A stretch of DNA of 64,000 nt from Arachis hypogaea. Taxonomy: Eukaryota; Streptophyta; Magnoliopsida; Fabales; Fabaceae. Both the position numbers and the translations under genes were made by a program. Below, piece after piece: positions 1 through 64,000 of the stretch. The notes under the pieces were generated by a model that had not been told where the DNA came from, made no database searches, and saw only the letters and a list, made by a program, of their open reading frames with translations. Each line of letters starts with the position of its first letter. Within the stretch, counting starts at the first letter, position 1. The stretch covers positions 89,934,745 through 89,998,744 of the forward strand of contig NC_092053.1 in NCBI RefSeq assembly GCF_003086295.3. The letters are read 5' to 3'.

Positions 1-1041
1 GAGGTTATGTCCTAATATTAGTTTTTTTCTTTCAAATATGTCACAAGAGGCTCGATCTCTAACTGGAGTGATAAAGAGCCATACATTGTGTGTGTAAATG
101 GGTGAATGTGTATAACCCAAAAAAAAAAAAAAATCCTTCAGTCTTTAATCAACGTGAACCCCTTTCTCTTCTCTTCTACTTTTGACATTCAGAAATAGTA
201 CCTCTTTAGCAATTCTTGCTAAATACCAGAATAACAGCAACAAATTGTGTATAACTTGCTTAGTGGCTTGAATCTGTTGGTGAGGTTTTTAGAACTTTCA
301 GAGCATTCTTTTTTCCCAAGTTACTATTTCATGATAAATTATATGATTTTTTTTTTCTTTTTAATAATTTTTTTATCATTATAAAAGATAGTTGCAAATT
401 TTGTTTGTGAAGAGTTATTCTTGGGTTTGGTAGTTTCTTGCATTAGTAAATGTCAGGGTTTTTATTCCTTTTTTCATCAATGGAGGAGAGCCAATAGTTC
501 TTTAATAGACATTGAATAATTTTGGACAAGACATTATATTACGATTTATTGATTTAGTGATTCAATAACGTTAGTTTAATAATTTTTGTTGTTCAAATGT
601 AGATGAATTATCTTCCATCAAAATATACATCCACCAAAACTGTCCAGTCCAAATTTATTCTTGCCAAGAATGTGCATGAATATGATGGGAATGAGTCTTC
701 TAGTGACTATAAGTGTGAAGATAATTTGTACAAGTTATTTGTATCTTTTGGTGAAAAAGCTATCAACAGTAGCATTGACTCAGAAAAAAAAAATTTAAAT
801 TAAAGAGAAGAAAATTGAGAAATAAAAGTGTACCTATTAGTAGCTTAGTAAAAAACAAAATAATTAAAACTGATGACTCAGACTATGAAGAGTTCATGTC
901 AAAGGATAATAGGTATTGAATTAATATTGAAGTATCATTTTAATGGTTACTTTAATAAGTCCTAGTTTGGTAAAACTTTTATTTTTTAAAAGTAATTTAT
1001 AAAAGTTAACATTGTTTGGATTTGACAAATAATCAAATTAT
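1..1041. other. A/T-rich flank, possibly host sequence
   Basis: This stretch has no LTR, PBS, gag or palindrome word of the elements that fill the rest of the window. It is A/T-rich with poly-A and poly-T runs and one exon-like ORF (603-913). It ends where sequence matching the 5' untranslated region of B-type elements begins, near the word CTTGTTGC at about 1042. Whether it is host intron/intergenic DNA or an unrecognised repeat cannot be decided by eye. Confidence 0.4.
603..913 (+). CDS. Possible exon or fragment of an unidentified gene
   Basis: An ORF starts at ATG 603 right after a T-rich tract ending in TAG, as a splice acceptor would. It runs 66 codons to a stop after a run of ten A (784-793). 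If the reading frame shifts at that A-run, an open, charged stretch continues (Lys/Arg-rich, then DDSDYEEFMSKDNR) to a GTATTG word at about 913 that could be a splice donor. I do not recognise the protein. The acidic Ser/Asp-rich composition fits a linker exon of a nuclear protein, but that is speculation. The homopolymer could also mean a pseudogene. Confidence 0.2.
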
Positions 1042-2252
1042 CTTGTTGCATAGATTAGATACCTTTTATTATTTTGTTTGAGTCTTTTATTTTTTTTTTC
1101 AAAAAAAATAATAAAAAATTTTACAAAAATCTTTGCTTTTTTTTATTAATCTTTATCTTTTGTTTGAGTTTTTTGTTCTTGTTCTTGTCAAAGTTTCGAA
1201 CTTTCTTCCTTTCTTTTCAAAAAAATTTTCAAAAATAGTGTCTTTTGTTTGAGTCTAATGTCAATTCTTAAGTTTGGTGTCCTTTGTGTGTTCTTTGTTT
1301 CCTTTAAATTTTCGAATTTGTTCTTAGCGTTCTTTCTTGGAATTTAAGTTGTTCATGTTTTGATCTTAAAATTTTTAAGTTTGGTGTCTTTTGGTGTTTG
1401 TTTTCTTAATTTTCGAAAAGTAGTGTCTTTTAATCTAAAAAATTTCAAGTTTGGTGTCTTTTGGTTGTTTTTCTCTTTCTTCATTAATTCAAAAAATAAA
1501 AAAAATATCTTTTTTATCTTTATTTCAAAAATTCTTTTCGAAAATTTCACAAAAAATTTCAAATTTTATTTTCAAATCATTATCTTATCTTATCTTAATT
1601 TCAAATTTCAAATTTCAAATCATATCTTTTTTTAAATCTTTTCAAATAATTTCTTTTAAATTTGAATCTTTCCTATCTTATCTTTCTTTTCAAATTTTAA
1701 AATTCAAAACTTTTTCAAATCTTTATATGATCTTTGGTTTATCCTTCTTTAAATTTCAAATAATTATCTTATCTTAATTTTAAATTTTAATTTCAAAAAA
1801 TAAATCTTTTTCAAATCTTTATCTTATCTTGTTTCAATTTCAAAATTCAAAATAAAATCTTTTTCAAATCCTTTCAATTCTTATCTTATCCTAATTCAAA
1901 TTTCAAAAATCAAATCTTTTTCAAATCTTATTTTATTTTCAAATCTTTCTTAATTAGTTACTTGTTTTCTCTTTCTTCTTTTTCAAAACTTCCTAACTAA
2001 TTCTTCTCTCTTCTATTTTTGAAAACTTCCCTTCTATTTCTCTCGCTTATTTTTAGAAAATCATCTTTCAATTTTCAAAATCTTTTTACTTAATTAGCTT
2101 TTAATTTCCTATTTAATAAATAAATAAACTAAAAACAAAAATATTTTAATTCTAGTTTCTCCTTTTACTTCTTAATTTTTGAATTCTTTACCCCCTTTAT
2201 TCGAATTCTTCTTCTCACTCTTCTATCTTCATTCTTCTTTCTTCTTCACATC

Positions 2253-4381
2253 AGAAGAGATCTCACAAAACTTTTTGAACAAGAAACTGAAAGTACAGAT
2301 ATAGCAGCTGAACCGAATAATGAAGGAGATGCAAAGAAGGTTCTTGGTGACTTTACTGCACCAATTTCTGACTTTTATGGAAGAAGTATCTCCATACCTG
2401 CCATTAGAGCAAATAACTTTGAGTTTAAGCCTCGGTTAGTCTGTCTAATGCAACAGAATTATAAATTTCATGGACTTTTCCTGGAAGATCCACATCAGTT
2501 CTTATATGAATTCTTGCAAATCTGTGACACTATTAAGACCAATAGAGTGGATCCTGAGGTCTACAGACTTATGCTTTTCCCTTTTGCTGTTAGAGACAAA
2601 GCTAGGATATGGTTAGATTCTCAACCTAAGGAAAGCCTAGACTCTTGGAAAAAGCTGGTCAATGCTTTCTTGGCCAAGTTCTTTCCACTTCAAAAGATGA
2701 GCAAGCTTAGGGTGAAAGTTCAAACCTTTAGACAAAAAGAGGGTGAATCCCTCTAATGAAGCTTGGGAAAGATACAAGCAACTGATCAGGAGGTGTCCTC
2801 CTGACATGCTCTTAGAATGGTCTATCCTAGAAATCTTTTATGATGGTCTATCTGAGGTATCCAAGATGTCCTTGGATCATTCTGCTGGTGGATCACTCCA
2901 CTTGAAGAAAACGCCTGCAGAGGTGCAAGAACTCATTGAAATGGTTACAAACAACCAATTTATGTATACTTCTAAGAGAAACCCTGTGAACAATAGGGTA
3001 GCTCAGAAGAAAAGAGTTCTAGAGGTTGACACTCTGAATGCCATATTGGCTCAGAACAAGATCTTGACCCAACAGGTCAATATAATTTCTCAGCATTTGA
3101 CTGGAATGCAAGCTGCAGATGGCAGTACTCAGGACACCTCCTATGATGGAGATGCTTATGATCCAGATCAACCCATGTTGGAAGAGGTGAATTACATGGA
3201 AGAACCCTATGGAAACACCTACAACCCTTCATGGAGGAATCATCCTAACCTTTCATGGAAGGATCAACAAAAGCCTCAACAAGGCTTTAACAACAATCAA
3301 GGTGGAAGAACCCAGAATAGGTTCAACAATAAACCACCATTCCCACCTTCTCAGCAACAGATGGAGACTTTTAAGCAGAGCCTTTCTGGCTTAGCCACCA
3401 TAGTCTTTAAACTCTCTAAGACCACTCACAGTTTCATAACAGAAACTAGGTCCTCCATCAGAAATCTGGAGGTACAAGTTAGTCAATTGAGTAAGAAGAT
3501 TCCTGAGACCCTTCCTAACACTCTTCATAGTAACACTAAAGTTAACCCAAGAAAAGAGTGCAAGGCCATCACTGTAGAAACTGAGGCTAAATCTGAAGGG
3601 GATGCATTGGAGTTGAACACCAGTAAGGAAGTTCTTACTGGGAGTTCAACGTCCAAAGTGGAGCCATCAATAGCGTTGAACGCTAGCAAGGAGGTCCTTA
3701 CTGGGCGTTCAACGCCCAAAAAGGAACAAAAGTTGGTGTTGAACGCTAGCAAAGGGACACAAGCTGGGCATTCAACGCCCAAAGAAACACAAGTCCTGGC
3801 ATTGAATGCTATAATAGGGGTAGTTGGCAACCCTAAGCCCACTAAGAACTCCCCTATTGAAGAAATGATAACACCAAAGGTTCATGAGGAGCCCATTGAA
3901 ATTCCCTTGAATGCTTGGTTGAAGATCATAGAATTTGAAGAGTATTTTTCCTCTAATGAGGAAGAGAAAACTAGGGAGGAGCAAGTTGCTCGGTACCTAG
4001 AAACTCTAATAAAGATGAATGCCAAGTTGTTTGGCACAGAACCATTGGAGGAAGAACCTCCAGTGCTCACCAAGGAACTCAATGCCTTGGTTCAGCAGAA
4101 ACTACCTCAGAAGCTGCCGGATCCCGGACGCTTCCTGATTCCTTGCATCATAGTCACCATTACCTTTGAGAAGGCTCTGTGTGACCTAGGACCAAGTATA
4201 AACCTCATGCCACTCTCTGTAATGGAGAGGCTGAGAATCTTTGAGGTACAAGCTGCAAGAATCTCACTAGAGATGACAAATAAATCAATAAAGAAGGCAT
4301 ATGGTCTGGTAGAGGATGTCTTAGTAAAGGTTGAGAACCTTTACATCCCTGCAGATTTTATAATCTTGGACACTGGGGAGG
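2253..4381 (+). pseudogene. F0 gag-protease pseudogene
   Basis: Homology to the B2 and B3 gag starts at 2253 (RRDLTKLFEQ); the first ~35 residues are missing. Frame 0 runs through the gag core (FLQICDTIKTN, ARIWLDSQPK, FLAKFFP). An extra A near 2754 then shifts the frame, and it stays open to 4381. Further on come the conserved NTYNPSWRNHPNLSW motif, a linker with a 21-codon tandem repeat, and a retropepsin-type protease with CDLG at its active-site position (Asp-Leu-Gly in place of Asp-Ser/Thr-Gly). A1 inserts just before the ILGRPFLATA segment, so the protease is truncated. No RT follows. Confidence 0.9.
3613..3801 (+). repeat. 63-bp in-frame tandem repeat in the gag-protease linker
   Basis: Three adjacent 63-bp units start at 3613, 3676 and 3739, with a partial fourth. 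Each encodes 21 residues beginning LNxSK and containing TGxSTxK. The unit carries the half-palindromes TTGAACGC and GGGCGTTCAACGCCC, the same palindrome word that is amplified elsewhere in B-type elements. Because 63 is divisible by three the frame is kept. The B1 linker has a diverged repeat of the same length. Confidence 0.85.
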
Positions 4382-5982
4382 TGACAAACCCCAATTTTGT
4401 GGTTTATCTTGTGCTTATTTTAGGGGATTTTATCACCTTTTCCCACATTTATTCAATGAAATAGCATGGTTTTGTAATCCTCCCTTAAATTATGCTTAAA
4501 TGTGAAAACATGCTTTTTAGGCCCTTAAAATGGTGATTTTAGTTCACTTTAATTCCATTTGATGCCTTGATATGTTTGTTGAGTCGTTTCAGGTTCATAA
4601 GGCAAGTATCGGATGGAAGAAATGAGGAGAAAAGCATACAAAGTGGAGAATGCATAAAGAAACAAAGATTGGGAATACCTCAATGGGCGCGCAAGCATAC
4701 AAGGCATGCGCGCACAGAAGTGGCATCGCATGGCGCATACGCGTGGATGAGAAAAATGTCCAAGCGACGCGCACGCGTACATGGCGCATACGCGTGGATG
4801 AGAAAAATGTCCAAGCGACGCGCACGCGTACATGGCGCGTACGCGCCGTTACTCGCACGTGACCTACTTAAAGGCAAAATGCTGGAGGCGATTTCTGAGC
4901 TGCCCAGTCCCAAATCCAGCTTGTTTCTGAGTGTATTTCATGCAGAATTGAAGCCCAAGCAAAGAGGAGAGCAATTATTTGTAGTATAATTAGGTTAGTT
5001 TCTAAAGAGAGAAGCTCCCTCTTCTCTCTAGAATTAGGGTTCTTAGGCTTAATTCCATCTTAGATCTAGGTTTTGATTATTGTTCTCATCTTGTTTCTTC
5101 TACAATTTCATTCTTCTACACTTTGCTTCTCTTAGTTTTCTTGTTAATTTCCCTTTTATGCTCTCTTTTATGTTCATGGATGCTCATGTTGGATTTAGAT
5201 CTCTTTTAATGAAATTTAATGTTTGATGTCTTATAATTGTTGATTTGAGTTGTTGATTTACTTTCTTGCAATTGGTAGTTGGTAGATTTATTATTCTTGT
5301 ATTTTTACTATGCTTCCCTTTTATGCCTTCCAAGTGTTTGACAAAATGCTTGGTTGGGCTTTAGAGTAGATTTTGAGCATTCTTGTCTTGGAAAGAGTAA
5401 TTGGGCAATCTTGAGTCATTAATAACCAATTTAGATTGGTTATCTAGAGTTGTTAGTTAATATCATTTTCAATGACTCTAATCTCTTGCTAATTCAATTA
5501 GTGAGTTGATTAGGATTTTCGATTTGAGATTAACTAGTCTTGTTTGACTTTCTCTAATGGAAGATAACTTACACCTTCTAACATTGGGGATGACGAAATA
5601 AGATAAATTCTTGTTAAGTATTGTTATGATTAATGACTAGGATAGAAAGCCTATGATCTCAAACCTTGCCATGAATGTCTCTCTTTATTGATTGCTTTAT
5701 TTAATTTCTTGATTTACTCTTCTTGTCATTTAAATTCTTTCCCATTTAATTTCTTGCCCTTTACAATCAAACCCCTTATCCCCTTCATAGCCAATAATTG
5801 ACCACTTCATTGCAATTCCTTGTGAGACGACCCGAGTTTAATACTATGGTTAATTCTTATTGGGGTTTGTACTTGTGACAAAACCAAACTTAATTTGATT
5901 CGAGGATTAACTACTGGTTTGGACTATACTAACAACGGAATTATCTTTTGGAATTCCGAACCGGTATAAACCCTTGCATCAA
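4382..5982 (+). repeat. A1 5' LTR
   Basis: The LTR starts TGACAAACCCC and ends CATCA next to the PBS, and is about 1601 bp long. It aligns by eye with the A2 LTR at both ends (TGACAAACCCC, ATAGCATGGTTTTGTA, GATGCCTTGATATGTTTGTT, the GAGACGACCCGAG region), with many differences. Unlike A2 it lacks the GAGCTACAGA...TTGGAAAG module. In that place it has a CpG-rich 51-bp tandem duplication. The words AAGCTCCCTCTTCTCTCTAGAAT near 5010 match a conserved tract in the A2 LTR. Confidence 0.9.
4731..4847 (+). repeat. CpG-rich 51-bp tandem duplication in the A1 LTR
   Basis: Two identical 51-bp units (4731-4781 and 4782-4832) are followed by a partial third. They contain GCGCATACGCG and GACGCGCACGCGTAC, short self-complementary CpG words. 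Similar CpG words occur at the matching position of the A2 LTR and in the spacer of both family-A elements. Confidence 0.9.
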
Positions 5983-5988
5983 ATTAAT

Positions 5989-6006
5989 GGTGCCGTTGCC
6001 GGGGAT
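5989..6006 (+). promoter_or_regulatory. A1 primer-binding site (tRNA-Asp)
   Basis: TGGTGCCGTTGCCGGGGA lies six bases after the LTR end. It differs at one position from TGGCGCCGTTGCCGGGGA, the complement of the plant tRNA-Asp 3' end, which is used by every other PBS in the window. Confidence 0.9.
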
Positions 6007-6136
6007 TGCAATGGTGCTTTATTATTGGCTATTGTGAATATTGTGAATATGCTTGCCTTTTTGGTTATTTGTTAATTTTTGTTAGCTTTAGAACTTTATC
6101 GCTTATTTTTGTTAGCTTTTGTTTCTATTTTCTATT

Positions 6137-7739
6137 ATAAATTCTCACCCTTTTGGCTATGAGTTTGGCTCAAATTATGTTGTAGGAAATGGAAGCTACA
6201 ATGATAACATGCATCAAGGATGGAACAATCAAAGGTGGAGGGAGCCTCAAAGAATTGATCACCCTTCTTGGCGACAACACCCTCTGGTTTCTTATAGGTA
6301 TAATTCCACCCCTCATGCATATCAATCCAATGGATGTGGTGACCCTTATTGTAGTTGTCAACAACCACCACCACATGCCTATGAACCACCCTCTCAACCT
6401 AATTTTGAACCACCTTACTCACAAGCCCTCTACCGCCAAACACCTCATTATGATCATAATCCTTATTCATCATATCAACCACCTTATAAGCCACATGAAC
6501 CATACATGGAACCACAAGAATTCCAACACAATTACTCTCAAGAACCACCTCAATACACACCACCCCCATACCCTTACCAAGATGAACTACCTTCCAATTA
6601 TGAATCCTTTCCCTCGAACAATGAACCCTCTTTTCGACCACTGCCTTTTGATGAAGCCCACACGCAAGAAATAAAAGATCTTGAATCTCATATCCTAAGG
6701 AAATAAGAGGAGACTGAAAAAGATTTTAAGGAAATAGAAACCAAAATGGCTATCATGGTAGAAGCCGTTGGTCGCCTAGCCTCCCACCTAAGCCCATGCA
6801 CCTCAAGTACTCCCATTGTTGAATATGGAGAAGCAATCAAGGAGCTTGGTGATGGAGTGAAATTGGAGCTCCAAGGTGAAGAAAAGGAGTTAAGGCAAGA
6901 AATACCACAAGAAGAAGAGGTAGAGTTTATTGAACAAAAGGAAGTAGTGGTCGGGTACTTAGGATATGTTGAGTGCATAGAGGAATCGCAAGTTGAAAAG
7001 CCTCCTTCCACGAAGTTAGGAAGGGATGTTAAGGAATTGGATGGAGAGTTGAGGGACATTGACCAAGAAGTGGATTCCATCATTAGTGATTTTTTGTCCA
7101 CGCTGATCAATCCCCTTGATGATCTTGTTGAACCTTCCTCCATTGGACTAGAAAGCAATGTTGAGGAGGATGTGCAACCTCCAAGGCCTGCTGTAAGTGA
7201 AGAATGGGAAGAAGCATTACAAGAAATAGGCCCTCCTATTTATGATGATTCCGTATCAACACATAAGCCCTTTGACCTTGATGAGTCCTTCCCCAATATG
7301 CTTGTAATTGATAATGAAGTAAACTTCACTAAACCTCCCATGTATGACGAGAGTGATGGGAAAGAGATAGAAGAAGTTGGTGAGCAAGGAATCGAAGTTG
7401 AAGAAGCTTGCAAAAAGGTGAAAGTTGCAAAGGAAGACCACAAGGGAACGGACCCTGCATTGGCTAAGTGTGGGGAGGTCACCCTCCCTAAACCACTATC
7501 ATCCAGTACTACTTTCAAGTGGGTTAAATTCCTCTCTATAAGCTTTACTTTCTCACTTGAATATGGGTTTCTTGAGAATGATGGTCAACTTAGAGCCCTT
7601 TGTGGAGTTACTAATAGGGGAGAGTTGTGTAGTGATTGGAGACATCATCCTAGGTTCACTATGGTTGCACGTTCAACGTTTGATAGCATGGATTGGGGTA
7701 GTGATAAATTGCCTGGGTCTAGGAGGATTGTTTGGTGCT
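6137..7739 (+). pseudogene. A1 ORF1, first part (unknown protein), split by B1
   Basis: This is the homologue of the intact A2 ORF1 at 49049-50857. The A2 start ATG is ATA here (6137-6139), so the start is lost. The N-terminal part is rich in Tyr, Pro, His and Gln (YAYEPP-, YQPP-type runs). A single in-frame TAA at 6704-6706 interrupts it. The same frame then continues (ATG 6746) through an acidic Glu/Val-rich region and the conserved LEYGFLENDGQLRALCG segment. B1 inserts at 7739/7740 after the codons for RRIVW, and the C-terminal tail resumes at 41174. I know no family for this protein and see no RT, protease or integrase motif. Confidence 0.85.
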
Positions 7740-9336
7740 TGATAAGCGGATATTTTATACGCTTTTTGGAGGTATTTTCATGTAGTTTTTAGTATGATTT
7801 AGCTATTTTTTAGTATATTTTTATTAGTTTTTAAATAAAAATCACATTTCTGGACTTTACTATGAGTTTGTGTGTTTTTCTATAATTTCAGGTATTTTCT
7901 GGCTGAAATTGAGGGACCTGAGCAAAAATCTGATTCAGAGGCTGAGAAAGGACTGCAGATGCTGTTGGATTCTGACCTCCCTGTACTCGAAATGAATTTT
8001 CAGGAGCTACAGAAGCCCAATTGGCGCGCTCTCAATTGCGTTGGAAAGTAGACATCTTGGGCTTTCCAGCAATATGTAATAGTCCATACTTTGCCCGAGT
8101 TTTGATAATGCAAACTGGCGTCTAAACGCCAACTTTCTACCCTTTTTTGGCAATAAACGCCAGAACTGGCATAAAAGTTGGAGTTAAACGCCCAAACTGG
8201 CACAAAAGCTGGAGTTCAATGCCAGGAATAGCCTATGCACGTGAAAGCTTCACTGCTCAGCCCAAACACACACCAAGTGGGTCCCGAAAGTGAATTTCTG
8301 CACTATCTATCTTAGCTTACTCATTTTCTAAAAACATATGTCACTAGTTTATTATAAAAACCACTTTTAGAGATTTATTTGGTACCTCATGACATTTTTA
8401 CATCTGAATTTTGTATCTTCTATGGCATGAGTCTCTAAACGCCATGGTTGGGGGTGAGGAGCTCTGCTGTGCCTTGATGGATTAATGCAATTACTACTGT
8501 TTTCCATTCAATCACGCTTGTTTCTATTCTAAGATATTCACTCGCACTTCAATATGATGAATGTGATGATCCGTGACACTCATCACCATTCTCAACCTAT
8601 GAACGCATGCCTGACAACCACTTCCGTTCTACCTTAGATTGAGTGTGTATCTCTTGGGTTCCTGGTTCACGAGTTTGATTGCATCTCTTGAAAACAGAGC
8701 ATTCAAATCCGTGAGACCAGAGTATTCGTGGTATAAGCTAGAATCAATTGGCAGTATTCTTGAGATCTGAAAAGTCTAAACCTTGTCTGTGGTATTCCGA
8801 GTAGGATATGGGAAGGGATGACTGTGACGAGCTTCAAACTCATGAATGTTGGGCGCAGTGACAGTGTGCAAAAGGATCAATGGATCTTATTCCAATACTA
8901 GTGAGAACTGACAGATGATTAGCCCTACGAAAATCGTAGCTGAACCATTTTCACTGAGAGGACGGATGGTAGCCATTGACAACGGTGATCCACCAACATA
9001 CAGCTTGCCATGGAAGGTGCCTTGCGTGCGTGAAGAAGAAGACAGTAGGAAAGCAGAGACTCAGAAGACAGAGCATCTCCAAAACCTCAACCTGTTCTCT
9101 ATTACTGCATAACAAGTATTATTTAATCCATGTTCTTTTACTCATTTCAATTAAAACTGAGAATTATTATTGATATCCTGACTAAGAGTTACAAGATAAC
9201 CATAGTTTGCTTCAAGCCGACAATCTCCGTGGGATCGACCCTTACTCACGTAAGGTATTACTTGGACGACCCAGTGCACTTGCTGGTCAGCTACACGGAG
9301 TTGTGTGAAAAGTCTGGATCACGATTCCGTGTACCA
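7740..9336 (+). repeat. B1 5' LTR
   Basis: About 1597 bp, from TGATAAGCGG (one change from TGATGAGCGG) to GTGTACCA, followed by the PBS. It contains palindrome words of the CTGGCGTCTAAACGCCA type (8110-8220). It also contains the interfamily LTR module GAGCTACAGAAGCCCAATTG...TTGGAAAG...CTTTCCA (8004-8088) and a TATA-like TTATTATAAAAACC near 8350. Confidence 0.95.
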
Positions 9337-9342
9337 AGTTTT

Positions 9343-9360
9343 TGGCGCCGTTGCCGGGGA
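9343..9360 (+). promoter_or_regulatory. B1 primer-binding site (tRNA-Asp)
   Basis: TGGCGCCGTTGCCGGGGA is a perfect 18-nt match to the complement of the plant tRNA-Asp 3' end. It starts seven bases after the LTR, in the typical context AGTTTTTGGCGCC. Confidence 0.95.
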
Positions 9361-10038
9361 TTGTTCGAGTTTGGACAAGTGACGGTTTATTTTGTTGCTT
9401 AGATTAGGGAAATTTTTTTTTTTGGTTTAGAGTCTTCCGTTTGAGTTTAGTTTTATATTTTAAGTTTGGTGTCAATTGCATAAGTCTATTTTTCTTTCAT
9501 TTTTTTTGAATTATTAGTGTTCAAAGTATAAAAATTTTTAAGTTTGGTGTCCTTTATGTTTTAGTTTTCTTAAAATTTTTTTCAAAAGTTGCTTTTGGTG
9601 TTCATCTTGATATTCAAAGTTTTTCTGTTTGTTTCCTTAGTTTTGATCTAAAAAAATTCTAAGTTTGGTGTCATCTTAGTGTTTTTCTCCTTCCGCATTA
9701 AATTCAAAAATATCTTTCATATTTATTTAATTGAGATTTCAAAAATTTCATTTAAAGATTCATATTTTTATTTTAAAAATTCTTATTCTATCTTATCTTA
9801 GTTTTGAAATTTCAAAATTCAAAAATCATATCCAAAGTTTTCCAAATCTTCTTAATTAAGTAATTATTTTAGTTTCCGAATTTATATTTTCCTTTTTCTT
9901 TTAGTTTTTGAAATTTATATTTTAATCTCTAATTATTTTATTTTATCTTATCTTATTTTTTTTCGGTTTATTTCTAATTGAATAAAAAAAAACAAAAATA
10001 TATTTTACTTGCAATTCACATCATCTCCCTTTCTCCAT
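9361..10038 (+). other. B1 5' leader with repeated PPT-like words
   Basis: This T-rich untranslated leader lies between the PBS and gag. It carries three copies of AAGTTTGGTGT at 9462-9472, 9540-9550 and 9661-9671. The same word forms the 3' PPT of this element (39561-39571). No ORF of note. Confidence 0.8.
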
Positions 10039-11127
10039 CATGGACCTAAGTGGAAATGAACAGTTCAGAAGGACTCTGGGGTCATATGCTAACCCCATTA
10101 CCGCTACATACGGGAGTAGTATCTATATACCTCCATCAAAGCAAGCAGTTTTGAGCTAAATCCTCAGCTCATTGTCATGGTGCAGCAAAATTGCCAGTAT
10201 TCCGGTCTTCCACAGGAAGAACCTACTGAGTTTCTGGCACAGTTCTTGCAAATTGCTGACACAGTACATGACAAGGAAGTAGATCAGGAAGTCTACAAAT
10301 TATTGCTGTTTGCATTTGCTGTAAAAGCTCAAGATAAGAGGTGGTTAAATAACCAACCCACAGCAAGCATAAGAATATGGAAACAGTTATCAGACAAATT
10401 TCTGAATCAATATTTCCCTCCAAAAAGGATGATACAGCTAAGGCTGGACATCCGAGGCTTTAAACAAGAGGATGATAAATCCCTTTATAACGCCTGGGAG
10501 AGGTACAGAGGGATGCTAAGGAAATGCCCCTCTGAAATGTTTTCAGAGTGGGTGCAGTTAGACATCTTCTACTACGGGCTTACAGAAAAAGCCCAGATGT
10601 CTCTAGACCACTCAGCTGGTAGATCTATACACATGAAAAAGACAATTGAAGAGGCTCAAGAGCTCATTGATACAATTGCTCGAAATCAAAATCTGTACTC
10701 AAGCAGTGAGTCCCCCATGAAAGAAGAGGCTAGGGCAGTATCTACTGATCCTAGTCCTCAAGAACAAATTGTTGAACTTAATCAGCAATTGCTTCGTATA
10801 ACAAAACAGTTAGCAGAATTTAAAGAGATGCTCCAAGACACTAAAAATGCTAACAAGAATATGGAAGCACAATTGAATCAGACAAGACAGCAGCTATCTA
10901 AACAGATAACAGAAGAATACCAAGCTGTTCAACTAAGGAGTGGGAGGACATTGAATAATTCAGCTCAAGGTAGCAGAAAGCCAAGAAAGGAACAACTGAC
11001 AGAGGATAACCAAACCACTGCTCAAAATCCCTCCGAGGACAATAAGAGCCCAGAGAGGAATACTTCTGGCGTTCAAACGCCAGAAAATGGTGAAAATTAG
11101 CGTCAAACGCCCAGTGGATACCCACTA
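10039..11127 (+). pseudogene. B1 gag pseudogene
   Basis: The likely start is ATG 10039 (MDLSGNEQFRR). An extra G near 10081 and a lost base near 10134 are compensating frameshifts. After them the frame is open from 10135, including ATG 10177, to TAG at 11098-11100. The retrotransposon gag core is clear (QNCQYSGLP, FLQIADTV, NAWERYRGML, DHSAGRSIHMKKT), followed by a coiled-coil-like Gln/Leu region. No CCHC zinc knuckle is visible. The sequence is clearly diverged from the F0/B2/B3 gag. The stop and frame loss come from a one-base-short unit of the 63-bp linker repeat. Confidence 0.9.
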
Positions 11128-11270
11128 CTGGCGTTCAAACGCCAGAAAGGGGTGAAAAACTGGCGTTAAACGCCCATTCCATGCCCAGTTCTGGCGTTCA
11201 AACACCAGAAAAGGGTGGAAAATTGGCATTAAACGCCCATCCAACCCCTAATCCTGGCGTTCAAACGCCA
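11066..11270 (+). repeat. 63-bp palindrome repeat in the B1 gag-protease linker
   Basis: Units start at 11066 (62 bp), 11128 (63 bp) and 11191 (63 bp), with a partial unit at 11254. Each begins CTGGCGTTCAAACGCCAG, a near-perfect palindrome, and contains GCGTTAAACGCCC. The first unit is one base short, which accounts for the shift between the upstream frame (gag) and the downstream frame (protease). Confidence 0.9.
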
Positions 11271-12200
11271 ATGAGGGATCAGACACCTGCAAGTGCTAAT
11301 TGTAACCCTCCTAAGAAGGCTTCTCCAACTACCTCTGTAGGAAATAAACCTGCAGCAACTAAGGTTGAGGAATACAAAGCCAAGATGCCTTATCCTCAGA
11401 AACTCCGCCAAGCAGAACAGGATAAACAATTTGCCCGCTTTGCAGACTATCTCAGGACTCTTGAAATAAAGATCCCGTTTGCAGAGGCACTTGAGAAAAT
11501 ACCCTCTTATGCTAAGTTCGTGAAAGAGATCTTAAGTCATAAGAAGGATTGGAGAGAAACTGAAAAAATTTTCCTCATTGAAGAATGCAGTGCGGTCATT
11601 CTGAAAAGCTTACCAGAGAAGCGTAAAGATCCCGGAAGCTTTATGATACCATGCACATTAGAGGGTGCTTGTACCAAGACAGCTCTATGTGACCTTGGGA
11701 CAAGTATTAACCTAATACCTGCATCCACTATCAGAAATCTTGGCTTGACTGAAGAAGTCAAACCAACCCGAATATGCCTCCAACTTGCTGATGGCTCCAT
11801 TAAATATCCATCAGGCATAATTGAGGACATGATTGTCAAGGTTGGGCCATTTGCCTTTCCCACTGACTTTGTAGTGCTGGAAATGGAGGAGCACAAGAGT
11901 GCAACTCTCATTCTAGGAAGACCCTTCCTAGCAACTGGACGAACTCTCATTGATGTACAAAAAGGGGAAGTGACCCTGAGAGTCAATGAGGATGAGTTCA
12001 AGTTAAATGCTGTCAAAGCTATACAGCATCCAAACACATTAAATGATTGCATGAGCGTTGATATTATTGACTCCTTGGTGGAAGAGATCAATATGACTGA
12101 GAGTCTTGAATCAGAGCTAGAGAATATCTTTAAAGATGTTCAGCCTAAACTGGAGGAATCAGAGAAAACGGAAGAACCTCTGAAAACTCCTCAGGAAGAG
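11181..12200 (+). pseudogene. B1 protease domain
   Basis: This is the first half of an open frame running 11181-12647. The aspartic protease core has LCDLGTSINLIP near 11684 (Asp-Leu-Gly at the active-site position), then FPTDFVVLEM and ILGRPFLATGRTLIDV, as in Athila-type proteases. It would cleave the Gag-Pol polyprotein. The frame itself is intact here, but it has lost its connection to gag (see the linker repeat). Confidence 0.85.
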
Positions 12201-13740
12201 GAGAGGCCTCCTAAACCCGAACTCAAACCACTACCACAATCACTGAAATATGCATTTCCGGGAGAGGATGACACTTTTCCTGTGATCATAAGCTCTGCCT
12301 TAGAGCCACAGGAAGAGAAAGCACTACTTCAGGTGTTAAGGACACACAAGATAGCTCCTGGGTGGTCCATAAGTGACCTTAAGGGCATTAGCCCAGCCAG
12401 ATGCATGCACAAGATCCTATTGGAGGATGATGCGAAGGCAGTGGTTCAACCACAGAGGCGGTTAAATCCGGCCATGAAGGAAGTGGTTCAGAAAGAGGTC
12501 ACTAAATTACTAGAGGCTGGGATTATTTATCCTATCTCTGATAGCCCCTGGGTGAGCCCTGTCCAAATCCTCCCAAAGAAGGGAGGTATGACAGTGATTC
12601 ATAATGAAAAAAATGAACTAGTTCCTACAAGAACAGTTTCAGGGTGACATATGTGCATTGACTACAGAAGGCTCAATACGGCCACCAGAAAGGATCATTT
12701 TCCTTTACCATTCATAGACCAGATGCTAGAAAGACTACCAGGTCATGAATACTGCTGCTTTTTGGATGGCTATTCAGGTTATAACCAAATTGCAGTAGAT
12801 CCTCAAGACCAAGAGAAAACAGCATTCACATGTCCATCTGGAGTATTTGCCTATAGAAGGATGCCGTTTGGTCTGTGCAATGCACCTGCAACCTTTCAGA
12901 GATGCATGCTCTCTATCTTCTCTGATATGGTGGAGAAATTTCTGGAAGTCTTCATAGATGACTTCTCAGTATTTGGAGATTCATTCAGCTCCTGTCTTGA
13001 TCATCTAGCACTTGTTCTGAAAAGGTGCCAAGAGACTAACCTGGTTTTAAACTGGGAAAAATGTCACTTTATGGTGACTGAAGGAATTGTCCTTGGGCAT
13101 AAAATTTCGAACAAAGGAATAGAGGTGGATCAAGCTAAGGTAGAGGTAATTGAAAAATTACCACCACCCATCAATGTTAAGGCAATCAGAAGCTTTCTGG
13201 GACTTGCAGGATTCTACAGGAGGTTTATAAAGGATTTTTCAAAAATCGCAAAACCTCTGAGCAATCTGCTAGCTGCTGATACACCATTTGTCTTTGACAC
13301 AAAGTGTTTACAGGCCTTCGAGACTCTGAAGGCTAAACTGGTCATAGCACCTGTCATTTCTGCACCAGACTGGACATTACCATTCGAATTAATGTGTGAT
13401 GCCAGTGACCATGCTATTGGTGCAGTATTAGGACAAAGGCATAACAAGCTTCTGCACGTCATTTACTATGCCATCCGTGTTCTAAATGATGCACAAAAGA
13501 ATTACACAACCACAGAAAAAGAGCTACTTGCAGTGGTTTATGCCATTGACAAGTTTAGATCCTATTTAGTAGGATCAAAAGTGATTGTGTACACTGACCA
13601 TGCTGCTCTTAAATATATACTCACAAAGCAGGATTCAAAACCCAGGCTCATAAGATGGGTGTTGCTTCTGCAAGAGTTTGATATAGAAATAAGAGACAGA
13701 AAAGAGACAGAGAACCAGGTAGCTGATCACCTGGCCCGGA
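12201..13740 (+). pseudogene. B1 reverse transcriptase and RNase H
   Basis: The RT starts with LKYAFPGEDDTFPVIIS. An in-frame TGA at 12645-12647 replaces the Trp codon expected before MCIDYRRLN, and the same frame continues. The catalytic palm motif is FIDD at 12951-12962, the Athila-lineage version of YVDD. The segments [13 protein letters not shown] and [13 protein letters not shown] are intact. RNase H follows with [14 protein letters not shown] and [11 protein letters not shown]. These would convert element RNA to DNA. A single nonsense change breaks the RT, so this copy cannot work. Confidence 0.95.
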
Positions 13741-15107
13741 TAGAACCAATAGTAGGGGCGTCCCTCCCTCCTACTGAGATCTTTGAGACCTTTCTGGATG
13801 AGAAACTCTTTGCCATTCAGGAAGTACCATGGTTTGCAGACATTGCAAACTATAAAGCTGTGAGATTCATACCCAAGGAGTACAGCAGACAGCAAACAAA
13901 AAAATTAATTTCTGATGCAAAGTACTACTTGTGGGATGAGCCATATCTATTTAAGAGAAGTGCAGACGGAGTAATCCGTAGATGTGTACCTAGAGAATAG
14001 GCGCATAAGATCCTATGGCACTGCCATGGATTACAACATGGAGGACATTTCGGAGGTGAGCGAATAGCCACTAAGGTCCTCAAATGTGGCTTCTACTGGC
14101 CTACTCTCTATAGAGATTCCTGAGAGTTTGTGCGTAACTGTGAGAGTTGCTAGAGAGCTGGTAACCTGCCTCATGGTTATGCCATGCCTCAACAAGGGAT
14201 ATTAGAGATTGAGTTATTTGATGTATGGGGTTATTGACTTCATGGGGCCTTTCCCACCATCATACTCAAACACTTACATTCTGGTGGCAGTAGACTATGT
14301 ATCTAAATTGGTAGAGGCAATTGCCACACCCACTAACGATACTAAGATAGTACTGAAGTTCCTCCAGAAGCATATCTTCAGCAGATTTGGTGTTCCTAGA
14401 ATACTAATTAGTGATGGAGGGACTCATTTCTGCAATAAACAGCTTGACTCTGCTCTGATTCGATATGAAATTAACCACAAAGTGGCAACTCTATATCATC
14501 CATAGACAAATGGGCAGGCTGAAGTCTCAAATAGAGAACTAAAACGAATCCTGAATGGACTGTAAGTACCCGTAGAAAGGATTGGGCAAGGAGTCTGGAT
14601 GATGATCTATGGGCATACAGAACTACATTCAAAACTCTTATAGGGACCTCTCCATACCAGCTTGTGTATGAAAAAGCCTGTCACCTGCCCGTGGAACTGG
14701 AACACAAGGCCTACTGGGCAACCAGATTCGTAAACCTTGATGCCAAATTAGCTGGAGAGAAAAGATTACTCCAGTTGAATGAGCTAGAGGAATTCAGACT
14801 CAATGCTTTCGAAAATGCAAAAATTTACAAGGAGAAAGCAAAAAGGTGGCATGACAAGAAATTGTCATACAGAGTCTTTGAGCCAGGTCAGAAGGTTCTG
14901 CTGTTTAACTCTAGGCTCAGATTATTCCCTGGGAAATTAAAATCCCGATGGAGGGGACCATATGTGATTACAAGTGTGTCACTATATGGATATGTAGAGC
15001 TTCAGGATATTGATTCTGACAAAAAGTTCATTGTTAATGGACAGAGAGTAAAGCATTATCTTGAAAGCAATGTTGAGCAAGAATGCTCGAAACTGAGACT
15101 AGATTAA
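13741..15107 (+). pseudogene. B1 integrase pseudogene
   Basis: In-frame stops fall at 13998-14000 (TAG) and two further points near 14119 and 14152, inside the His/Cys zinc-finger region (ILWHCHG to NCESC). A one-base insertion near 14231 shifts the frame before DFMGPFPP, the first catalytic Asp. The core continues with LISDGGTHF (second Asp) and [11 protein letters not shown] (Glu), interrupted by TAG at 14503-14505 and another frameshift near 14560. The last open piece (14664-15107) has [16 protein letters not shown] and the C-terminal domain FEPGQKV...[10 protein letters not shown]. The function would be insertion of the cDNA; this copy is dead. Confidence 0.95.
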
Positions 15108-15147
15108 AGCTCAGTAAAGTCCAGCTAAAGACAATAAAGAAGCGCTT

Positions 15148-15165
15148 GCTGGGAGACAACCCAGC
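15148..15165 (+). promoter_or_regulatory. B1 hairpin H1 after the pol stop
   Basis: Stem GCTGGG/CCCAGC with loop AGACAA, 40 nt after the TAA that ends at 15107. It is preceded by AAGCGCTT, which is itself self-complementary. It is one of six equivalent hairpins in the window, with different paired stems. No function is known to me. Confidence 0.75.
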
Positions 15166-15960
15166 CAGTAGCAAGGTTTATTTATTATTTAAATAATAAT
15201 TATAGGAGTTTAATATAAATTATCTTTAAGGATATTTGTCCAAATGCAGAAGTTTACAGAGTTACAGAAGGATTCAGAGCACAAAGCAGAGAAAAATGGC
15301 TCACTGGTTCGAAAATGCCAGTAAGAGGTATTTTGGGCGTTAAACGCCAGAATGGGTACCATTCTGGGCGTTTAACGCCAGTAAAGATACCTTTTTGGGC
15401 ATTAAACGCTAGAGTTGCAGCATCCTGGGCGTTTAGAAAAACGCTCAGTGATAAAGGATTTCTGGCGTTTAACGCCAGCCAGGGTACCTGGTTGGGCGTT
15501 AAACGCCCAAAATGGCCAACACATGGGCGTTTAACTCCAGAAAAGACAGGGGGAGGTGATTTTGTTTCCACTTCAAATTTTTTCAAACTTTCATGTTTTA
15601 ATTCATAATTTTCTGCATAAACATGTTACAAATTTTCATCACTCACATTCAATTTTCAAAAATTCAATAATCTTCTAAATCCCTTTTCAATTTTCTTTCA
15701 AATCCTTTCCAAATCTTTTTAAAAACTCATTTATCTTCTCAATTCCTTTCCAAATCTCTTCCAACTCATCATATCTTCTTCTAATCCTTAGATGCATCAA
15801 CAAATTTTCAAATTTAACTTCTTTATATCTTTTTCATATTGTTTGAATTTTAAAATCTCATCTTTTTCATATCATGATTCATTTTTTTACCAATCATATC
15901 TTTCTATCATATCTTTTTCAAAATTTTCGAAACCTCACCCTCCACTATTAAATACATGTT
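15166..15960 (+). repeat. B1 palindrome spacer and T-rich leader before ORF2
   Basis: From about 15332 to 15545 there are six or more copies of GGGCGTTTAACGCCAG-type words in both orientations, separated by short unique pieces. A T/C-rich stretch without ORFs follows, up to the C1 insertion at 15960/15961. Confidence 0.85.
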
Positions 15961-18292
15961 TGATGCGCATAAACTAGTTATGCTACGATTTAGGAAATTG
16001 CACGATCGGCAAAATTCCTTCCGGCAAGTGCACCGGTTATCGTCAAGTAAAAACTCACAATAGAGTGAGGTCGAATCCCACAAGGATTGGTTGAGTGAGC
16101 AATTCGGATTAGAAGTGTGTTCTAGTTGAGCGGAATCAAGATTTAGATGAGAATTGCGGAATGTAAAATTGGCGGGAAAAGTAAATGACAAGAAATTGAA
16201 ATGGCGGAATCTTAAATTGCATGAATTAAAGAGCAGAAGCTAAATTGCTGAAATTAAAAGGGAATGGGGGTGATTGCATGAATTGAGTTGCAGAATGTAA
16301 AGAGAAAGTGGAAATCAGAAATGGGGAATTCATTGGGTGTTAGGAGATATTGAGATCTCCGAATCAAAACATGTTTATCTCTTCCTCAACCAATGCGTTC
16401 ATTGAATTTTGCTTGGCAATCTTATATGATTGGATCCCAATCCCTTGGCTCACCAATTCTCTCTAAAAACAAACAAATTCCCAATCCCTTGGTTTAAATG
16501 TTCATAAGAAGAGATGATGCTCGATCACTGATTATACCACACAGTTTCATGAACCACAATTTGGTAGGATTACATGTCACAATATCCATCCAAACCCCAA
16601 TCCAATTCACTGTGAGAAAGCTTCTCTAGCATGAATCCTCCATTCCTTTCCCAAGGTTCCGAAGGATTCCAATTATGGGTAGTTTCTTTCCCAAGACAAC
16701 TACCCAATGGAATTAGATCGAGAAGCTTTCTAACAAAATTCAAGAGAAAAGATTGAAGAAGAAGATAAACTATTATTGATTCATTGAATTACAATAGAGC
16801 TCCCTAACCAAATGAAAGGGGTTTAGTGAGTCATAGCTCTGAATTCAACTACAAAGATATAAAAACTAGCTAAATGAAAAGGTAAAAGTTCCAGTGCCCT
16901 CTCTAACTTAAATTCTATCCTATTTATACACTTTCTATATTGAGCTTCTGTTGTGTTTCTTGGGCTTTGAGGCTTCTCCCTACTTTCCTTTTGCCTTGGG
17001 TTTATGATCCATAATCTTGATGAGGCTGTTGATCCAAATTCTGTAACATTCATTGAGCCAACTTAGTGATAATCAAATAATGACACATGACTCAATAAAT
17101 TGAAATTTCAGACTCATCAATCCTTCAGGCCCAATCCCATAAACCATGATATTCAATTGGGTTTCATACCAGAGTAAGTTTAAGTTAATGTTTGTGCTCA
17201 AATACTAACTTAAACCGCAATATTTTTGGCCCAGAAACCTTTTCCAAGAGTGGCGTTTAAGTTGCAGTTTAAGCTTAAACTGCAGCTTAAACGCCAGACA
17301 CTTCCAGTGATGCCTTTTGTGGAAGCACGTTTAAGCTTCAGTTTAAGGTTAAACTGAAGCTTAAACGTGGAAATGGAAGAAGGCAGCCCTGGAGGGTAAT
17401 ATAGTCGAACACGTTTAAGCTTCAGTTTAAGGTTAAACTGAAGCTTAAACGTGGAAATAGAAAAGGCAGCCCTGGAGGTCGAACACGTTTAAGCTCCAGT
17501 TTAAGGTTAAACTGGAGCTTAAACGTGGAAATGGAAGAAGGCATCCTGGAGGTCGAACACGTTTAAGCTCCAGTTTAAGGTTAAACTGGAGCTTAAACGT
17601 GGAAGCTTAGAAGGTAGCCCTGGAGGTGTCGAACACGTTTAAGCTCCAGTTTAAGGTTAAACTGGAGCTTAAACGTGGAAATGGAGAAAGCAACCCTGGA
17701 GGAGAAACTTGGTCGAACACGTTTAAGCTCCAGTTTAAGGTCAAACTGGAGCTTAAACGTGGAAATGGCTCCCTGGTGCCTTTCCCCTTTCTGGCGTTTA
17801 ACCTCCAGTTTAAGGTTAAACTGGAGGTTAAACGTGGAACTGCCCTCCTTGGTGTCCTTCTCACTTCTGGCGTTTAACCTCCAGTTTAAGGTTAAACTGG
17901 AGGTTAAACTTCAATTCCAGCATTTCTTAGCCTTCCTGATTCTGGCGTTTAAGCTCCAGTTTAGGCTTAAACTGGAACTTAAACTCCACATGTGATATTC
18001 AAGCTTCCTTTATTGATTTTGTTGCTTCCTTGCTTAGCCTCTTCTTCCCTGAAATCATCCAAACAATTGCATCAAAGTCTTGCAAAATTTCATGAGAAAT
18101 CTTCCATTCATAGCATTCAAGTAATATAACTAAAACTCATGGAATTTGCATTAAAATCATACTGTTTGGATGGTTCATTGCTTTGTTATTCATTTAACCA
18201 TTCTTGGTTACTTTAAGCTCAAGAAAATGCATAAAACAACTAAAACTAACAGAAAAATGCTAGTGAAACTAGCCTAAGATGCCTTGGCATCA
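15961..18292 (-). repeat. C1 3' LTR
   Basis: On the plus strand it begins TGATGCGCATAAAC and ends GGCATCA, as TG...CA. The right part is U3 and holds ten long palindromes (17251-17984). A TATA box, TATAAATA on the minus strand, lies at 16921-16928. It differs from the 5' LTR at the few places I could find, for example G/A near 16327 and A/G in CCTACTTTCC near 16980. Confidence 0.95.
17251..17984 (-). repeat. Array of ten long palindromes in U3 of the C1 3' LTR
   Basis: Inverted repeats of 38-46 bp lie at 17251-17296, 17326-17369, 17410-17453, 17484-17527, 17558-17601, 17634-17677, 17718-17761, 17795-17834, 17872-17909 and 17947-17984. Most are perfect, with two central bases (GG) and arms of 18-21 bp. 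The arm sequence varies between copies: CTTCAG in two, CTCCAG in four, CCTCCAG in two. The opposite arm changes to match. The spacers (GGCAGCCCTGGAGGTCGAA type) are also repeated. In the element RNA this forms the 3' untranslated tail. Confidence 0.95.
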
Positions 18293-18330
18293 CAACACCA
18301 AACTTAATACTTGCTTGTCCCTAAGCAAGT
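18293..18330 (-). promoter_or_regulatory. C1 PPT with upstream hairpin H2
   Basis: On the minus strand the order is stem ACTTGCTT, loop AGGGAC, stem AAGCAAGT (18330-18309), then AAGTTTGGTGTTG (18305-18293) directly against the LTR. The PPT word equals that of B1 and B2 although the LTRs are unrelated. The stem differs from theirs but is fully paired. Confidence 0.8.
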
Positions 18331-19380
18331 CCTGAGTTATTTGAGAAGAAAGTATGAAACAGAAAGCAATTACATTGGCTATATTAGCAAGCATTTGAAG
18401 TTCATCAGAAGGGTTTTATGCAGAAAGTTGCAGCATCACTTTTTCATACTTATCAGGTAGAATTATCACTTTTTCATTGCATCCATCAAACACTGCTATG
18501 GCCTCTTGTTATTCTTATGTCCTTGGCACTTTTCTCTTCTTTGTTTTTCTTTTCTTTTTCTTAGAGCTTCTTTGCTCCTTGTTTTCTTAGTGTCATGTGT
18601 TGCACAAGCCTTTGGCATTTTCTTTTTCTTATCAGTGCACTACACATATCCACTTTAGGCATTTTGGTTCACATTTCTTCTTGAGACATTGGTGCCCAGC
18701 ACCTCTTTGTGTGACTAAATGTTTTGTATTTAGGTTGCTCTTGATAATGGACTTTTGGTTGATAATCCCGGGTTAGTTAACCCAAGTTACCAAGTGTTGA
18801 AACACTCCTCAGAACCTATTCATCCAAGCATATCCTTAATACATAAACACCACAGGCATTTGTCTCAGAAGTTCAAACCATTGGTGCCTAGCTTATTTTC
18901 TCAATTTTTTTGCTTTTTGGTTGCCCTTTTTCAGTGGCTTTTTCTTCTTCTTTTTCTTTCTTTTTCATGGCCAAAGACATTTATTCATCAAGATCCATAG
19001 ACAGTTTTCAATTTCTATACAAAAAAATGATAATTCTACACTCTATTTCCAGTGATCTGACTTAAACAATCAAGCATGCATACCACCACTTAATTCTACT
19101 TGATTTGTCACTAATTTAGCCAAGTTACTTTTGTTCAAACTTTTCTTTTATTTTTGGAAACAGAACAAGCATGGCAAGCACTTGTTTAAGAAGGTGAAGT
19201 TATATCCAAACATCTAGGCATTCACTTTATTCAAAGCAATAAACAGACACTCATACTAAAAAAAAACTCCACATAACACTTAAATGACTTGTGATGAAAG
19301 AAAGCTCATAAAGACAATTCACCAATTATCATTTGATTATTAAGGAACGAGACCACCTCTTATTTATTGCTTGGTTCTTC
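18331..19380 (-). other. C1 3' untranslated region
   Basis: Between ORF2 and the PPT there is A/T-rich sequence with T-rich tracts on the plus strand and no credible ORF. I see no other motif in it. Confidence 0.7.
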
Positions 19381-20889
19381 TTAATTCTTGGGATCCTGCT
19401 TCTTCTTGCTTCCTGCCTCTTTTTGACTACTTGTGCTTCCTTTGTCTTTTCTTATGAGCTTTTTCCAGAATCCAGCCTTTTTCATTGTTTCTTCCACTCC
19501 TTTTTCAAGGATCATTGCCTTGTTTATTTCTCCTTCTTTCCTCCCTTTGAAATACTCATCAAAAGCTGGGAATGCTGGGTCCATCTTGTGTAGATGTTCC
19601 CCTATGTAGTTAAGCTTGATTTGCGAACTGATGTTGTAATCAGCTTGGACTGAGTATCTTGCATTCTGTAAAGTGGTGGCTTCCTTGATTGCCAAGACAT
19701 TGGCATCTTGGTGTTGGCATATGTGGCTGAAGGATTCCTGTAAATGTAAATTCTGTTCCCTTTGCAGATCCAAGAATCTTGATTCAAAGTTCCTTTGCAT
19801 ATCCATCATTTTTAGGTGAAAGTCCTCTTGTCTCTCCTGAGACCTCATGTATTGTTGAGACATTCCTTCCATGATTTCCTGCATTCTGCTCATATCCATG
19901 GGGTCTCTAGGAGTTCGTTGTCTTCTTTCTGGAATTGCTTGCTCTTCTTGCTCTTCTTCTCTATCTTCTCCTTCCTGTCCTTCTTGTTCAGCTTCTTGCT
20001 CTTCTTCCGCTTGTTGCCCTTCTTCATTTCTTCTTTTTGTATGTCTTGGAGGAGTTGGGCCAAGAGTCATTCTGTACGCAGTTATGGCCAATCCAGGATA
20101 TAGCCAATTAGGTCTTTCATCTTCAAGTGGTACTTGGGCATCGATGCATAGTCTAATGATGGTGCTAGGGAAGTGGAGCCAGGATTCAGGGTCACTTTTC
20201 TCACTAAACTCTTGTATCTGTTCAGCAATGAGTTTATGAACTTTGATTTCCCCTCCCACCATAATGCAATGTAGCAAGATGGCTCTTTTAGGGACTATTT
20301 CTGAAGAGTTTGCAGTGGGTAGGATGGATCTCCTAACTATTGCATACCACCCTTTAGCTTCCGGTGTTAGGTCTCCCCTTCTCAAAACTCTTGGAGCCCC
20401 TCTTGTTTTTCTCACCCATTCAGCTCTGATGGCACAAAGGTCTTCAGCAATAGTTGTATAGTCAGGTTCTCCTATCATCCTTTCCTCATAACTTGCTTGG
20501 CTGAAATGTATGTTTTTCAGGCCAAGAGTTTTCATGATTGCCTTGGGGCTGAAGTCAACTTCCACCCCTCTCACATAGCTTTTGTATGTGGGTTTCTTGG
20601 TTGAGTCTTCCCTCACTGCATTTGCATAGAACTCCTTCACCAAGTTGATGTTGATTTTAGTGATTGGCTTAGTCAGGAGCTCCCACTTCCTCTTTTTGAT
20701 CTTCTCCCAAACACCTGGGAACTCATCCTTTTCAAGGTCAAAGGGAACCTCAGCTAGTACCCTTTTTGGTCTCATCCATTCGGCTTGAATCTCATGGAAA
20801 ACTGATTTGTATCTCCTTGCATCGAATTCCCTGCTCTCCTCCATTGGTTGCTTGTCTTTTCTTCTTTTGTGGCTAGATGAGGCTGCCAT
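19381..20889 (-). CDS. C1 ORF2: putative plant transposon protein (env position)
   Basis: An intact 502-codon ORF starts with MAASSSHKRRKDKQP. It has a basic N-terminus, a globular region (residues ~20-260) with VKEFYANAV, YVRGVEVDFSP, EAKGWYAIVRRSILP and RAILLHCIMVG, then a Glu/Gln-rich acidic stretch (~285-335), a Met/Gln-rich coiled-coil segment, and a basic Lys-rich tail. The same layout occurs in the B1, B2, B3 and A1 ORF2 copies. It matches what databases call a putative plant transposon protein, found where Athila elements carry their second ORF. The biochemical function is unknown. I see no convincing signal peptide or membrane segment, so it does not look like a true envelope protein. 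Confidence 0.85.
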   Translation of the reverse strand: MAASSSHKRRKDKQPMEESREFDARRYKSVFHEIQAEWMRPKRVLAEVPFDLEKDEFPGVWEKIKKRKWELLTKPITKININLVKEFYANAVREDSTKKPTYKSYVRGVEVDFSPKAIMKTLGLKNIHFSQASYEERMIGEPDYTTIAEDLCAIRAEWVRKTRGAPRVLRRGDLTPEAKGWYAIVRRSILPTANSSEIVPKRAILLHCIMVGGEIKVHKLIAEQIQEFSEKSDPESWLHFPSTIIRLCIDAQVPLEDERPNWLYPGLAITAYRMTLGPTPPRHTKRRNEEGQQAEEEQEAEQEGQEGEDREEEQEEQAIPERRQRTPRDPMDMSRMQEIMEGMSQQYMRSQERQEDFHLKMMDMQRNFESRFLDLQREQNLHLQESFSHICQHQDANVLAIKEATTLQNARYSVQADYNISSQIKLNYIGEHLHKMDPAFPAFDEYFKGRKEGEINKAMILEKGVEETMKKAGFWKKLIRKDKGSTSSQKEAGSKKKQDPKN

Positions 20890-21974
20890 TGGTTCTTTGG
20901 TTTTGGTAAGTTACAAGCTAAAGTTGACAAGGTGAAACAAGAAGTGTTGTTGGAAATGTGGTGAGGTTGTTTTCGGCAAGAGATAGTTATGCTATGATGA
21001 AGGAAAATGTGCATGAAGGAGAATTGGTGGTGTGGAACTCGTTCCCCAAGTGGTTCTTTATAGTGCCCATAAGTGAAAAATGGACGGCTAGGGTGGTTTG
21101 TGAAGGGTGGCTTGATGGTAAATATATGAATTAGGGAGAAGGACGAATTGCTTTTCATTTTCTTGGAAGTATTCTGGGTGCATTAAGTTGTACATGTAGC
21201 TATCTTTTCTTGCAGAACTTCCTTTTCCCATGTGTTAGTTTCAAAGACTTGTGAACTTTTCTTTTTGACCAAGCACCGTACCTCCCTTTGTCTTTTTCCT
21301 CCATTTTTGTCTTTTCTTTTGTACCTGCACAAACAAACAAGTTTGCTATCATTTTTCGGTCCATGTGAATGATGAATAGTACTTGCACATGTAAATCAAT
21401 GATTGACTTCATGAGCTTATAGCCGTGACTTTTGTATGTATGTACACTTATTATTGGACACCAAACTTAGTGTTTGGTAAAGTCTCCTGATGACATGAAA
21501 TCCATATTGGTTGTCCTTAATGAATGTGCATAATTCTAATAAATCATAGTCACTTTGGCTCTTTGATTCTAAACAAATTTACTACCCTAAGTAATTGAAA
21601 CCAAAAACATGCGAATGGTCTACTTGTCATGAATTTCGAAATCCAGAGGAACTTCTTGCTTTTCATGAACCGTGTTCACGGAGGAACACCAAACTTAATG
21701 TTTGGTTGTGCTCTTTGCATGAAAAATTGAATGCATTTTGAATAAAGTTTGGGGTGCCTTCAGGCACACCAAACTTAGAGACAAATTGTATTTTATATGC
21801 AATGTTTAGTGCACTCTTTCAGCAGTTGTCCTGAGGATTCAAGTTCATGCATAAGAAACCATGCTTTATTAGATGCAAAACAAAACAAAACAAAAAAGAG
21901 TAAGGATATTAAAAACATGGGTTGCCTCCCATGAAGCGCTTCTTTAACGTCACTAGCTTGACGGTTGTCCCTTG
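20890..21974 (-). other. C1 spacer between gag-protease and ORF2
   Basis: There is no credible ORF. On the minus strand it carries hairpin H1 near its start and three copies of AAGTTTGGTGT (plus coordinates 21458-21468, 21686-21696, 21766-21776). Two of these are followed by a matching half, so they read as CCAAACTTA...TGTTTGG. Confidence 0.75.
21916..21933 (-). promoter_or_regulatory. C1 hairpin H1 after the gag-protease stop
   Basis: On the minus strand: stem CATGGG/CCCATG with loop AGGCAA, 41 nt after the stop codon at 21975. AAGCGCTT precedes it. A second small hairpin, GTCAAGCTAGTGAC, lies just upstream. Confidence 0.75.
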
Positions 21975-24623
21975 TTAGGGTGGATTGTAGTGCTTGACGT
22001 TTTCTCCTCTCACTATGCAAACGTCCCCACTTGATTCCTTCATGACCTCTAAATGTTCCATAGAAAGAACTTTCCTGATTGTGAATACTTGAGGGAGCTG
22101 GGAAGGAATGGTTTTGAGGTCAGGTGGGATTGGCAGATAATGACTTGATATCACTTTATCTCCCGGAGAGAAACCTTCAGTGGGAATTTTCTTGTTTCTC
22201 CACCCTCTTGGCAATTTCTTTACAATGCTTCCCTTTCTCTTGAAGCTTTCTTCATTGACCCTTATGCCGGGAGGATCCTTCTGATCTGTTTCTATTGATT
22301 CTTGTGGCTTTAACTCTTGCAATTCTTGTTTGCTTTCCAAGGACTGTTTCAGAGTTTCAGCTGCCGGATTGCTTTCCTCCAGATACAGATGGCTACTCTC
22401 ATCCTTAGGCTTTTCATGTTCTGGTTCAGGCTCAGATGCAGGTTTGAAAACATTGAAAATGAGCTGTTCATCATGTATTCTCAAAATTAGCTCTCCTTGT
22501 TCTACATCTATGAGTGCTCTAGCAGTGGCTAGAAATGGCCTTCCCAGAATGATAGGGTGTAGGTAGCTTTCCTCCATGTCCAAAATGACAAAGTCTGTGG
22601 GGAAGTAATAATCTCCCACTTTCACCAGCACATTCTCAACTACCCCTTCAGCTTGCTTCTGAGTTTTGTCAGCCAGTTGTATGATTACATCAGTGGATCT
22701 CACCTCATTCAGTTGTAGCCTCTTCATAAGAGTTAGAGGCATCACATTTATGCTAGCTCCTAGATCACAGAATCCTCTGTCAATTTTTGTTTCTCCTATG
22801 ATGCAAGGAATATGAAAGCTTCCTGGGTCTGTTTTCTTAGAGACTGTGTCCTTCTTGATGAGGGCACTGCATTCTTTGTTCATTGTTACCGTTTGTCCTC
22901 CCTTCAAAACTCTTTTCTTGCTCAACAATTCCTTTAAATACGTGATGTGTGTAGGCATTTGATGGAGAATCTCAAGAAAGGGAATATTGATATGGAGAGA
23001 CTTAAATGTCTCTAAAAACCTTGAATAGGTTTTCCCTTTTTCACCTCCTCCTAACCTCTGAGGAAATGGTGCTTTTGGTTGGTATGTTTCCATCGTGCCT
23101 TTTTGCAGTTCCTTGGCTTGCTCAGTTTCACTTTCCTGCTTAGCTTCCTCCACACCTTCCTTCAAGATTTCTGGCTCCTGTTCTGAGGGCCTGATTCCTT
23201 CTTCTTCTGAGACTTCCTTCAATATGGTGATGGCCTTGCATTCTTCCCATCTCACTCTCTTTTGTTCCCCTTTAGGATTCTTTTCTGTGTCACTAGGGAA
23301 CACTGCAGTTGATTTGGGGGCCTGTTGAGATAGCTCTCCTACTTGAGACTCCATCCTCTTGAGTTTTTCACCATGGTTTCTTAAGGTAGCTCTCACATCA
23401 TCCCTGAAGCTTTTCAATTCGGTTATGTCTTGACTCATGGTTGCCATCATTCCTTCTATCCGGTTTAATTGATCTTGAAATTGTTGGTTCGGATTAGGTT
23501 GGGTAGGTTGATTATTTTGGCCATGATATGATGGTTGGGAGTAAGTGTTTTGTGTGGCTTGGTATGATCTTTGGTTGGAGTTTTGGTATGTGGAATTGTT
23601 ATGTTGGTTGTGGTTGTAAGGTTTGTGGTTTTGTGGTTGGGTTTGTTGGTTCCCCCACCCAAAGTTTGGGTGATTTTTCCATCCTGGGTTGTAAGTGTTG
23701 GAATGTGGATCATATGATTGCCTTTGTTGGTTTCCCACATAGTTGGCCTCTTCCCAATCACCTCCTTCAATGCTTACTTCCTCTTGATCTTGTGTGTGTA
23801 TTGCAGCCACTTGCTTTGTTTCTAATTGCCTGGTAAGCTCTGCTAGTTGCTTGGCAAACACCTTGTTTTGGGCTAGAATTGTATCAACATGGTTCAGCTC
23901 CATGACTCCCTTAGTGTTGTGCCTCTCTGATGCATAGTAGTACTCATTCTCAGCCACTGTCTCAATCACTTCAATGGCTTCTTCCACAGTCTTTTTCCTG
24001 TTCAATGAACCTCCTGATGAATGGTCTACAGCCTTCCTTGATTCATAAGAGAGTCCATCATAGAAAATATGCAATTGCACCCAATCATGGAACATGTCTG
24101 GTGGGCATTTCCTTGTCAAATCCTTGAATCTCTCCCATGCCTCGTAGAGAGTTTCACCATCTTGTTGTCTAAAAGTCTGAACCTCAGATCGAAGCCTATT
24201 GACCTTTTGTGGGGGGTAGAAACGTGCCAAAAACTTGCTTTCCACCTCATCCCATGTTGTTAGACTCCCCCTTGGGAATGATTCCAGCCACTTAGCTGCT
24301 TTGTCCCTAAGTGAAAATGGGAACAAAAGCAGTTTATAGGCATCTTCCTGGACTCCATTGGACTTCACAGTGTCACAAATTCTCAGAAATTTTGTGAGAT
24401 GTTGGTTGGGATCTTCATTAGCACTCCCACCAAATGAACAATGATTCTCCACAAGTGATATTAGCTGTGGTTTGAGTTCAAAATTGTTGGCCTGAATGGG
24501 TGGTTTCTGAATGCTGCTACCACAATTCCCAGAGGTTGGGTTTATGTATGAACTAAGAACCCTCCTCTCAGGAATGGCATTGTTTCCATCAGCTCTCTCA
24601 TGGTTGTGAACTTCTCTATCCAT
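21975..24623 (-). CDS. C1 gag-protease fused to an integrase C-terminal domain
   Basis: An intact 882-codon ORF starts with MDREVHNHERADG. The gag core lies at about residues 55-235 (FLRICDTVKSNG, FLARFYPPQKVNRL, YEAWERFKDLTRKCPPDM). A Gln/Asn-rich linker with YNPGWKNHPNFGWG and a helical stretch follow. The aspartic protease (~595-735) has FCDLGASINVMP, FPTDFVILDM and ILGRPFLATARALIDV. The last ~70 residues, FSPGDKV to IVRGENVKHY, align with the integrase tail of B1 (FEPGQKV to [10 protein letters not shown]). The RT, RNase H and integrase core appear to have been removed, leaving this tail in frame. The lack of stops fits recent mobility in trans. Confidence 0.93.
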   Translation of the reverse strand: MDREVHNHERADGNNAIPERRVLSSYINPTSGNCGSSIQKPPIQANNFELKPQLISLVENHCSFGGSANEDPNQHLTKFLRICDTVKSNGVQEDAYKLLLFPFSLRDKAAKWLESFPRGSLTTWDEVESKFLARFYPPQKVNRLRSEVQTFRQQDGETLYEAWERFKDLTRKCPPDMFHDWVQLHIFYDGLSYESRKAVDHSSGGSLNRKKTVEEAIEVIETVAENEYYYASERHNTKGVMELNHVDTILAQNKVFAKQLAELTRQLETKQVAAIHTQDQEEVSIEGGDWEEANYVGNQQRQSYDPHSNTYNPGWKNHPNFGWGNQQTQPQNHKPYNHNQHNNSTYQNSNQRSYQATQNTYSQPSYHGQNNQPTQPNPNQQFQDQLNRIEGMMATMSQDITELKSFRDDVRATLRNHGEKLKRMESQVGELSQQAPKSTAVFPSDTEKNPKGEQKRVRWEECKAITILKEVSEEEGIRPSEQEPEILKEGVEEAKQESETEQAKELQKGTMETYQPKAPFPQRLGGGEKGKTYSRFLETFKSLHINIPFLEILHQMPTHITYLKELLSKKRVLKGGQTVTMNKECSALIKKDTVSKKTDPGSFHIPCIIGETKIDRGFCDLGASINVMPLTLMKRLQLNEVRSTDVIIQLADKTQKQAEGVVENVLVKVGDYYFPTDFVILDMEESYLHPIILGRPFLATARALIDVEQGELILRIHDEQLIFNVFKPASEPEPEHEKPKDESSHLYLEESNPAAETLKQSLESKQELQELKPQESIETDQKDPPGIRVNEESFKRKGSIVKKLPRGWRNKKIPTEGFSPGDKVISSHYLPIPPDLKTIPSQLPQVFTIRKVLSMEHLEVMKESSGDVCIVRGENVKHYNPP

Positions 24624-25066
24624 ATTGAGATCTAAAGCTCCTCAAAATTGTCCTCAGATTCTCCTTCAGATTCCTCTTCTCCCAGTACTCTCTTCCCTCT
24701 TGCTTCCCTTCTCAGTCTATGAAGGGTCCTCTCTGGTTCGGTATATGGAGGAGTTGATGTCTCTCCTCTCCTACTTGTCATACAAGAACACAGCACAGGC
24801 AACAAACAAGTGAAATACTCTTGGTTAATGGAAGAGTATGGTTAGAGCAATTGAGGAATTAATTCAAACAGTTAGTGAGTCAGTGAGTTAGTTGCTTGAA
24901 TTTAAAGGCATAAAGAAAGAAAGCATGTAACAGAGTGCAGAAATTGAAATTCAACAAGTAACATGTACTGAATTAATCAAAACAAAAAAAAAATGCTCAA
25001 TCTAGTTAACTTCCAATTTGAGAATTGTCAATCGAAAACCAATCCCCGGCAACGGCGCCATAAACT
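24624..25066 (-). other. C1 5' leader
   Basis: This is an untranslated leader of about 440 bp between PBS and gag, A-rich on the plus strand. Apart from the PBS at its right end I see no motif. Confidence 0.7.
25043..25060 (-). promoter_or_regulatory. C1 primer-binding site (tRNA-Asp)
   Basis: On the minus strand it reads TGGCGCCGTTGCCGGGGA, a perfect match, six bases inside the 5' LTR boundary at 25067. It fixes the orientation of the element. Confidence 0.95.
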
Positions 25067-27398
25067 TGATGCGCATAAACTAGTTATGCTACGATTTAGG
25101 AAATTGCACGATCGGCAAAATTCCTTCCGGCAAGTGCACCGGTTATCGTCAAGTAAAAACTCACAATAGAGTGAGGTCGAATCCCACAAGGATTGGTTGA
25201 GTGAGCAATTCGGATTAGAAGTGTGTTCTAGTTGAGCGGAATCAAGATTTAGATGAGAATTGCGGAATGTAAAATTGGCGGGAAAAGTAAATGACAAGAA
25301 ATTGAAATGGTGGAATCTTAAATTGCATGAATTAAAGAGCAGAAGCTAAATTGCTGAAATTAAAAGGGAATGGGGGTGATTGCATGAATTGAGTTGCAGA
25401 ATGTAAAGAGAAAGTGGAAATCAGAAATGAGGAATTCATTGGGTGTTAGGAGATATTGAGATCTCCGAATCAAAACATGTTTATCTCTTCCTCAACCAAT
25501 GCGTTCATTGAATTTTGCTTGGCAATCTTATATGATTGGATCCCAATCCCTTGGCTCACCAATTCTCTCTAAAAACAAACAAATTCCCAATCCCTTGGTT
25601 TAAATGTTCATAAGAAGAGATGATGCTCGATCACTGATTATACCACACAGTTTCATGAACCACAATTTGGTAGGATTACATGTCACAATATCCATCCAAA
25701 CCCCAATCCAATTCACTGTGAGAAAGCTTCTCTAGCATGAATCCTCCATTCCTTTCCCAAGGTTCCGAAGGATTCCAATTATGGGTAGTTTCTTTCCCAA
25801 GACAACTACCCAATGGAATTAGATCGAGAAGCTTTCTAACAAAATTCAAGAGAAAAGATTGAAGAAGAAGATAAACTATTATTGATTCATTGAATTACAA
25901 TAGAGCTCCCTAACCAAATGAAAGGGGTTTAGTGAGTCATAGCTCTGAATTCAACTACAAAGATATAAAAACTAGCTAAATGAAAAGGTAAAAGTTCCAG
26001 TGCCCTCTCTAACTTAAATTCTATCCTATTTATACACTTTCTATATTGAGCTTCTGTTGTGTTTCTTGGGCTTTGAGGCTTCTCCCTGCTTTCCTTTTGC
26101 CTTGGGTTTATGATCCATAATCTTGATGAGGCTGTTGATCCAAATTCTGTAACATTCATTGAGCCAACTTAGTGATAATCAAATAATGACACATGACTCA
26201 ATAAATTGAAATTTCAGACTCATCAATCCTTCAGGCCCAATCCCATAAACCATGATATTCAATTGGGTTTCATACCAGAGTAAGTTTAAGTTAATGTTTG
26301 TGCTCAAATACTAACTTAAACCGCAATATTTTTGGCCCAGAAACCTTTTCCAAGAGTGGCGTTTAAGTTGCAGTTTAAGCTTAAACTGCAGCTTAAACGC
26401 CAGACACTTCCAGTGATGCCTTTTGTGGAAGCACGTTTAAGCTTCAGTTTAAGGTTAAACTGAAGCTTAAACGTGGAAATGGAAGAAGGCAGCCCTGGAG
26501 GGTAATATAGTCGAACACGTTTAAGCTTCAGTTTAAGGTTAAACTGAAGCTTAAACGTGGAAATAGAAAAGGCAGCCCTGGAGGTCGAACACGTTTAAGC
26601 TCCAGTTTAAGGTTAAACTGGAGCTTAAACGTGGAAATGGAAGAAGGCATCCTGGAGGTCGAACACGTTTAAGCTCCAGTTTAAGGTTAAACTGGAGCTT
26701 AAACGTGGAAGCTTAGAAGGTAGCCCTGGAGGTGTCGAACACGTTTAAGCTCCAGTTTAAGGTTAAACTGGAGCTTAAACGTGGAAATGGAGAAAGCAAC
26801 CCTGGAGGAGAAACTTGGTCGAACACGTTTAAGCTCCAGTTTAAGGTCAAACTGGAGCTTAAACGTGGAAATGGCTCCCTGGTGCCTTTCCCCTTTCTGG
26901 CGTTTAACCTCCAGTTTAAGGTTAAACTGGAGGTTAAACGTGGAACTGCCCTCCTTGGTGTCCTTCTCACTTCTGGCGTTTAACCTCCAGTTTAAGGTTA
27001 AACTGGAGGTTAAACTTCAATTCCAGCATTTCTTAGCCTTCCTGATTCTGGCGTTTAAGCTCCAATTTAGGCTTAAACTGGAACTTAAACTCCACATGTG
27101 ATATTCAAGCTTCCTTTATTGATTTTGTTGCTTCCTTGCTTAGCCTCTTCTTCCCTGAAATCATCCAAACAATTGCATCAAAGTCTTGCAAAATTTCATG
27201 AGAAATCTTCCATTCATAGCATTCAAGTAATATAACTAAAACTCATGGAATTTGCATTAAAATCATACTGTTTGGATGGTTCATTGCTTTGTTATTCATT
27301 TAACCATTCTTGGTTACTTTAAGCTCAAGAAAATGCATAAAACAACTAAAACTAACAGAAAAATGCTAGTGAAACTAGCCTAAGATGCCTTGGCATCA
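25067..27398 (-). repeat. C1 5' LTR
   Basis: 2332 bp, equal in length to the 3' LTR and almost identical to it. U3 contains the same ten palindromes at 26357-27090 (offset +9106). The TATA box on the minus strand is at 26034-26027, some 320 bp downstream of the array in the direction of transcription. Palindromes in U3 would therefore lie in the promoter region here and in the RNA tail at the other end. Confidence 0.96.
26027..26034 (-). promoter_or_regulatory. C1 LTR TATA box
   Basis: TATAAATA on the minus strand, in the context GTGTATAAATAGG, a strong plant TATA consensus. Transcription toward lower coordinates would start roughly 30 bases on. No initiation site can be read directly. Confidence 0.6.
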
Positions 27399-27467
27399 AT
27401 GTTCGGCCATCCCCATCTCTCCATCATTCGAACTTGACTCTCCTCCTATTCCTCTCATTTCCTTTCT

Positions 27468-27503
27468 TTTGCTTGAGGACAAGCAAACCTCTAAGTTTGG
27501 TGT
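27468..27503 (+). promoter_or_regulatory. B1 hairpin H2 and PPT-like word upstream of ORF2
   Basis: Stem TTTGCTTG/CAAGCAAA with loop AGGA (27468-27487) is followed by AAGTTTGGTGT at 27493-27503. This duplicates the module at the 3' PPT (39536-39573). It ends 38 nt before the ORF2 start ATG at 27542. Confidence 0.75.
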
Positions 27504-27541
27504 GTTTTTCCGTGACCACTGAGCTAAGACTCATTAAGATC

Positions 27542-28564
27542 ATGGCTCCTAAGAAAAAATAAACCACTTCAAGAGGCAAAAAAGAGAATACTCCAAAGCC
27601 ACTTTGGAATCAAGAGAGGTTCTTAACCAAAGAACATGCAGACCATTACCACAAAATAATGGGTCTGAGGTCAGTGATCCCGTAAGTTAAATTCGATCTG
27701 AAAGAAGACGAATATCCGGGGATCTAAGAGCAGATTTCGAACAGAGGCTGGGAAATTCTAGCTAATCCTGAGACAAAGGTGGGAAGAAACATGGTTCAGG
27801 AATTCTACTTAAATCTGTGGCTGACAGATAAGTAGAGAATGACTAAAACCGCTTTCCATACCTTTCGAACTATGGTCAGAGGGAGGATTATTTACTTCCA
27901 CCTTGACAAAATAAGAGAGGTCTTCAAGCTACCTCAACTGCAAGATGATCCAGAATCCTTTAATAGGAGAATGGTGAGAGTAGATAAAGGATTGGACCAA
28001 GTTCTATAGGACATATGCCTCCCTGGAACTAAGTGGATAACCAACACAAAAGGTATCCCAAACCAACTCAAGAGAGGAGATCTCAAACCAGTTGCTAGGG
28101 GCTGGTTGGACTTCATTGGGCGTTCTATACTGCCCACTAACAACCGCTCTGAGGTCACTGTCAAAAGAGTAGTGATGATTCATTGCATTCTGCTGGGAAT
28201 CGAAGTGGAGATTCATCATCTGATTTCTTGTGAGATTTACACAATTGCAAATAAGAACTCCACTGAAGCCAAATTGGCTTACCCAAGCTTAATCTCTCTG
28301 CTATGCAAAGATGCTGGGGTGAAGATGGGAGTAGATGAGTACATCTCAGTCGAGCACCCAATCACCAAGAAGTCAATGGAAGGACAACAAGTGTAAGACA
28401 ACTCCATCAAAAGGAGGGCGTATGAGTTCCTCCTAGAAATTCCTCAGATTGACTACTGAACCCGCCTAGAAGCATCTGTCACCAAGCTGCAAGAAGCTAT
28501 AGATCAACTTAAGGAAGAACAGCAAAATCAAAATAGCATGCTCTGCAAACTGCTTAAGGAGCAA
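27542..28564 (+). pseudogene. B1 ORF2, first part
   Basis: The start MAPKKK is followed at once by TAA. Further stops and frame changes occur, but homology to ORF2 of B3 and C1 is clear: HADHYHKIMG, GRIIYFHLDKIREVFKLP, RGDLKPVARGWLDFIGRSILPTNNRSEVTVKR (27542 to about 28396) and a Gln/Glu-rich coiled region. B2 inserts after 28564 with duplication AGCAA, and the remainder is at 38384-38494. Part of this frame is open as a 96-codon ORF (28106-28396). Confidence 0.85.
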
Positions 28565-30195
28565 TGGTGCACGAAATTGTGATCTCAGGCAACGGCGACA
28601 AAAACTCTGTACGCACGTCTTAATAAATCGTTTTTCATTCACAACTTCGATACAACTAACCAGCAAGTGCACTGGGTCGTCCAAGTAATAAATCTTACGT
28701 GAGTAAGGGTCGATCCCACGGAGATTGTCGGCTTGAAGCAAGCTATGGTCACCTTGTAAATCTCAGCCAGGCAGATATCAAATGATTATAGTATTTTCGA
28801 AAATAAATAATAAATAGATAGAAAATAAAGATAGAAATACTTATGTATATCATTGGTGAGAATTTCAGATAAAGGTATAGAGATGCTTTCGTCCCTCTGA
28901 ACTTCTGCTTTCCTGTTGTCTTCATCCAATCAGTCCTACTCCTTTCCATGGATGGCTTTATGTAAGAACATCACCATTGTCAATGGCTACTTTTCATCCT
29001 CTCTGTGAAAATGGTCCGATGCGCTGTCACTGCATGGCTAATCATCTGGAGGTTCTCGATCATACTGGAATAGGATTCACCCTCCTTTTGCGTCTGTCAC
29101 TACGCCTAGCACTCGCGAGTTTGAAGTTCGTCACAGTCATTCAATCCCTGAATCCTACTTGGAATACCACAGACAAGGTTTAGACTTTCTGGATTCTCAT
29201 GAATGCCGCCATCAATCTAGCTTATACCACGAAAATTCTGATTAAGAGATCCAAGAGATATTCATTCAATCTAAGGTGGAACGGAAGTGGTTGTCAGGCA
29301 CGCGTTCGTGGGAGAATGATGATGATTGTCACGTTCATCACATTCATATTGAAGTACGAATGAATATCTTAGAAGCAGAATAAGTTGAATTGAATAGAAA
29401 AATAGTAGTACTTTGCATTAATTCATGAGGAACAGCAGAGCTCCACACCTTAATCTATGGAGTGTAGAAACTCTACCGTTTGAAAATACATAAGTGAAAG
29501 GTTCAGGCATGGCCGAGAAGCCAGCCCCCAAATGTGATCAATATGATCTAAAGATGAACTAAAAATCATAAGATGTCTAAAAGACTAGTAAAAAGTTCTA
29601 TTTATACTAAACTAGTTACTAGGGTTTACAGAAATAAGTAATTGATGCATAAATCCACTTTCGGGGCCTACTTGGTGTGTGCTTGGGTTGAGCTTGAAGT
29701 TTACACGTGCAGAGGCTTCTTCTGGAGTTGAACGCCAAGTTGTAATGTGTTTTTGGCATTCAACTCTGGTTCGTGACGTGTTTCTGGCATTTAACTCCAG
29801 ACTACAGCGTAGAACTGGCATTCAACGCCCTTTTGCGTCGTCTAAACTCGGCCAAAGTATAGAGTATTATATATTGCTGGAAAGCCCTGGATGTCTACTT
29901 TCCAACGCAATTGGAAGCGCGCCTTTTTGAGTTCTGTAGCTCTAGAAAATCCACTTTGAGTACAGGAAGGTCAGAATCCAACAGCATCAGCAGTCCTTCT
30001 TCAACCTCTGAATCTGATTTTTGCTCAAGTCCCTCAATTTCAGCCAGAAAATACCTGAAATCACAGAAAAACACACAAACTTATAGTAAAGTCCAGAAAT
30101 GTGAATTTAACATAAAAACTAATGAAAACATCCCTAAAAGTAACTAGATCCTACTAAAAACAATGCCAAAAAGCGTATAAATTATCCGCTCATCA
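28565..30195 (-). repeat. B2 3' LTR
   Basis: 1631 bp. On the minus strand it starts TGATGAGCGGATAATTTATACGC and ends TTTCGTGCACCA. It carries GTTCAACGCC/GGCATTCAAC palindrome words near 29720-29830 and the LTR module with TTGGAAAG...CTTTCCA (29859-29943). Near its 3' end it has a PBS-like sequence (28592-28606) with one change. Confidence 0.95.
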
Positions 30196-30233
30196 CAACA
30201 CCAAACTTAAATTGTTGCTTGTCCCCAAGCAAC
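30196..30233 (-). promoter_or_regulatory. B2 PPT with upstream hairpin H2
   Basis: On the minus strand: stem GTTGCTTG/CAAGCAAC with loop GGGA (30233-30214), then TTTAAGTTTGGTGTTG ending at 30196 against the LTR. The layout is the same as at 39536-39573 and 18293-18330. Confidence 0.8.
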
Positions 30234-31344
30234 TGAAAATCAAATAGGATAAAAAGAAGAGAATATACTATAAATTCCAAAATATCAATGAAACATAGCT
30301 CCAATCAGATGAGTGGGACTTGTAGCTTTTTGCCTTTTGAATAGTTTTGGCATCTCACTTTATCCATTGAAGTTCAGAATGATTGGCATCTATAGGAACT
30401 CAGAGTTTAGATAGTGTTATCGATTCTCCTAGTTCAGTATATTGATTCTTGAACACAGCTACTTTATGAGTCTTGGCCGTGGCCCTAAGCACTTTGTTTT
30501 CCAGTATTACCACCGGATACATAAATGCCACAGACACATAACTGGGTGAACCTTTTCAGATTGTGACTCAGCTTTGCTAAAGTCCCCAATTAGAGGTGTC
30601 CAGGGTTCTTAAGCACACTCTTTTTTTGCTTTGGACCTTGACTTTAACCGCTCAGTCTCAAGTTTTTACTTGACACCTTCACGCCACAAGCACATGGTTA
30701 GGGACAGCTTGGTTTAGCTGCTTAGGCCAGGATTTTATTCCTTTAGGCCCTCCTATCTACTGATGCTCAAAGCCTTGGGATCCTTTTTATTTACCCTTGC
30801 CTTTTGGTTTTAAGGGTTATTGGCTTTTTGCTCTTGCCTTTTGGTTTTAAGAGCTTTTGGCTTTTTCTGCTTGCTTTTTCTTTTTCCATTTTTTGCCATT
30901 ATTTTTTTTTCTATTTTTTTCTGCAAGCTTTTGTATTCACTGCTTTTTTTTGCTTCAAGAATCATTTTTATGATTTTTCAGATTATCAAATAACATGTCT
31001 CCTTGTCATCATTCTTTCAAGAGCCAACATATTTAACATTCATAAACAACAACTTCAAAAGACATATGCACTGTTCAAGCATTCATTCAGAAAATAAAAA
31101 GTATTGTCACTACATCAATATAATTAAACTAAGTTCAAGGATAAATTCGAAACTCATGTACTTCTTGTTCTTTTGAATTAAAACATTTTTCATTTAAGAG
31201 AGGTGATGGATTCATAGGACATTCATAACTTTAAGACAAAGTTACTAAATACTAATGATCATGTAATAAGACACAAACATGGATAAGCACTTAACATAAA
31301 GAAAATGAAAAATAGAGAATTTGAGAACAAGGAATGAGTCCACT
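30234..31344 (-). other. B2 3' untranslated region
   Basis: No ORF of note. It contains a stretch around 30660-30780 (TGACACCTTCACGCCACAAG to CAAAGCCTTGGGATCC) that recurs almost unchanged at 58250-58360 in B3 and, inverted, at 38980-39090 in B1. It is thus a conserved 3' block of B-type elements. The rest is A/T-rich. Confidence 0.7.
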
Positions 31345-31774
31345 TTAGTGATGGTGGCGTTTCCTTCTTGAGGAACCAATGATGTCCTTGAGCTCTTCTA
31401 TGTCTCTTCCTTGTCTTTGTTGCTCTTCCCTCATTGCTTTTTGATCTTCTCTAATTTCATGAAGGATGATGGAGTGCTCTTGATGTTCCACCCTTAGTTG
31501 TCCCATGTTGAAACTTAATTCTCCTAGGGAGGTGTTGATTTGCTCCCAAAAATTCTGTGGAGGAAAGTGCATCCCTTGAGGTATCTCAGGGATTTCTTGA
31601 TGGTGAGCTTCCTCATGTGTTTCTTGAGCTCCATGAATAGGCTCTCTTGTTTGTTCCATCCTTTTCTAAGTGATGGGCTTGTGAGATGAATCTTTCCATC
31701 TCCCATGGCTCAGAGGTGGAAGCAATTGCCTTCCCTTTTCTCTTTCTTGAGGTTTCTCTGGCCTTAGGTGCCAT
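31345..31774 (-). pseudogene. B2 ORF2 remnant with large internal deletion
   Basis: The start MAPKARETSRKRK at 31774 and the end of ORF2 (REPIHGAQETHEE to the basic His/Arg tail at 31345) are present. The central ~900 bp seen in B3 (59830-59200) are missing. The junction, after ERFIS and before the PITKK segment, puts the two ends in different frames. The C-terminal half is an open coiled-coil-like frame (MGQLRVEHQEHSIILHEIRED). Not functional. Confidence 0.85.
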
Positions 31775-31810
31775 TAATGGTAATGGAAAAACAAAAAGCT
31801 TATACTTTTA

Positions 31811-31844
31811 CCACACCAAACTTGGAATATTGCTCGCCCTCGAG
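31811..31844 (-). promoter_or_regulatory. B2 hairpin H2 and PPT-like word upstream of ORF2
   Basis: On the minus strand: CTCG, loop AGGG, CGAG (31844-31833), then AAGTTTGGTGTGG (31823-31811), 36 nt before the ORF2 ATG at 31774. The outer stem pairs are partly lost (a C to A change breaks G-C), so this copy has only four perfect pairs. Confidence 0.6.
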
Positions 31845-32124
31845 AAAGAGAAGAAAGAATAGATGAAGAAGAAGAAGATATGGAGGAGATGGAGGGATGT
31901 GTGTTTTCGGCCATATGGGTGGGATTGGGTGGGAAAGAGATTTTAAATTTTGAAGGTAGGTGGGGTGTATGAATGTGAGTGGTAAATGGAAAACAGAAGG
32001 GATGACCATGAATGGAGAGAGAGAGAGAGGGTGAGGTAGGTGGGGATCCTGTGGGGTCCACAGATCCTGAGGTGTTAAGAATTTGCATCCCTGTACCAAT
32101 TAGGCATGTAAAACACCTTTGCAT

Positions 32125-32320
32125 GCAATTCTGGCGTTTAAACGCCAAACTGATGCTTGTTCTGGGCGTTCAACACCCAAATGTAGCATGTTTCTGGCGT
32201 TGAACGCCAGCCAGATGCTTGTTTCTGGCATTCAACGCCAGATCCATGCTCTATTCTGGCATTGAACGCCAGCCAGATGCTCCTTACTGGCGTTTAAATG
32301 CCAGTAAGATCCTCCTCCAA
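32125..32320 (-). repeat. B2 palindrome array before ORF2
   Basis: Six or more words of the form CTGGCGTTGAACGCCAG and close variants are separated by 15-20 bp. They include near-perfect palindromes at about 32131, 32192, 32225, 32253 and 32286. Same position as the arrays in B1 (15332-15545) and B3 (60511-60750). Confidence 0.85.
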
Positions 32321-32451
32321 GGTATGATTTTTCTTCTGCTGTTTTTGATTCCGTTTTCAATTTTTATATTTATTTTGTGACTCCACATGATCATGAACCT
32401 AATAAAACATAAAATAACAATAAAAATAAATTAAAATTAGATAAATAAAAA

Positions 32452-32467
32452 TTGGGTTGCCTCCCAA
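32452..32467 (-). promoter_or_regulatory. B2 hairpin H1 after the protease stop
   Basis: On the minus strand: stem TTGGG/CCCAA with loop AGGCAA, 49 nt after the stop at 32517. It is preceded by AAGCGCTT and by the small hairpin GTCAAGCTATTGAC. Confidence 0.75.
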
Positions 32468-32516
32468 CAAGCGCTTCTTTAATGTCAATAGCTTGACAGT
32501 GGGCTCTCATGGAGCC

Positions 32517-34839
32517 TCACAGATGTTCAGAGCATTGTTGAGACTTCCCAACACCAAACTTAGAGTTTGGATATGGGAGTTCAACACCAAACTTAGAGTT
32601 TGGTTGTGGCCTCCCAACACCAAACTTAGAGTTTGACTGTGGGGGCTCTGGTTGACTCTGCAGTGGAAGAAGCTTACTATGCCTCTTTTCCATGTTTACA
32701 GAAGGATAACCTTGAGTTGTAAACACAAGGGAGTCCCCATTCAATTGAAGGACTAATTCACCTCTGTTAACATCTATCACAGCTCTTGCTGTGGCTAGGA
32801 AGGGTCTTCCAAGGATGATGGATTCGTCCTCATCCTTCCCAGTATCTAGGATTATGAAATCAGCAGGGATGTAAAGGCCTTCAACCTTTACTAACATGTC
32901 CTCTACTTGTCCATAAGCCTATTTTCTGGAATTGTCTGCCATCTCTAATGAGATTCTAGCAGCTTGCACCTCAAAGATTTCCAGTTTCTCCATTACAGAG
33001 AGTAGCATGAGGTTTATTCTTGACCCAAGGTCACATAGAGCCTTCTCAAAGGTCATGGTGCCTATGGTACAAGGTATTAGGAACTTTCCAGGATCCTGTT
33101 TCTTCTGAGGCAATCTCAGTTGATCCAATGCAATTAGTTCATTGGTGAACAGGGGAGGTTCATCTCCCCAAGTCTCATTACCAAATAAATTGGTATTCAG
33201 CTTCATGATTGCACCAAGGAACTTGGCAACTTGCTCTTCAGTAACATCCTCATTCTCTTCAGAAAAGGAATACTCATCAGAGCTCATGAATGGCATAAGG
33301 AGGTTCAATGGTCTCTAGATGAGTCTTAGATTCCTTTGGTTCCTCAAAGAGAAACTCCTTATTGATCACTGGACGTCCCAGGAGGTCTTCCTCCTTGGGA
33401 TTCACATCCTCCCCTTCCTCCTTGGATTCGGCCATGATGGTCAATTCAATGGCCTTGCACTCTCCTTTTGGATTCTCTTCTGTATTACTTGAGAGAGTAC
33501 TAGGAGGGGTTTCAGTGATTCTTTTACTCAGCTGGCCCACTTGTGCTTCCAAATTTCTAATGGAGGACCTTGTTTCATTCATGAAACTCACAGTGGCCTT
33601 AGATAGATCAGAGACTAAGTTTGCTAAATTAGAGGAATTTTGTTCAGAGTTCTCTGTCTGTTGCTGAGTGGATGATGGAAAAGGCTTGCTATTGCTAAAC
33701 CTGTTTCTTCCACCATTATTAAAGCCTTGTTGAATCTTTTGTTGATCCTTCCATGAGAGATTTGGGTGATTTCTCCATGAGGGGTTATAGGTGTTTCCAT
33801 AAGGTTCACCCATGTAATTCACCTATGCTATTGCAGGGTTTTCAAGATCATAAGCTTCTTCTTCAGAAGATGCCTCTTGAGTGCTTTTGGATGCAGCTTG
33901 CATTCTATTCAGACTCTGAGAAATCATATTGACTTGCTGAGTCAATATTTTGTTCTGAGTCAATATGGCATTCAGAGTATCAATTTCAAGAACTCCCTTC
34001 TTCTGAGGCGTCCCATTACTCACAGAATTCCTCTCAGAAGTGTACATGAACTGGTTATTAACAACCATGTCAATGAGTTCTTGAGCTTCTGCAGGCATTT
34101 TCTTTAGGTGAATGGATCCACCTACAGAAGTATCCAATGACATTTTAGCCAATTCAGACAGACCATCATAGAATATATCCAGGATGGTCCATTCCGAAAG
34201 CATGTCAGAAGGACACTTTTTGGTCAGTTCCTTGTATCTCTCCCAAGCTTCATAGAGGGATACACCTTCTTTATATCTAAAGGTTTGAACATCCACTCTA
34301 AGCTTACTCAGCTTTTGAGGAGGAAAGAACTTGGCTAAGAAAGCCTTGACTAGCTTATCCCAAGAGTTCAGGCTATCTTTAGGTTGAGAATCCAACCATA
34401 TTCTAGCTCTGTCTCTCACAGCAAAAGGGAAAAGCATGAGCCTGTAGACTTCAGGATCTACTCCATTAGTCTTAACAGTATCACATATCTGCAAGAATTC
34501 AGTTAAGAACTGAAAAGGATCTTCAGATGGAAGTCCATGAAACTTGCAGTTTTGTTGCATCAGAGAAACTAATTGAGGTTTTAGCTCAAAATTGTTTGCT
34601 CCAATGGTAGGGATGGAGATGCTTCTTCCATGTAAATTGGAATTAGGTGCAGTAAAGTCACCAAGCATCCTCCTTGCATTATTATTATTTTCGGCTGCCA
34701 TATCCTCTTTTTGTTCAAAAATTTCTGTAAGGTTATCTCTGGATTGTTGTATTTTAGCTTCTCTTAGTTTCCTCTTCAGAGTCCTTTCAGGTTCAGGGTC
34801 TGCTTCAACAAGAATATTTTTGTCCTTGCTCCTGCTCAT
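32517..34839 (-). pseudogene. B2 gag-protease pseudogene
   Basis: It starts at ATG 34839 (MSRSKDKNILVEADPEPERTLKRK). The gag core is intact (QQNCKFHGLPSEDP, RIWLDSQPKDSLNSW, LAKFFPPQKLSKL). An in-frame TAG at 33823-33825 precedes the NTYNPSWRNHPNLSW motif. A frameshift near 33280-33308 and an in-frame stop at 32919-32921 follow. The protease retains CDLG and ILGRPFLATARAVIDV. The C-terminal tail holds three in-frame SKFGV repeats (33-bp period) made from the PPT-like word. Then a stop, with no RT. Confidence 0.93.
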
Positions 34840-36714
34840 ATGAAAAAGAGGGAACAGAAAAATAATAATAGGGATCTTTTTTACCACAGTATAGAGGTTC
34901 CCTTGTTGTTAGTAGAAGAAGAAGGGGAATAAGAGTGAAGAAAAATGGATAGTCCAAACACAAGGGTGAGGATAGGAGCAGTAATTTGAGATGAAGAGAA
35001 GTGTTAGTAAATAAATAAATAAATAGAAGAAGATGAGGGAGAGAAGTTTTCGAAAATAATTTTTGAAAAAGAGTTAGTGATTTTCGAAAATAGTTTTTGA
35101 AAAAGGTTAGTAATTTTCGAAAATTAAGAATGAAATAAAATTAAAATAAAAAATTAAAATAATTAGTTAATTAAAAAGAAATTTTGAAAAAGAGGGAAGA
35201 GATTTTCGAAAATTAGAGAGAGAGAGTTAGTTAGGTAGTTTTTAAAAAGATAAGAAACAAACAAAAAGTTAGTTAGTTAGTTGAAACAAATTTTGAAAAT
35301 CAATTTTGAAAAGATAAGAAGATAAGAAGTTAGAAAAGATATTTTAAAATTAAATTTTTGAAAAAGATAAAATTTTAAAAAGATATGATAGAAAGATATG
35401 ATTGAAATTAGTTTTGAAAAAGATTTGATTTTTAAAATCACAATTACTGACTTGATTCACAAGAAATCATAAGATATGATTCTGGAATTTAAAGTTTGAA
35501 TCTTTCTAAACAAGCAAGTAACAAACTTGAAATTTTGAATCAAAACATTAATTAATGATGTAATTTTCGAAAACATGATATAAAAATAAGAAAAAGATTT
35601 TGAAAATATTTTGAAAAAGATTTTTGAAATTTTCGAAAATAAAAAAATGGAAAAGATATGATTTTTGAAAAAGATTTGAAAAAGATAAGTTTTTTTTTTT
35701 AAATTGAAAATTTGATTTGACTCATAAGAAACAACTAGATTTTAAAAAATTTTGAAAAAGTCAACTCAAATTTTCGAAATTTATGAGTGAAAAGGGAAAG
35801 ATATTATTTTTTTTTATTTTTGAATTTTTAATGATGAGAGAGAAAAACAATGAAAATGCTCAATGCATGGAAATTTTAGATCAAAACATGTGATGAATGC
35901 AAGAACACTATGAATGTCAAGATGAACACCAAGAACACTTTGAAGATCAAGATGAACACCAAGAACTTATTTTTGAAAAATTTTTGATGCAAAGAAAACA
36001 TGCAAGACACCAAACTTAGAAATCTTTAATGCTTAGACACTAAGAATTCAAGAATGCATATGAAAAACACCATACAATACAAAACAATATAATATGAAGA
36101 TCAATCAAGAAGGTTTTATCAAGAACAACTTGAAGATCATGATGAATACAATGCATGAATGTAATTTTCGAAAAATGCAAGATGAGTATGCAATTGACAC
36201 CAAACTTAAAAATTGACTCAAGACTCAAACAAGAAACACAAAATATTTTTGATTTTTATGATTTTATTAATTTTTTTTGGATTTTTGTATATTATTTTCG
36301 AAAAAACATATAGGAAAAAGAAAATAAGGATTTCAAAATTTTTAATATGAATTCCAGGAATCTTGTACTCTTAGTCTAAAGCTCCAATTTGAGGGTTAGG
36401 CATGGCTTAATAGCCAGCCAAGCTTTAGAAGATACAAATCAGGCATGCAACAGCTGATATTCAAATTAACTTGCCTCTATGCTGATGGTTGGAAGCCCCT
36501 ATCCAAAAGAATTAGACATGGCTTTACAGCCAGCCAGGCTTCAACATGTTTCATGAAACACTAGAATTCATTCTTAAAAATTCTGAAATAATTTTCGAAA
36601 ACAGATGAGAAATTTTTGAAAGATTTTTGAAAATTTTTTTTTGAAAGTAAAACAAAAAGAAAATTACCTAATCTGAGCAACAAGATGAACCGTCAGTTGT
36701 CCAAACTCGAACAA
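34840..36714 (-). other. B2 5' leader
   Basis: An untranslated leader of about 1.9 kb, A-rich on the plus strand with many TTTTCGAAAA-type words. Two copies of AAGTTTGGTGT lie on the minus strand (36007-36017 and 36197-36207). No coding potential seen. Confidence 0.75.
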
Positions 36715-36732
36715 TCCCCGGCAACGGCGCCA
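36715..36732 (-). promoter_or_regulatory. B2 primer-binding site (tRNA-Asp)
   Basis: On the minus strand it reads TGGCGCCGTTGCCGGGGA, a perfect match, next to the 5' LTR at 36739. A second 20-base copy of its core and the AGTTTTT context lies inside the LTR at 36762-36781. Confidence 0.95.
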
Positions 36733-36738
36733 AAAACT

Positions 36739-38378
36739 TGGTGCACGAAATTGTGATCTCAGGCAACGGCGCCAAAAACTTTGTACGCACGTCTTAATAA
36801 ATCGTTTTTCATTCACAACTTCGATACAACTAACCAGCAAGTGCACTTGGTCATCCAAGTAATAAACCTTATGTGAGTAAGGGTCGATCCCACGGAGATT
36901 GTCGGCTTGAAGCAAGCTATGGTCACCTTGTAAATCTCAGTCAGGCGGATATCAAATGATTATAGTATTTTCGAAAATAAATAATAAATAGACAGAAAAT
37001 AAAGATAGAAATACTTATGTATATCATTGGTGAGAATTTCAGATAAAGGTATAGAGATGCTTTCGTCCCTCTGAACTTCTGCTTTCCTGTTGTCTTCATC
37101 CAATCAGTCCTACTCCTTTCCATGGCTGGCTTTATGTAAGAACATCACCATTGTCAATGGCTACTTTTCATCCTCTCTGTGAAATGGTCCAATGCGCTGT
37201 CACTGCATGGCTAATCATCTGGAGGTTCTCGATCATACTGGAATAGGATTCACCCTCCTTTTGCGTCTGTCACTACGCCCAGCACTCGCGAGTTTGAAGT
37301 TCGTCACAGTCATTCAATCCCTGAATCCTACTCGGAATACCACAGACAAGGTTTAGACTTTCCGGATTCTCATGAATGCCGCCATCAATCTAGCTTATAC
37401 CATGAAGATTCTGATTAAGAGATCCAAGAGATATTCATTCAATCTAAGGTGGAACGGAAGTGGTTATCAGGCACGTGTTCGTGGGGGAATGATGATGATT
37501 GTCACGTTCATCACATTCATATTAAAGTACGAATGAATATCTTAGAAGCGGAATAAGTTGAATTGAATAGAAAAACAGTAGTACTTTGCATTAATTCATG
37601 AGGAACAGCAGAGCTCCACACCTTAATCTATGGAGTGTAGAAACTCTACCGTTTGAAAATACATAAGTGAAGGGTTCAGGCATGGCCGAAAGGCCAGCCC
37701 CCAAACGTGATCAATATGATCTAAAGATGAACTAAAAATCATAAGATGTCTAAAAGACTAGTAAAAAGTTCTATTTATACTAAACTAGTTACTAGGGTTT
37801 ACAGAAATAAGTAATTGATGCATAAATCTACTTCCGGGGCCCACTTGGTGTGTGCTTGGGCTGAGCTTGAAGTTTACACGTGCAGAGGCTTCTTCTGGAG
37901 TTGAACGCCAAGTTGTAAGGTGTTTTTGGCGTTCAACTCTGGTTCGTGACGTGTTTCTGGCGTTTAACTCCAGACTGCAGCATAGAACTGGCGTTCAACG
38001 CCTTTTTGCGTCATCTAAACTCGGCCAAAATATGGACTATTATATATTTCTGGAAAGCCCTAGATGTCTACTTTCCAACGCAATTGGAAGCGCGCCTTTT
38101 TGATTTTTGTAGCTCCAGAAAATCCATTTTGAGTGCAGGGAGGTCAGAATCCAACTGCATCAGCAGTCCTTCTTCAACCTCTGAATCTGATTTTGCTCAA
38201 GTCCCTCAATTTCAGCCAGAAAATACCTGAAATCACAGAAAAACACACAAACTCATAGTAAAGTCCAGAAATGTGAATTTAACATAAAAACTAATGAAAA
38301 CATCCCTAAAAGTAACTAGATCTTACTAAAAACATACTAAAAAGAATGCCAAAAAGCGTATAAATTATCCGCTCATCA
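36739..38378 (-). repeat. B2 5' LTR
   Basis: 1640 bp. It differs from the 3' LTR by scattered substitutions and a small indel near 38330 (extra CATACTAAAAA). A TATA box, TATAAATA on the minus strand, lies at 37779-37772. The PBS-like duplication near its 3' end (36762-36781) is intact in this copy. Confidence 0.95.
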
Positions 38379-38383
38379 AGCAA

Positions 38384-38494
38384 GAAAAGCAAGGGCGTGA
38401 GCTACAGGAGCTGAAGCGCCAGAGGCTCTCCCTTGAGGGACCAGACACCCCACAGATTGAAGGTGCATCCATCTCCCAAAATAAAGGTTGCTGA
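38384..38494 (+). pseudogene. B1 ORF2, last part
   Basis: It resumes directly after the AGCAA duplication with an open frame (REL-QELKRQRLSLEGPDTPQIEG) and ends at TGA 38492-38494. It continues the coiled-coil end of B1 ORF2, interrupted at 28564. Confidence 0.75.
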
Positions 38495-39535
38495 GTCCTA
38501 ATCTTAACTCTGTGATAACTTTTATTATTAAAAACCTATCTTAAGAGTTATATGAATATTAGTAATTAGGGTCTTTATTTTTAATTTTATTTTTATCTCC
38601 AAGTAAGCTATAATTTATTTTTCTCTTCATCATTAAACATGAATAAAATAGTAGATTCTTTGAGTAAAGATGCAATTATTTCGAGTTTTTAAGAGAAGAA
38701 TTTAAAATTATTTATTTGTGGTGGCAATACTTTTTGTTTTTTGAATGAATGCTTGAACAGTGCATATTTTTGATAGTGAAGTTTACGAATATTAAAATTG
38801 TTGGCTCTTGAAAGAATGATGAAAAAAGAGAAATGTTATTGATAATATGAAAAATCATGAAATTGATTCTTGAAGCAAGAAAAAGCAGTGAAGAACAAAG
38901 CTTGCAAAAAAAAATAGTAAAAGAAAAGGAAAAAGCAAGCAGAAAAAGCCAATAGCCCTTTAAACCAAAAGGCAAGGGTAAAAAGGATCCAAGGCTTTGA
39001 GCACTAAGGGATAAGAGGGCCTAAAGGCATAAAATCCTAGCTTAAGCGGCTGAATCAAGCTGTCCCTAATCATGTGCTTGTGGCATGCAGGTCCAAGTGA
39101 AAAGCTTGAGACTGAGTGGTTAAAGTCGTGATCCAAAGCAAAAGAGTGTGCTTAAGAACTCTGGACACCTCTAACTGGGGATTTTAGCAAAGCTGAGTCA
39201 CAATCTGAAAAGGTTCACCCAGTTATGTGTCTGTGGCATTTATGTATCCTGTAGTATTACTGGAAAACAAGATGCTTAGGGTCACAGCCAATACTCATAA
39301 AGTAGTTGTGTTCAAGAATCAACATATTAAACTAGGAGAATCAATAACACTATCTAAATTCTGAGTTCCTATAGATGCCAATCATTATGAACTTCAAAGG
39401 ATAAAGTGAGATGCCAAAACTGTTCAGGAGCAAAAAGCTACTAGCCCCGCTCATCTGATTAGAAGTTGAGCTTCACTTAAAACATTGGGATTCTATTGCA
39501 ACTTGATCCTCTTTTTATCCTATTTTATTTTTCTA
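38495..39535 (+). other. B1 3' untranslated region
   Basis: No ORF on the plus strand. It holds the conserved 3' block (complement of the one in B2 and B3) around 38980-39090. The rest is A/T-rich sequence. Confidence 0.75.
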
Positions 39536-39573
39536 GTTGCTTGAGGACAAGCAACAGTTTAAGTTTGGTGTTG
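39536..39573 (+). promoter_or_regulatory. B1 PPT with upstream hairpin H2
   Basis: Stem GTTGCTTG/CAAGCAAC with loop AGGA (39536-39555), then AGTTT and the PPT word AAGTTTGGTGTTG (39561-39573), directly against TGATGAG of the 3' LTR. Confidence 0.85.
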
Positions 39574-41168
39574 TGATGAGCAGATATTTTATACGCTTTT
39601 TGGAGGTATTTTCATGTAGTTTTTAGTATGATTTAGCTATTTTTAGTATATTTTATTATTTTTTAAATAAAAATCACATTTCTGGACTTTACTATGAGTT
39701 TGTATATTTTTTTGTAATTTCAGGAATTTTCTAGCTGAAATTGAGGGACCTGTGCAAAAATCTAATTCAGAGGCTGAGAAAGGACTGCAGATGCTGTTGG
39801 ATTCTAACCTCCATGCACTCGAAATGGATTTTCTGGAGTTACAGAAGCCCAATTGGCGTGCTCTTAATTGCGTTGGAAAGTAGACATCTTGGGCTTTCCA
39901 TCAATATATAATAGTTCATACTTTGCTTGAGTTTTGATAACGCAAACTGGCGTCTAAACGCCAACTTTCTACCCTTTTCTGGCGTTAAACGCCAGAACTG
40001 GCATAAAAGTTGGAGTTAAACGCCAAAACTGGCACAAAAGCTGGAGTTCAATGCCAGGAATAGCCTATGCACGTGAAAGCTTCAGTGCTCAGCCCAAACA
40101 CACACCAAGTGGGCTCCGGAAGTGGATTTATGCACTATCTATCTTAGCTTACTCATTTTCTGAAAACCTAGGTCACTAGTTTATTATAAAAAGCACTTTT
40201 AGAGATTCATTTGGTACCTCATGACATTTTTACATCTGAATTTTGTACCTTCTATGGTATAAGTCTCTAAACTCCATGGTAGGGGGTGAGGAGCTCTGCT
40301 GTGCCTTGATGGATTAATGCAATTACTACTGTTTTCCATTCAATCACGCTTGTTTTTATTCTAAGATATTCATTCGCACTTTAACATGATGAATGTGATG
40401 ATCCATGACACTCATCACCATTCTCAACCTATGAACGCGTGCCTAACAACCACTTCCGTTCTACCTTAGATTGAGTATGTATCTCTTGGGTTCCTGGTTC
40501 ACGAGTTTGATTGCATCTATTGATAACAGAGAATTCAAATCTGTGAGACCAGAGTCTTCGTGGTATAAGCTTGAATCAATTGGCAGCATTCTTGAGATCC
40601 GAAAAGTCTAAACCTTGTCTGTGGTATTCCGAGTAGGATTTGGGAAGGGATGACTGTGACGAGCTTCAAACTCATGAATGTTGGGCGCAGTGACAGTGTG
40701 CAAAAGGATCAATGGATCTTATTCCAACACTAGTGAGAACCGACAGATGATTAGCCCTACGAAAACTGTAGCTGGACCATTTTCACTGAGAGGACGGATG
40801 GTAGCCATTGACAACGGTGATCCACCAACATACATCTTGCCATGGAAGGAGCCTTGCATGCGTGAAGAAGAAGACAGTAGGAAAGCAGAGACTCAGAAGA
40901 CAAAGCATCTCCAAAACCTCAACCTGTTCTCCATTACTGCATAACAAGTATTATTTAATCCATGTTCTTTTACTCATTCCAATTAAAACTGAGAATTATT
41001 ATTGATATCCTGACTAAGAGTTACAAGATAACCATAGCTTGCTTCAAGCCGACAATCTCCGTGGGATCGACCCCTACTCACGTAAGGTATTACTTGGATG
41101 ACCCAGTGCACTTGCTGGTCAGTTGCACAGAGTTGTGTGAAAAGTGTGGATCACGATTCCGTGTACTA
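39574..41168 (+). repeat. B1 3' LTR
   Basis: 1595 bp, from TGATGAGCAG to GTGTACTA. The last two bases are TA instead of CA. The GTGCT target duplication follows at once, so the boundary is certain. It is diverged from the 5' LTR by many scattered substitutions, which fits an old insertion. Confidence 0.95.
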
Positions 41169-41173
41169 GTGCT

Positions 41174-41409
41174 CACATGGGAATTCGGATCACTTACCAC
41201 CCAAATGGAATTGTTTTGATCAACTAGAAGATGGGTGTGAAAATAAGATATGGGACCCCAGATCACAACATGAAGACCCATTTTGCGAGCTCATATCTTG
41301 GGAAGAACCTCACCCAAGCCTGGTGAAGATGGTTGGAAATTCTGACAACCGGTTGAAGAACAAGTACTCTTGGAGGTTCAAGGATGAATACAAGCATAAG
41401 CCACCTTAA
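41174..41409 (+). pseudogene. A1 ORF1, C-terminal part
   Basis: It follows the second GTGCT copy and continues the frame broken at 7739. It matches the end of A2 ORF1: EDGCENKIWDP, ELISWEE, PSLVKMVGNS, WRFKDEYKHKPP, then TAA at 41407-41409. The good match to the A2 tail shows this C-terminal region was conserved before decay. Confidence 0.85.
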
Positions 41410-41458
41410 CAAGGAACCTCCCAAATGTCCAACTTAAGGACTTAAACTAAAAGTGCTT

Positions 41459-41476
41459 GGTGGGAGACACTACACC
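41459..41476 (+). promoter_or_regulatory. A1 hairpin H1 (degenerate)
   Basis: GGTGGG, loop AGACAC, TACACC, 49 nt after the ORF1 stop. Two of six pairs are weakened compared with the A2 version (CCCACC). It is preceded by AAAGTGCTT. Confidence 0.6.
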
Positions 41477-44040
41477 ATGGTAAACTCTTTCCATTCTCTT
41501 GTAGATATAGTGAATGAATGAATTGGGTTCCCTTGTATATAGCTTCTTTACTCCTTAGTATATTTTGTTTTATTTGCTAAGTTGTTTATACATTTTATGC
41601 CTTAATTAAGGATGATTCTTTGAATTTAAGTTTTTGCTTAGATTGCAAGTTTCCTCAAGTTGTTTGAAAAATCCTCAAAATTCAAAAATATGGTTTATTT
41701 CTCATTTTGGCTAGTTTTTGAGTCTTAGAGAAGGTTGGGAGGATTCTGAGCCCTTCTTAGTGTTGAAAAAAAAAAAACCACGCACAAGCGCACAGTGCGT
41801 GCACGCGTCGGTTGTGCATTTCGCACTCTCGAAGCCAAGGACCAGAGAGTTGTGCCACTTTTTAGGCCAGCTCTGTACCTTAACCCATGCGGATGTGTAC
41901 ATGACGCGTCTGCGTCCCTTGGCGTTTCCATGCCCACGCGTAGGCGCACCTGGCACCTCCGCACCCCATCATCGCTCCGCTCACCCACGCGGACCCGCAC
42001 AGTGCGCGCGCTCGTCGATGCGTTTTTGCATCACCCAGGCTAAAGACCCGAGAGTTATGCCAACTCTGGGCCACCTTTGTGCCTTTGGCCCAACTCAACC
42101 CATGCAGACACACACCATACGCGTCCGCGCCCATGGCCACATCTCCCAATTACACGGACGCACCTGACGCTTCCACGCCACCTTCTTATTTTTCCACCCA
42201 CACGGACGCGCACGGTGCGCGCACGCGTGGATTCAAAAATTTCACTTACCCCAGGGACGCGAAAGCCCTAGCATTCGCGTGCCCTCACTCTGTCCCATTC
42301 CAACGTCTCTTCTCCTTCTCCCTCCTTTACCATCATCTACAAGATCACCAACCGCCCAGCCACCTCCAGTGACACCATCGCCGCCACCATCACCCTTATT
42401 CATCCTCTCTTCCCCAATCATCACTCTCTCTCTCTTCTCTCCCTCTCTGCCATCCTTCTCTCGCTGCTCTTCTTTCCGCCACCAGCAACCGCCACGATAA
42501 CCATTGTCACCGGCGAGCCTTTGTCCTCAACCCATTCTCCTTCCCTCAGCCGTTTCCTCTCTCTTCGCCACTCCCCTCCCATTCCTCTCTGCTCTGCCCA
42601 GCACCCCTGCTCTGCTTCCTGCTCCGCCCCCGCGACCACTTGCGCTGCCGTGAGCCCCGCTGCTGGCAGTGCTACCTTGCTGCTTCTTCTTTCCATTTCT
42701 TCCTTTCCCCATTTCTGCTTCCGCTTTACTCTCAGGTTCCCCTGCTGCACCCCTATTTTTGCTTTTCCTTTAATTAATTCTATTTGTCAATTTTTAGTTA
42801 GTTAATTGCTTAATTCTGCATGCTAGATTAGATAGAAATAAATGCGATCAGGTAGTTAGGATGTGGTTAGAGGATTCTAGGCCTGATAAGTGCTCCGTTT
42901 GTGTATATTTGCTTAAATGTGCATGTTGGTTGAATGATGGTTGTTACTGCTATTTTTGAATTTTGGTTAAGGCTATGCTAAGTTTTTGGTTCTTACATGC
43001 TGCCTTGCTGAGTTTCATTGCATAATTGAGATTAATGCTACTTAATCATATGTAATCCATGTTCTTACCATGCTTGTTGCAAATTGTGGATTCATATGCC
43101 TGTTTTATTGCTTTATGCTATCCGGGAACGTCCAATTTGCTGCCAGGATGCTGCCCAAATTTTTATAATATGCTCGTTTTCAACTTGTTGCCTAGAATTG
43201 AACTTGCAATTTCCCCAATTAAGGTTATTTAACCTCACCAAGTTCAATCCCTAGGCCACCTTGGCTAGCATCCCCGTGTCTATGTTGTCTTCCGTGATAT
43301 GCATTAACTCTTCATGCACTTTCTTTCTCAAGCTACTCAAATGCCTTATGCTCAAGCCAATGACTAAGCTGACCATTTGAGTTTAACTTGCAATTTTGTT
43401 AAAAATGGTGCATTCATTTGCAATAAGTGATGTATTTCAACTTGTGTAACTCTTTTTCACTCAAATTGGTTTCTAACTTGCCATAGTTACACAAAGTGTA
43501 CTTTCATTTTACCAACACCAATTATTGCAAACCTAGTGACTATGACATTGATTGATGACTTATTTTCATATTGGTTGCTTTTTGGCAATATCATATGTCA
43601 TCATCAATGACCATATGTATTTCATGATTGTGAGTATACTTGCATCCATATTTTGTGAACTTCTTTGTGATTAAGCTAATAACTGTCATACCACTACTTT
43701 TCGAACCAGGTTTTCTAACTTCTAACTATACTTAACCAATTGACTTCTCCTTTGACCGGCTCTCTAACTTTTAACTTCATTAACCAGCTCACTTTCCTTT
43801 TCACATTTAAACTAACACCCTTAACCATTCTTGTGAGTATGACGCTTATTAGGCTTAACAAACAAGTATTATGCATATATAGCTTGAATTCTTGGTTTGT
43901 GATCTTACTTAACTCTTGAATCGTGTTACTTGCATTCCAAGAATTCTTATCCCTTAACTCCCTTCATGAATATGTCTTACCTTGCATGTTGTATATCTAC
44001 TTGGCTAGTTATTTATATCATATCATATCTATTTTTCAGG
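41477..44040 (+). other. A1 spacer between ORF1 and ORF2
   Basis: From about 41775 to 42240 it is CpG-rich with repeated words such as CACGCGTCGG, GGACGCGCACGGTGCGCGCACGCG and similar, a family-A counterpart of the B palindromes. From 42270 to 42760 it is C/T-rich; from there to 44040 it is A/T-rich. The long ORFs in the GC-rich part appear in several frames at once and look like composition artefacts. Confidence 0.7.
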
Positions 44041-44366
44041 ATGTCGGATAGAGGAAAAGCCACAGCTACCACTTCAAAGAAGAGGAAGCGCTCTCAAGCC
44101 TCTACACCCTCCCCTTATGCCAACTATGCCAAGAATCCGCTTAATGGCGTAGATAAAGAAAATTAGCTGCTACCGCCCACTGGCACAACCAAGTTTCCCA
44201 ATCTCTACTGTGAGCTTTGCTTCCCCAAATATCGGAAGACGAATCTGAATATTGAGAAGAAATTGGTCCTCCCCAACGACGTGAGACGCGCCATCAATAC
44301 CCGTATTCTAGAATTGGGCTTGGACTTTGTTGATAGGGATTTGAGAAAAATAAACACCTCGTGGGT
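44041..44366 (+). pseudogene. A1 ORF2, first part, split by solo LTR S1
   Basis: It starts at ATG 44041 (MSDRGKATATTSKKRKRS), basic like the C1 and B3 ORF2 starts. An in-frame TAG lies at 44164-44166, where a Gln codon would be one transition away. The frame continues through FPNLYCELCFPKYRKTN and LELGLDFVDRDLRKIN to a split codon at 44366. S1 follows, and the frame resumes at 45898 (KEFYCNFFRATLDS), the counterpart of the KEFYANAV motif in C1. Confidence 0.85.
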
Positions 44367-45892
44367 TGATGAGCGGATAATTTATACGCTTTTTGGCATT
44401 GTTTTTAGGTAGTTTTTAATATGTTTTAGTCACTTTTTATTATATTTTTATTAGTTCTTAAATAAAAATCATATTTCTGGACTTTACTATGAGTTTGTGT
44501 GTTTTTCTGTGATTTCAGATAATTTTTGGCTGAAATTGAGGGAGCTGAGCAAAAATCTGATTCAGGCTAAAAAAGGACTGCAGATGCTGTTGGATTCTGA
44601 CCTCCCTGCACTCGAAATAGATTTTCTGGAGCTACAGAAATCCAAATGGCGCGCTCTTAATTGCGTTGGAAAGTAGACATCCAGGGCTTTCCAGCAATAT
44701 ATAATAGTCTATACTTTGCTCAAGGATAGACGATGTAAACTGGCGTTCAACGCCAGTTCCATGTTGTAGTCTGGCGTCAAATGCCAAAAACAGGTTACAA
44801 CCTGGCGTTTAACTCCAAAAACAGCCCAGGCACGTGAGAAGCTTAAGTCTCAGCCCCAACACACACCAAGTGGGCCCCAGAAGTGGATTTCTGCACTATC
44901 TATCATAGTTTACTCATTTCCTGTAAACCTAGGTTACTAGTTTAGTATTTAAACAACTTTTAGAGATTTATTTTGTATCTCATGACATTTTTAGATCTGA
45001 ATTTTATACTCTTTGACGGCATGAGTCTCTAAACCCCATTGTTGGGGGTGAGGAGCTCTGCAGCGTCCCGATGAATTAATGCAATTATCTCTGTCTTCTA
45101 TTCAAACACGCTTGTTCCTATCTAAAATGTTCATTCGCGCTTCACTATGAAGAAGGTGATGATCTGTGACACTCATCACCTTCCTCAATCCATGAATGTG
45201 TGCCTGACAACCACCTCAGTTCTATATTAGATTGAATGAGTATCTCTTAGATTCCGTAATCAGAATCTTCGTGGTATAAGCTAGAATTGATGGCGGCATT
45301 CATGAGAATCCGGAAAGTCTAAACCTTGTCTGTAGTATTTCGAGTAGGATTCAAGGATTGAATGGCTGTGACGAGTTTCAAACTCGCGATTGTTGGGCGT
45401 AGTGACAGACGCAAAAGAATCAATGGATTCTATTCTGACATGATCGAGAACCAACAGATGATTAGCCGTGCTGTGACAGAGCATTTGGACCATTTTCACT
45501 GAGAGGATGGGAAGTAGCCATTGACAACGGTGACACCCTACATACAGCTTGCCATGGAAGGAGCCTTGCATGTGTGAAGAGGAGTACAAGAGAAAAGCTG
45601 AAATAAAGAGGACAAAGCATCTCCAAAACTCCAACATTTTATTCATTACTGTGTAACAAGTATTTATTTCATGCTCTTTTATTTATCTGTAAATTTAACT
45701 GATAATTATAATTGGTATCCTGACTAAGAGTTGCAAGATAACCATAGATTGCTTCAAACTAACAATCTCCGTGGGATTCGACCCTTACTCACGTAAGGTA
45801 TTACTTGGACGACCCAGTGCACTTGCTGGTTAGTTGTGCGAAGTTGTGAGAAATAGTGATATTAACATTGACATACACAATTTCGTGCACCA
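44367..45892 (+). repeat. S1: solo LTR, B-type
   Basis: A single 1526-bp LTR runs from TGATGAGCGGATAATTTATACGC to TTTCGTGCACCA. It is flanked by TGGGT (44362-44366 and 45893-45897). No PBS or internal sequence follows. It carries the LTR module at 44629-44715 and palindrome words at 44740-44820. It is explained by recombination between the two LTRs of a complete element. Confidence 0.97.
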
Positions 45893-45897
45893 TGGGT

Positions 45898-46895
45898 CAA
45901 GGAGTTTTACTGCAACTTCTTTCGAGCGACTCTTGATTCAGTCCACTTACGGGGTAGGCAGGTCTTAATTACTGAGGCTACTATTGGGGAGGCATTGCTC
46001 TGCCGACCTCATACTGGTGACACATGTGCCTATCAACAGGCAGAGATAGCTATACACTGTATGACCTTTGATTATGAGGCACTGAAGCGTGTGATTGCCA
46101 CACCGGACGCCCTTGGGATAATGGATTCTAGCAACAAAAGGCCCAAGGGGATGTTATTTACCTATATATCTTGAGAGGCGAGGATGTGACAGCAGATATT
46201 CGCCCACTATGTCCTGCCCACTATCCATTTTTCTGAGATTCCGACGGATATGCTTGTTCTGATTGGCTGTGTCATGGAGCGGAAGGAGGTATACTTCCCC
46301 CGGTTGATCAGGCAAAGCATGTGGCGAGCACACATCCGTGGCCTACTACCATTTCCCACATTGGTCACCAGCATGATTGAGCTAGCCGACGCCCCTTGGA
46401 GGGACGATGACGTGACACCACCACCCCCCGGATGATGACGATAAGGAGAATACTATTCCATGGGGTACGTGGGTGCACGAGAAGCCCCCATCCAGGCGCC
46501 GCTCTTGAGCTAGAGCAGTAGTAGAGGCAGCTAGACCTTCATCTTCAGCAGCCACAACAGGACCCTCTTCTTCCTTAGCAGCAGCAGTAGCACCTTTACC
46601 ACCACCACCAGCACCCGAGCTGACCTACCTTCTGGTTCAGCGTCTATTTTGATTCATGGAGCACAGTGAGCGTCGTATCATGCGACGTCTCGATCGCATA
46701 TACCAGGTCTTCGTATCACAGGGCATTGAGCTACCTCTTCTTCCCGACTCTCCTACTTCTGATGAGCAGGATCATGAGGCAGAGCACGAGGATGAGCATG
46801 TTGAGAAGCCAGTTCAGCAGGAAGCCCCTCCACAGGCTACACAGGATACCCAGCAGCTCCTGGAGAGCCAGTACCCCAACCTAAGTCCCAGCTAG
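45898..46895 (+). pseudogene. A1 ORF2, second part
   Basis: The frame that resumes after S1 has two TGA codons near 46170 and 46185, at sites where Arg and Trp codons would be one transition away. Downstream homology (SEIPTDMLVLIGCVMERKEVYFP) is clear. A run of six C near 46430 causes a frameshift. The end of the protein is read in another frame (HSERRIMRRLDRIYQVF and an acidic Gln-rich tail, to 46895). Confidence 0.8.
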
Positions 46896-46964
46896 AGCCA
46901 AAGGTGACCATTGACCCCATCACCATGAGCCCGATCACTAGCATCGAGGACGATGCTTCATCTT

Positions 46965-46978
46965 AAGTGTGGGGAGGT
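46965..46978 (+). promoter_or_regulatory. A1 internal copy of the family-A PPT word
   Basis: AAGTGTGGGGAGGT lies just past the end of ORF2. It is identical to the word that abuts the A2 3' LTR (53826-53839). Further copies lie inside ORF1 at 7466-7479 and, in A2, at 52286-52299. Confidence 0.7.
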
Positions 46979-47337
46979 CACCGTCGTAGCCGTCGGTGGA
47001 TTTGGTGAACATTTTAGGACACTATCTTTTAGCCTATGTTATTTTGCTTTATTTTGTACTTTTTTGGGATTATTGTACATATTTGCTATTGTGGATACCT
47101 TTATTTTGGTTGTTGCACATTTTTATTATATATATTGCATTTTAGCTTTTGGTTGTGATTAGAAAAGTATTCTGGATTGTTGAAACATAGTTGACCCTTT
47201 TGTATAAGAAATGTGTTTTGATTAAAAAGGCGGTAAACTAAGAAATTTTTTTTATTTTTTAAATCACAACATTGCATTAGAATAAGCTTAGTCAATATGA
47301 TGAAATTTTCTAAGAAATCCATTTCTAGGGCACCACC
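46979..47337 (+). other. A1 3' region, first piece
   Basis: A/T-rich untranslated sequence matching A2 52300-52490 in part (GGGCACC near its end). It is cut by A2 at 47337/47338 and resumes at 55428. Confidence 0.7.
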
Positions 47338-48920
47338 TGACAAACCCCATTTGTAGGGTTTATCTTGTATTGATTTTTGGGGATTTTATCACCTTTTACC
47401 CATATTTATTCAAGAAATAGCATGGTTTTGTATATTCTCCTTTAATTGTGCTTGAATGTGAAAACATGCTTTTTAGGACTCAAAATAGCTAAATTTAATT
47501 CACCTTGATTCTATTAGATGCCTTGATATGTTTGTTAAGTGATTTAAGGTTTAAGAGGCAAAGATTGGATCAAGGGAATGAAGGAAGAAAGCATGAAAAG
47601 TTGGAGAACTCATGAAGAAATGAAAGAACCGGAAAGCTGTCAAGCCGACCTCTTTGCACTTAAACGACCATAACTTGAGCTACAGAGGTCCAATTGATGC
47701 GGTTTCAGTTGGGTTGGAAAGCTAACATCCAGAGCTTCGAAACGATATAAGATTTGCCATAGTTGCATCGCGCATAGGGGCACACACGCGCACGGTACGC
47801 GGACGCGCCGATGGTGGCACATGACCCACTTAATGCAAACATGGCCAGCGATTTTAGAAGCCTTGTGGGCCCAATCCAACTCATTTCTGATGCTATTTAA
47901 GCCAAGGATTGAAGGGGAATCAACATACTTTTCATACTTTACTTTTACTTTTAATCATTAGTCATAGTTTAGTTTTTAGAAGTAGTTAGAGTTAGAGAGA
48001 GAAGCTCTCTCTTCTCTCTAGAATTAGGATTAGGAATTAGGGTTAGATTAGGATCTCATAGTTCTAGGTTTAATTCAAGTCTCCTTCTACTTCTACCTTC
48101 AATTGATGATTGCTACACTTTGGTTCTTCTCTCTATCCCTATTCTCTTGTTGTAATTTCTCTTATTTTGTTTCTAGGTTTTGTAATCATGATACTCTTGT
48201 TCTCTTTATTTTCTTTCAATAATGCAATTTGAGGTAATTCATGATAATTGTGATTTCCTTGATTGTTGTTGTTAATTCTTTACATTCAATTGTAGTTAGA
48301 ATTCATTCTTGTTGTGATTGACTATACTTTTCTTTTGTGCCTTCCAAGTGTTTGATTAAATGCTTGGAAGAATTTTAGACTAGAATTTTATGTTCTTGGC
48401 TTGAGAAGGTAACTTAGGATTTCTTGAGTCACTAGTGTCCAATTGATTGATAGTTGATAGCCATTAACTCTAGCCTTCATTAATCCAATTAGTGGAAAGC
48501 TAGGACTTATGGACTAGGATTGATATAACTCACTTGACTTTCCTTTGTTAATCGATTTAAGAATGACTAAGTGGGATTAATCCTTGCAACTACCATACTT
48601 GTGGCTAGTGATAATGATGAAGACCCTTGACAACCAAACCATGCCAAGACCATTTTGTGAATAAAGGTTTCCTACCATTTACTATTCACATTCCTCATCC
48701 AAAACCCCAAAATAAACAAGTCCATAACCAATAACAAGAACACTACCCTGCAAGTCCTTTGAGAGACGACCCGAGGTTTAAATACTTCGGTTTATAGATT
48801 TTAGGGGTTTGTACTTGTGACAAACAAATTTTTGCATGAAAGGATTATTGTTGGTTTAGAGACTATACTTCAACGAGATTTCATTTGTGAAATTCTAAAC
48901 CGTCAAAAATCCATTCGTCA
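47338..48920 (+). repeat. A2 5' LTR
   Basis: From TGACAAACCCC to ATTCGTCA. It contains the LTR module GAGCTACAGAGGTCCAATTG...TTGGAAAGCTAACATC (47677-47763), CpG words at 47770-47810, a TATA-like CTATTTAAGCC at about 47894, and the AGAGAGAAGCTCTCTCT inverted tract near 48000. Confidence 0.95.
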
Positions 48921-48923
48921 AAA

Positions 48924-48941
48924 TGGCGCCGTTGCCGGGGA
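48924..48941 (+). promoter_or_regulatory. A2 primer-binding site (tRNA-Asp)
   Basis: TGGCGCCGTTGCCGGGGA, a perfect match, three bases after the LTR end. Confidence 0.95.
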
Positions 48942-49048
48942 TTTGCAATGGTGTTGTGTTATTGGTTATTGTACATATGTGAATATTGTGAATAGGTTTA
49001 TCTTTTGTTGTTTCTTAATTTTTGTTAGTTTTATTTTGTTCTCTCATT

Positions 49049-50857
49049 ATGAATTCTCACCACTCTGGCTTTGAGTTTGGTTCTAAGTGTGTTGTAGGAA
49101 ATGTGGACTTTAATGGCAACATGTACCATGGATGGAACCAACAAAGATGGGAAGAGCCTCAAGGAATTGATCACTCTTATTGGCAACAAACTCCGGATAC
49201 TTATAGGTATAATTTCCATCCTAATGCATGCCAACTTAGCGGCTATGATGATTCTTTTTGTGACACTCAACCACCACCATATGCCTATGAATCTTATCCT
49301 CAACATGATGCTCAACCATACTCACAAGCCCATTTCTACCAAGTACCTTTATGTGACCCTTATCCATCATATAACCAATCACCTATACCACACCCTTGTG
49401 ATCATTATGAGCAAGAACCTTTAGAACCACCACAACCCTATCAAGATTACTACCAAGAACCACCTCAATACTCATCATCTCCATACCTTTACCAAGAAGA
49501 ACCACCTTCCTACCATGAACCCTCCCTCCAAAATAATGAACCTTCCTATTCACCCCAAGCCCCAATAGACGATCCTCTCACTTTGTTACTCCAAGGACAA
49601 GAAGCCATGAAGCGGGATACACTTGAGTTTGTGACCAATTTGACCAAGGTGGTGCACATTTTAGCCCACCAATGCTTGAATACTCAAGATACTTCCGTGA
49701 CCACATGTGAAAAGTCAAAAGAAGAGCAAAGTATGAAGGTGAAATTGGAAAATTCGGTGGAGAAAGAGGAGTCAAATTTTGTATTGGAGCAACTAGAGGA
49801 ACCTATAATCATTGAAGAAAAGGAAGAAGTGGTTGAAGATTTAGGAGATGTTGAAAGTCGAAGGGAATGTAGTCTCATGGAGCACTCTTCCAAGGAGCTT
49901 GATATTGAAGTTGAAGAAGGTGCGCAACCCCCAAGGCATATCATCGTTGGAGACTTAGAAGAGGCTTATCAAGAGATGGATTCAATCATGGATGAATTTT
50001 TCTCTACAATGGAATCGTCTCCCATTGGACATGGAGTTGAAAGTATAAAAGAGTGTGCACAACCTCCCATACCCTTGGTGAGCAATGAGAAAGAGAGCTA
50101 CCAAGAGGAAAACGTTGGCATGGTGTATATCAAAATTGAAGAATATGAAGAGGTTGACCAAGCAATGGATTTATTCATCAATGAATTTCTATCCAAAATT
50201 GAACCACCTCCCATTAGGCAAGAAATCAAAGTTCTTGAAGACAACACCAAGCTATGTGATAAAAGGGGAAAAGTTGAAATCAAGGAAGCTCGCAAAGAGG
50301 TGGAAATACACAAAGAAGAGCACAAGGAAGTAGACCTTGCATTGTCTAAGTGTGGGAAGGTCTCCCTTCCCAAGTTACCATCCAATACAACATTTAATTG
50401 GGTAAAATCTCTATCTCTAAGCTTTATTTTCCCACTTGAATATGGTTTGATTGAAAATAATGGACAACTTAGAGCTCTTTGTGGACTTAAAGGAAAAAGA
50501 GAATTGTGTAGTGGTTGCAAGTTAGGAATTAGGCTCATTAAGGTCAAGGTTTCAAGGTATAGGAACGATGATTGGAAGAATGCCACATTGCATGGGTCTC
50601 AACGGAAGGCTAGGTGTGCTAAAGAGAATTCTATATGTCAACCACCCGGAAAGAAAAAGTATGAAGATCAAATTGAAGACGGGTGCGAAGATAAGATATG
50701 GGACCCCGGCTCGCTGAATGAAGACCAACTATGGGGACTCATATCTTGGGTTGAACTTTGCCCAAGCTTGGTGAAGACGGTTGGATATTCTGTCAACCAA
50801 TTGAGAGGCAAAGATCCTTGGAGATTCAAGGATGAGTACAAACATAAGCCACCATGA
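49049..50857 (+). CDS. A2 ORF1: intact 602-residue protein of unknown function
   Basis: ATG 49049 (MNSHHSGFEFGSK) is chosen because the open frame before it has only a TTG. Residues ~1-190 are rich in Tyr, Pro, Gln and His (PPPYAYESYP, YYQEPPQYSSSPY). Residues ~190-420 are acidic, Glu-rich and helical, with a repeated pattern EVDQAMDLFINEFLSKIEPPP / EMDSIMDEFFSTMESSP. Then comes a conserved C-terminal part with FPLEYGLIENNGQLRALCG, CSGC and the end WRFKDEYKHKPP. It takes the place of gag-pol yet shows no gag core, CCHC knuckle, protease or RT motif. The A1 copy has the same regions, so the protein is a family property. A structural, Gag-like role is a guess from position. Confidence 0.85.
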   Translation: MNSHHSGFEFGSKCVVGNVDFNGNMYHGWNQQRWEEPQGIDHSYWQQTPDTYRYNFHPNACQLSGYDDSFCDTQPPPYAYESYPQHDAQPYSQAHFYQVPLCDPYPSYNQSPIPHPCDHYEQEPLEPPQPYQDYYQEPPQYSSSPYLYQEEPPSYHEPSLQNNEPSYSPQAPIDDPLTLLLQGQEAMKRDTLEFVTNLTKVVHILAHQCLNTQDTSVTTCEKSKEEQSMKVKLENSVEKEESNFVLEQLEEPIIIEEKEEVVEDLGDVESRRECSLMEHSSKELDIEVEEGAQPPRHIIVGDLEEAYQEMDSIMDEFFSTMESSPIGHGVESIKECAQPPIPLVSNEKESYQEENVGMVYIKIEEYEEVDQAMDLFINEFLSKIEPPPIRQEIKVLEDNTKLCDKRGKVEIKEARKEVEIHKEEHKEVDLALSKCGKVSLPKLPSNTTFNWVKSLSLSFIFPLEYGLIENNGQLRALCGLKGKRELCSGCKLGIRLIKVKVSRYRNDDWKNATLHGSQRKARCAKENSICQPPGKKKYEDQIEDGCEDKIWDPGSLNEDQLWGLISWVELCPSLVKTVGYSVNQLRGKDPWRFKDEYKHKPP

Positions 50858-50907
50858 CAATGAGCCCCTCAAAATGTCCAACTTAAGGACTTAAACTAAA
50901 AGTGCTA

Positions 50908-50925
50908 GGTGGGAGACACCCCACC
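50908..50925 (+). promoter_or_regulatory. A2 hairpin H1 after the ORF1 stop
   Basis: Stem GGTGGG/CCCACC with loop AGACAC, 50 nt after the stop that ends at 50857. Six perfect pairs. It is preceded by AAAGTGCTA. It is the family-A counterpart of the B and C hairpins. Confidence 0.75.
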
Positions 50926-52138
50926 ATGGTAACCTTTTTCCATTCTCTTTTGGTTTTGTATAATAAGTGATTTGAGTTGCCATTGTAGGTAGATTTTCAT
51001 TTCATATTGATTTGTTTGTAAAGATTGGTTGTTAGTATGTTGTATTCATTAGTAGTAGATGAATAAATCCTAAAATCAAATTGCATTTTTGTGAATTGTT
51101 TGATATTTTATTGAATAAAGAAGAGTTTTGGACATTATAGGGAGCTCTTGGGCATTTTTTCTGCTTTTTGGGAAAAAAAAAAAAAGGGCCATCGGCGCGC
51201 TAGCACGCTGTGCGCGCACGCGCACATTGCACTTCCGCAACTTCTGGTACAAAAACCAGAGAGTTGTGCGCGCGTCGTGCCAGCATTGTGCTTGGAGCAC
51301 AAGCTCATCCATGTGTAAGCGCGCTGTGCGCGCGCGCGCGGATCGTCCCAGCTGCATCCACGCGTGAGCGCGCTGTGCGCGCGCGCGCGGATTTGCACCC
51401 TGCTTTTCTCCTTCCTCCTTTCTCCTTCTTTCCTCTTCTCTTCTTCTTTCTTTCTCATATTTTTTTCTTCTTCCTCTCTTGAAAGATTTTTTTTCTTTTC
51501 TCTTTTAATGTAAATAAAAAAAAATTAATAATAAAAAAATATATATATATAATAATAAATAAATAAATAAATAAATAAAATACTAAAAAAAAAATTAAAA
51601 ATAAAAAAATTGTCTATTACATTTGCATACTTTTATTCTTTGCATTTTAATTCTATTTGTTCTCATTTTCTTTTCTAAATTTCTCATTTTAATAATGGTG
51701 TTGAATTCTCTCACTCAACTGTTGAGAATTTCTTGCATTTGTTTTTGTGCTTCATGACTTGTTACATTAATTGTAATATTTGTCAACACACAAGATTAGT
51801 GCTTTAGTCCTTCCTAATTCATTACCCTTTGTTTTTTTCTTGTACCGCTTTATCATTGAGTTAGGATAGAATCAAATGCTTTCATGCGTATCACTAATCT
51901 TGTTTGTGTCAATTCTTATTTGATCTTGATGCTCAATATACTCGCCATGCTTTAACTTTACTCTTGCATCACGTATCAGTTGATATGCCTTTTGCTTATA
52001 TTGATTTCTCACTCACATGTTGTAGCTACCATGTAATAGAGAATCATACTCTTATTTGGCATTAGCCCCCGCCTATGTTCTATTTACTTTGATATCTTTT
52101 TTGTAGGCTTAATTTTCTTTCTTTTTCTCTCCTTTTAG
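50926..52138 (+). other. A2 spacer with CpG palindromes and microsatellite
   Basis: From about 51190 to 51395 it is extremely CpG-rich: GCGCGCTGTGCGCGCGCGCG occurs twice, in each case after a CGCG/AGCG context. A (TA)n then (AATA)n microsatellite lies at about 51538-51580. The rest, to 52138, is A/T-rich without a credible ORF. ORFs over the CpG part overlap in opposite frames and are artefacts of composition. Confidence 0.75.
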
Positions 52139-52299
52139 GCTGGCCACCAAGAAAGGAGGAAACGAAAAAGCTTTTAAATGGGGAAACGAACAAGTCATCC
52201 GCACAACCTTTCGAAGAAGCTCATCAATTGTGGCAACCCATCCACCTTGCTCTTCTTTGCATGCACCGAGGACGGTGCAATCTTCAAGTGTGGGGAGGT
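52139..52299 (+). pseudogene. A2 ORF2 vestige
   Basis: About 160 bp is left where A1 has nearly 1.5 kb of ORF2: a basic start-like piece (KKGGNEKAFK) and the last bases before the PPT word (CGAGGACGGTGCAATCTT), as at the end of A1 ORF2. A short ATG frame from 52178 crosses it (KRTSHPHNLSKK). Most of ORF2 has been deleted. AAGTGTGGGGAGGT at 52286-52299 closes it. Confidence 0.6.
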
Positions 52300-53802
52300 C
52301 ATTCGACCGATCTCCATGGGTAACAATTTCCTTTTCAACACCAAATTTTTTTATTTTTCTTTGTTAGAGTAGCTATTGCATTGCATGATAGGTTGCATGT
52401 TAGTTAGAATTTGTACATATTCTTACCACTTCTTTCATATTAGGACTACTTGGTTATGGTGATGATTTCTTTTCCAAGAAAATTGTTTTTAGGGCACCCT
52501 ACCAATTTGAAAATTTTTGTTGAACTTGCTTGAAAGAATTTATTTTGGAACATGGTTTTGAGATAAGAACACAAGCTTGTGAGATTTGAGCCTAATGGTG
52601 TGGTTACATCTTATAACCACTTATTTTCCTTCGTGCGTGTAATTGTTCTCTTTCTATGATTGTAATCTTTGATTTGTTTGAATCTATATGTCCCATTATT
52701 CCTTGTATTCATGCATTTATATGATTGAGGCCATCATTTCATTAGCTCACTTATCCAAATAGCCTTACCTTTTACTCTCCTTTGTTAGCCGATTTTGAGC
52801 CTACGCTTAACCCACTTGTTCTTATTTTAGCACATTACAAGCCTTAAAGCGGAAAACAATGAATGTCCTTTATTTGGATCTTTGATTGCCTTAGGCTAGT
52901 GAGTGTGAGTGTCATCCAAGAGTGGAAAAACTTTGGGACATTGGTTGGGATAAAAGGGTGTTTGTGTTTTGTATTTTTATATTGGGGAATTGGTACATAC
53001 TCATGTATTGATTAAATGTATAGACCTTATGCATTAATGTTCTTGTATATAGTTTGAAAGAAAAAGAAATAAAAGTGAAAAAGAAAAAAAAAGAAAAGAA
53101 AAGAAAAAAAAATGTATATAGAAAAAGAAAGAAAAAAAAAAAAGAAAAGCAATAAAGGGGACAAAATGCCCCAAAGTGAAGCTCAATAAGAATCAATGCA
53201 TAAGTGTTGTGAAATAAAAAGAAAATGCATGAGTATGTGAAAAAGTGAGGAATGGGTAGTTAGATTAGTACTTAATTGTATAGGTCATTATATAGGTTAG
53301 GTGGGAAAGTTTAAGTTAATCAAAGATTCAAATCCTAAGTCCACTAGCCATATATGATCCTACCTTGACCCTAACCCCATTACAACCTAAAGAAAAGACC
53401 TCATGATACATGTATGCATGCATTGAATAATTGTTGATTGTTAGAAGAAAAACAAATCTTGGAAAGCATGATTAGGGGAGAATTGAGAGAATCAACCCCA
53501 AACACCGAGCGACTAGAGTGCAAACACTTCCGGTGAGGGTTCGATGCTCAATTCCTTGATTCCCGGCTTTCATGAGCGTTCTTCTCGCAAGTCTACTTGA
53601 ACTTCATTTTGATATTCGAATTGGTAGGATTCATGAATTGTTATATGATCTTGGCCCTACTTGTGCACGTATGACTTGGAGGATTGATTTATTTTTAACC
53701 AAGTAGGTAAAACCATTTTGCATTTAGTTGCATATAGTTTAGGTTGCATATAGTTTATTTACATTGAATAAATGTTGATACCCTTTGTTTCTCTCTTGGC
53801 TT
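52300..53802 (+). other. A2 3' region
   Basis: About 1.5 kb of non-coding sequence between the internal PPT copy and the 3' PPT, with an A-rich purine tract at 53055-53150. It corresponds piece by piece to the A1 fragments 55428-56150 and 57880-58247 (for example AACACAAGC, TGAGCCTAA, AAAGCATGATTAGGGGAGAATTGAG). It is therefore a conserved part of family A. Confidence 0.75.
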
Positions 53803-53839
53803 AAGCATGAGGACATGCTTGGTTTAAGTGTGGGGAGGT
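53803..53839 (+). promoter_or_regulatory. A2 PPT with upstream hairpin H2
   Basis: Stem AAGCATG/CATGCTT with loop AGGA (53803-53820), then GGTTT and the purine-rich PPT AAGTGTGGGGAGGT (53826-53839) directly against TGACAAACC of the LTR. The layout and loop equal those of B1, while the stem and PPT sequence differ. Confidence 0.85.
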
Positions 53840-55422
53840 TGACAAACCCCATTTGTAGGGTTTATCTTGTATTGATTTTTGGGGATTTTATCACCTTTTA
53901 CCCATATTTATTCAAGAAATAGTATGGTTTTGTATATTCTCCTTTAATTGTGCTTGAATGTGAAAACATGCTTTTTAGGACTCAAAATAGCTAAATTTAA
54001 TTCACCTTGATTCTATTAGATGCCTTGATATGTTTGTTAAGTGATTTAAGGTTTAAGAGGCAAAGATTGGATCAAGGGAATGAAGGAAGAAAGCATGAAA
54101 AGTTGGAGAACTCATGAAGAAATGAAAGAACCGGAAAGCTGTCAAGCCGACCTCTTTGCACTTAAACGACCATAACTTGAGCTACAGAGGTCCAATTGAT
54201 GCGGTTCCAGTTGGGTTGGAAAGCTAACATCCGGGGCTTCGAAACGATATAAGATTTGCCATAGTTGCATCGCGCATAGGGGCGCGCACGCGCACGGTAC
54301 GCGGACGCGCCGATGGTGGCACATGACCCACTTAATGCAAATGTGGCCAGCGATTTTAGAAGCCTTGTGGGCCCAATCCAACTCATTTCTGATGCTATTT
54401 AAGCCAAGGATTGAAGGGGAATCAACATACTTTTCATACTTTACTTTTACTTTTAATCATTAGTCATAGTTTAGTTTTTAGAAGTAGTTAGAGTTAGAGA
54501 GAGAAGCTCTCTCTTCTCTCTAGAATTAGGATTAGGAATTAGGATTAGATTAGGATCTCATAGTTCTAGGTTTAATTCAAGTCTCCTTCTACTTCTACCT
54601 TCAATTGATGATTGCTACACTTTGGTTCTTCTCTCTATCCCTATTCTCTTGTTGTAATTTCTCTTATTTTGTTTCTAGGTTTTGTAATCATGATACTCTT
54701 GTTCTCTTTATTTTCTTTCAATAATGCAATTTGAGGTAATTCATGATAATTGTGATTTCCTTGATTGTTGTTGTTAATTCTTTACATTCAATTGTAGTTA
54801 GAATTCATTCTTGTTGTGATTGACTATACTTTTCTTTTGTGCCTTCCAAGTGTTTGATTAAATGCTTGGAAGAATTTTAGACTAGAATTTTATGTTCTTG
54901 GCTTGAGAAGGTAACTTAGGATTTCTTGAGTCACTAGTGTCCAATTGATTGATAGTTGATAGCCATTAACTCTAGCCTTCATTAATCCAATTAGTGGAAA
55001 GCTAGGACTTATGGACTAGGATTGATATAACTCACTTGACTTTCCTTTGTTAATCGATTTAAGGATGACTAAGTGGGATTAATCCTTGCAACTACCATAC
55101 TTGTGGCTAGTGATAATGATGAAGACCCTTGACAACCAAACCTTGCCAAGACCATTTTGTGAATAAAGTTTTCCTACCATTTACTATTCACATTCCTCAT
55201 CCAAAACCCCAAAATAAACAAGTCCATAACCAATAACAAGAACACTACCCTACAAGTCCTTTGAGAGACGACCCGAGGTTTAAATACTTCGGTTTATAGA
55301 TTTTAGGGGTTTGTACTTGTGACAAACAAATTTTTGCATGAAAGGATTATTGTTGGTTTAGAGACTATACTTCAACGAGATTTCATTTGTGAAATTCTAA
55401 ACCGTCAAAAATCCATTCGTCA
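53840..55422 (+). repeat. A2 3' LTR
   Basis: 1583 bp, ending ATTCGTCA and followed by the CCACC duplication. It has slightly more CpG at the GGGGCGCGCACGCGC site (54280) than the 5' copy, where two of those sites are CACACACGCGC, a pattern expected from decay of methylated cytosines. Confidence 0.95.
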
Positions 55423-55427
55423 CCACC

Positions 55428-56150
55428 CCCAATTGATTGAAAATTTTTTTAGAACTTGCGTGAATTATACATATTGTGGAACATGATTTTTGAGCTAAGA
55501 ACACAAGCATGTGAGTTTTGAGCCTAATTGTGTGGTTGCATCATATATAACCACTTATCTTCATTCTTGTGTGCATTATTCTATTCCTATGATTGTAATC
55601 TTTGATTTGTTTGATTCTTTATGTCCATTACTTTATGTATACATGTATTTATATGATTGAGGCCATTGTTCAAATAGCTCACTACCCAAATAGCCTACCT
55701 TTTATCTTTCATTGTTAGCCAATTTGAGCCTATGCTTAACCCACTTATTCTTAATTGAAGCACATTACAAGCCTAAGTGAAAATTAATAAATGTCCCCTG
55801 TTTGAATCTTTGATTAGCTTAGGCTAGTGGGAGTGTTTATCATTTGATTTGGGAGAGTTGGGAACATTGGATAGAGATAAAAGTATATTTTGTATTTGTA
55901 TTGAGAATCTTGGGAATTGGGTACACACTCATGTATTAATCATGTGTAAACCATATGCATTGATGTTCATGTATATATTTTAGTAAATAAATAAATAAAT
56001 AAATAAATTGCAATAAAAAAGGGACAAAAATGCCACAAGGTGAAGTTCAATAATAATCAATGCATATGTGTGGTGAACAAAAGAGAATGCATGAGTGTGT
56101 GAAAAAGTGAAGAATGGATAGCTAGGTTTGTTTAGAATTGTATAGGTTGT
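55428..56150 (+). other. A1 3' region, second piece
   Basis: It resumes A1 after A2 and matches A2 52500-53280 at many words. It includes a (TAAA)n microsatellite at about 55983-56008. No ORF. S2 interrupts it at 56150/56151. Confidence 0.75.
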
Positions 56151-57874
56151 TGGAGCACGAAATTACAATCACACTTTTGCAATTCTGCACAACTAACCAG
56201 CAAGTGCACTGGATCGTCCAAGTAATACCTTACGTGAGTAAGGGTCGATCCCACGGAGATTGTCGGCTTGAAGCAAGCTATGGTCATCTTGTAAATCTCA
56301 GTCAAGCGGATTCAAATGGTCATGAGTTTTAATAATTAAAAGACAAAGGAAACATAAAATAAAGATAGAAGTACTTATGTAATTCATTGGTAGGAGTTTC
56401 AGATAAGCGTATGAAGATGCTTTGTTCCTTCTGAATCTCTGCTTTCCTATTTCCTTCATCCAATCATGCGTACTCCTTTCCATGGCAAGCTGTATGTTCG
56501 GAGATCACCATTGTCAATGGCTACCATCTGTCTTCTTAGTGAAAATGGTCCTCTACGCTTGCTGTATGGCTAATCAACTGTTAAATTTCTCGTCTCGGAT
56601 GAAAAATACCAGGCACAGCTACCGCATGGCTAATCAGCTATCGGTTCTTGATCGTGTCGGAATAGGATACATTTACCCTTTTGCGCACTGTAACTGCGCC
56701 CCACAGTCGTGAGTTTGAAGCTCCTTCACAGTCGTCCCATCCCGGATCCTACTCGGAATATCACAGACAAGGTTTAGACTTTTCGGATCTCAGGAATGCT
56801 GTCTATTGCTTCTAGCCTATACCACAAAGATTCTAATCTCAGATTCAGATGCTCTGTTGTCAGGAAAGACAATGTGAATCATTGAATAGAGATCTAAGAG
56901 ATATGCATTCAAGCTTGTTTTCATGTAGAATGGAAGTGTTTGTCAGGCACGCGTTCATAGGTGAGAATGGTGATGAGTGTCAGTTGATCATCACATTCAT
57001 CATGTTGAAGGGCGAATGGATATCTTAGAACAAGAATAAGCTCGAATTGAATAGAAAACAGTAGTAATTGCATTGATTCATGAGGAACAGCAGAGCTCCA
57101 CACCTTAATCTATGATGTGTAGAAACTCCACCGTTGAAAATACATAAGAACAAGGTCTAGACATGGCCGAATGGCCAGCCTTCCCAAATATGAAATGAAG
57201 CTCTCTAAAAGATGATCAAAAGATCAAAAGATGATCCAAAGATTTCAAATACAATAGTAGAATGTCCTATTTATAATGAACTAGTAGCCTAGGGTTTACA
57301 GAAATAAGCAAATGATGCAAAAATCCACTTATGGGGCCCACTTGGTGTGTGCTTGGGCTGAGCATTGAAGCTTTCACGTGCATAGGCTATTCTTGGAGTT
57401 AAACGCCAGCTTTGGTGCCAGTTTGGGCGTTTAACTCTAATTCTGGTGCCAGTTTGGGCGTTTTACGTCAGAATTCCTTGGGCTGACTTTGAACGCCAGT
57501 TTGGGCCATCAAATCTCAAGTAAAGTATGGACTATTATATATTTCTAGAAAGCCCAGGATGTCTACTTTCCAACACAATTAAGAGCGCGCCGATTGGGTT
57601 TCTGCAGCTCTAGAAAATTCACTTCGAGTGCAGGGAGGTTAGAATCCAACAGCATCTGCAGTTCTTTTTCAGCCTCTGAATCAGATTTTTGCTCAGGTTC
57701 CTAAATTTAAGCCAGAAAATACCTAAAATCATAGAAAAACACACAAACTCATAGTAAAATCTAGAAATATGATTTTTATTTAAAAAATAATAATTATATA
57801 CTAAAAACTAACTAAATCATACTAAAAACTACCTAAAAACAATGCTAAAAAGCGTATAAATTATCCGCTCATCA
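56151..57874 (-). repeat. S2: solo LTR, B-type
   Basis: A single LTR of 1724 bp: on the plus strand TGGAGCACGAAATTAC to CCGCTCATCA, flanked by GTTGT (56146-56150 and 57875-57879). It carries palindrome words near 57390-57510 and the LTR module near 57530-57615. There is no internal sequence on either side. Confidence 0.95.
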
Positions 57875-57879
57875 GTTGT

Positions 57880-58247
57880 CATAGGTTAGGTGAGAAGTTT
57901 AAGTTAATCAAAGATTCAAATTTCAAGCTCACTTGACTATATGCACCCTACCTTGACCCTAGCCCCATTACATCCTATGGGAAAGTCCTCATGATATCTG
58001 TATGCATGCATAAAGTAATTGTTGATTGTTAGATGAAAAACAAATTTTGGAAAGCATGATTAGGGGAGAATTGAGTGAATCAACCCTATACAATTTGAGT
58101 GCCTAGAGCGGATACGCATCCGGTGAGGGTTCGACCGCTCAATTACATGTTTGCACCCATGATTATCTTTTCTTGCAAGTTTGTAAAATCTTTCAATGAT
58201 TCAATTCAATTGTGGGTTGATTTGATTGCTATTGCCTTAGCCCTTGT
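57880..58247 (+). other. A1 3' region, last piece, ending at a breakpoint
   Basis: It matches A2 53285-53690 (GGTTAGGTGAGAAGTTTAAGTTAATCAAAGATTCAAAT type words, the GGTGAGGGTTCGA region). The match ends near GCCCTTGTGC at 58247. A2 continues another ~150 bp to its PPT and LTR, which A1 lacks. Confidence 0.75.
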
Positions 58248-58872
58248 GCTTGACACCTTCACACCACAAGTACATGGTTAGGGACAGCTTGGTTTAGCCG
58301 CTTAGGCCAGGATTTTATTCCTTTAGGCCCTCCTATCCGTTATTGCTCAAAGCCTTGGATCCTTTTTACCCTTGCCTTTTGGTTCAAATGGTTATTGGCT
58401 TTTTCTGCTTACTTTTTCTTTTTCTTTTTCTCTCTTCTTTTTTTTTCGCATATAAAATTTTTTTTCTATTCACTGCTTTTTCTTGCTTCAAGATTCAATT
58501 TTATGATTTTTCAGATTATCAATAACATTTCTCCTTTTACATTATTCTTTCAAGAGCCAACAAATTTAACATTCATAAACTTCACTATAAAAAATATGCA
58601 CTGTTCAAGCATTCATTCAGAAAATAAAAAGTATTGCCACCACATCAAAATAATTAAACTATTTTAAAATTTGAAATTCATGTACTTCTTTTTCTTTTTT
58701 AGAAAACATTTTTTTCATTTAAGAGAGGTGAAGGATTCATAGGTCATTCATAACTTTAAAGTATAGGCACTAGACATTAATGATCATGTAATGAAGATGC
58801 CAACATAGATAGCACATAAAGCATAAAAAAAATAGAAAGATAAGAACAAGGGAATCAAAGAACGGGTCCACC

Positions 58873-60030
58873 TTAGTGATGGCGGCTAGTTCTTCCTCTT
58901 GAAGATCCAATGGAACGCTTGAGCTCCTCTATGTCTCTTCCTTGCCTTTGTTGCTCTTCCCTCATGGCTATTTGATCCTCTCTAATTTCATGGAGAATAA
59001 TGGAGTGCTCTTGGTGCTCCATCTTTAGTTGCTCCATATTGGAACTCAAATCTCCCAACGAGGTGTTGAGTTGCTCCCAATAGTTGTGTGGAGAAAAATG
59101 CATCCCTTGAGGCATCTCAGGGATTTCTTGATGAGGGACTTCCTCATGCTCTTGTTGAGGTCCATAAGTGGGCTCTCTTATTTTCTCCATCCTCTTTTTA
59201 GTGATGGGCTTGTCCTTTTCAATGAGGGTGTCTTCTCCTATGACAACTCCAGCTAAATTGCATAGGTGACAGATGAGGTGAGGGAAGGCTAACCTTGCCA
59301 AAGTGGAGGTTTTGTCAGCCACTTTGTAGAGTTCTAGAGATATGACCTCATGAACTTCTACTTCCTCTCTAATCATGATGCTCTGGATCATGATAGCCCG
59401 ATCTATAGTCACTTCGGATCGGTTGCTAGTAAGAATGATGGAGCGTTGGATGAATTCTAACCATCCTCTAGCCACGGGTTTAAGGTCATGCCTTCTCAAT
59501 TGAACCAGCTTGCCTTTGGAGTCTCGTTTCCACTGAGCTCCTTCCACACATATGTCCATGAGGACTTGGTCCAACCTTTGATCAAAGTCGACCCTTTTAG
59601 TGTAGGGGCGTGCATCTCCTTGCATCATTGGTAAGTTGAATGCTAACCTTACATTTTCCAGACTGAAATCTAAGTATTTCCTCCGAACCATTGTAAGCTA
59701 ATTCTTTGGGTTCGAGTTCACACTTTGATCATGGTGTTTGGTGACTCATGCATTAGCATAGAACTCTTGAACCATTAAGATTCCGACTTGTTGAATGGGG
59801 TTGGTGAGAACTTCCCAACCTCTTTTTCGAATCTCATATCAGATCTCCGGATACTCATTCCTTTTGAGCATGAAAGGGACCTCAGGGATCACCTTCTTCT
59901 TGGCCACAACTTCATAGAAGTTGTCTTGATGAACCTTTGAGATGAATCTCTCCATCTCCCATGACTCAGAGGTGGAAACTTTTGCCTTCCTTTTCCTCTT
60001 TCTAGAGGTTTCTCCGGCCTTAGGTGCCAT
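58873..60030 (-). pseudogene. B3 ORF2 (putative plant transposon protein) pseudogene
   Basis: It starts at ATG 60030 (MAPKAGETSRKRKRKAK). The frame is colinear to the end at 58873, with three in-frame stops (59839-59841 and two between there and 59692). After the last stop, 272 codons are open, with SLENVRLAFNLP, RHDLKPVARGWLEFIQRSI, NRSEVTIDRAIM and the coiled-coil end MEHQEHSIILHEIREDQIAMREE. It is the fullest B-type ORF2 here and the reference for the B1 and B2 remnants. Confidence 0.88.
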
Positions 60031-60068
60031 AAATGGTTATGGAAAAATAAAAAGCAACGCTTTTACCA

Positions 60069-60104
60069 TACCAAACTTAGAAGGTTTGCTCGTCCTTGAG
60101 CAAA
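60069..60104 (-). promoter_or_regulatory. B3 hairpin H2 and PPT-like word upstream of ORF2
   Basis: On the minus strand: stem TTTGCTC/GAGCAAA with loop AAGGAC (60104-60085), then CTAAGTTTGGTA (to 60069), 38 nt before the ORF2 ATG at 60030. The last pairs are C-G instead of the T-A/G-C of the B1 copy, with the pairing kept. Confidence 0.75.
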
Positions 60105-60504
60105 AGAAGAAAGAAGGGAGTAGAAGAAGAAGAAAATGGAGGAGATGGAGAGGTGTGAGTGGTTCAGCCAATGGGGGGGAAGAAGTGTTTATGATGTGTG
60201 AAAATGAAGGAGGGATGATGGGTTTATATAGGAGTGGAAAGAGGGGTAGGGTTTGTGTATTAGGGGTTGGGTTTGAGAGGGAAAGGATTTGAATTTGAAT
60301 TGTGAGGTGGGTGGGGTTTTTGTGAAAGAGTGGGTGGAGGTGATTGGTGAAGAGGTGATAGGAAAGATAAATGGAGGTGATTGGTGAGGGGTATTTGGGG
60401 ACGGGTGTTATGGGAAGGTGTGAAGAAGAGAGAGAGAGAGTTGAGATAGGTGGGGATCCTGTGGGGTCCACAGATCTTGAGGTGTCAAAGATTTCTCATT
60501 CCTG

Positions 60505-60760
60505 CACTATTTTGGCGTGTAAACTCCCCTTTGAGTGCCAATCCTGGCGTTAAACGCCAGGTTGCTGCCCATTTTTGGCGTTTAACACCAGCTTTTCTTC
60601 CCTTTCTGGCGTTAAACGCCAACTTTTTTTCCCTTTCTGGCGTTTAAACGCCAGTCTGGTGCCCTTTTCTGGCGTTAAACACCCAGAATGGTGCCAGACT
60701 GGGCGTTTAACGCCCATTCTGCTACCCTTACTGGCGTTTAAACGCCAGTAAGCTCATCCT
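60505..60760 (-). repeat. B3 palindrome array before ORF2
   Basis: About eight words of the CTGGCGTTAAACGCCAG family, several perfect palindromes, lie at 15-25 bp spacing. Same site as in B1 and B2. Confidence 0.88.
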
Positions 60761-60888
60761 CCAGGGTGTGCCATTTTCAATGCTGTTTTTGATTTTAGCT
60801 TTTGTTTTTGTGACTCCACATGATCATCATCCTAAAGAAAACATAAAATAACAATGGAAAATAGAAATTTAACATATTTAAGTAAAAA

Positions 60889-60904
60889 TTGGGTTGCCTC
60901 CCAA
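60889..60904 (-). promoter_or_regulatory. B3 hairpin H1 after the protease stop
   Basis: On the minus strand: stem TTGGG/CCCAA with loop AGGCAA, 39 nt after the stop at 60944. It is preceded by AAGCACTT, one change from AAGCGCTT. Confidence 0.75.
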
Positions 60905-60943
60905 CAAGTGCTTCTTTAATGTCAATAGCTTGATAGTGGGCTC

Positions 60944-63234
60944 TTATGGAGCCTCACAGATACTCAGAGCATGATGATGGCCTCCCAACACCAAACTTAG
61001 AGTTTGAATGTGGGGCTCTGTTTGACTCTGCATTGAGAGAAGCTTGTCATGCTTCTTCTCCATGTGTACAGAAGGAGATTCTTTAGCTTTAAACACAAGG
61101 TAGTCCTCATTCACTTGAAGGACCAACTCTCCTCTGTCAACATCAATCACAACTTTTGCTGTGGCTAGGAAGGGTCTGCCAAGGATGATGGATTCATCCT
61201 TATTCTTTCCAGTGTCCAGGATTATGAAGTCAGCAAGGATGTAAAGGCCCTCAACCTTCACTAAAAGATCCTCTACAAGTCGATAAGCCTGTTTTATGGA
61301 TTTGTCTGCCATCTCTAGTGAGATTCTTACAGCTTGCACCTCAAGGATCCCTAGTTTCTCTATTACAGAGAGGGGCATGAGGTTTATACTTGACCCTAGG
61401 TCACACAAAGCCTTCTCAAAGGTCATGGTGCCTATGGTACAAGGTATTAAGAATTTTTCGGGATCCAGTTTCTTCTGAGGTAATGTCTGCCTAATCAAGT
61501 CATTCAGTTCATTGGTGAGCAAGGGGGGTTCATCCTCCCGAGTCTCATTACCAATTAACTTGGCATTCAGCTTCATGATTGCTCCCAGGTACTTAGCAAC
61601 TTGCTCTTCATTAATATCTTCATCCTCTTCAGAGGAAGAACACTCACCAGAGCTCATGAATGGCAGAAGTAGGTTCAATGGAATCTTTATGGTCTCTGTA
61701 TGAGCCTCAGATTCCCTTGGTTCCTCAAAGGAGAACTTCTTTTCGTTCAGAGGACATCCCATGAGGTTTTTCTCACTGGAATCACGTCCTCCTTACTCTC
61801 TCCAGGTTCGGCCATGTTAGTCATGGTTATAGCCTTGCACTCTCTCTTGGGATTTTCTTCTGTATTGCTTGGGAGAGTGCTAGGAGGAGTTTCAGTAATT
61901 CTCTTACTCAACTGACCCACTTGTGCCTCCAAATTTCTAATGGTGGATCTTGTTTCATTCATGAAATTTAGTGTGGTCTTAGATAGATCAGAGACTATGG
62001 TTGCTAAGCCAGAACGACTCTGCTCAGAGTTCTCTATTTGCTGCTGAGAAGATGATGGAAAAGGTTTGCTATTGCTAAACCTATTTCTTCCACCATTATT
62101 GTTGTTGAAGCCTTGTTGAGGCTTCTGTTAGTCCTTCCATGAGAGATTTGGATAATTTTTCCATGAAGGATTATAGGTGTTTCCATAGGATTCTCCCATG
62201 TAATTCACCTCTTCCATTGCAGGGTTCTCAGGATCATAAGTTTCTTCTTCAAAAGATGCTTCTTTATTACTGCTGGATGCAGCTTGCAATCTAGTCAGAT
62301 TCTGAGAAATCATATTGACTTACTGAGTCAATAATTTGTTCTGAGCCAATATGACATTCAGAGTATCAATCTCAAGAACTCCTTTCTTCTGAGTTGTCCC
62401 ATTGTTCACAGAATTTCTTTTAGAAGTGTACATGAACTGGTTATTTGCAACTATTTCAATGAGTTCCTGGGCTTCTACAGGCGTTTTCTTCAGATGAATA
62501 GATTTGTCTGCAGAATGGTCCAATGACATCTTGGATAACTCAGACAGACCTTCATAGAAGATACCTATGATGCTCCATTCTGAAAGCATGTCAGAAGGAC
62601 ACCTTTTGATTAATTGCTTGTATCTTTCCCAAGCTTCATAGAGGGATTCACCTTTCTTCTGCTTGAAGGTTTGAACTTCCACTCTAAGCTTACTCATCTT
62701 TTGAGGTGGAAAGAATTCAGCTAAGAAGGCATTGACTAGCTTTTCCCAAGAGTTCAGGCTGTCTTTAGGTTGTGAGTTTAACCATATACTAGCTCTGTCT
62801 CTTACAGCAAAAGGGAAAAGCATAATTCTGTAGACCTCGAGATCAAATCCATTGGTCTTAACAGTGTCACAGATTTGCAAAAATTCAGCCAAAAACTGAT
62901 GAGGATCTTCTAATAGAAGTCCATGAAACTTGCAATTCTGTTGCATCAGAGAGACTAATTGAGGCTTAAGCTCAAAGTTGTTTGCTCCAATGGCAGGAAT
63001 AGAGATGCTTCTCCCATAGAAGTCGGGAGTAGGTGCTGTAAAGTCACCAAGAACCTTCCTTGCATTGTTGGCATTGTTGTTATTTTCGGCTGCCTTGTCT
63101 TTTTCTTTTTCGAAAATTTTTGTTAGGTCCTCTCCAAAGAGTTGTGCTTTAGCTTCTCTTAGCTTCCTCTTCAAGGTCCTTTCAGGTTCAGGATCAGCTT
63201 CAACAAGAATGCCTTTGTCCTTGTTCCTGCTCAT
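60944..63234 (-). pseudogene. B3 gag-protease pseudogene
   Basis: It starts at ATG 63234 (MSRNKDKGILVEADPEPERTLKRK) and is open for 304 codons through the gag core. In-frame stops follow at 62320-62322 and 62128-62130 (just after NTYNPSWKNYPNLSWKD), then a frameshift at about 61750. The last 272 codons are open, with CDLGSSINLMP and ILGRPFLATAKVVIDV of the protease. It ends without RT. Close in sequence to B2 and F0. Confidence 0.93.
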
Positions 63235-64000
63235 ATGAAAGAGAAGAGAACAAGAAAGTATGAAATTCTCTATGTCACAGTATAGAGATTCCTTGAGGTG
63301 TTAGAAGAATACAGGAATAGAGGGATGAGGTAATTAGATAAGAATTCAAACATATGAAGAAAGAGAGAGAGTCCGAATTGCTAATTGAGGAGGAGTGTTA
63401 GTCCTTAAATAGAAGGAGGTGAGAAGGGGGGGAAAATTTTTCGAAAACAAATTTTTAAATAAAACTAAAAATTTTAAAATAATTAAAAAGAATTTTGAAA
63501 AAGTGGTTGATGGTTTTTCGAAAATTAAAAGTGAGAAAGTGGTTAAGTGATTTTGAAGAAGATTTTGAAATTAGTAATAAAAAAGATATGATTGAAATTT
63601 ATTTTGAAGAAGATGTGATTGAGAAGATATGATTGAGAAGATATGATTGAAAAAAAATTTAAAAAGATTTTAAATTTTTTTTAAAATTAATGACTTGGCT
63701 AACAAGAAATTTAAAAGATATGATTCTAAAATTCAAATATTGAACCTTTCTTAACAAGGAAGTAACAAACTTGAAATTTTTGAATTAAATTATTAGTTGG
63801 TAGCAAGGATTTTTGAAAATAGTGAAAGAAAAATGGAAAAAGGTTTGATTTTGAAAAAGATATGATTGAAAAAGATATGATTTGAAAAAGATTTGATTTT
63901 GAAAAATTATGAAGATTTGAATTAAAAACTAACTTACCTCCCTTGTGTTGTCCTGGCGTTAAATGCCCAGAATGGTATCCATTCTGGCGTTTAACGCCCA
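63235..64000 (-). other. B3 5' leader
   Basis: An A-rich (plus strand) untranslated leader with TTTTCGAAAA and GATATGATT words. From 63953 to the window end two palindrome words (CTGGCGTTAAATGCCC and CTGGCGTTTAACGCC) appear, a place where B2 has none. The 5' LTR is not reached. Confidence 0.7.

What the first reader, a model, noticed from the sequence alone, without database searches (positions are those of the whole stretch)
15148..15165. Covarying hairpin H1 at a fixed distance after the ORF1 stop in six elements of three families
At 15148, 21916(-), 32452(-), 41459, 50908 and 60889(-) there is a stem-loop 39-50 nt after the stop of the first ORF. Stems are GCTGGG/CCCAGC, CATGGG/CCCATG, TTGGG/CCCAA (twice) and GGTGGG/CCCACC (with a degenerate A1 copy). 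The loop stays AGACAA, AGGCAA or AGACAC. The outer pairs change on both sides together, the mark of selection on RNA pairing. It is found behind pol (B1), behind gag-protease (C1, B2, B3) and behind an unrelated ORF1 (A1, A2). A self-complementary AAGCGCTT precedes it in the B and C copies (one base changed in B3). Possible roles: packaging or dimerisation, re-initiation for ORF2, or RNA stability. I know no description of it.
Basis: partly seen in the sequence, partly recalled or inferred. Interest (0 to 1): 0.88.

Follow-up and report, generated by a model that had tools for sequence, protein, structure and literature searches.

The report
Conserved RNA hairpins after ORF1 stop
Six jumping genes stacked in one stretch of peanut-like DNA each carry the same small RNA structure just after the stop signal of their first gene, even where that gene was replaced, so the structure itself is probably needed for the element's RNA to survive or be copied.

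Summary
The hairpin (HP1) is real at all six places. It is part of a larger unit: ORF1 stop, 8-18 nt, a weaker hairpin HP0 (GTC...GAC), a 15-17 nt linker ending in AAGYGCTT or a variant, HP1 (6 bp, loop AGRCAM), then a T-rich stretch. A covariance model built from the six copies finds them (56-72 bits) and nothing else above 7.3 bits in the window. HP1 position 2 uses all four Watson-Crick pairs in four lineages; HP0 lacks covariation support. Module mismatches within families are 5/104 against 196/1112 in flanks. The elements look like Athila-type retrotransposons, probably of Arachis. C1 ORF1 keeps an integrase tail, so 'behind gag-protease' there is the old end of gag-pol; C1 and A1 share the stop context, so descent explains part of the fixed distance. 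ORF2 initiation is unlikely: A2 has the module and no ORF2. I favour a stop-proximal RNA-stability signal (escape from nonsense-mediated decay), with packaging/dimerisation a close rival; neither is shown. No Rfam family reaches its cut-off, and my paper searches listed no description. Plant genomes could not be searched, so the spread is open.

The parts
15148..15165 (+). HP1 of B1, GCTGGG-AGACAA-CCCAGC, 40 nt after stop TAA 15105-15107
15119..15132 (+). HP0 of B1, GTC...GAC, only 3 bp
15140..15147 (+). octamer AAGCGCTT of B1
15105..15107 (+). stop codon of the B1 integrase-end frame (pol itself is broken upstream)
21916..21933 (-). HP1 of C1, CATGGG-AGGCAA-CCCATG, 41 nt after stop 21975-21977
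21948..21963 (-). HP0 of C1, CGTCA...TGACG, 5 bp
21975..24623 (-). C1 ORF1, 882 aa: gag, protease, then an integrase C-terminal tail
19381..20889 (-). C1 ORF2, PF20167 (Transposase_32, putative plant transposon protein)
32451..32468 (-). HP1 of B2, GTTGGG-AGGCAA-CCCAAT (outer pair G.U), 38 nt after stop 32507-32509 (homologous to B3's stop; B2's protease frame is shifted)
32483..32498 (-). HP0 of B2, TGTCAA...TTGACA, 6 bp
60888..60905 (-). HP1 of B3, same stem as B2, 38 nt after stop 60944-60946
60920..60935 (-). HP0 of B3, one pair broken (A-C)
41459..41476 (+). HP1 of A1, decayed (GGTGGG/TACACC), 49 nt after stop 41407-41409
41427..41441 (+). HP0 of A1, GTCC...GGAC (not in the predicted fold of A1)
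50908..50925 (+). HP1 of A2, GGTGGG-AGACAC-CCCACC, 50 nt after stop 50855-50857
50876..50890 (+). HP0 of A2, GTCC...GGAC, 4 bp
49022..50857 (+). A2 ORF1, 611 aa, no Pfam match; homologues named in Arachis
50926..50965 (+). T-rich stretch directly after HP1 (A2, T 0.53; 0.70 in C1, 0.72 in B2, 0.57 in B3, 0.42 in B1, 0.40 in A1)

Best explanation
The unit (stop, HP0, AAGYGCTT linker, HP1, T-rich stretch) is a cis-acting structured RNA signal at the 3' end of ORF1 of Athila-type LTR retrotransposons, inherited by the pol-bearing element B1 and by the elements without pol (C1, B2, B3, A1, A2). Shown here: its presence, boundaries, conservation above flanks, HP1 pairing and position after the stop. 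Inferred: its most likely job is linked to termination. The full-length RNA has 2.3-3.7 kb between the ORF1 stop and the 3' LTR in the four elements where this can be measured, which should expose it to nonsense-mediated decay; the unit, as protein-binding RNA structure plus adjacent U-rich RNA close behind the terminating ribosome, would keep UPF1-type decay factors off, as the Rous sarcoma virus stability element and the turnip crinkle virus 3'UTR start do.
For: Each of the six elements that I could place and that still includes the ORF1 end carries one copy, and the model finds no other in the window (the six are its training rows). It follows three kinds of ORF1 end: integrase (B1, C1), protease run-on (B2, B3), unrelated ORF (A1, A2). 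In both close pairs the stop position is kept while the codon is TAA in one and TGA in the other (B2 frame caveat as above). Of 26 A-ORF1 homologues found, 11 contain KHKPP, and 10 of these end exactly there; the eleventh (P0022) reads on and its protein spells the module at a 49-nt spacing, if no intron intervenes. Module mismatches are 5/104 against 196/1112 in flanks (gapped columns left out), Fisher one-sided p 1.6e-4. A2 keeps the module without gag, pol or ORF2. T content is 0.40-0.72 in the first 40 nt after HP1. 3' spans follow from coordinates. Papers: PMC2925335 and PMC6277124 (passages), PMC5580461 (abstract).
Against: No RNA data; decay was not tested. The RSV element is larger (minimal 155 nt), and a compensatory change that should re-form its stem 3 did not restore function (PMC2925335 passages). 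In turnip crinkle virus a stable hairpin abolished protection, and protection survived conversion of 19 pyrimidines to purines (PMC6277124 passages), so neither a hairpin nor a U-rich tract is protective by itself. C1 and A1 share the stop context (17/20; 4 of 1,500 random comparisons reach this; C1 with A2 only 14/20, reached by 62 of 1,500), so the fixed distance may be inherited and not functional. T content in B1 and A1 is only at the 84th and 79th percentile. HP0 lacks covariation support (7 of 24 permutations and 11,027 of 50,000 shuffles reach it). The modules fold only 0.5-2.6 sd below shuffles. In B2 a 178-nt context fold loses HP1, a 368-nt one keeps it.
Confidence: 0.4

Rival explanations
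1. Genomic RNA packaging or dimerisation signal: HP1/HP0 bind Gag of a helper element and the palindrome AAGYGCTT pairs two RNAs. Non-autonomous elements keep it to be packaged by a helper.
For: Retained in gag-less A2 with the other cis signals: a shared PBS core GCCGTTGCCGGGGATT in the five elements read (B1, C1, B2, A1, A2), and a hairpin plus PPT-like tract before the 3' LTR in the four read (B1, C1, B2, A2). The octamer is self-complementary in B1, C1, B2 and, with two G.U pairs, in A1 (sequence).
Against: The octamer is broken in the centre in B3 and at the ends in A2. Its mean unpaired probability is only 0.12-0.68 over six copies and two contexts. A packaging signal has no need to sit behind the ORF1 stop. 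No packaging data.
Confidence: 0.28
2. Expression signal for ORF2 (re-initiation, internal entry, or a splice acceptor region for a subgenomic RNA).
For: A PF20167 ORF2 lies downstream in C1 and B3; B1 and B2 hold stretches similar to it. A T-rich tract then AG lies 28, 52 and 56 nt after HP1 in A1, B2, B3 (97.5th-99.3rd percentile of a crude score).
Against: A2 has the module but no forward stop-to-stop frame above 92 codons before the 3' LTR. C1 ORF2 starts 1,027 nt after HP1; the 1,318 nt scanned from the HP1 start hold 34 ATGs, some of which may lie inside ORF2. The best splice-like sites within 400 nt in B1, C1, A2 are at the 76th, 93rd and 90th percentile.
Confidence: 0.12
3. Premature 3'-end processing: the module and T-rich tract make a short ORF1-only mRNA.
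For: T-rich stretch after HP1; AATAAA stands in the B1 linker and 45 nt after HP1 in C1.
Against: AATAAA is not at a constant place and is absent from the 80 nt after HP1 in B3, A1 and A2 (sequence).
Confidence: 0.1
4. DNA-level or cDNA-level role (protein site on double-stranded DNA, or hairpin in minus-strand cDNA for plus-strand synthesis).
For: The elements hold several hairpins next to PPT-like tracts, and in B2 and B3 a PPT-like string lies about 75-85 nt upstream of HP1.
Against: Downstream, the nearest PPT-like string is about 140 nt from HP1 (C1). Arms change together through all four pair types, which a double-stranded DNA site does not need.
Confidence: 0.06
5. No present function: a passively inherited remnant.
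For: Only four lineages; B2/B3 and A1/A2 are close relatives; C1 and A1 share the stop context.
Against: Conservation between families stops at the module, while flank windows are at 0.06-0.56 identity; the within-family mismatch rate is about a quarter of that in flanks.
Confidence: 0.04

Closest known systems
[quoted passage not shown]
   Same: RNA with stem-loops directly behind the gag stop of a long-terminal-repeat retroelement with a long 3' span (PMC2925335 passages; PMC5580461 abstract)
   Different: RSE is 155-400 nt, in an avian retrovirus, and its function was tested; here about 50 nt plus a T-rich tract, after the end of gag-pol or ORF1, untested; no sequence comparison with RSE was made
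Turnip crinkle virus 51-nt unstructured 3'UTR start
   Same: Plant host assay; pyrimidine-rich RNA just behind a stop that gives NMD resistance (PMC6277124 passages)
   Different: Unstructured, and a stable hairpin abolished it; here hairpins come first and the T-rich tract after
Packaging and dimerisation signals of retroviruses and BARE-type elements (recalled)
   Same: Stem-loops with a self-complementary stretch, kept by non-autonomous elements
   Different: Those known to me lie in the 5' leader or early gag
Athila/Calypso/Diaspora elements
   Same: PBS for tRNA-Asp; relatives of Diaspora carry extra sequence after pol (PMC1142308 passages)
   Different: The words hairpin, stem-loop and secondary structure do not occur in the main text of PMC1142308; the sequences of these elements were not compared

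Membership tests
Athila clade of Ty3/gypsy (OTA superclade) | gag, protease, RT-RNase H of Ty3/gypsy type | tested here: met
   For B1: Retrotrans_gag, Asp_protease_2, RVT_1, RT_RNaseH. C1 gag and protease; B2 and B3 gag and protease by similarity (B3 protease 17.7 bits, below its cut-off 24.3). No second RT in the window by tblastn. No Pfam match in A2 ORF1 or two A1 ORFs
Athila clade of Ty3/gypsy (OTA superclade) | tRNA-Asp PBS as in Diaspora/Calypso | tested here: met
   TGGCGCCGTTGCCGGGGATT in B1, C1, B2, A2 (TGGTGCC... in A1) near the end of the 5' LTR; that this matches tRNA-Asp is recalled; the B3 5' end was not read
Athila clade of Ty3/gypsy (OTA superclade) | placement by polymerase tree; no additional RNase H (Tat has it) | not tested
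   no tree built; criterion from PMC6317226 passages
RSV-type RNA stability element | lies directly behind the ORF1/gag stop | tested here: met
   HP1 38-50 nt after stop in 6 of 6 (B2 frame caveat)
RSV-type RNA stability element | protects RNA with long 3' span from NMD | not testable with these tools
   needs RNA assay
RSV-type RNA stability element | sequence homology to RSE | not tested
   no RSE sequence was fetched
Packaging/dimerisation signal | self-complementary stretch kept by all copies | tested here: inconclusive
   kept in B1, C1, B2, A1 (with G.U); broken in B3, shortened in A2
Packaging/dimerisation signal | needed in cis for RNA in particles | not testable with these tools
   needs experiment
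Any Rfam 15 family | reaches gathering score | tested here: not met
   window scan: only snoR71, elsewhere. Relaxed scans of the C1 and A2 modules alone: best 9.7 bits (cut-off 80) and 16.6 bits (cut-off 50)

The most novel reading that the evidence does not exclude
A lineage-wide, stop-proximal two-hairpin RNA element of plant Athila-type retrotransposons that survives even the replacement of the whole gag-pol by an unrelated ORF, and that shields the genomic RNA from nonsense-mediated decay (or marks it for packaging); parasitic non-autonomous families would be defined by keeping this signal together with PBS and PPT.
Probability: 0.35. Interest if true: 0.75.

Novelty: new variant of a known kind. 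Interest (0 to 1): 0.52.

Why it matters
LTR retrotransposons fill much of large plant genomes. How their full-length RNA escapes plant RNA quality control, and what a non-autonomous copy must keep to go on moving, are open to my knowledge. A roughly 50-nt element kept through loss of pol and through replacement of the coding region gives a short, directly testable candidate, and a search model (R1, six copies) to trace it in other plants.

Tried and rejected
Chance: rejected. In 91 of the 131 fetched loci (80 viral contigs with TGGGAGGCAACCCA and 11 prokaryote contigs with a longer HP1 pattern) the model's best score is 21.1 bits (E 0.011), against 56.2-72.2 for the six window copies, which are the model's own training rows.

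Conserved peptide instead of RNA: rejected from sequence. The frame KEAL-x-GRQP across HP1 changes at first and second codon positions in step with the opposite arm, and the A copies change further residues (read).

Spread outside the window: pattern scan of viral contigs 0; of genome contigs 11 prokaryote hits (about 30 expected by my rough estimate), best model score 19.3 bits. One search used a pattern with a spacing error that would not match the window's own copies, so its zero means nothing. RT and gag searches of viral contigs found no relative. The composite peptide search gave 155 candidates, none at E 10 or less. The C1-frame search gave one protein of 2 candidates, P0027, which spells the C1 module.

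Loop-linker pseudoknot (HP0 loop GCT/ACT with linker AGC/AGT): possible, one paired change only; not pursued. Terminator-like reading of hairpin plus T run: not pursued.

One search stopped with an error after the HP1 table, and the cross-family part failed (end gaps unpenalised); both were redone and are not used.

Literature: nine paper searches (one search was about NMD), judged on the listings; the listings of 52, 53, 66 and 83 were capped (20 of 24, 20 of 30, 25 of 1,761, 10 of 335). No listed title or abstract start describes the hairpin; one search looked for its letters and found four unrelated papers. Subscription papers are mostly not held, so 'not described' is limited to these searches. 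I recall similar strings in grass and other legume repeats; that is recall only and was not tested.

Full report
WHAT IS THERE. The window is a stack of nested LTR retrotransposons. From self-comparison I place: B1, LTRs 7730-9334 and 39563-41166 (95%), with C1 (minus; LTRs 15960-18292 and 25066-27398, 99.8%) and B2 (minus; LTRs 28565-30195 and 36739-38378, 96%) inside it; A2, LTRs 47338-48920 and 53840-55422 (99%); A1, an older A element from about 4374, whose ORF1 is split by B1 (tblastn of A2 ORF1: 6116-7738 and 41170-41406); B3 (minus), reaching to near the window end, without a recognisable 3' LTR. A seventh element (gag at about 2298-4376, plus strand) is cut before its ORF1 end, so it could not show the module. 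The A2 ORF1 has 26 database homologues, 22 of them named as Arachis and 4 unnamed, so the host is probably Arachis; this is inference.

THE OBSERVATION. All six hairpins exist where stated. A search for the core with up to one mismatch gives 5 sites against 0.58 expected, with 0 of 100 shuffles reaching 5. A covariance model built from the six copies finds those six at 56.2-72.2 bits and nothing else above 7.3 bits in 64 kb. On the control of 91 contigs, of 131 held, that carry part of HP1, the best score is 21.1 bits.

A LARGER UNIT. Aligning the copies shows that HP1 is the 3' half of a module. After the stop come 8-18 nt; then HP0, with arms GTC and GAC extended to CGTCA/TGACG in C1, TGTCAA/TTGACA in B2 and GTCC/GGAC in A; then 15 nt (B, C) or 17 nt (A) ending in AAGYGCTT or a variant; then HP1. 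The predicted fold is HP0 plus HP1 in B1, C1, B2 and A2; B3 folds HP1 only and A1 neither. Stability is not exceptional: 4 to 56 of 200 shuffles fold at least as well. In longer contexts HP1 stays the main fold in B1, C1, B3 and A2, is lost in B2 at 100+60 nt but returns at 200+150 nt, and is lost in A1. The first 40 nt behind HP1 are T-rich in C1, B2, B3, A2 (0.53-0.72; 95th-99.9th percentile), less so in B1 (0.42, 84th) and A1 (0.40, 79th).

CONSERVATION AND COVARIATION. Ungapped identity anchored at HP1, in 18-nt windows: among B1, C1 and B2 it is 0.72-0.94 over HP1 and the 18 nt before it and 0.50-0.78 in the next 18 nt; with A2 it is 0.67-0.83 over HP1 and 0.00-0.50 in the two windows before, where A is 2-3 nt longer; flank windows between families lie at 0.06-0.56. 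Within families, module mismatches are 2/52 (B2/B3) and 3/52 (A1/A2) against 77/549 and 119/563 in flanks, gapped columns left out; Fisher p 0.033 and 0.006, pooled one-sided 1.6e-4. HP1 position 2 is CG, AT, TA and GC in B1, C1, B2/B3 and A; position 1 is GC, CG, GU and GC. With one copy per lineage all 24 cells pair; of 24 permutations of the 3' arms only the observed one does so, and 520 of 50,000 column shuffles do. With all six, paired cells 96.3% and covariation score 0.348 are reached by 0 of 500 shuffles and exceed all slid controls; the number of pair types is reached by 8 of 500 and the count of pairs with two-sided change by 55 of 500. HP0 fails the test: 7 of 24 permutations, 11,027 of 50,000 shuffles. 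So HP1 pairing is supported, with few independent lineages; HP0 is a conserved sequence with likely but unproven pairing.

WHERE IT SITS. The stops lie 40, 41, 38, 38, 49 and 50 nt before HP1 in B1, C1, B2, B3, A1, A2, as TAA, TAA, TGA, TAA, TAA, TGA. B2's stop is the one homologous to B3's; B2's own protease frame is shifted and stops about 10 nt earlier. B1's frame there is the integrase C-terminus. C1 ORF1 (gag, protease) ends in a tail that aligns to it (25/86 identities, E 2e-8), so C1 is a gag-pol ORF with an internal loss, and 'behind pol' and 'behind gag-protease' are one place. B2/B3 end shortly after protease. The A ORF1 is unrelated (no Pfam match; no alignment with the C1 tail). 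Yet C1 and A1 share 17 of 20 letters around the stop, which 4 of 1,500 random comparisons of the window reach; C1 with A2 share 14 of 20 (62 of 1,500 reach 14). Hence A elements may have arisen by replacing what lay upstream of the gag-pol stop, and the shared distance is at least partly descent. Of 26 A-ORF1 homologues, 11 contain KHKPP and 10 of these end there; the eleventh, P0022 (named Arachis hypogaea), runs on through QEAHQMSNLRTLTKSAGWETTHYG, which spells the same module at a 49-nt spacing if no intron intervenes. P0027, from an unnamed 739-base contig, spells the C1 version.

HOW IT PROBABLY WORKS. A2 keeps the module with no gag, pol or ORF2; forward stop-to-stop frames between HP1 and its 3' LTR are at most 92 codons. 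In C1, ORF2 (PF20167) starts 1,027 nt after HP1, and 34 ATGs lie in the 1,318 nt scanned from the HP1 start, some perhaps inside ORF2. This speaks against a role in starting ORF2 and for a role in the RNA itself. The span from stop to 3' LTR, from coordinates, is about 3.2 kb in B1 without its inserts, 3.7 kb in C1, 2.3 kb in B2 and 3.0 kb in A2. Such spans are expected to attract nonsense-mediated decay (general knowledge). The RSV stability element behind the gag stop and the start of the turnip crinkle virus 3'UTR counter this (passages of PMC2925335 and PMC6277124; abstract of PMC5580461). I therefore put stop-linked RNA stability first, at 0.4, and packaging/dimerisation second, at 0.28. 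Against the first: in turnip crinkle virus a stable hairpin abolished protection and pyrimidines were dispensable; re-forming an RSE stem did not restore RSE function; and descent may explain the distance. For the second: retention together with the PBS core (B1, C1, B2, A1, A2) and a hairpin-PPT unit before the 3' LTR (B1, C1, B2, A2), and a self-complementary octamer, though B3 and A2 spoil it.

KNOWN OR NEW. No Rfam family reaches its cut-off on the module (the relaxed scans covered C1 and A2 only). Nine paper searches listed no description (four listings capped). The words hairpin and stem-loop do not occur in the main texts of three papers on plant LTR elements (PMC1142308, PMC7264820, PMC6317226), of which I saw passages only. 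The PBS and coding content fit Athila; no tree was built. Plant genomes could not be searched: the own-genome search did not complete in 17 tries. The spread beyond these elements and two database proteins (P0022, P0027) is therefore unknown.

Noticed in passing
39536-39555 (+), 18309-18330 (-), 30214-30233 (-), 53801-53822 (+): A second hairpin (8-9 bp, loop AGGA, GGGA or AGGGAC) stands directly before the PPT-like tract at the 3' LTR of B1, C1, B2 and A2; stem letters differ in step between A2 and the others (8 of the 15 distinct sites of that scan are followed by the tract, the other 7 look like chance).
   Followed up: partly
27468-27487 (+), 60085-60104 (-), 46940-46957 (+), 52262-52279 (+): Internal copies of the same hairpin plus PPT-like tract in B1, B3, A1, A2, resembling a central polypurine tract; in B1 and B3 about 65-75 nt before the ORF2 match.
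   Followed up: partly
window-wide, e.g. 9462, 9540, 9661, 36198(-), 32618(-), 21767(-): PPT-like strings AAGT[TG]TGG[GT]G occur 25 times, 24 of them on the strand of the element they lie in (leader, end of ORF1, after HP1, before LTR).
   Followed up: partly
24094-24197, 34198-34305, 62584-62691: Rfam snoR71 (RF00097) reaches its cut-off three times, antisense to the gag region of C1, B2 and B3; the family may include retrotransposon sequence.
   Followed up: no
50926-50970 and 41477-41521: In both A copies an ATG follows HP1 at once and opens a 14-codon frame.
   Followed up: no
56189-57874: A B-type LTR flanked on both sides by A-type sequence, apparently a solo LTR inserted in A1.
   Followed up: partly
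17254-17985 and 26360-27091: Self-similar, overlapping repeats inside both C1 LTRs, seen in the self-comparison.
   Followed up: no
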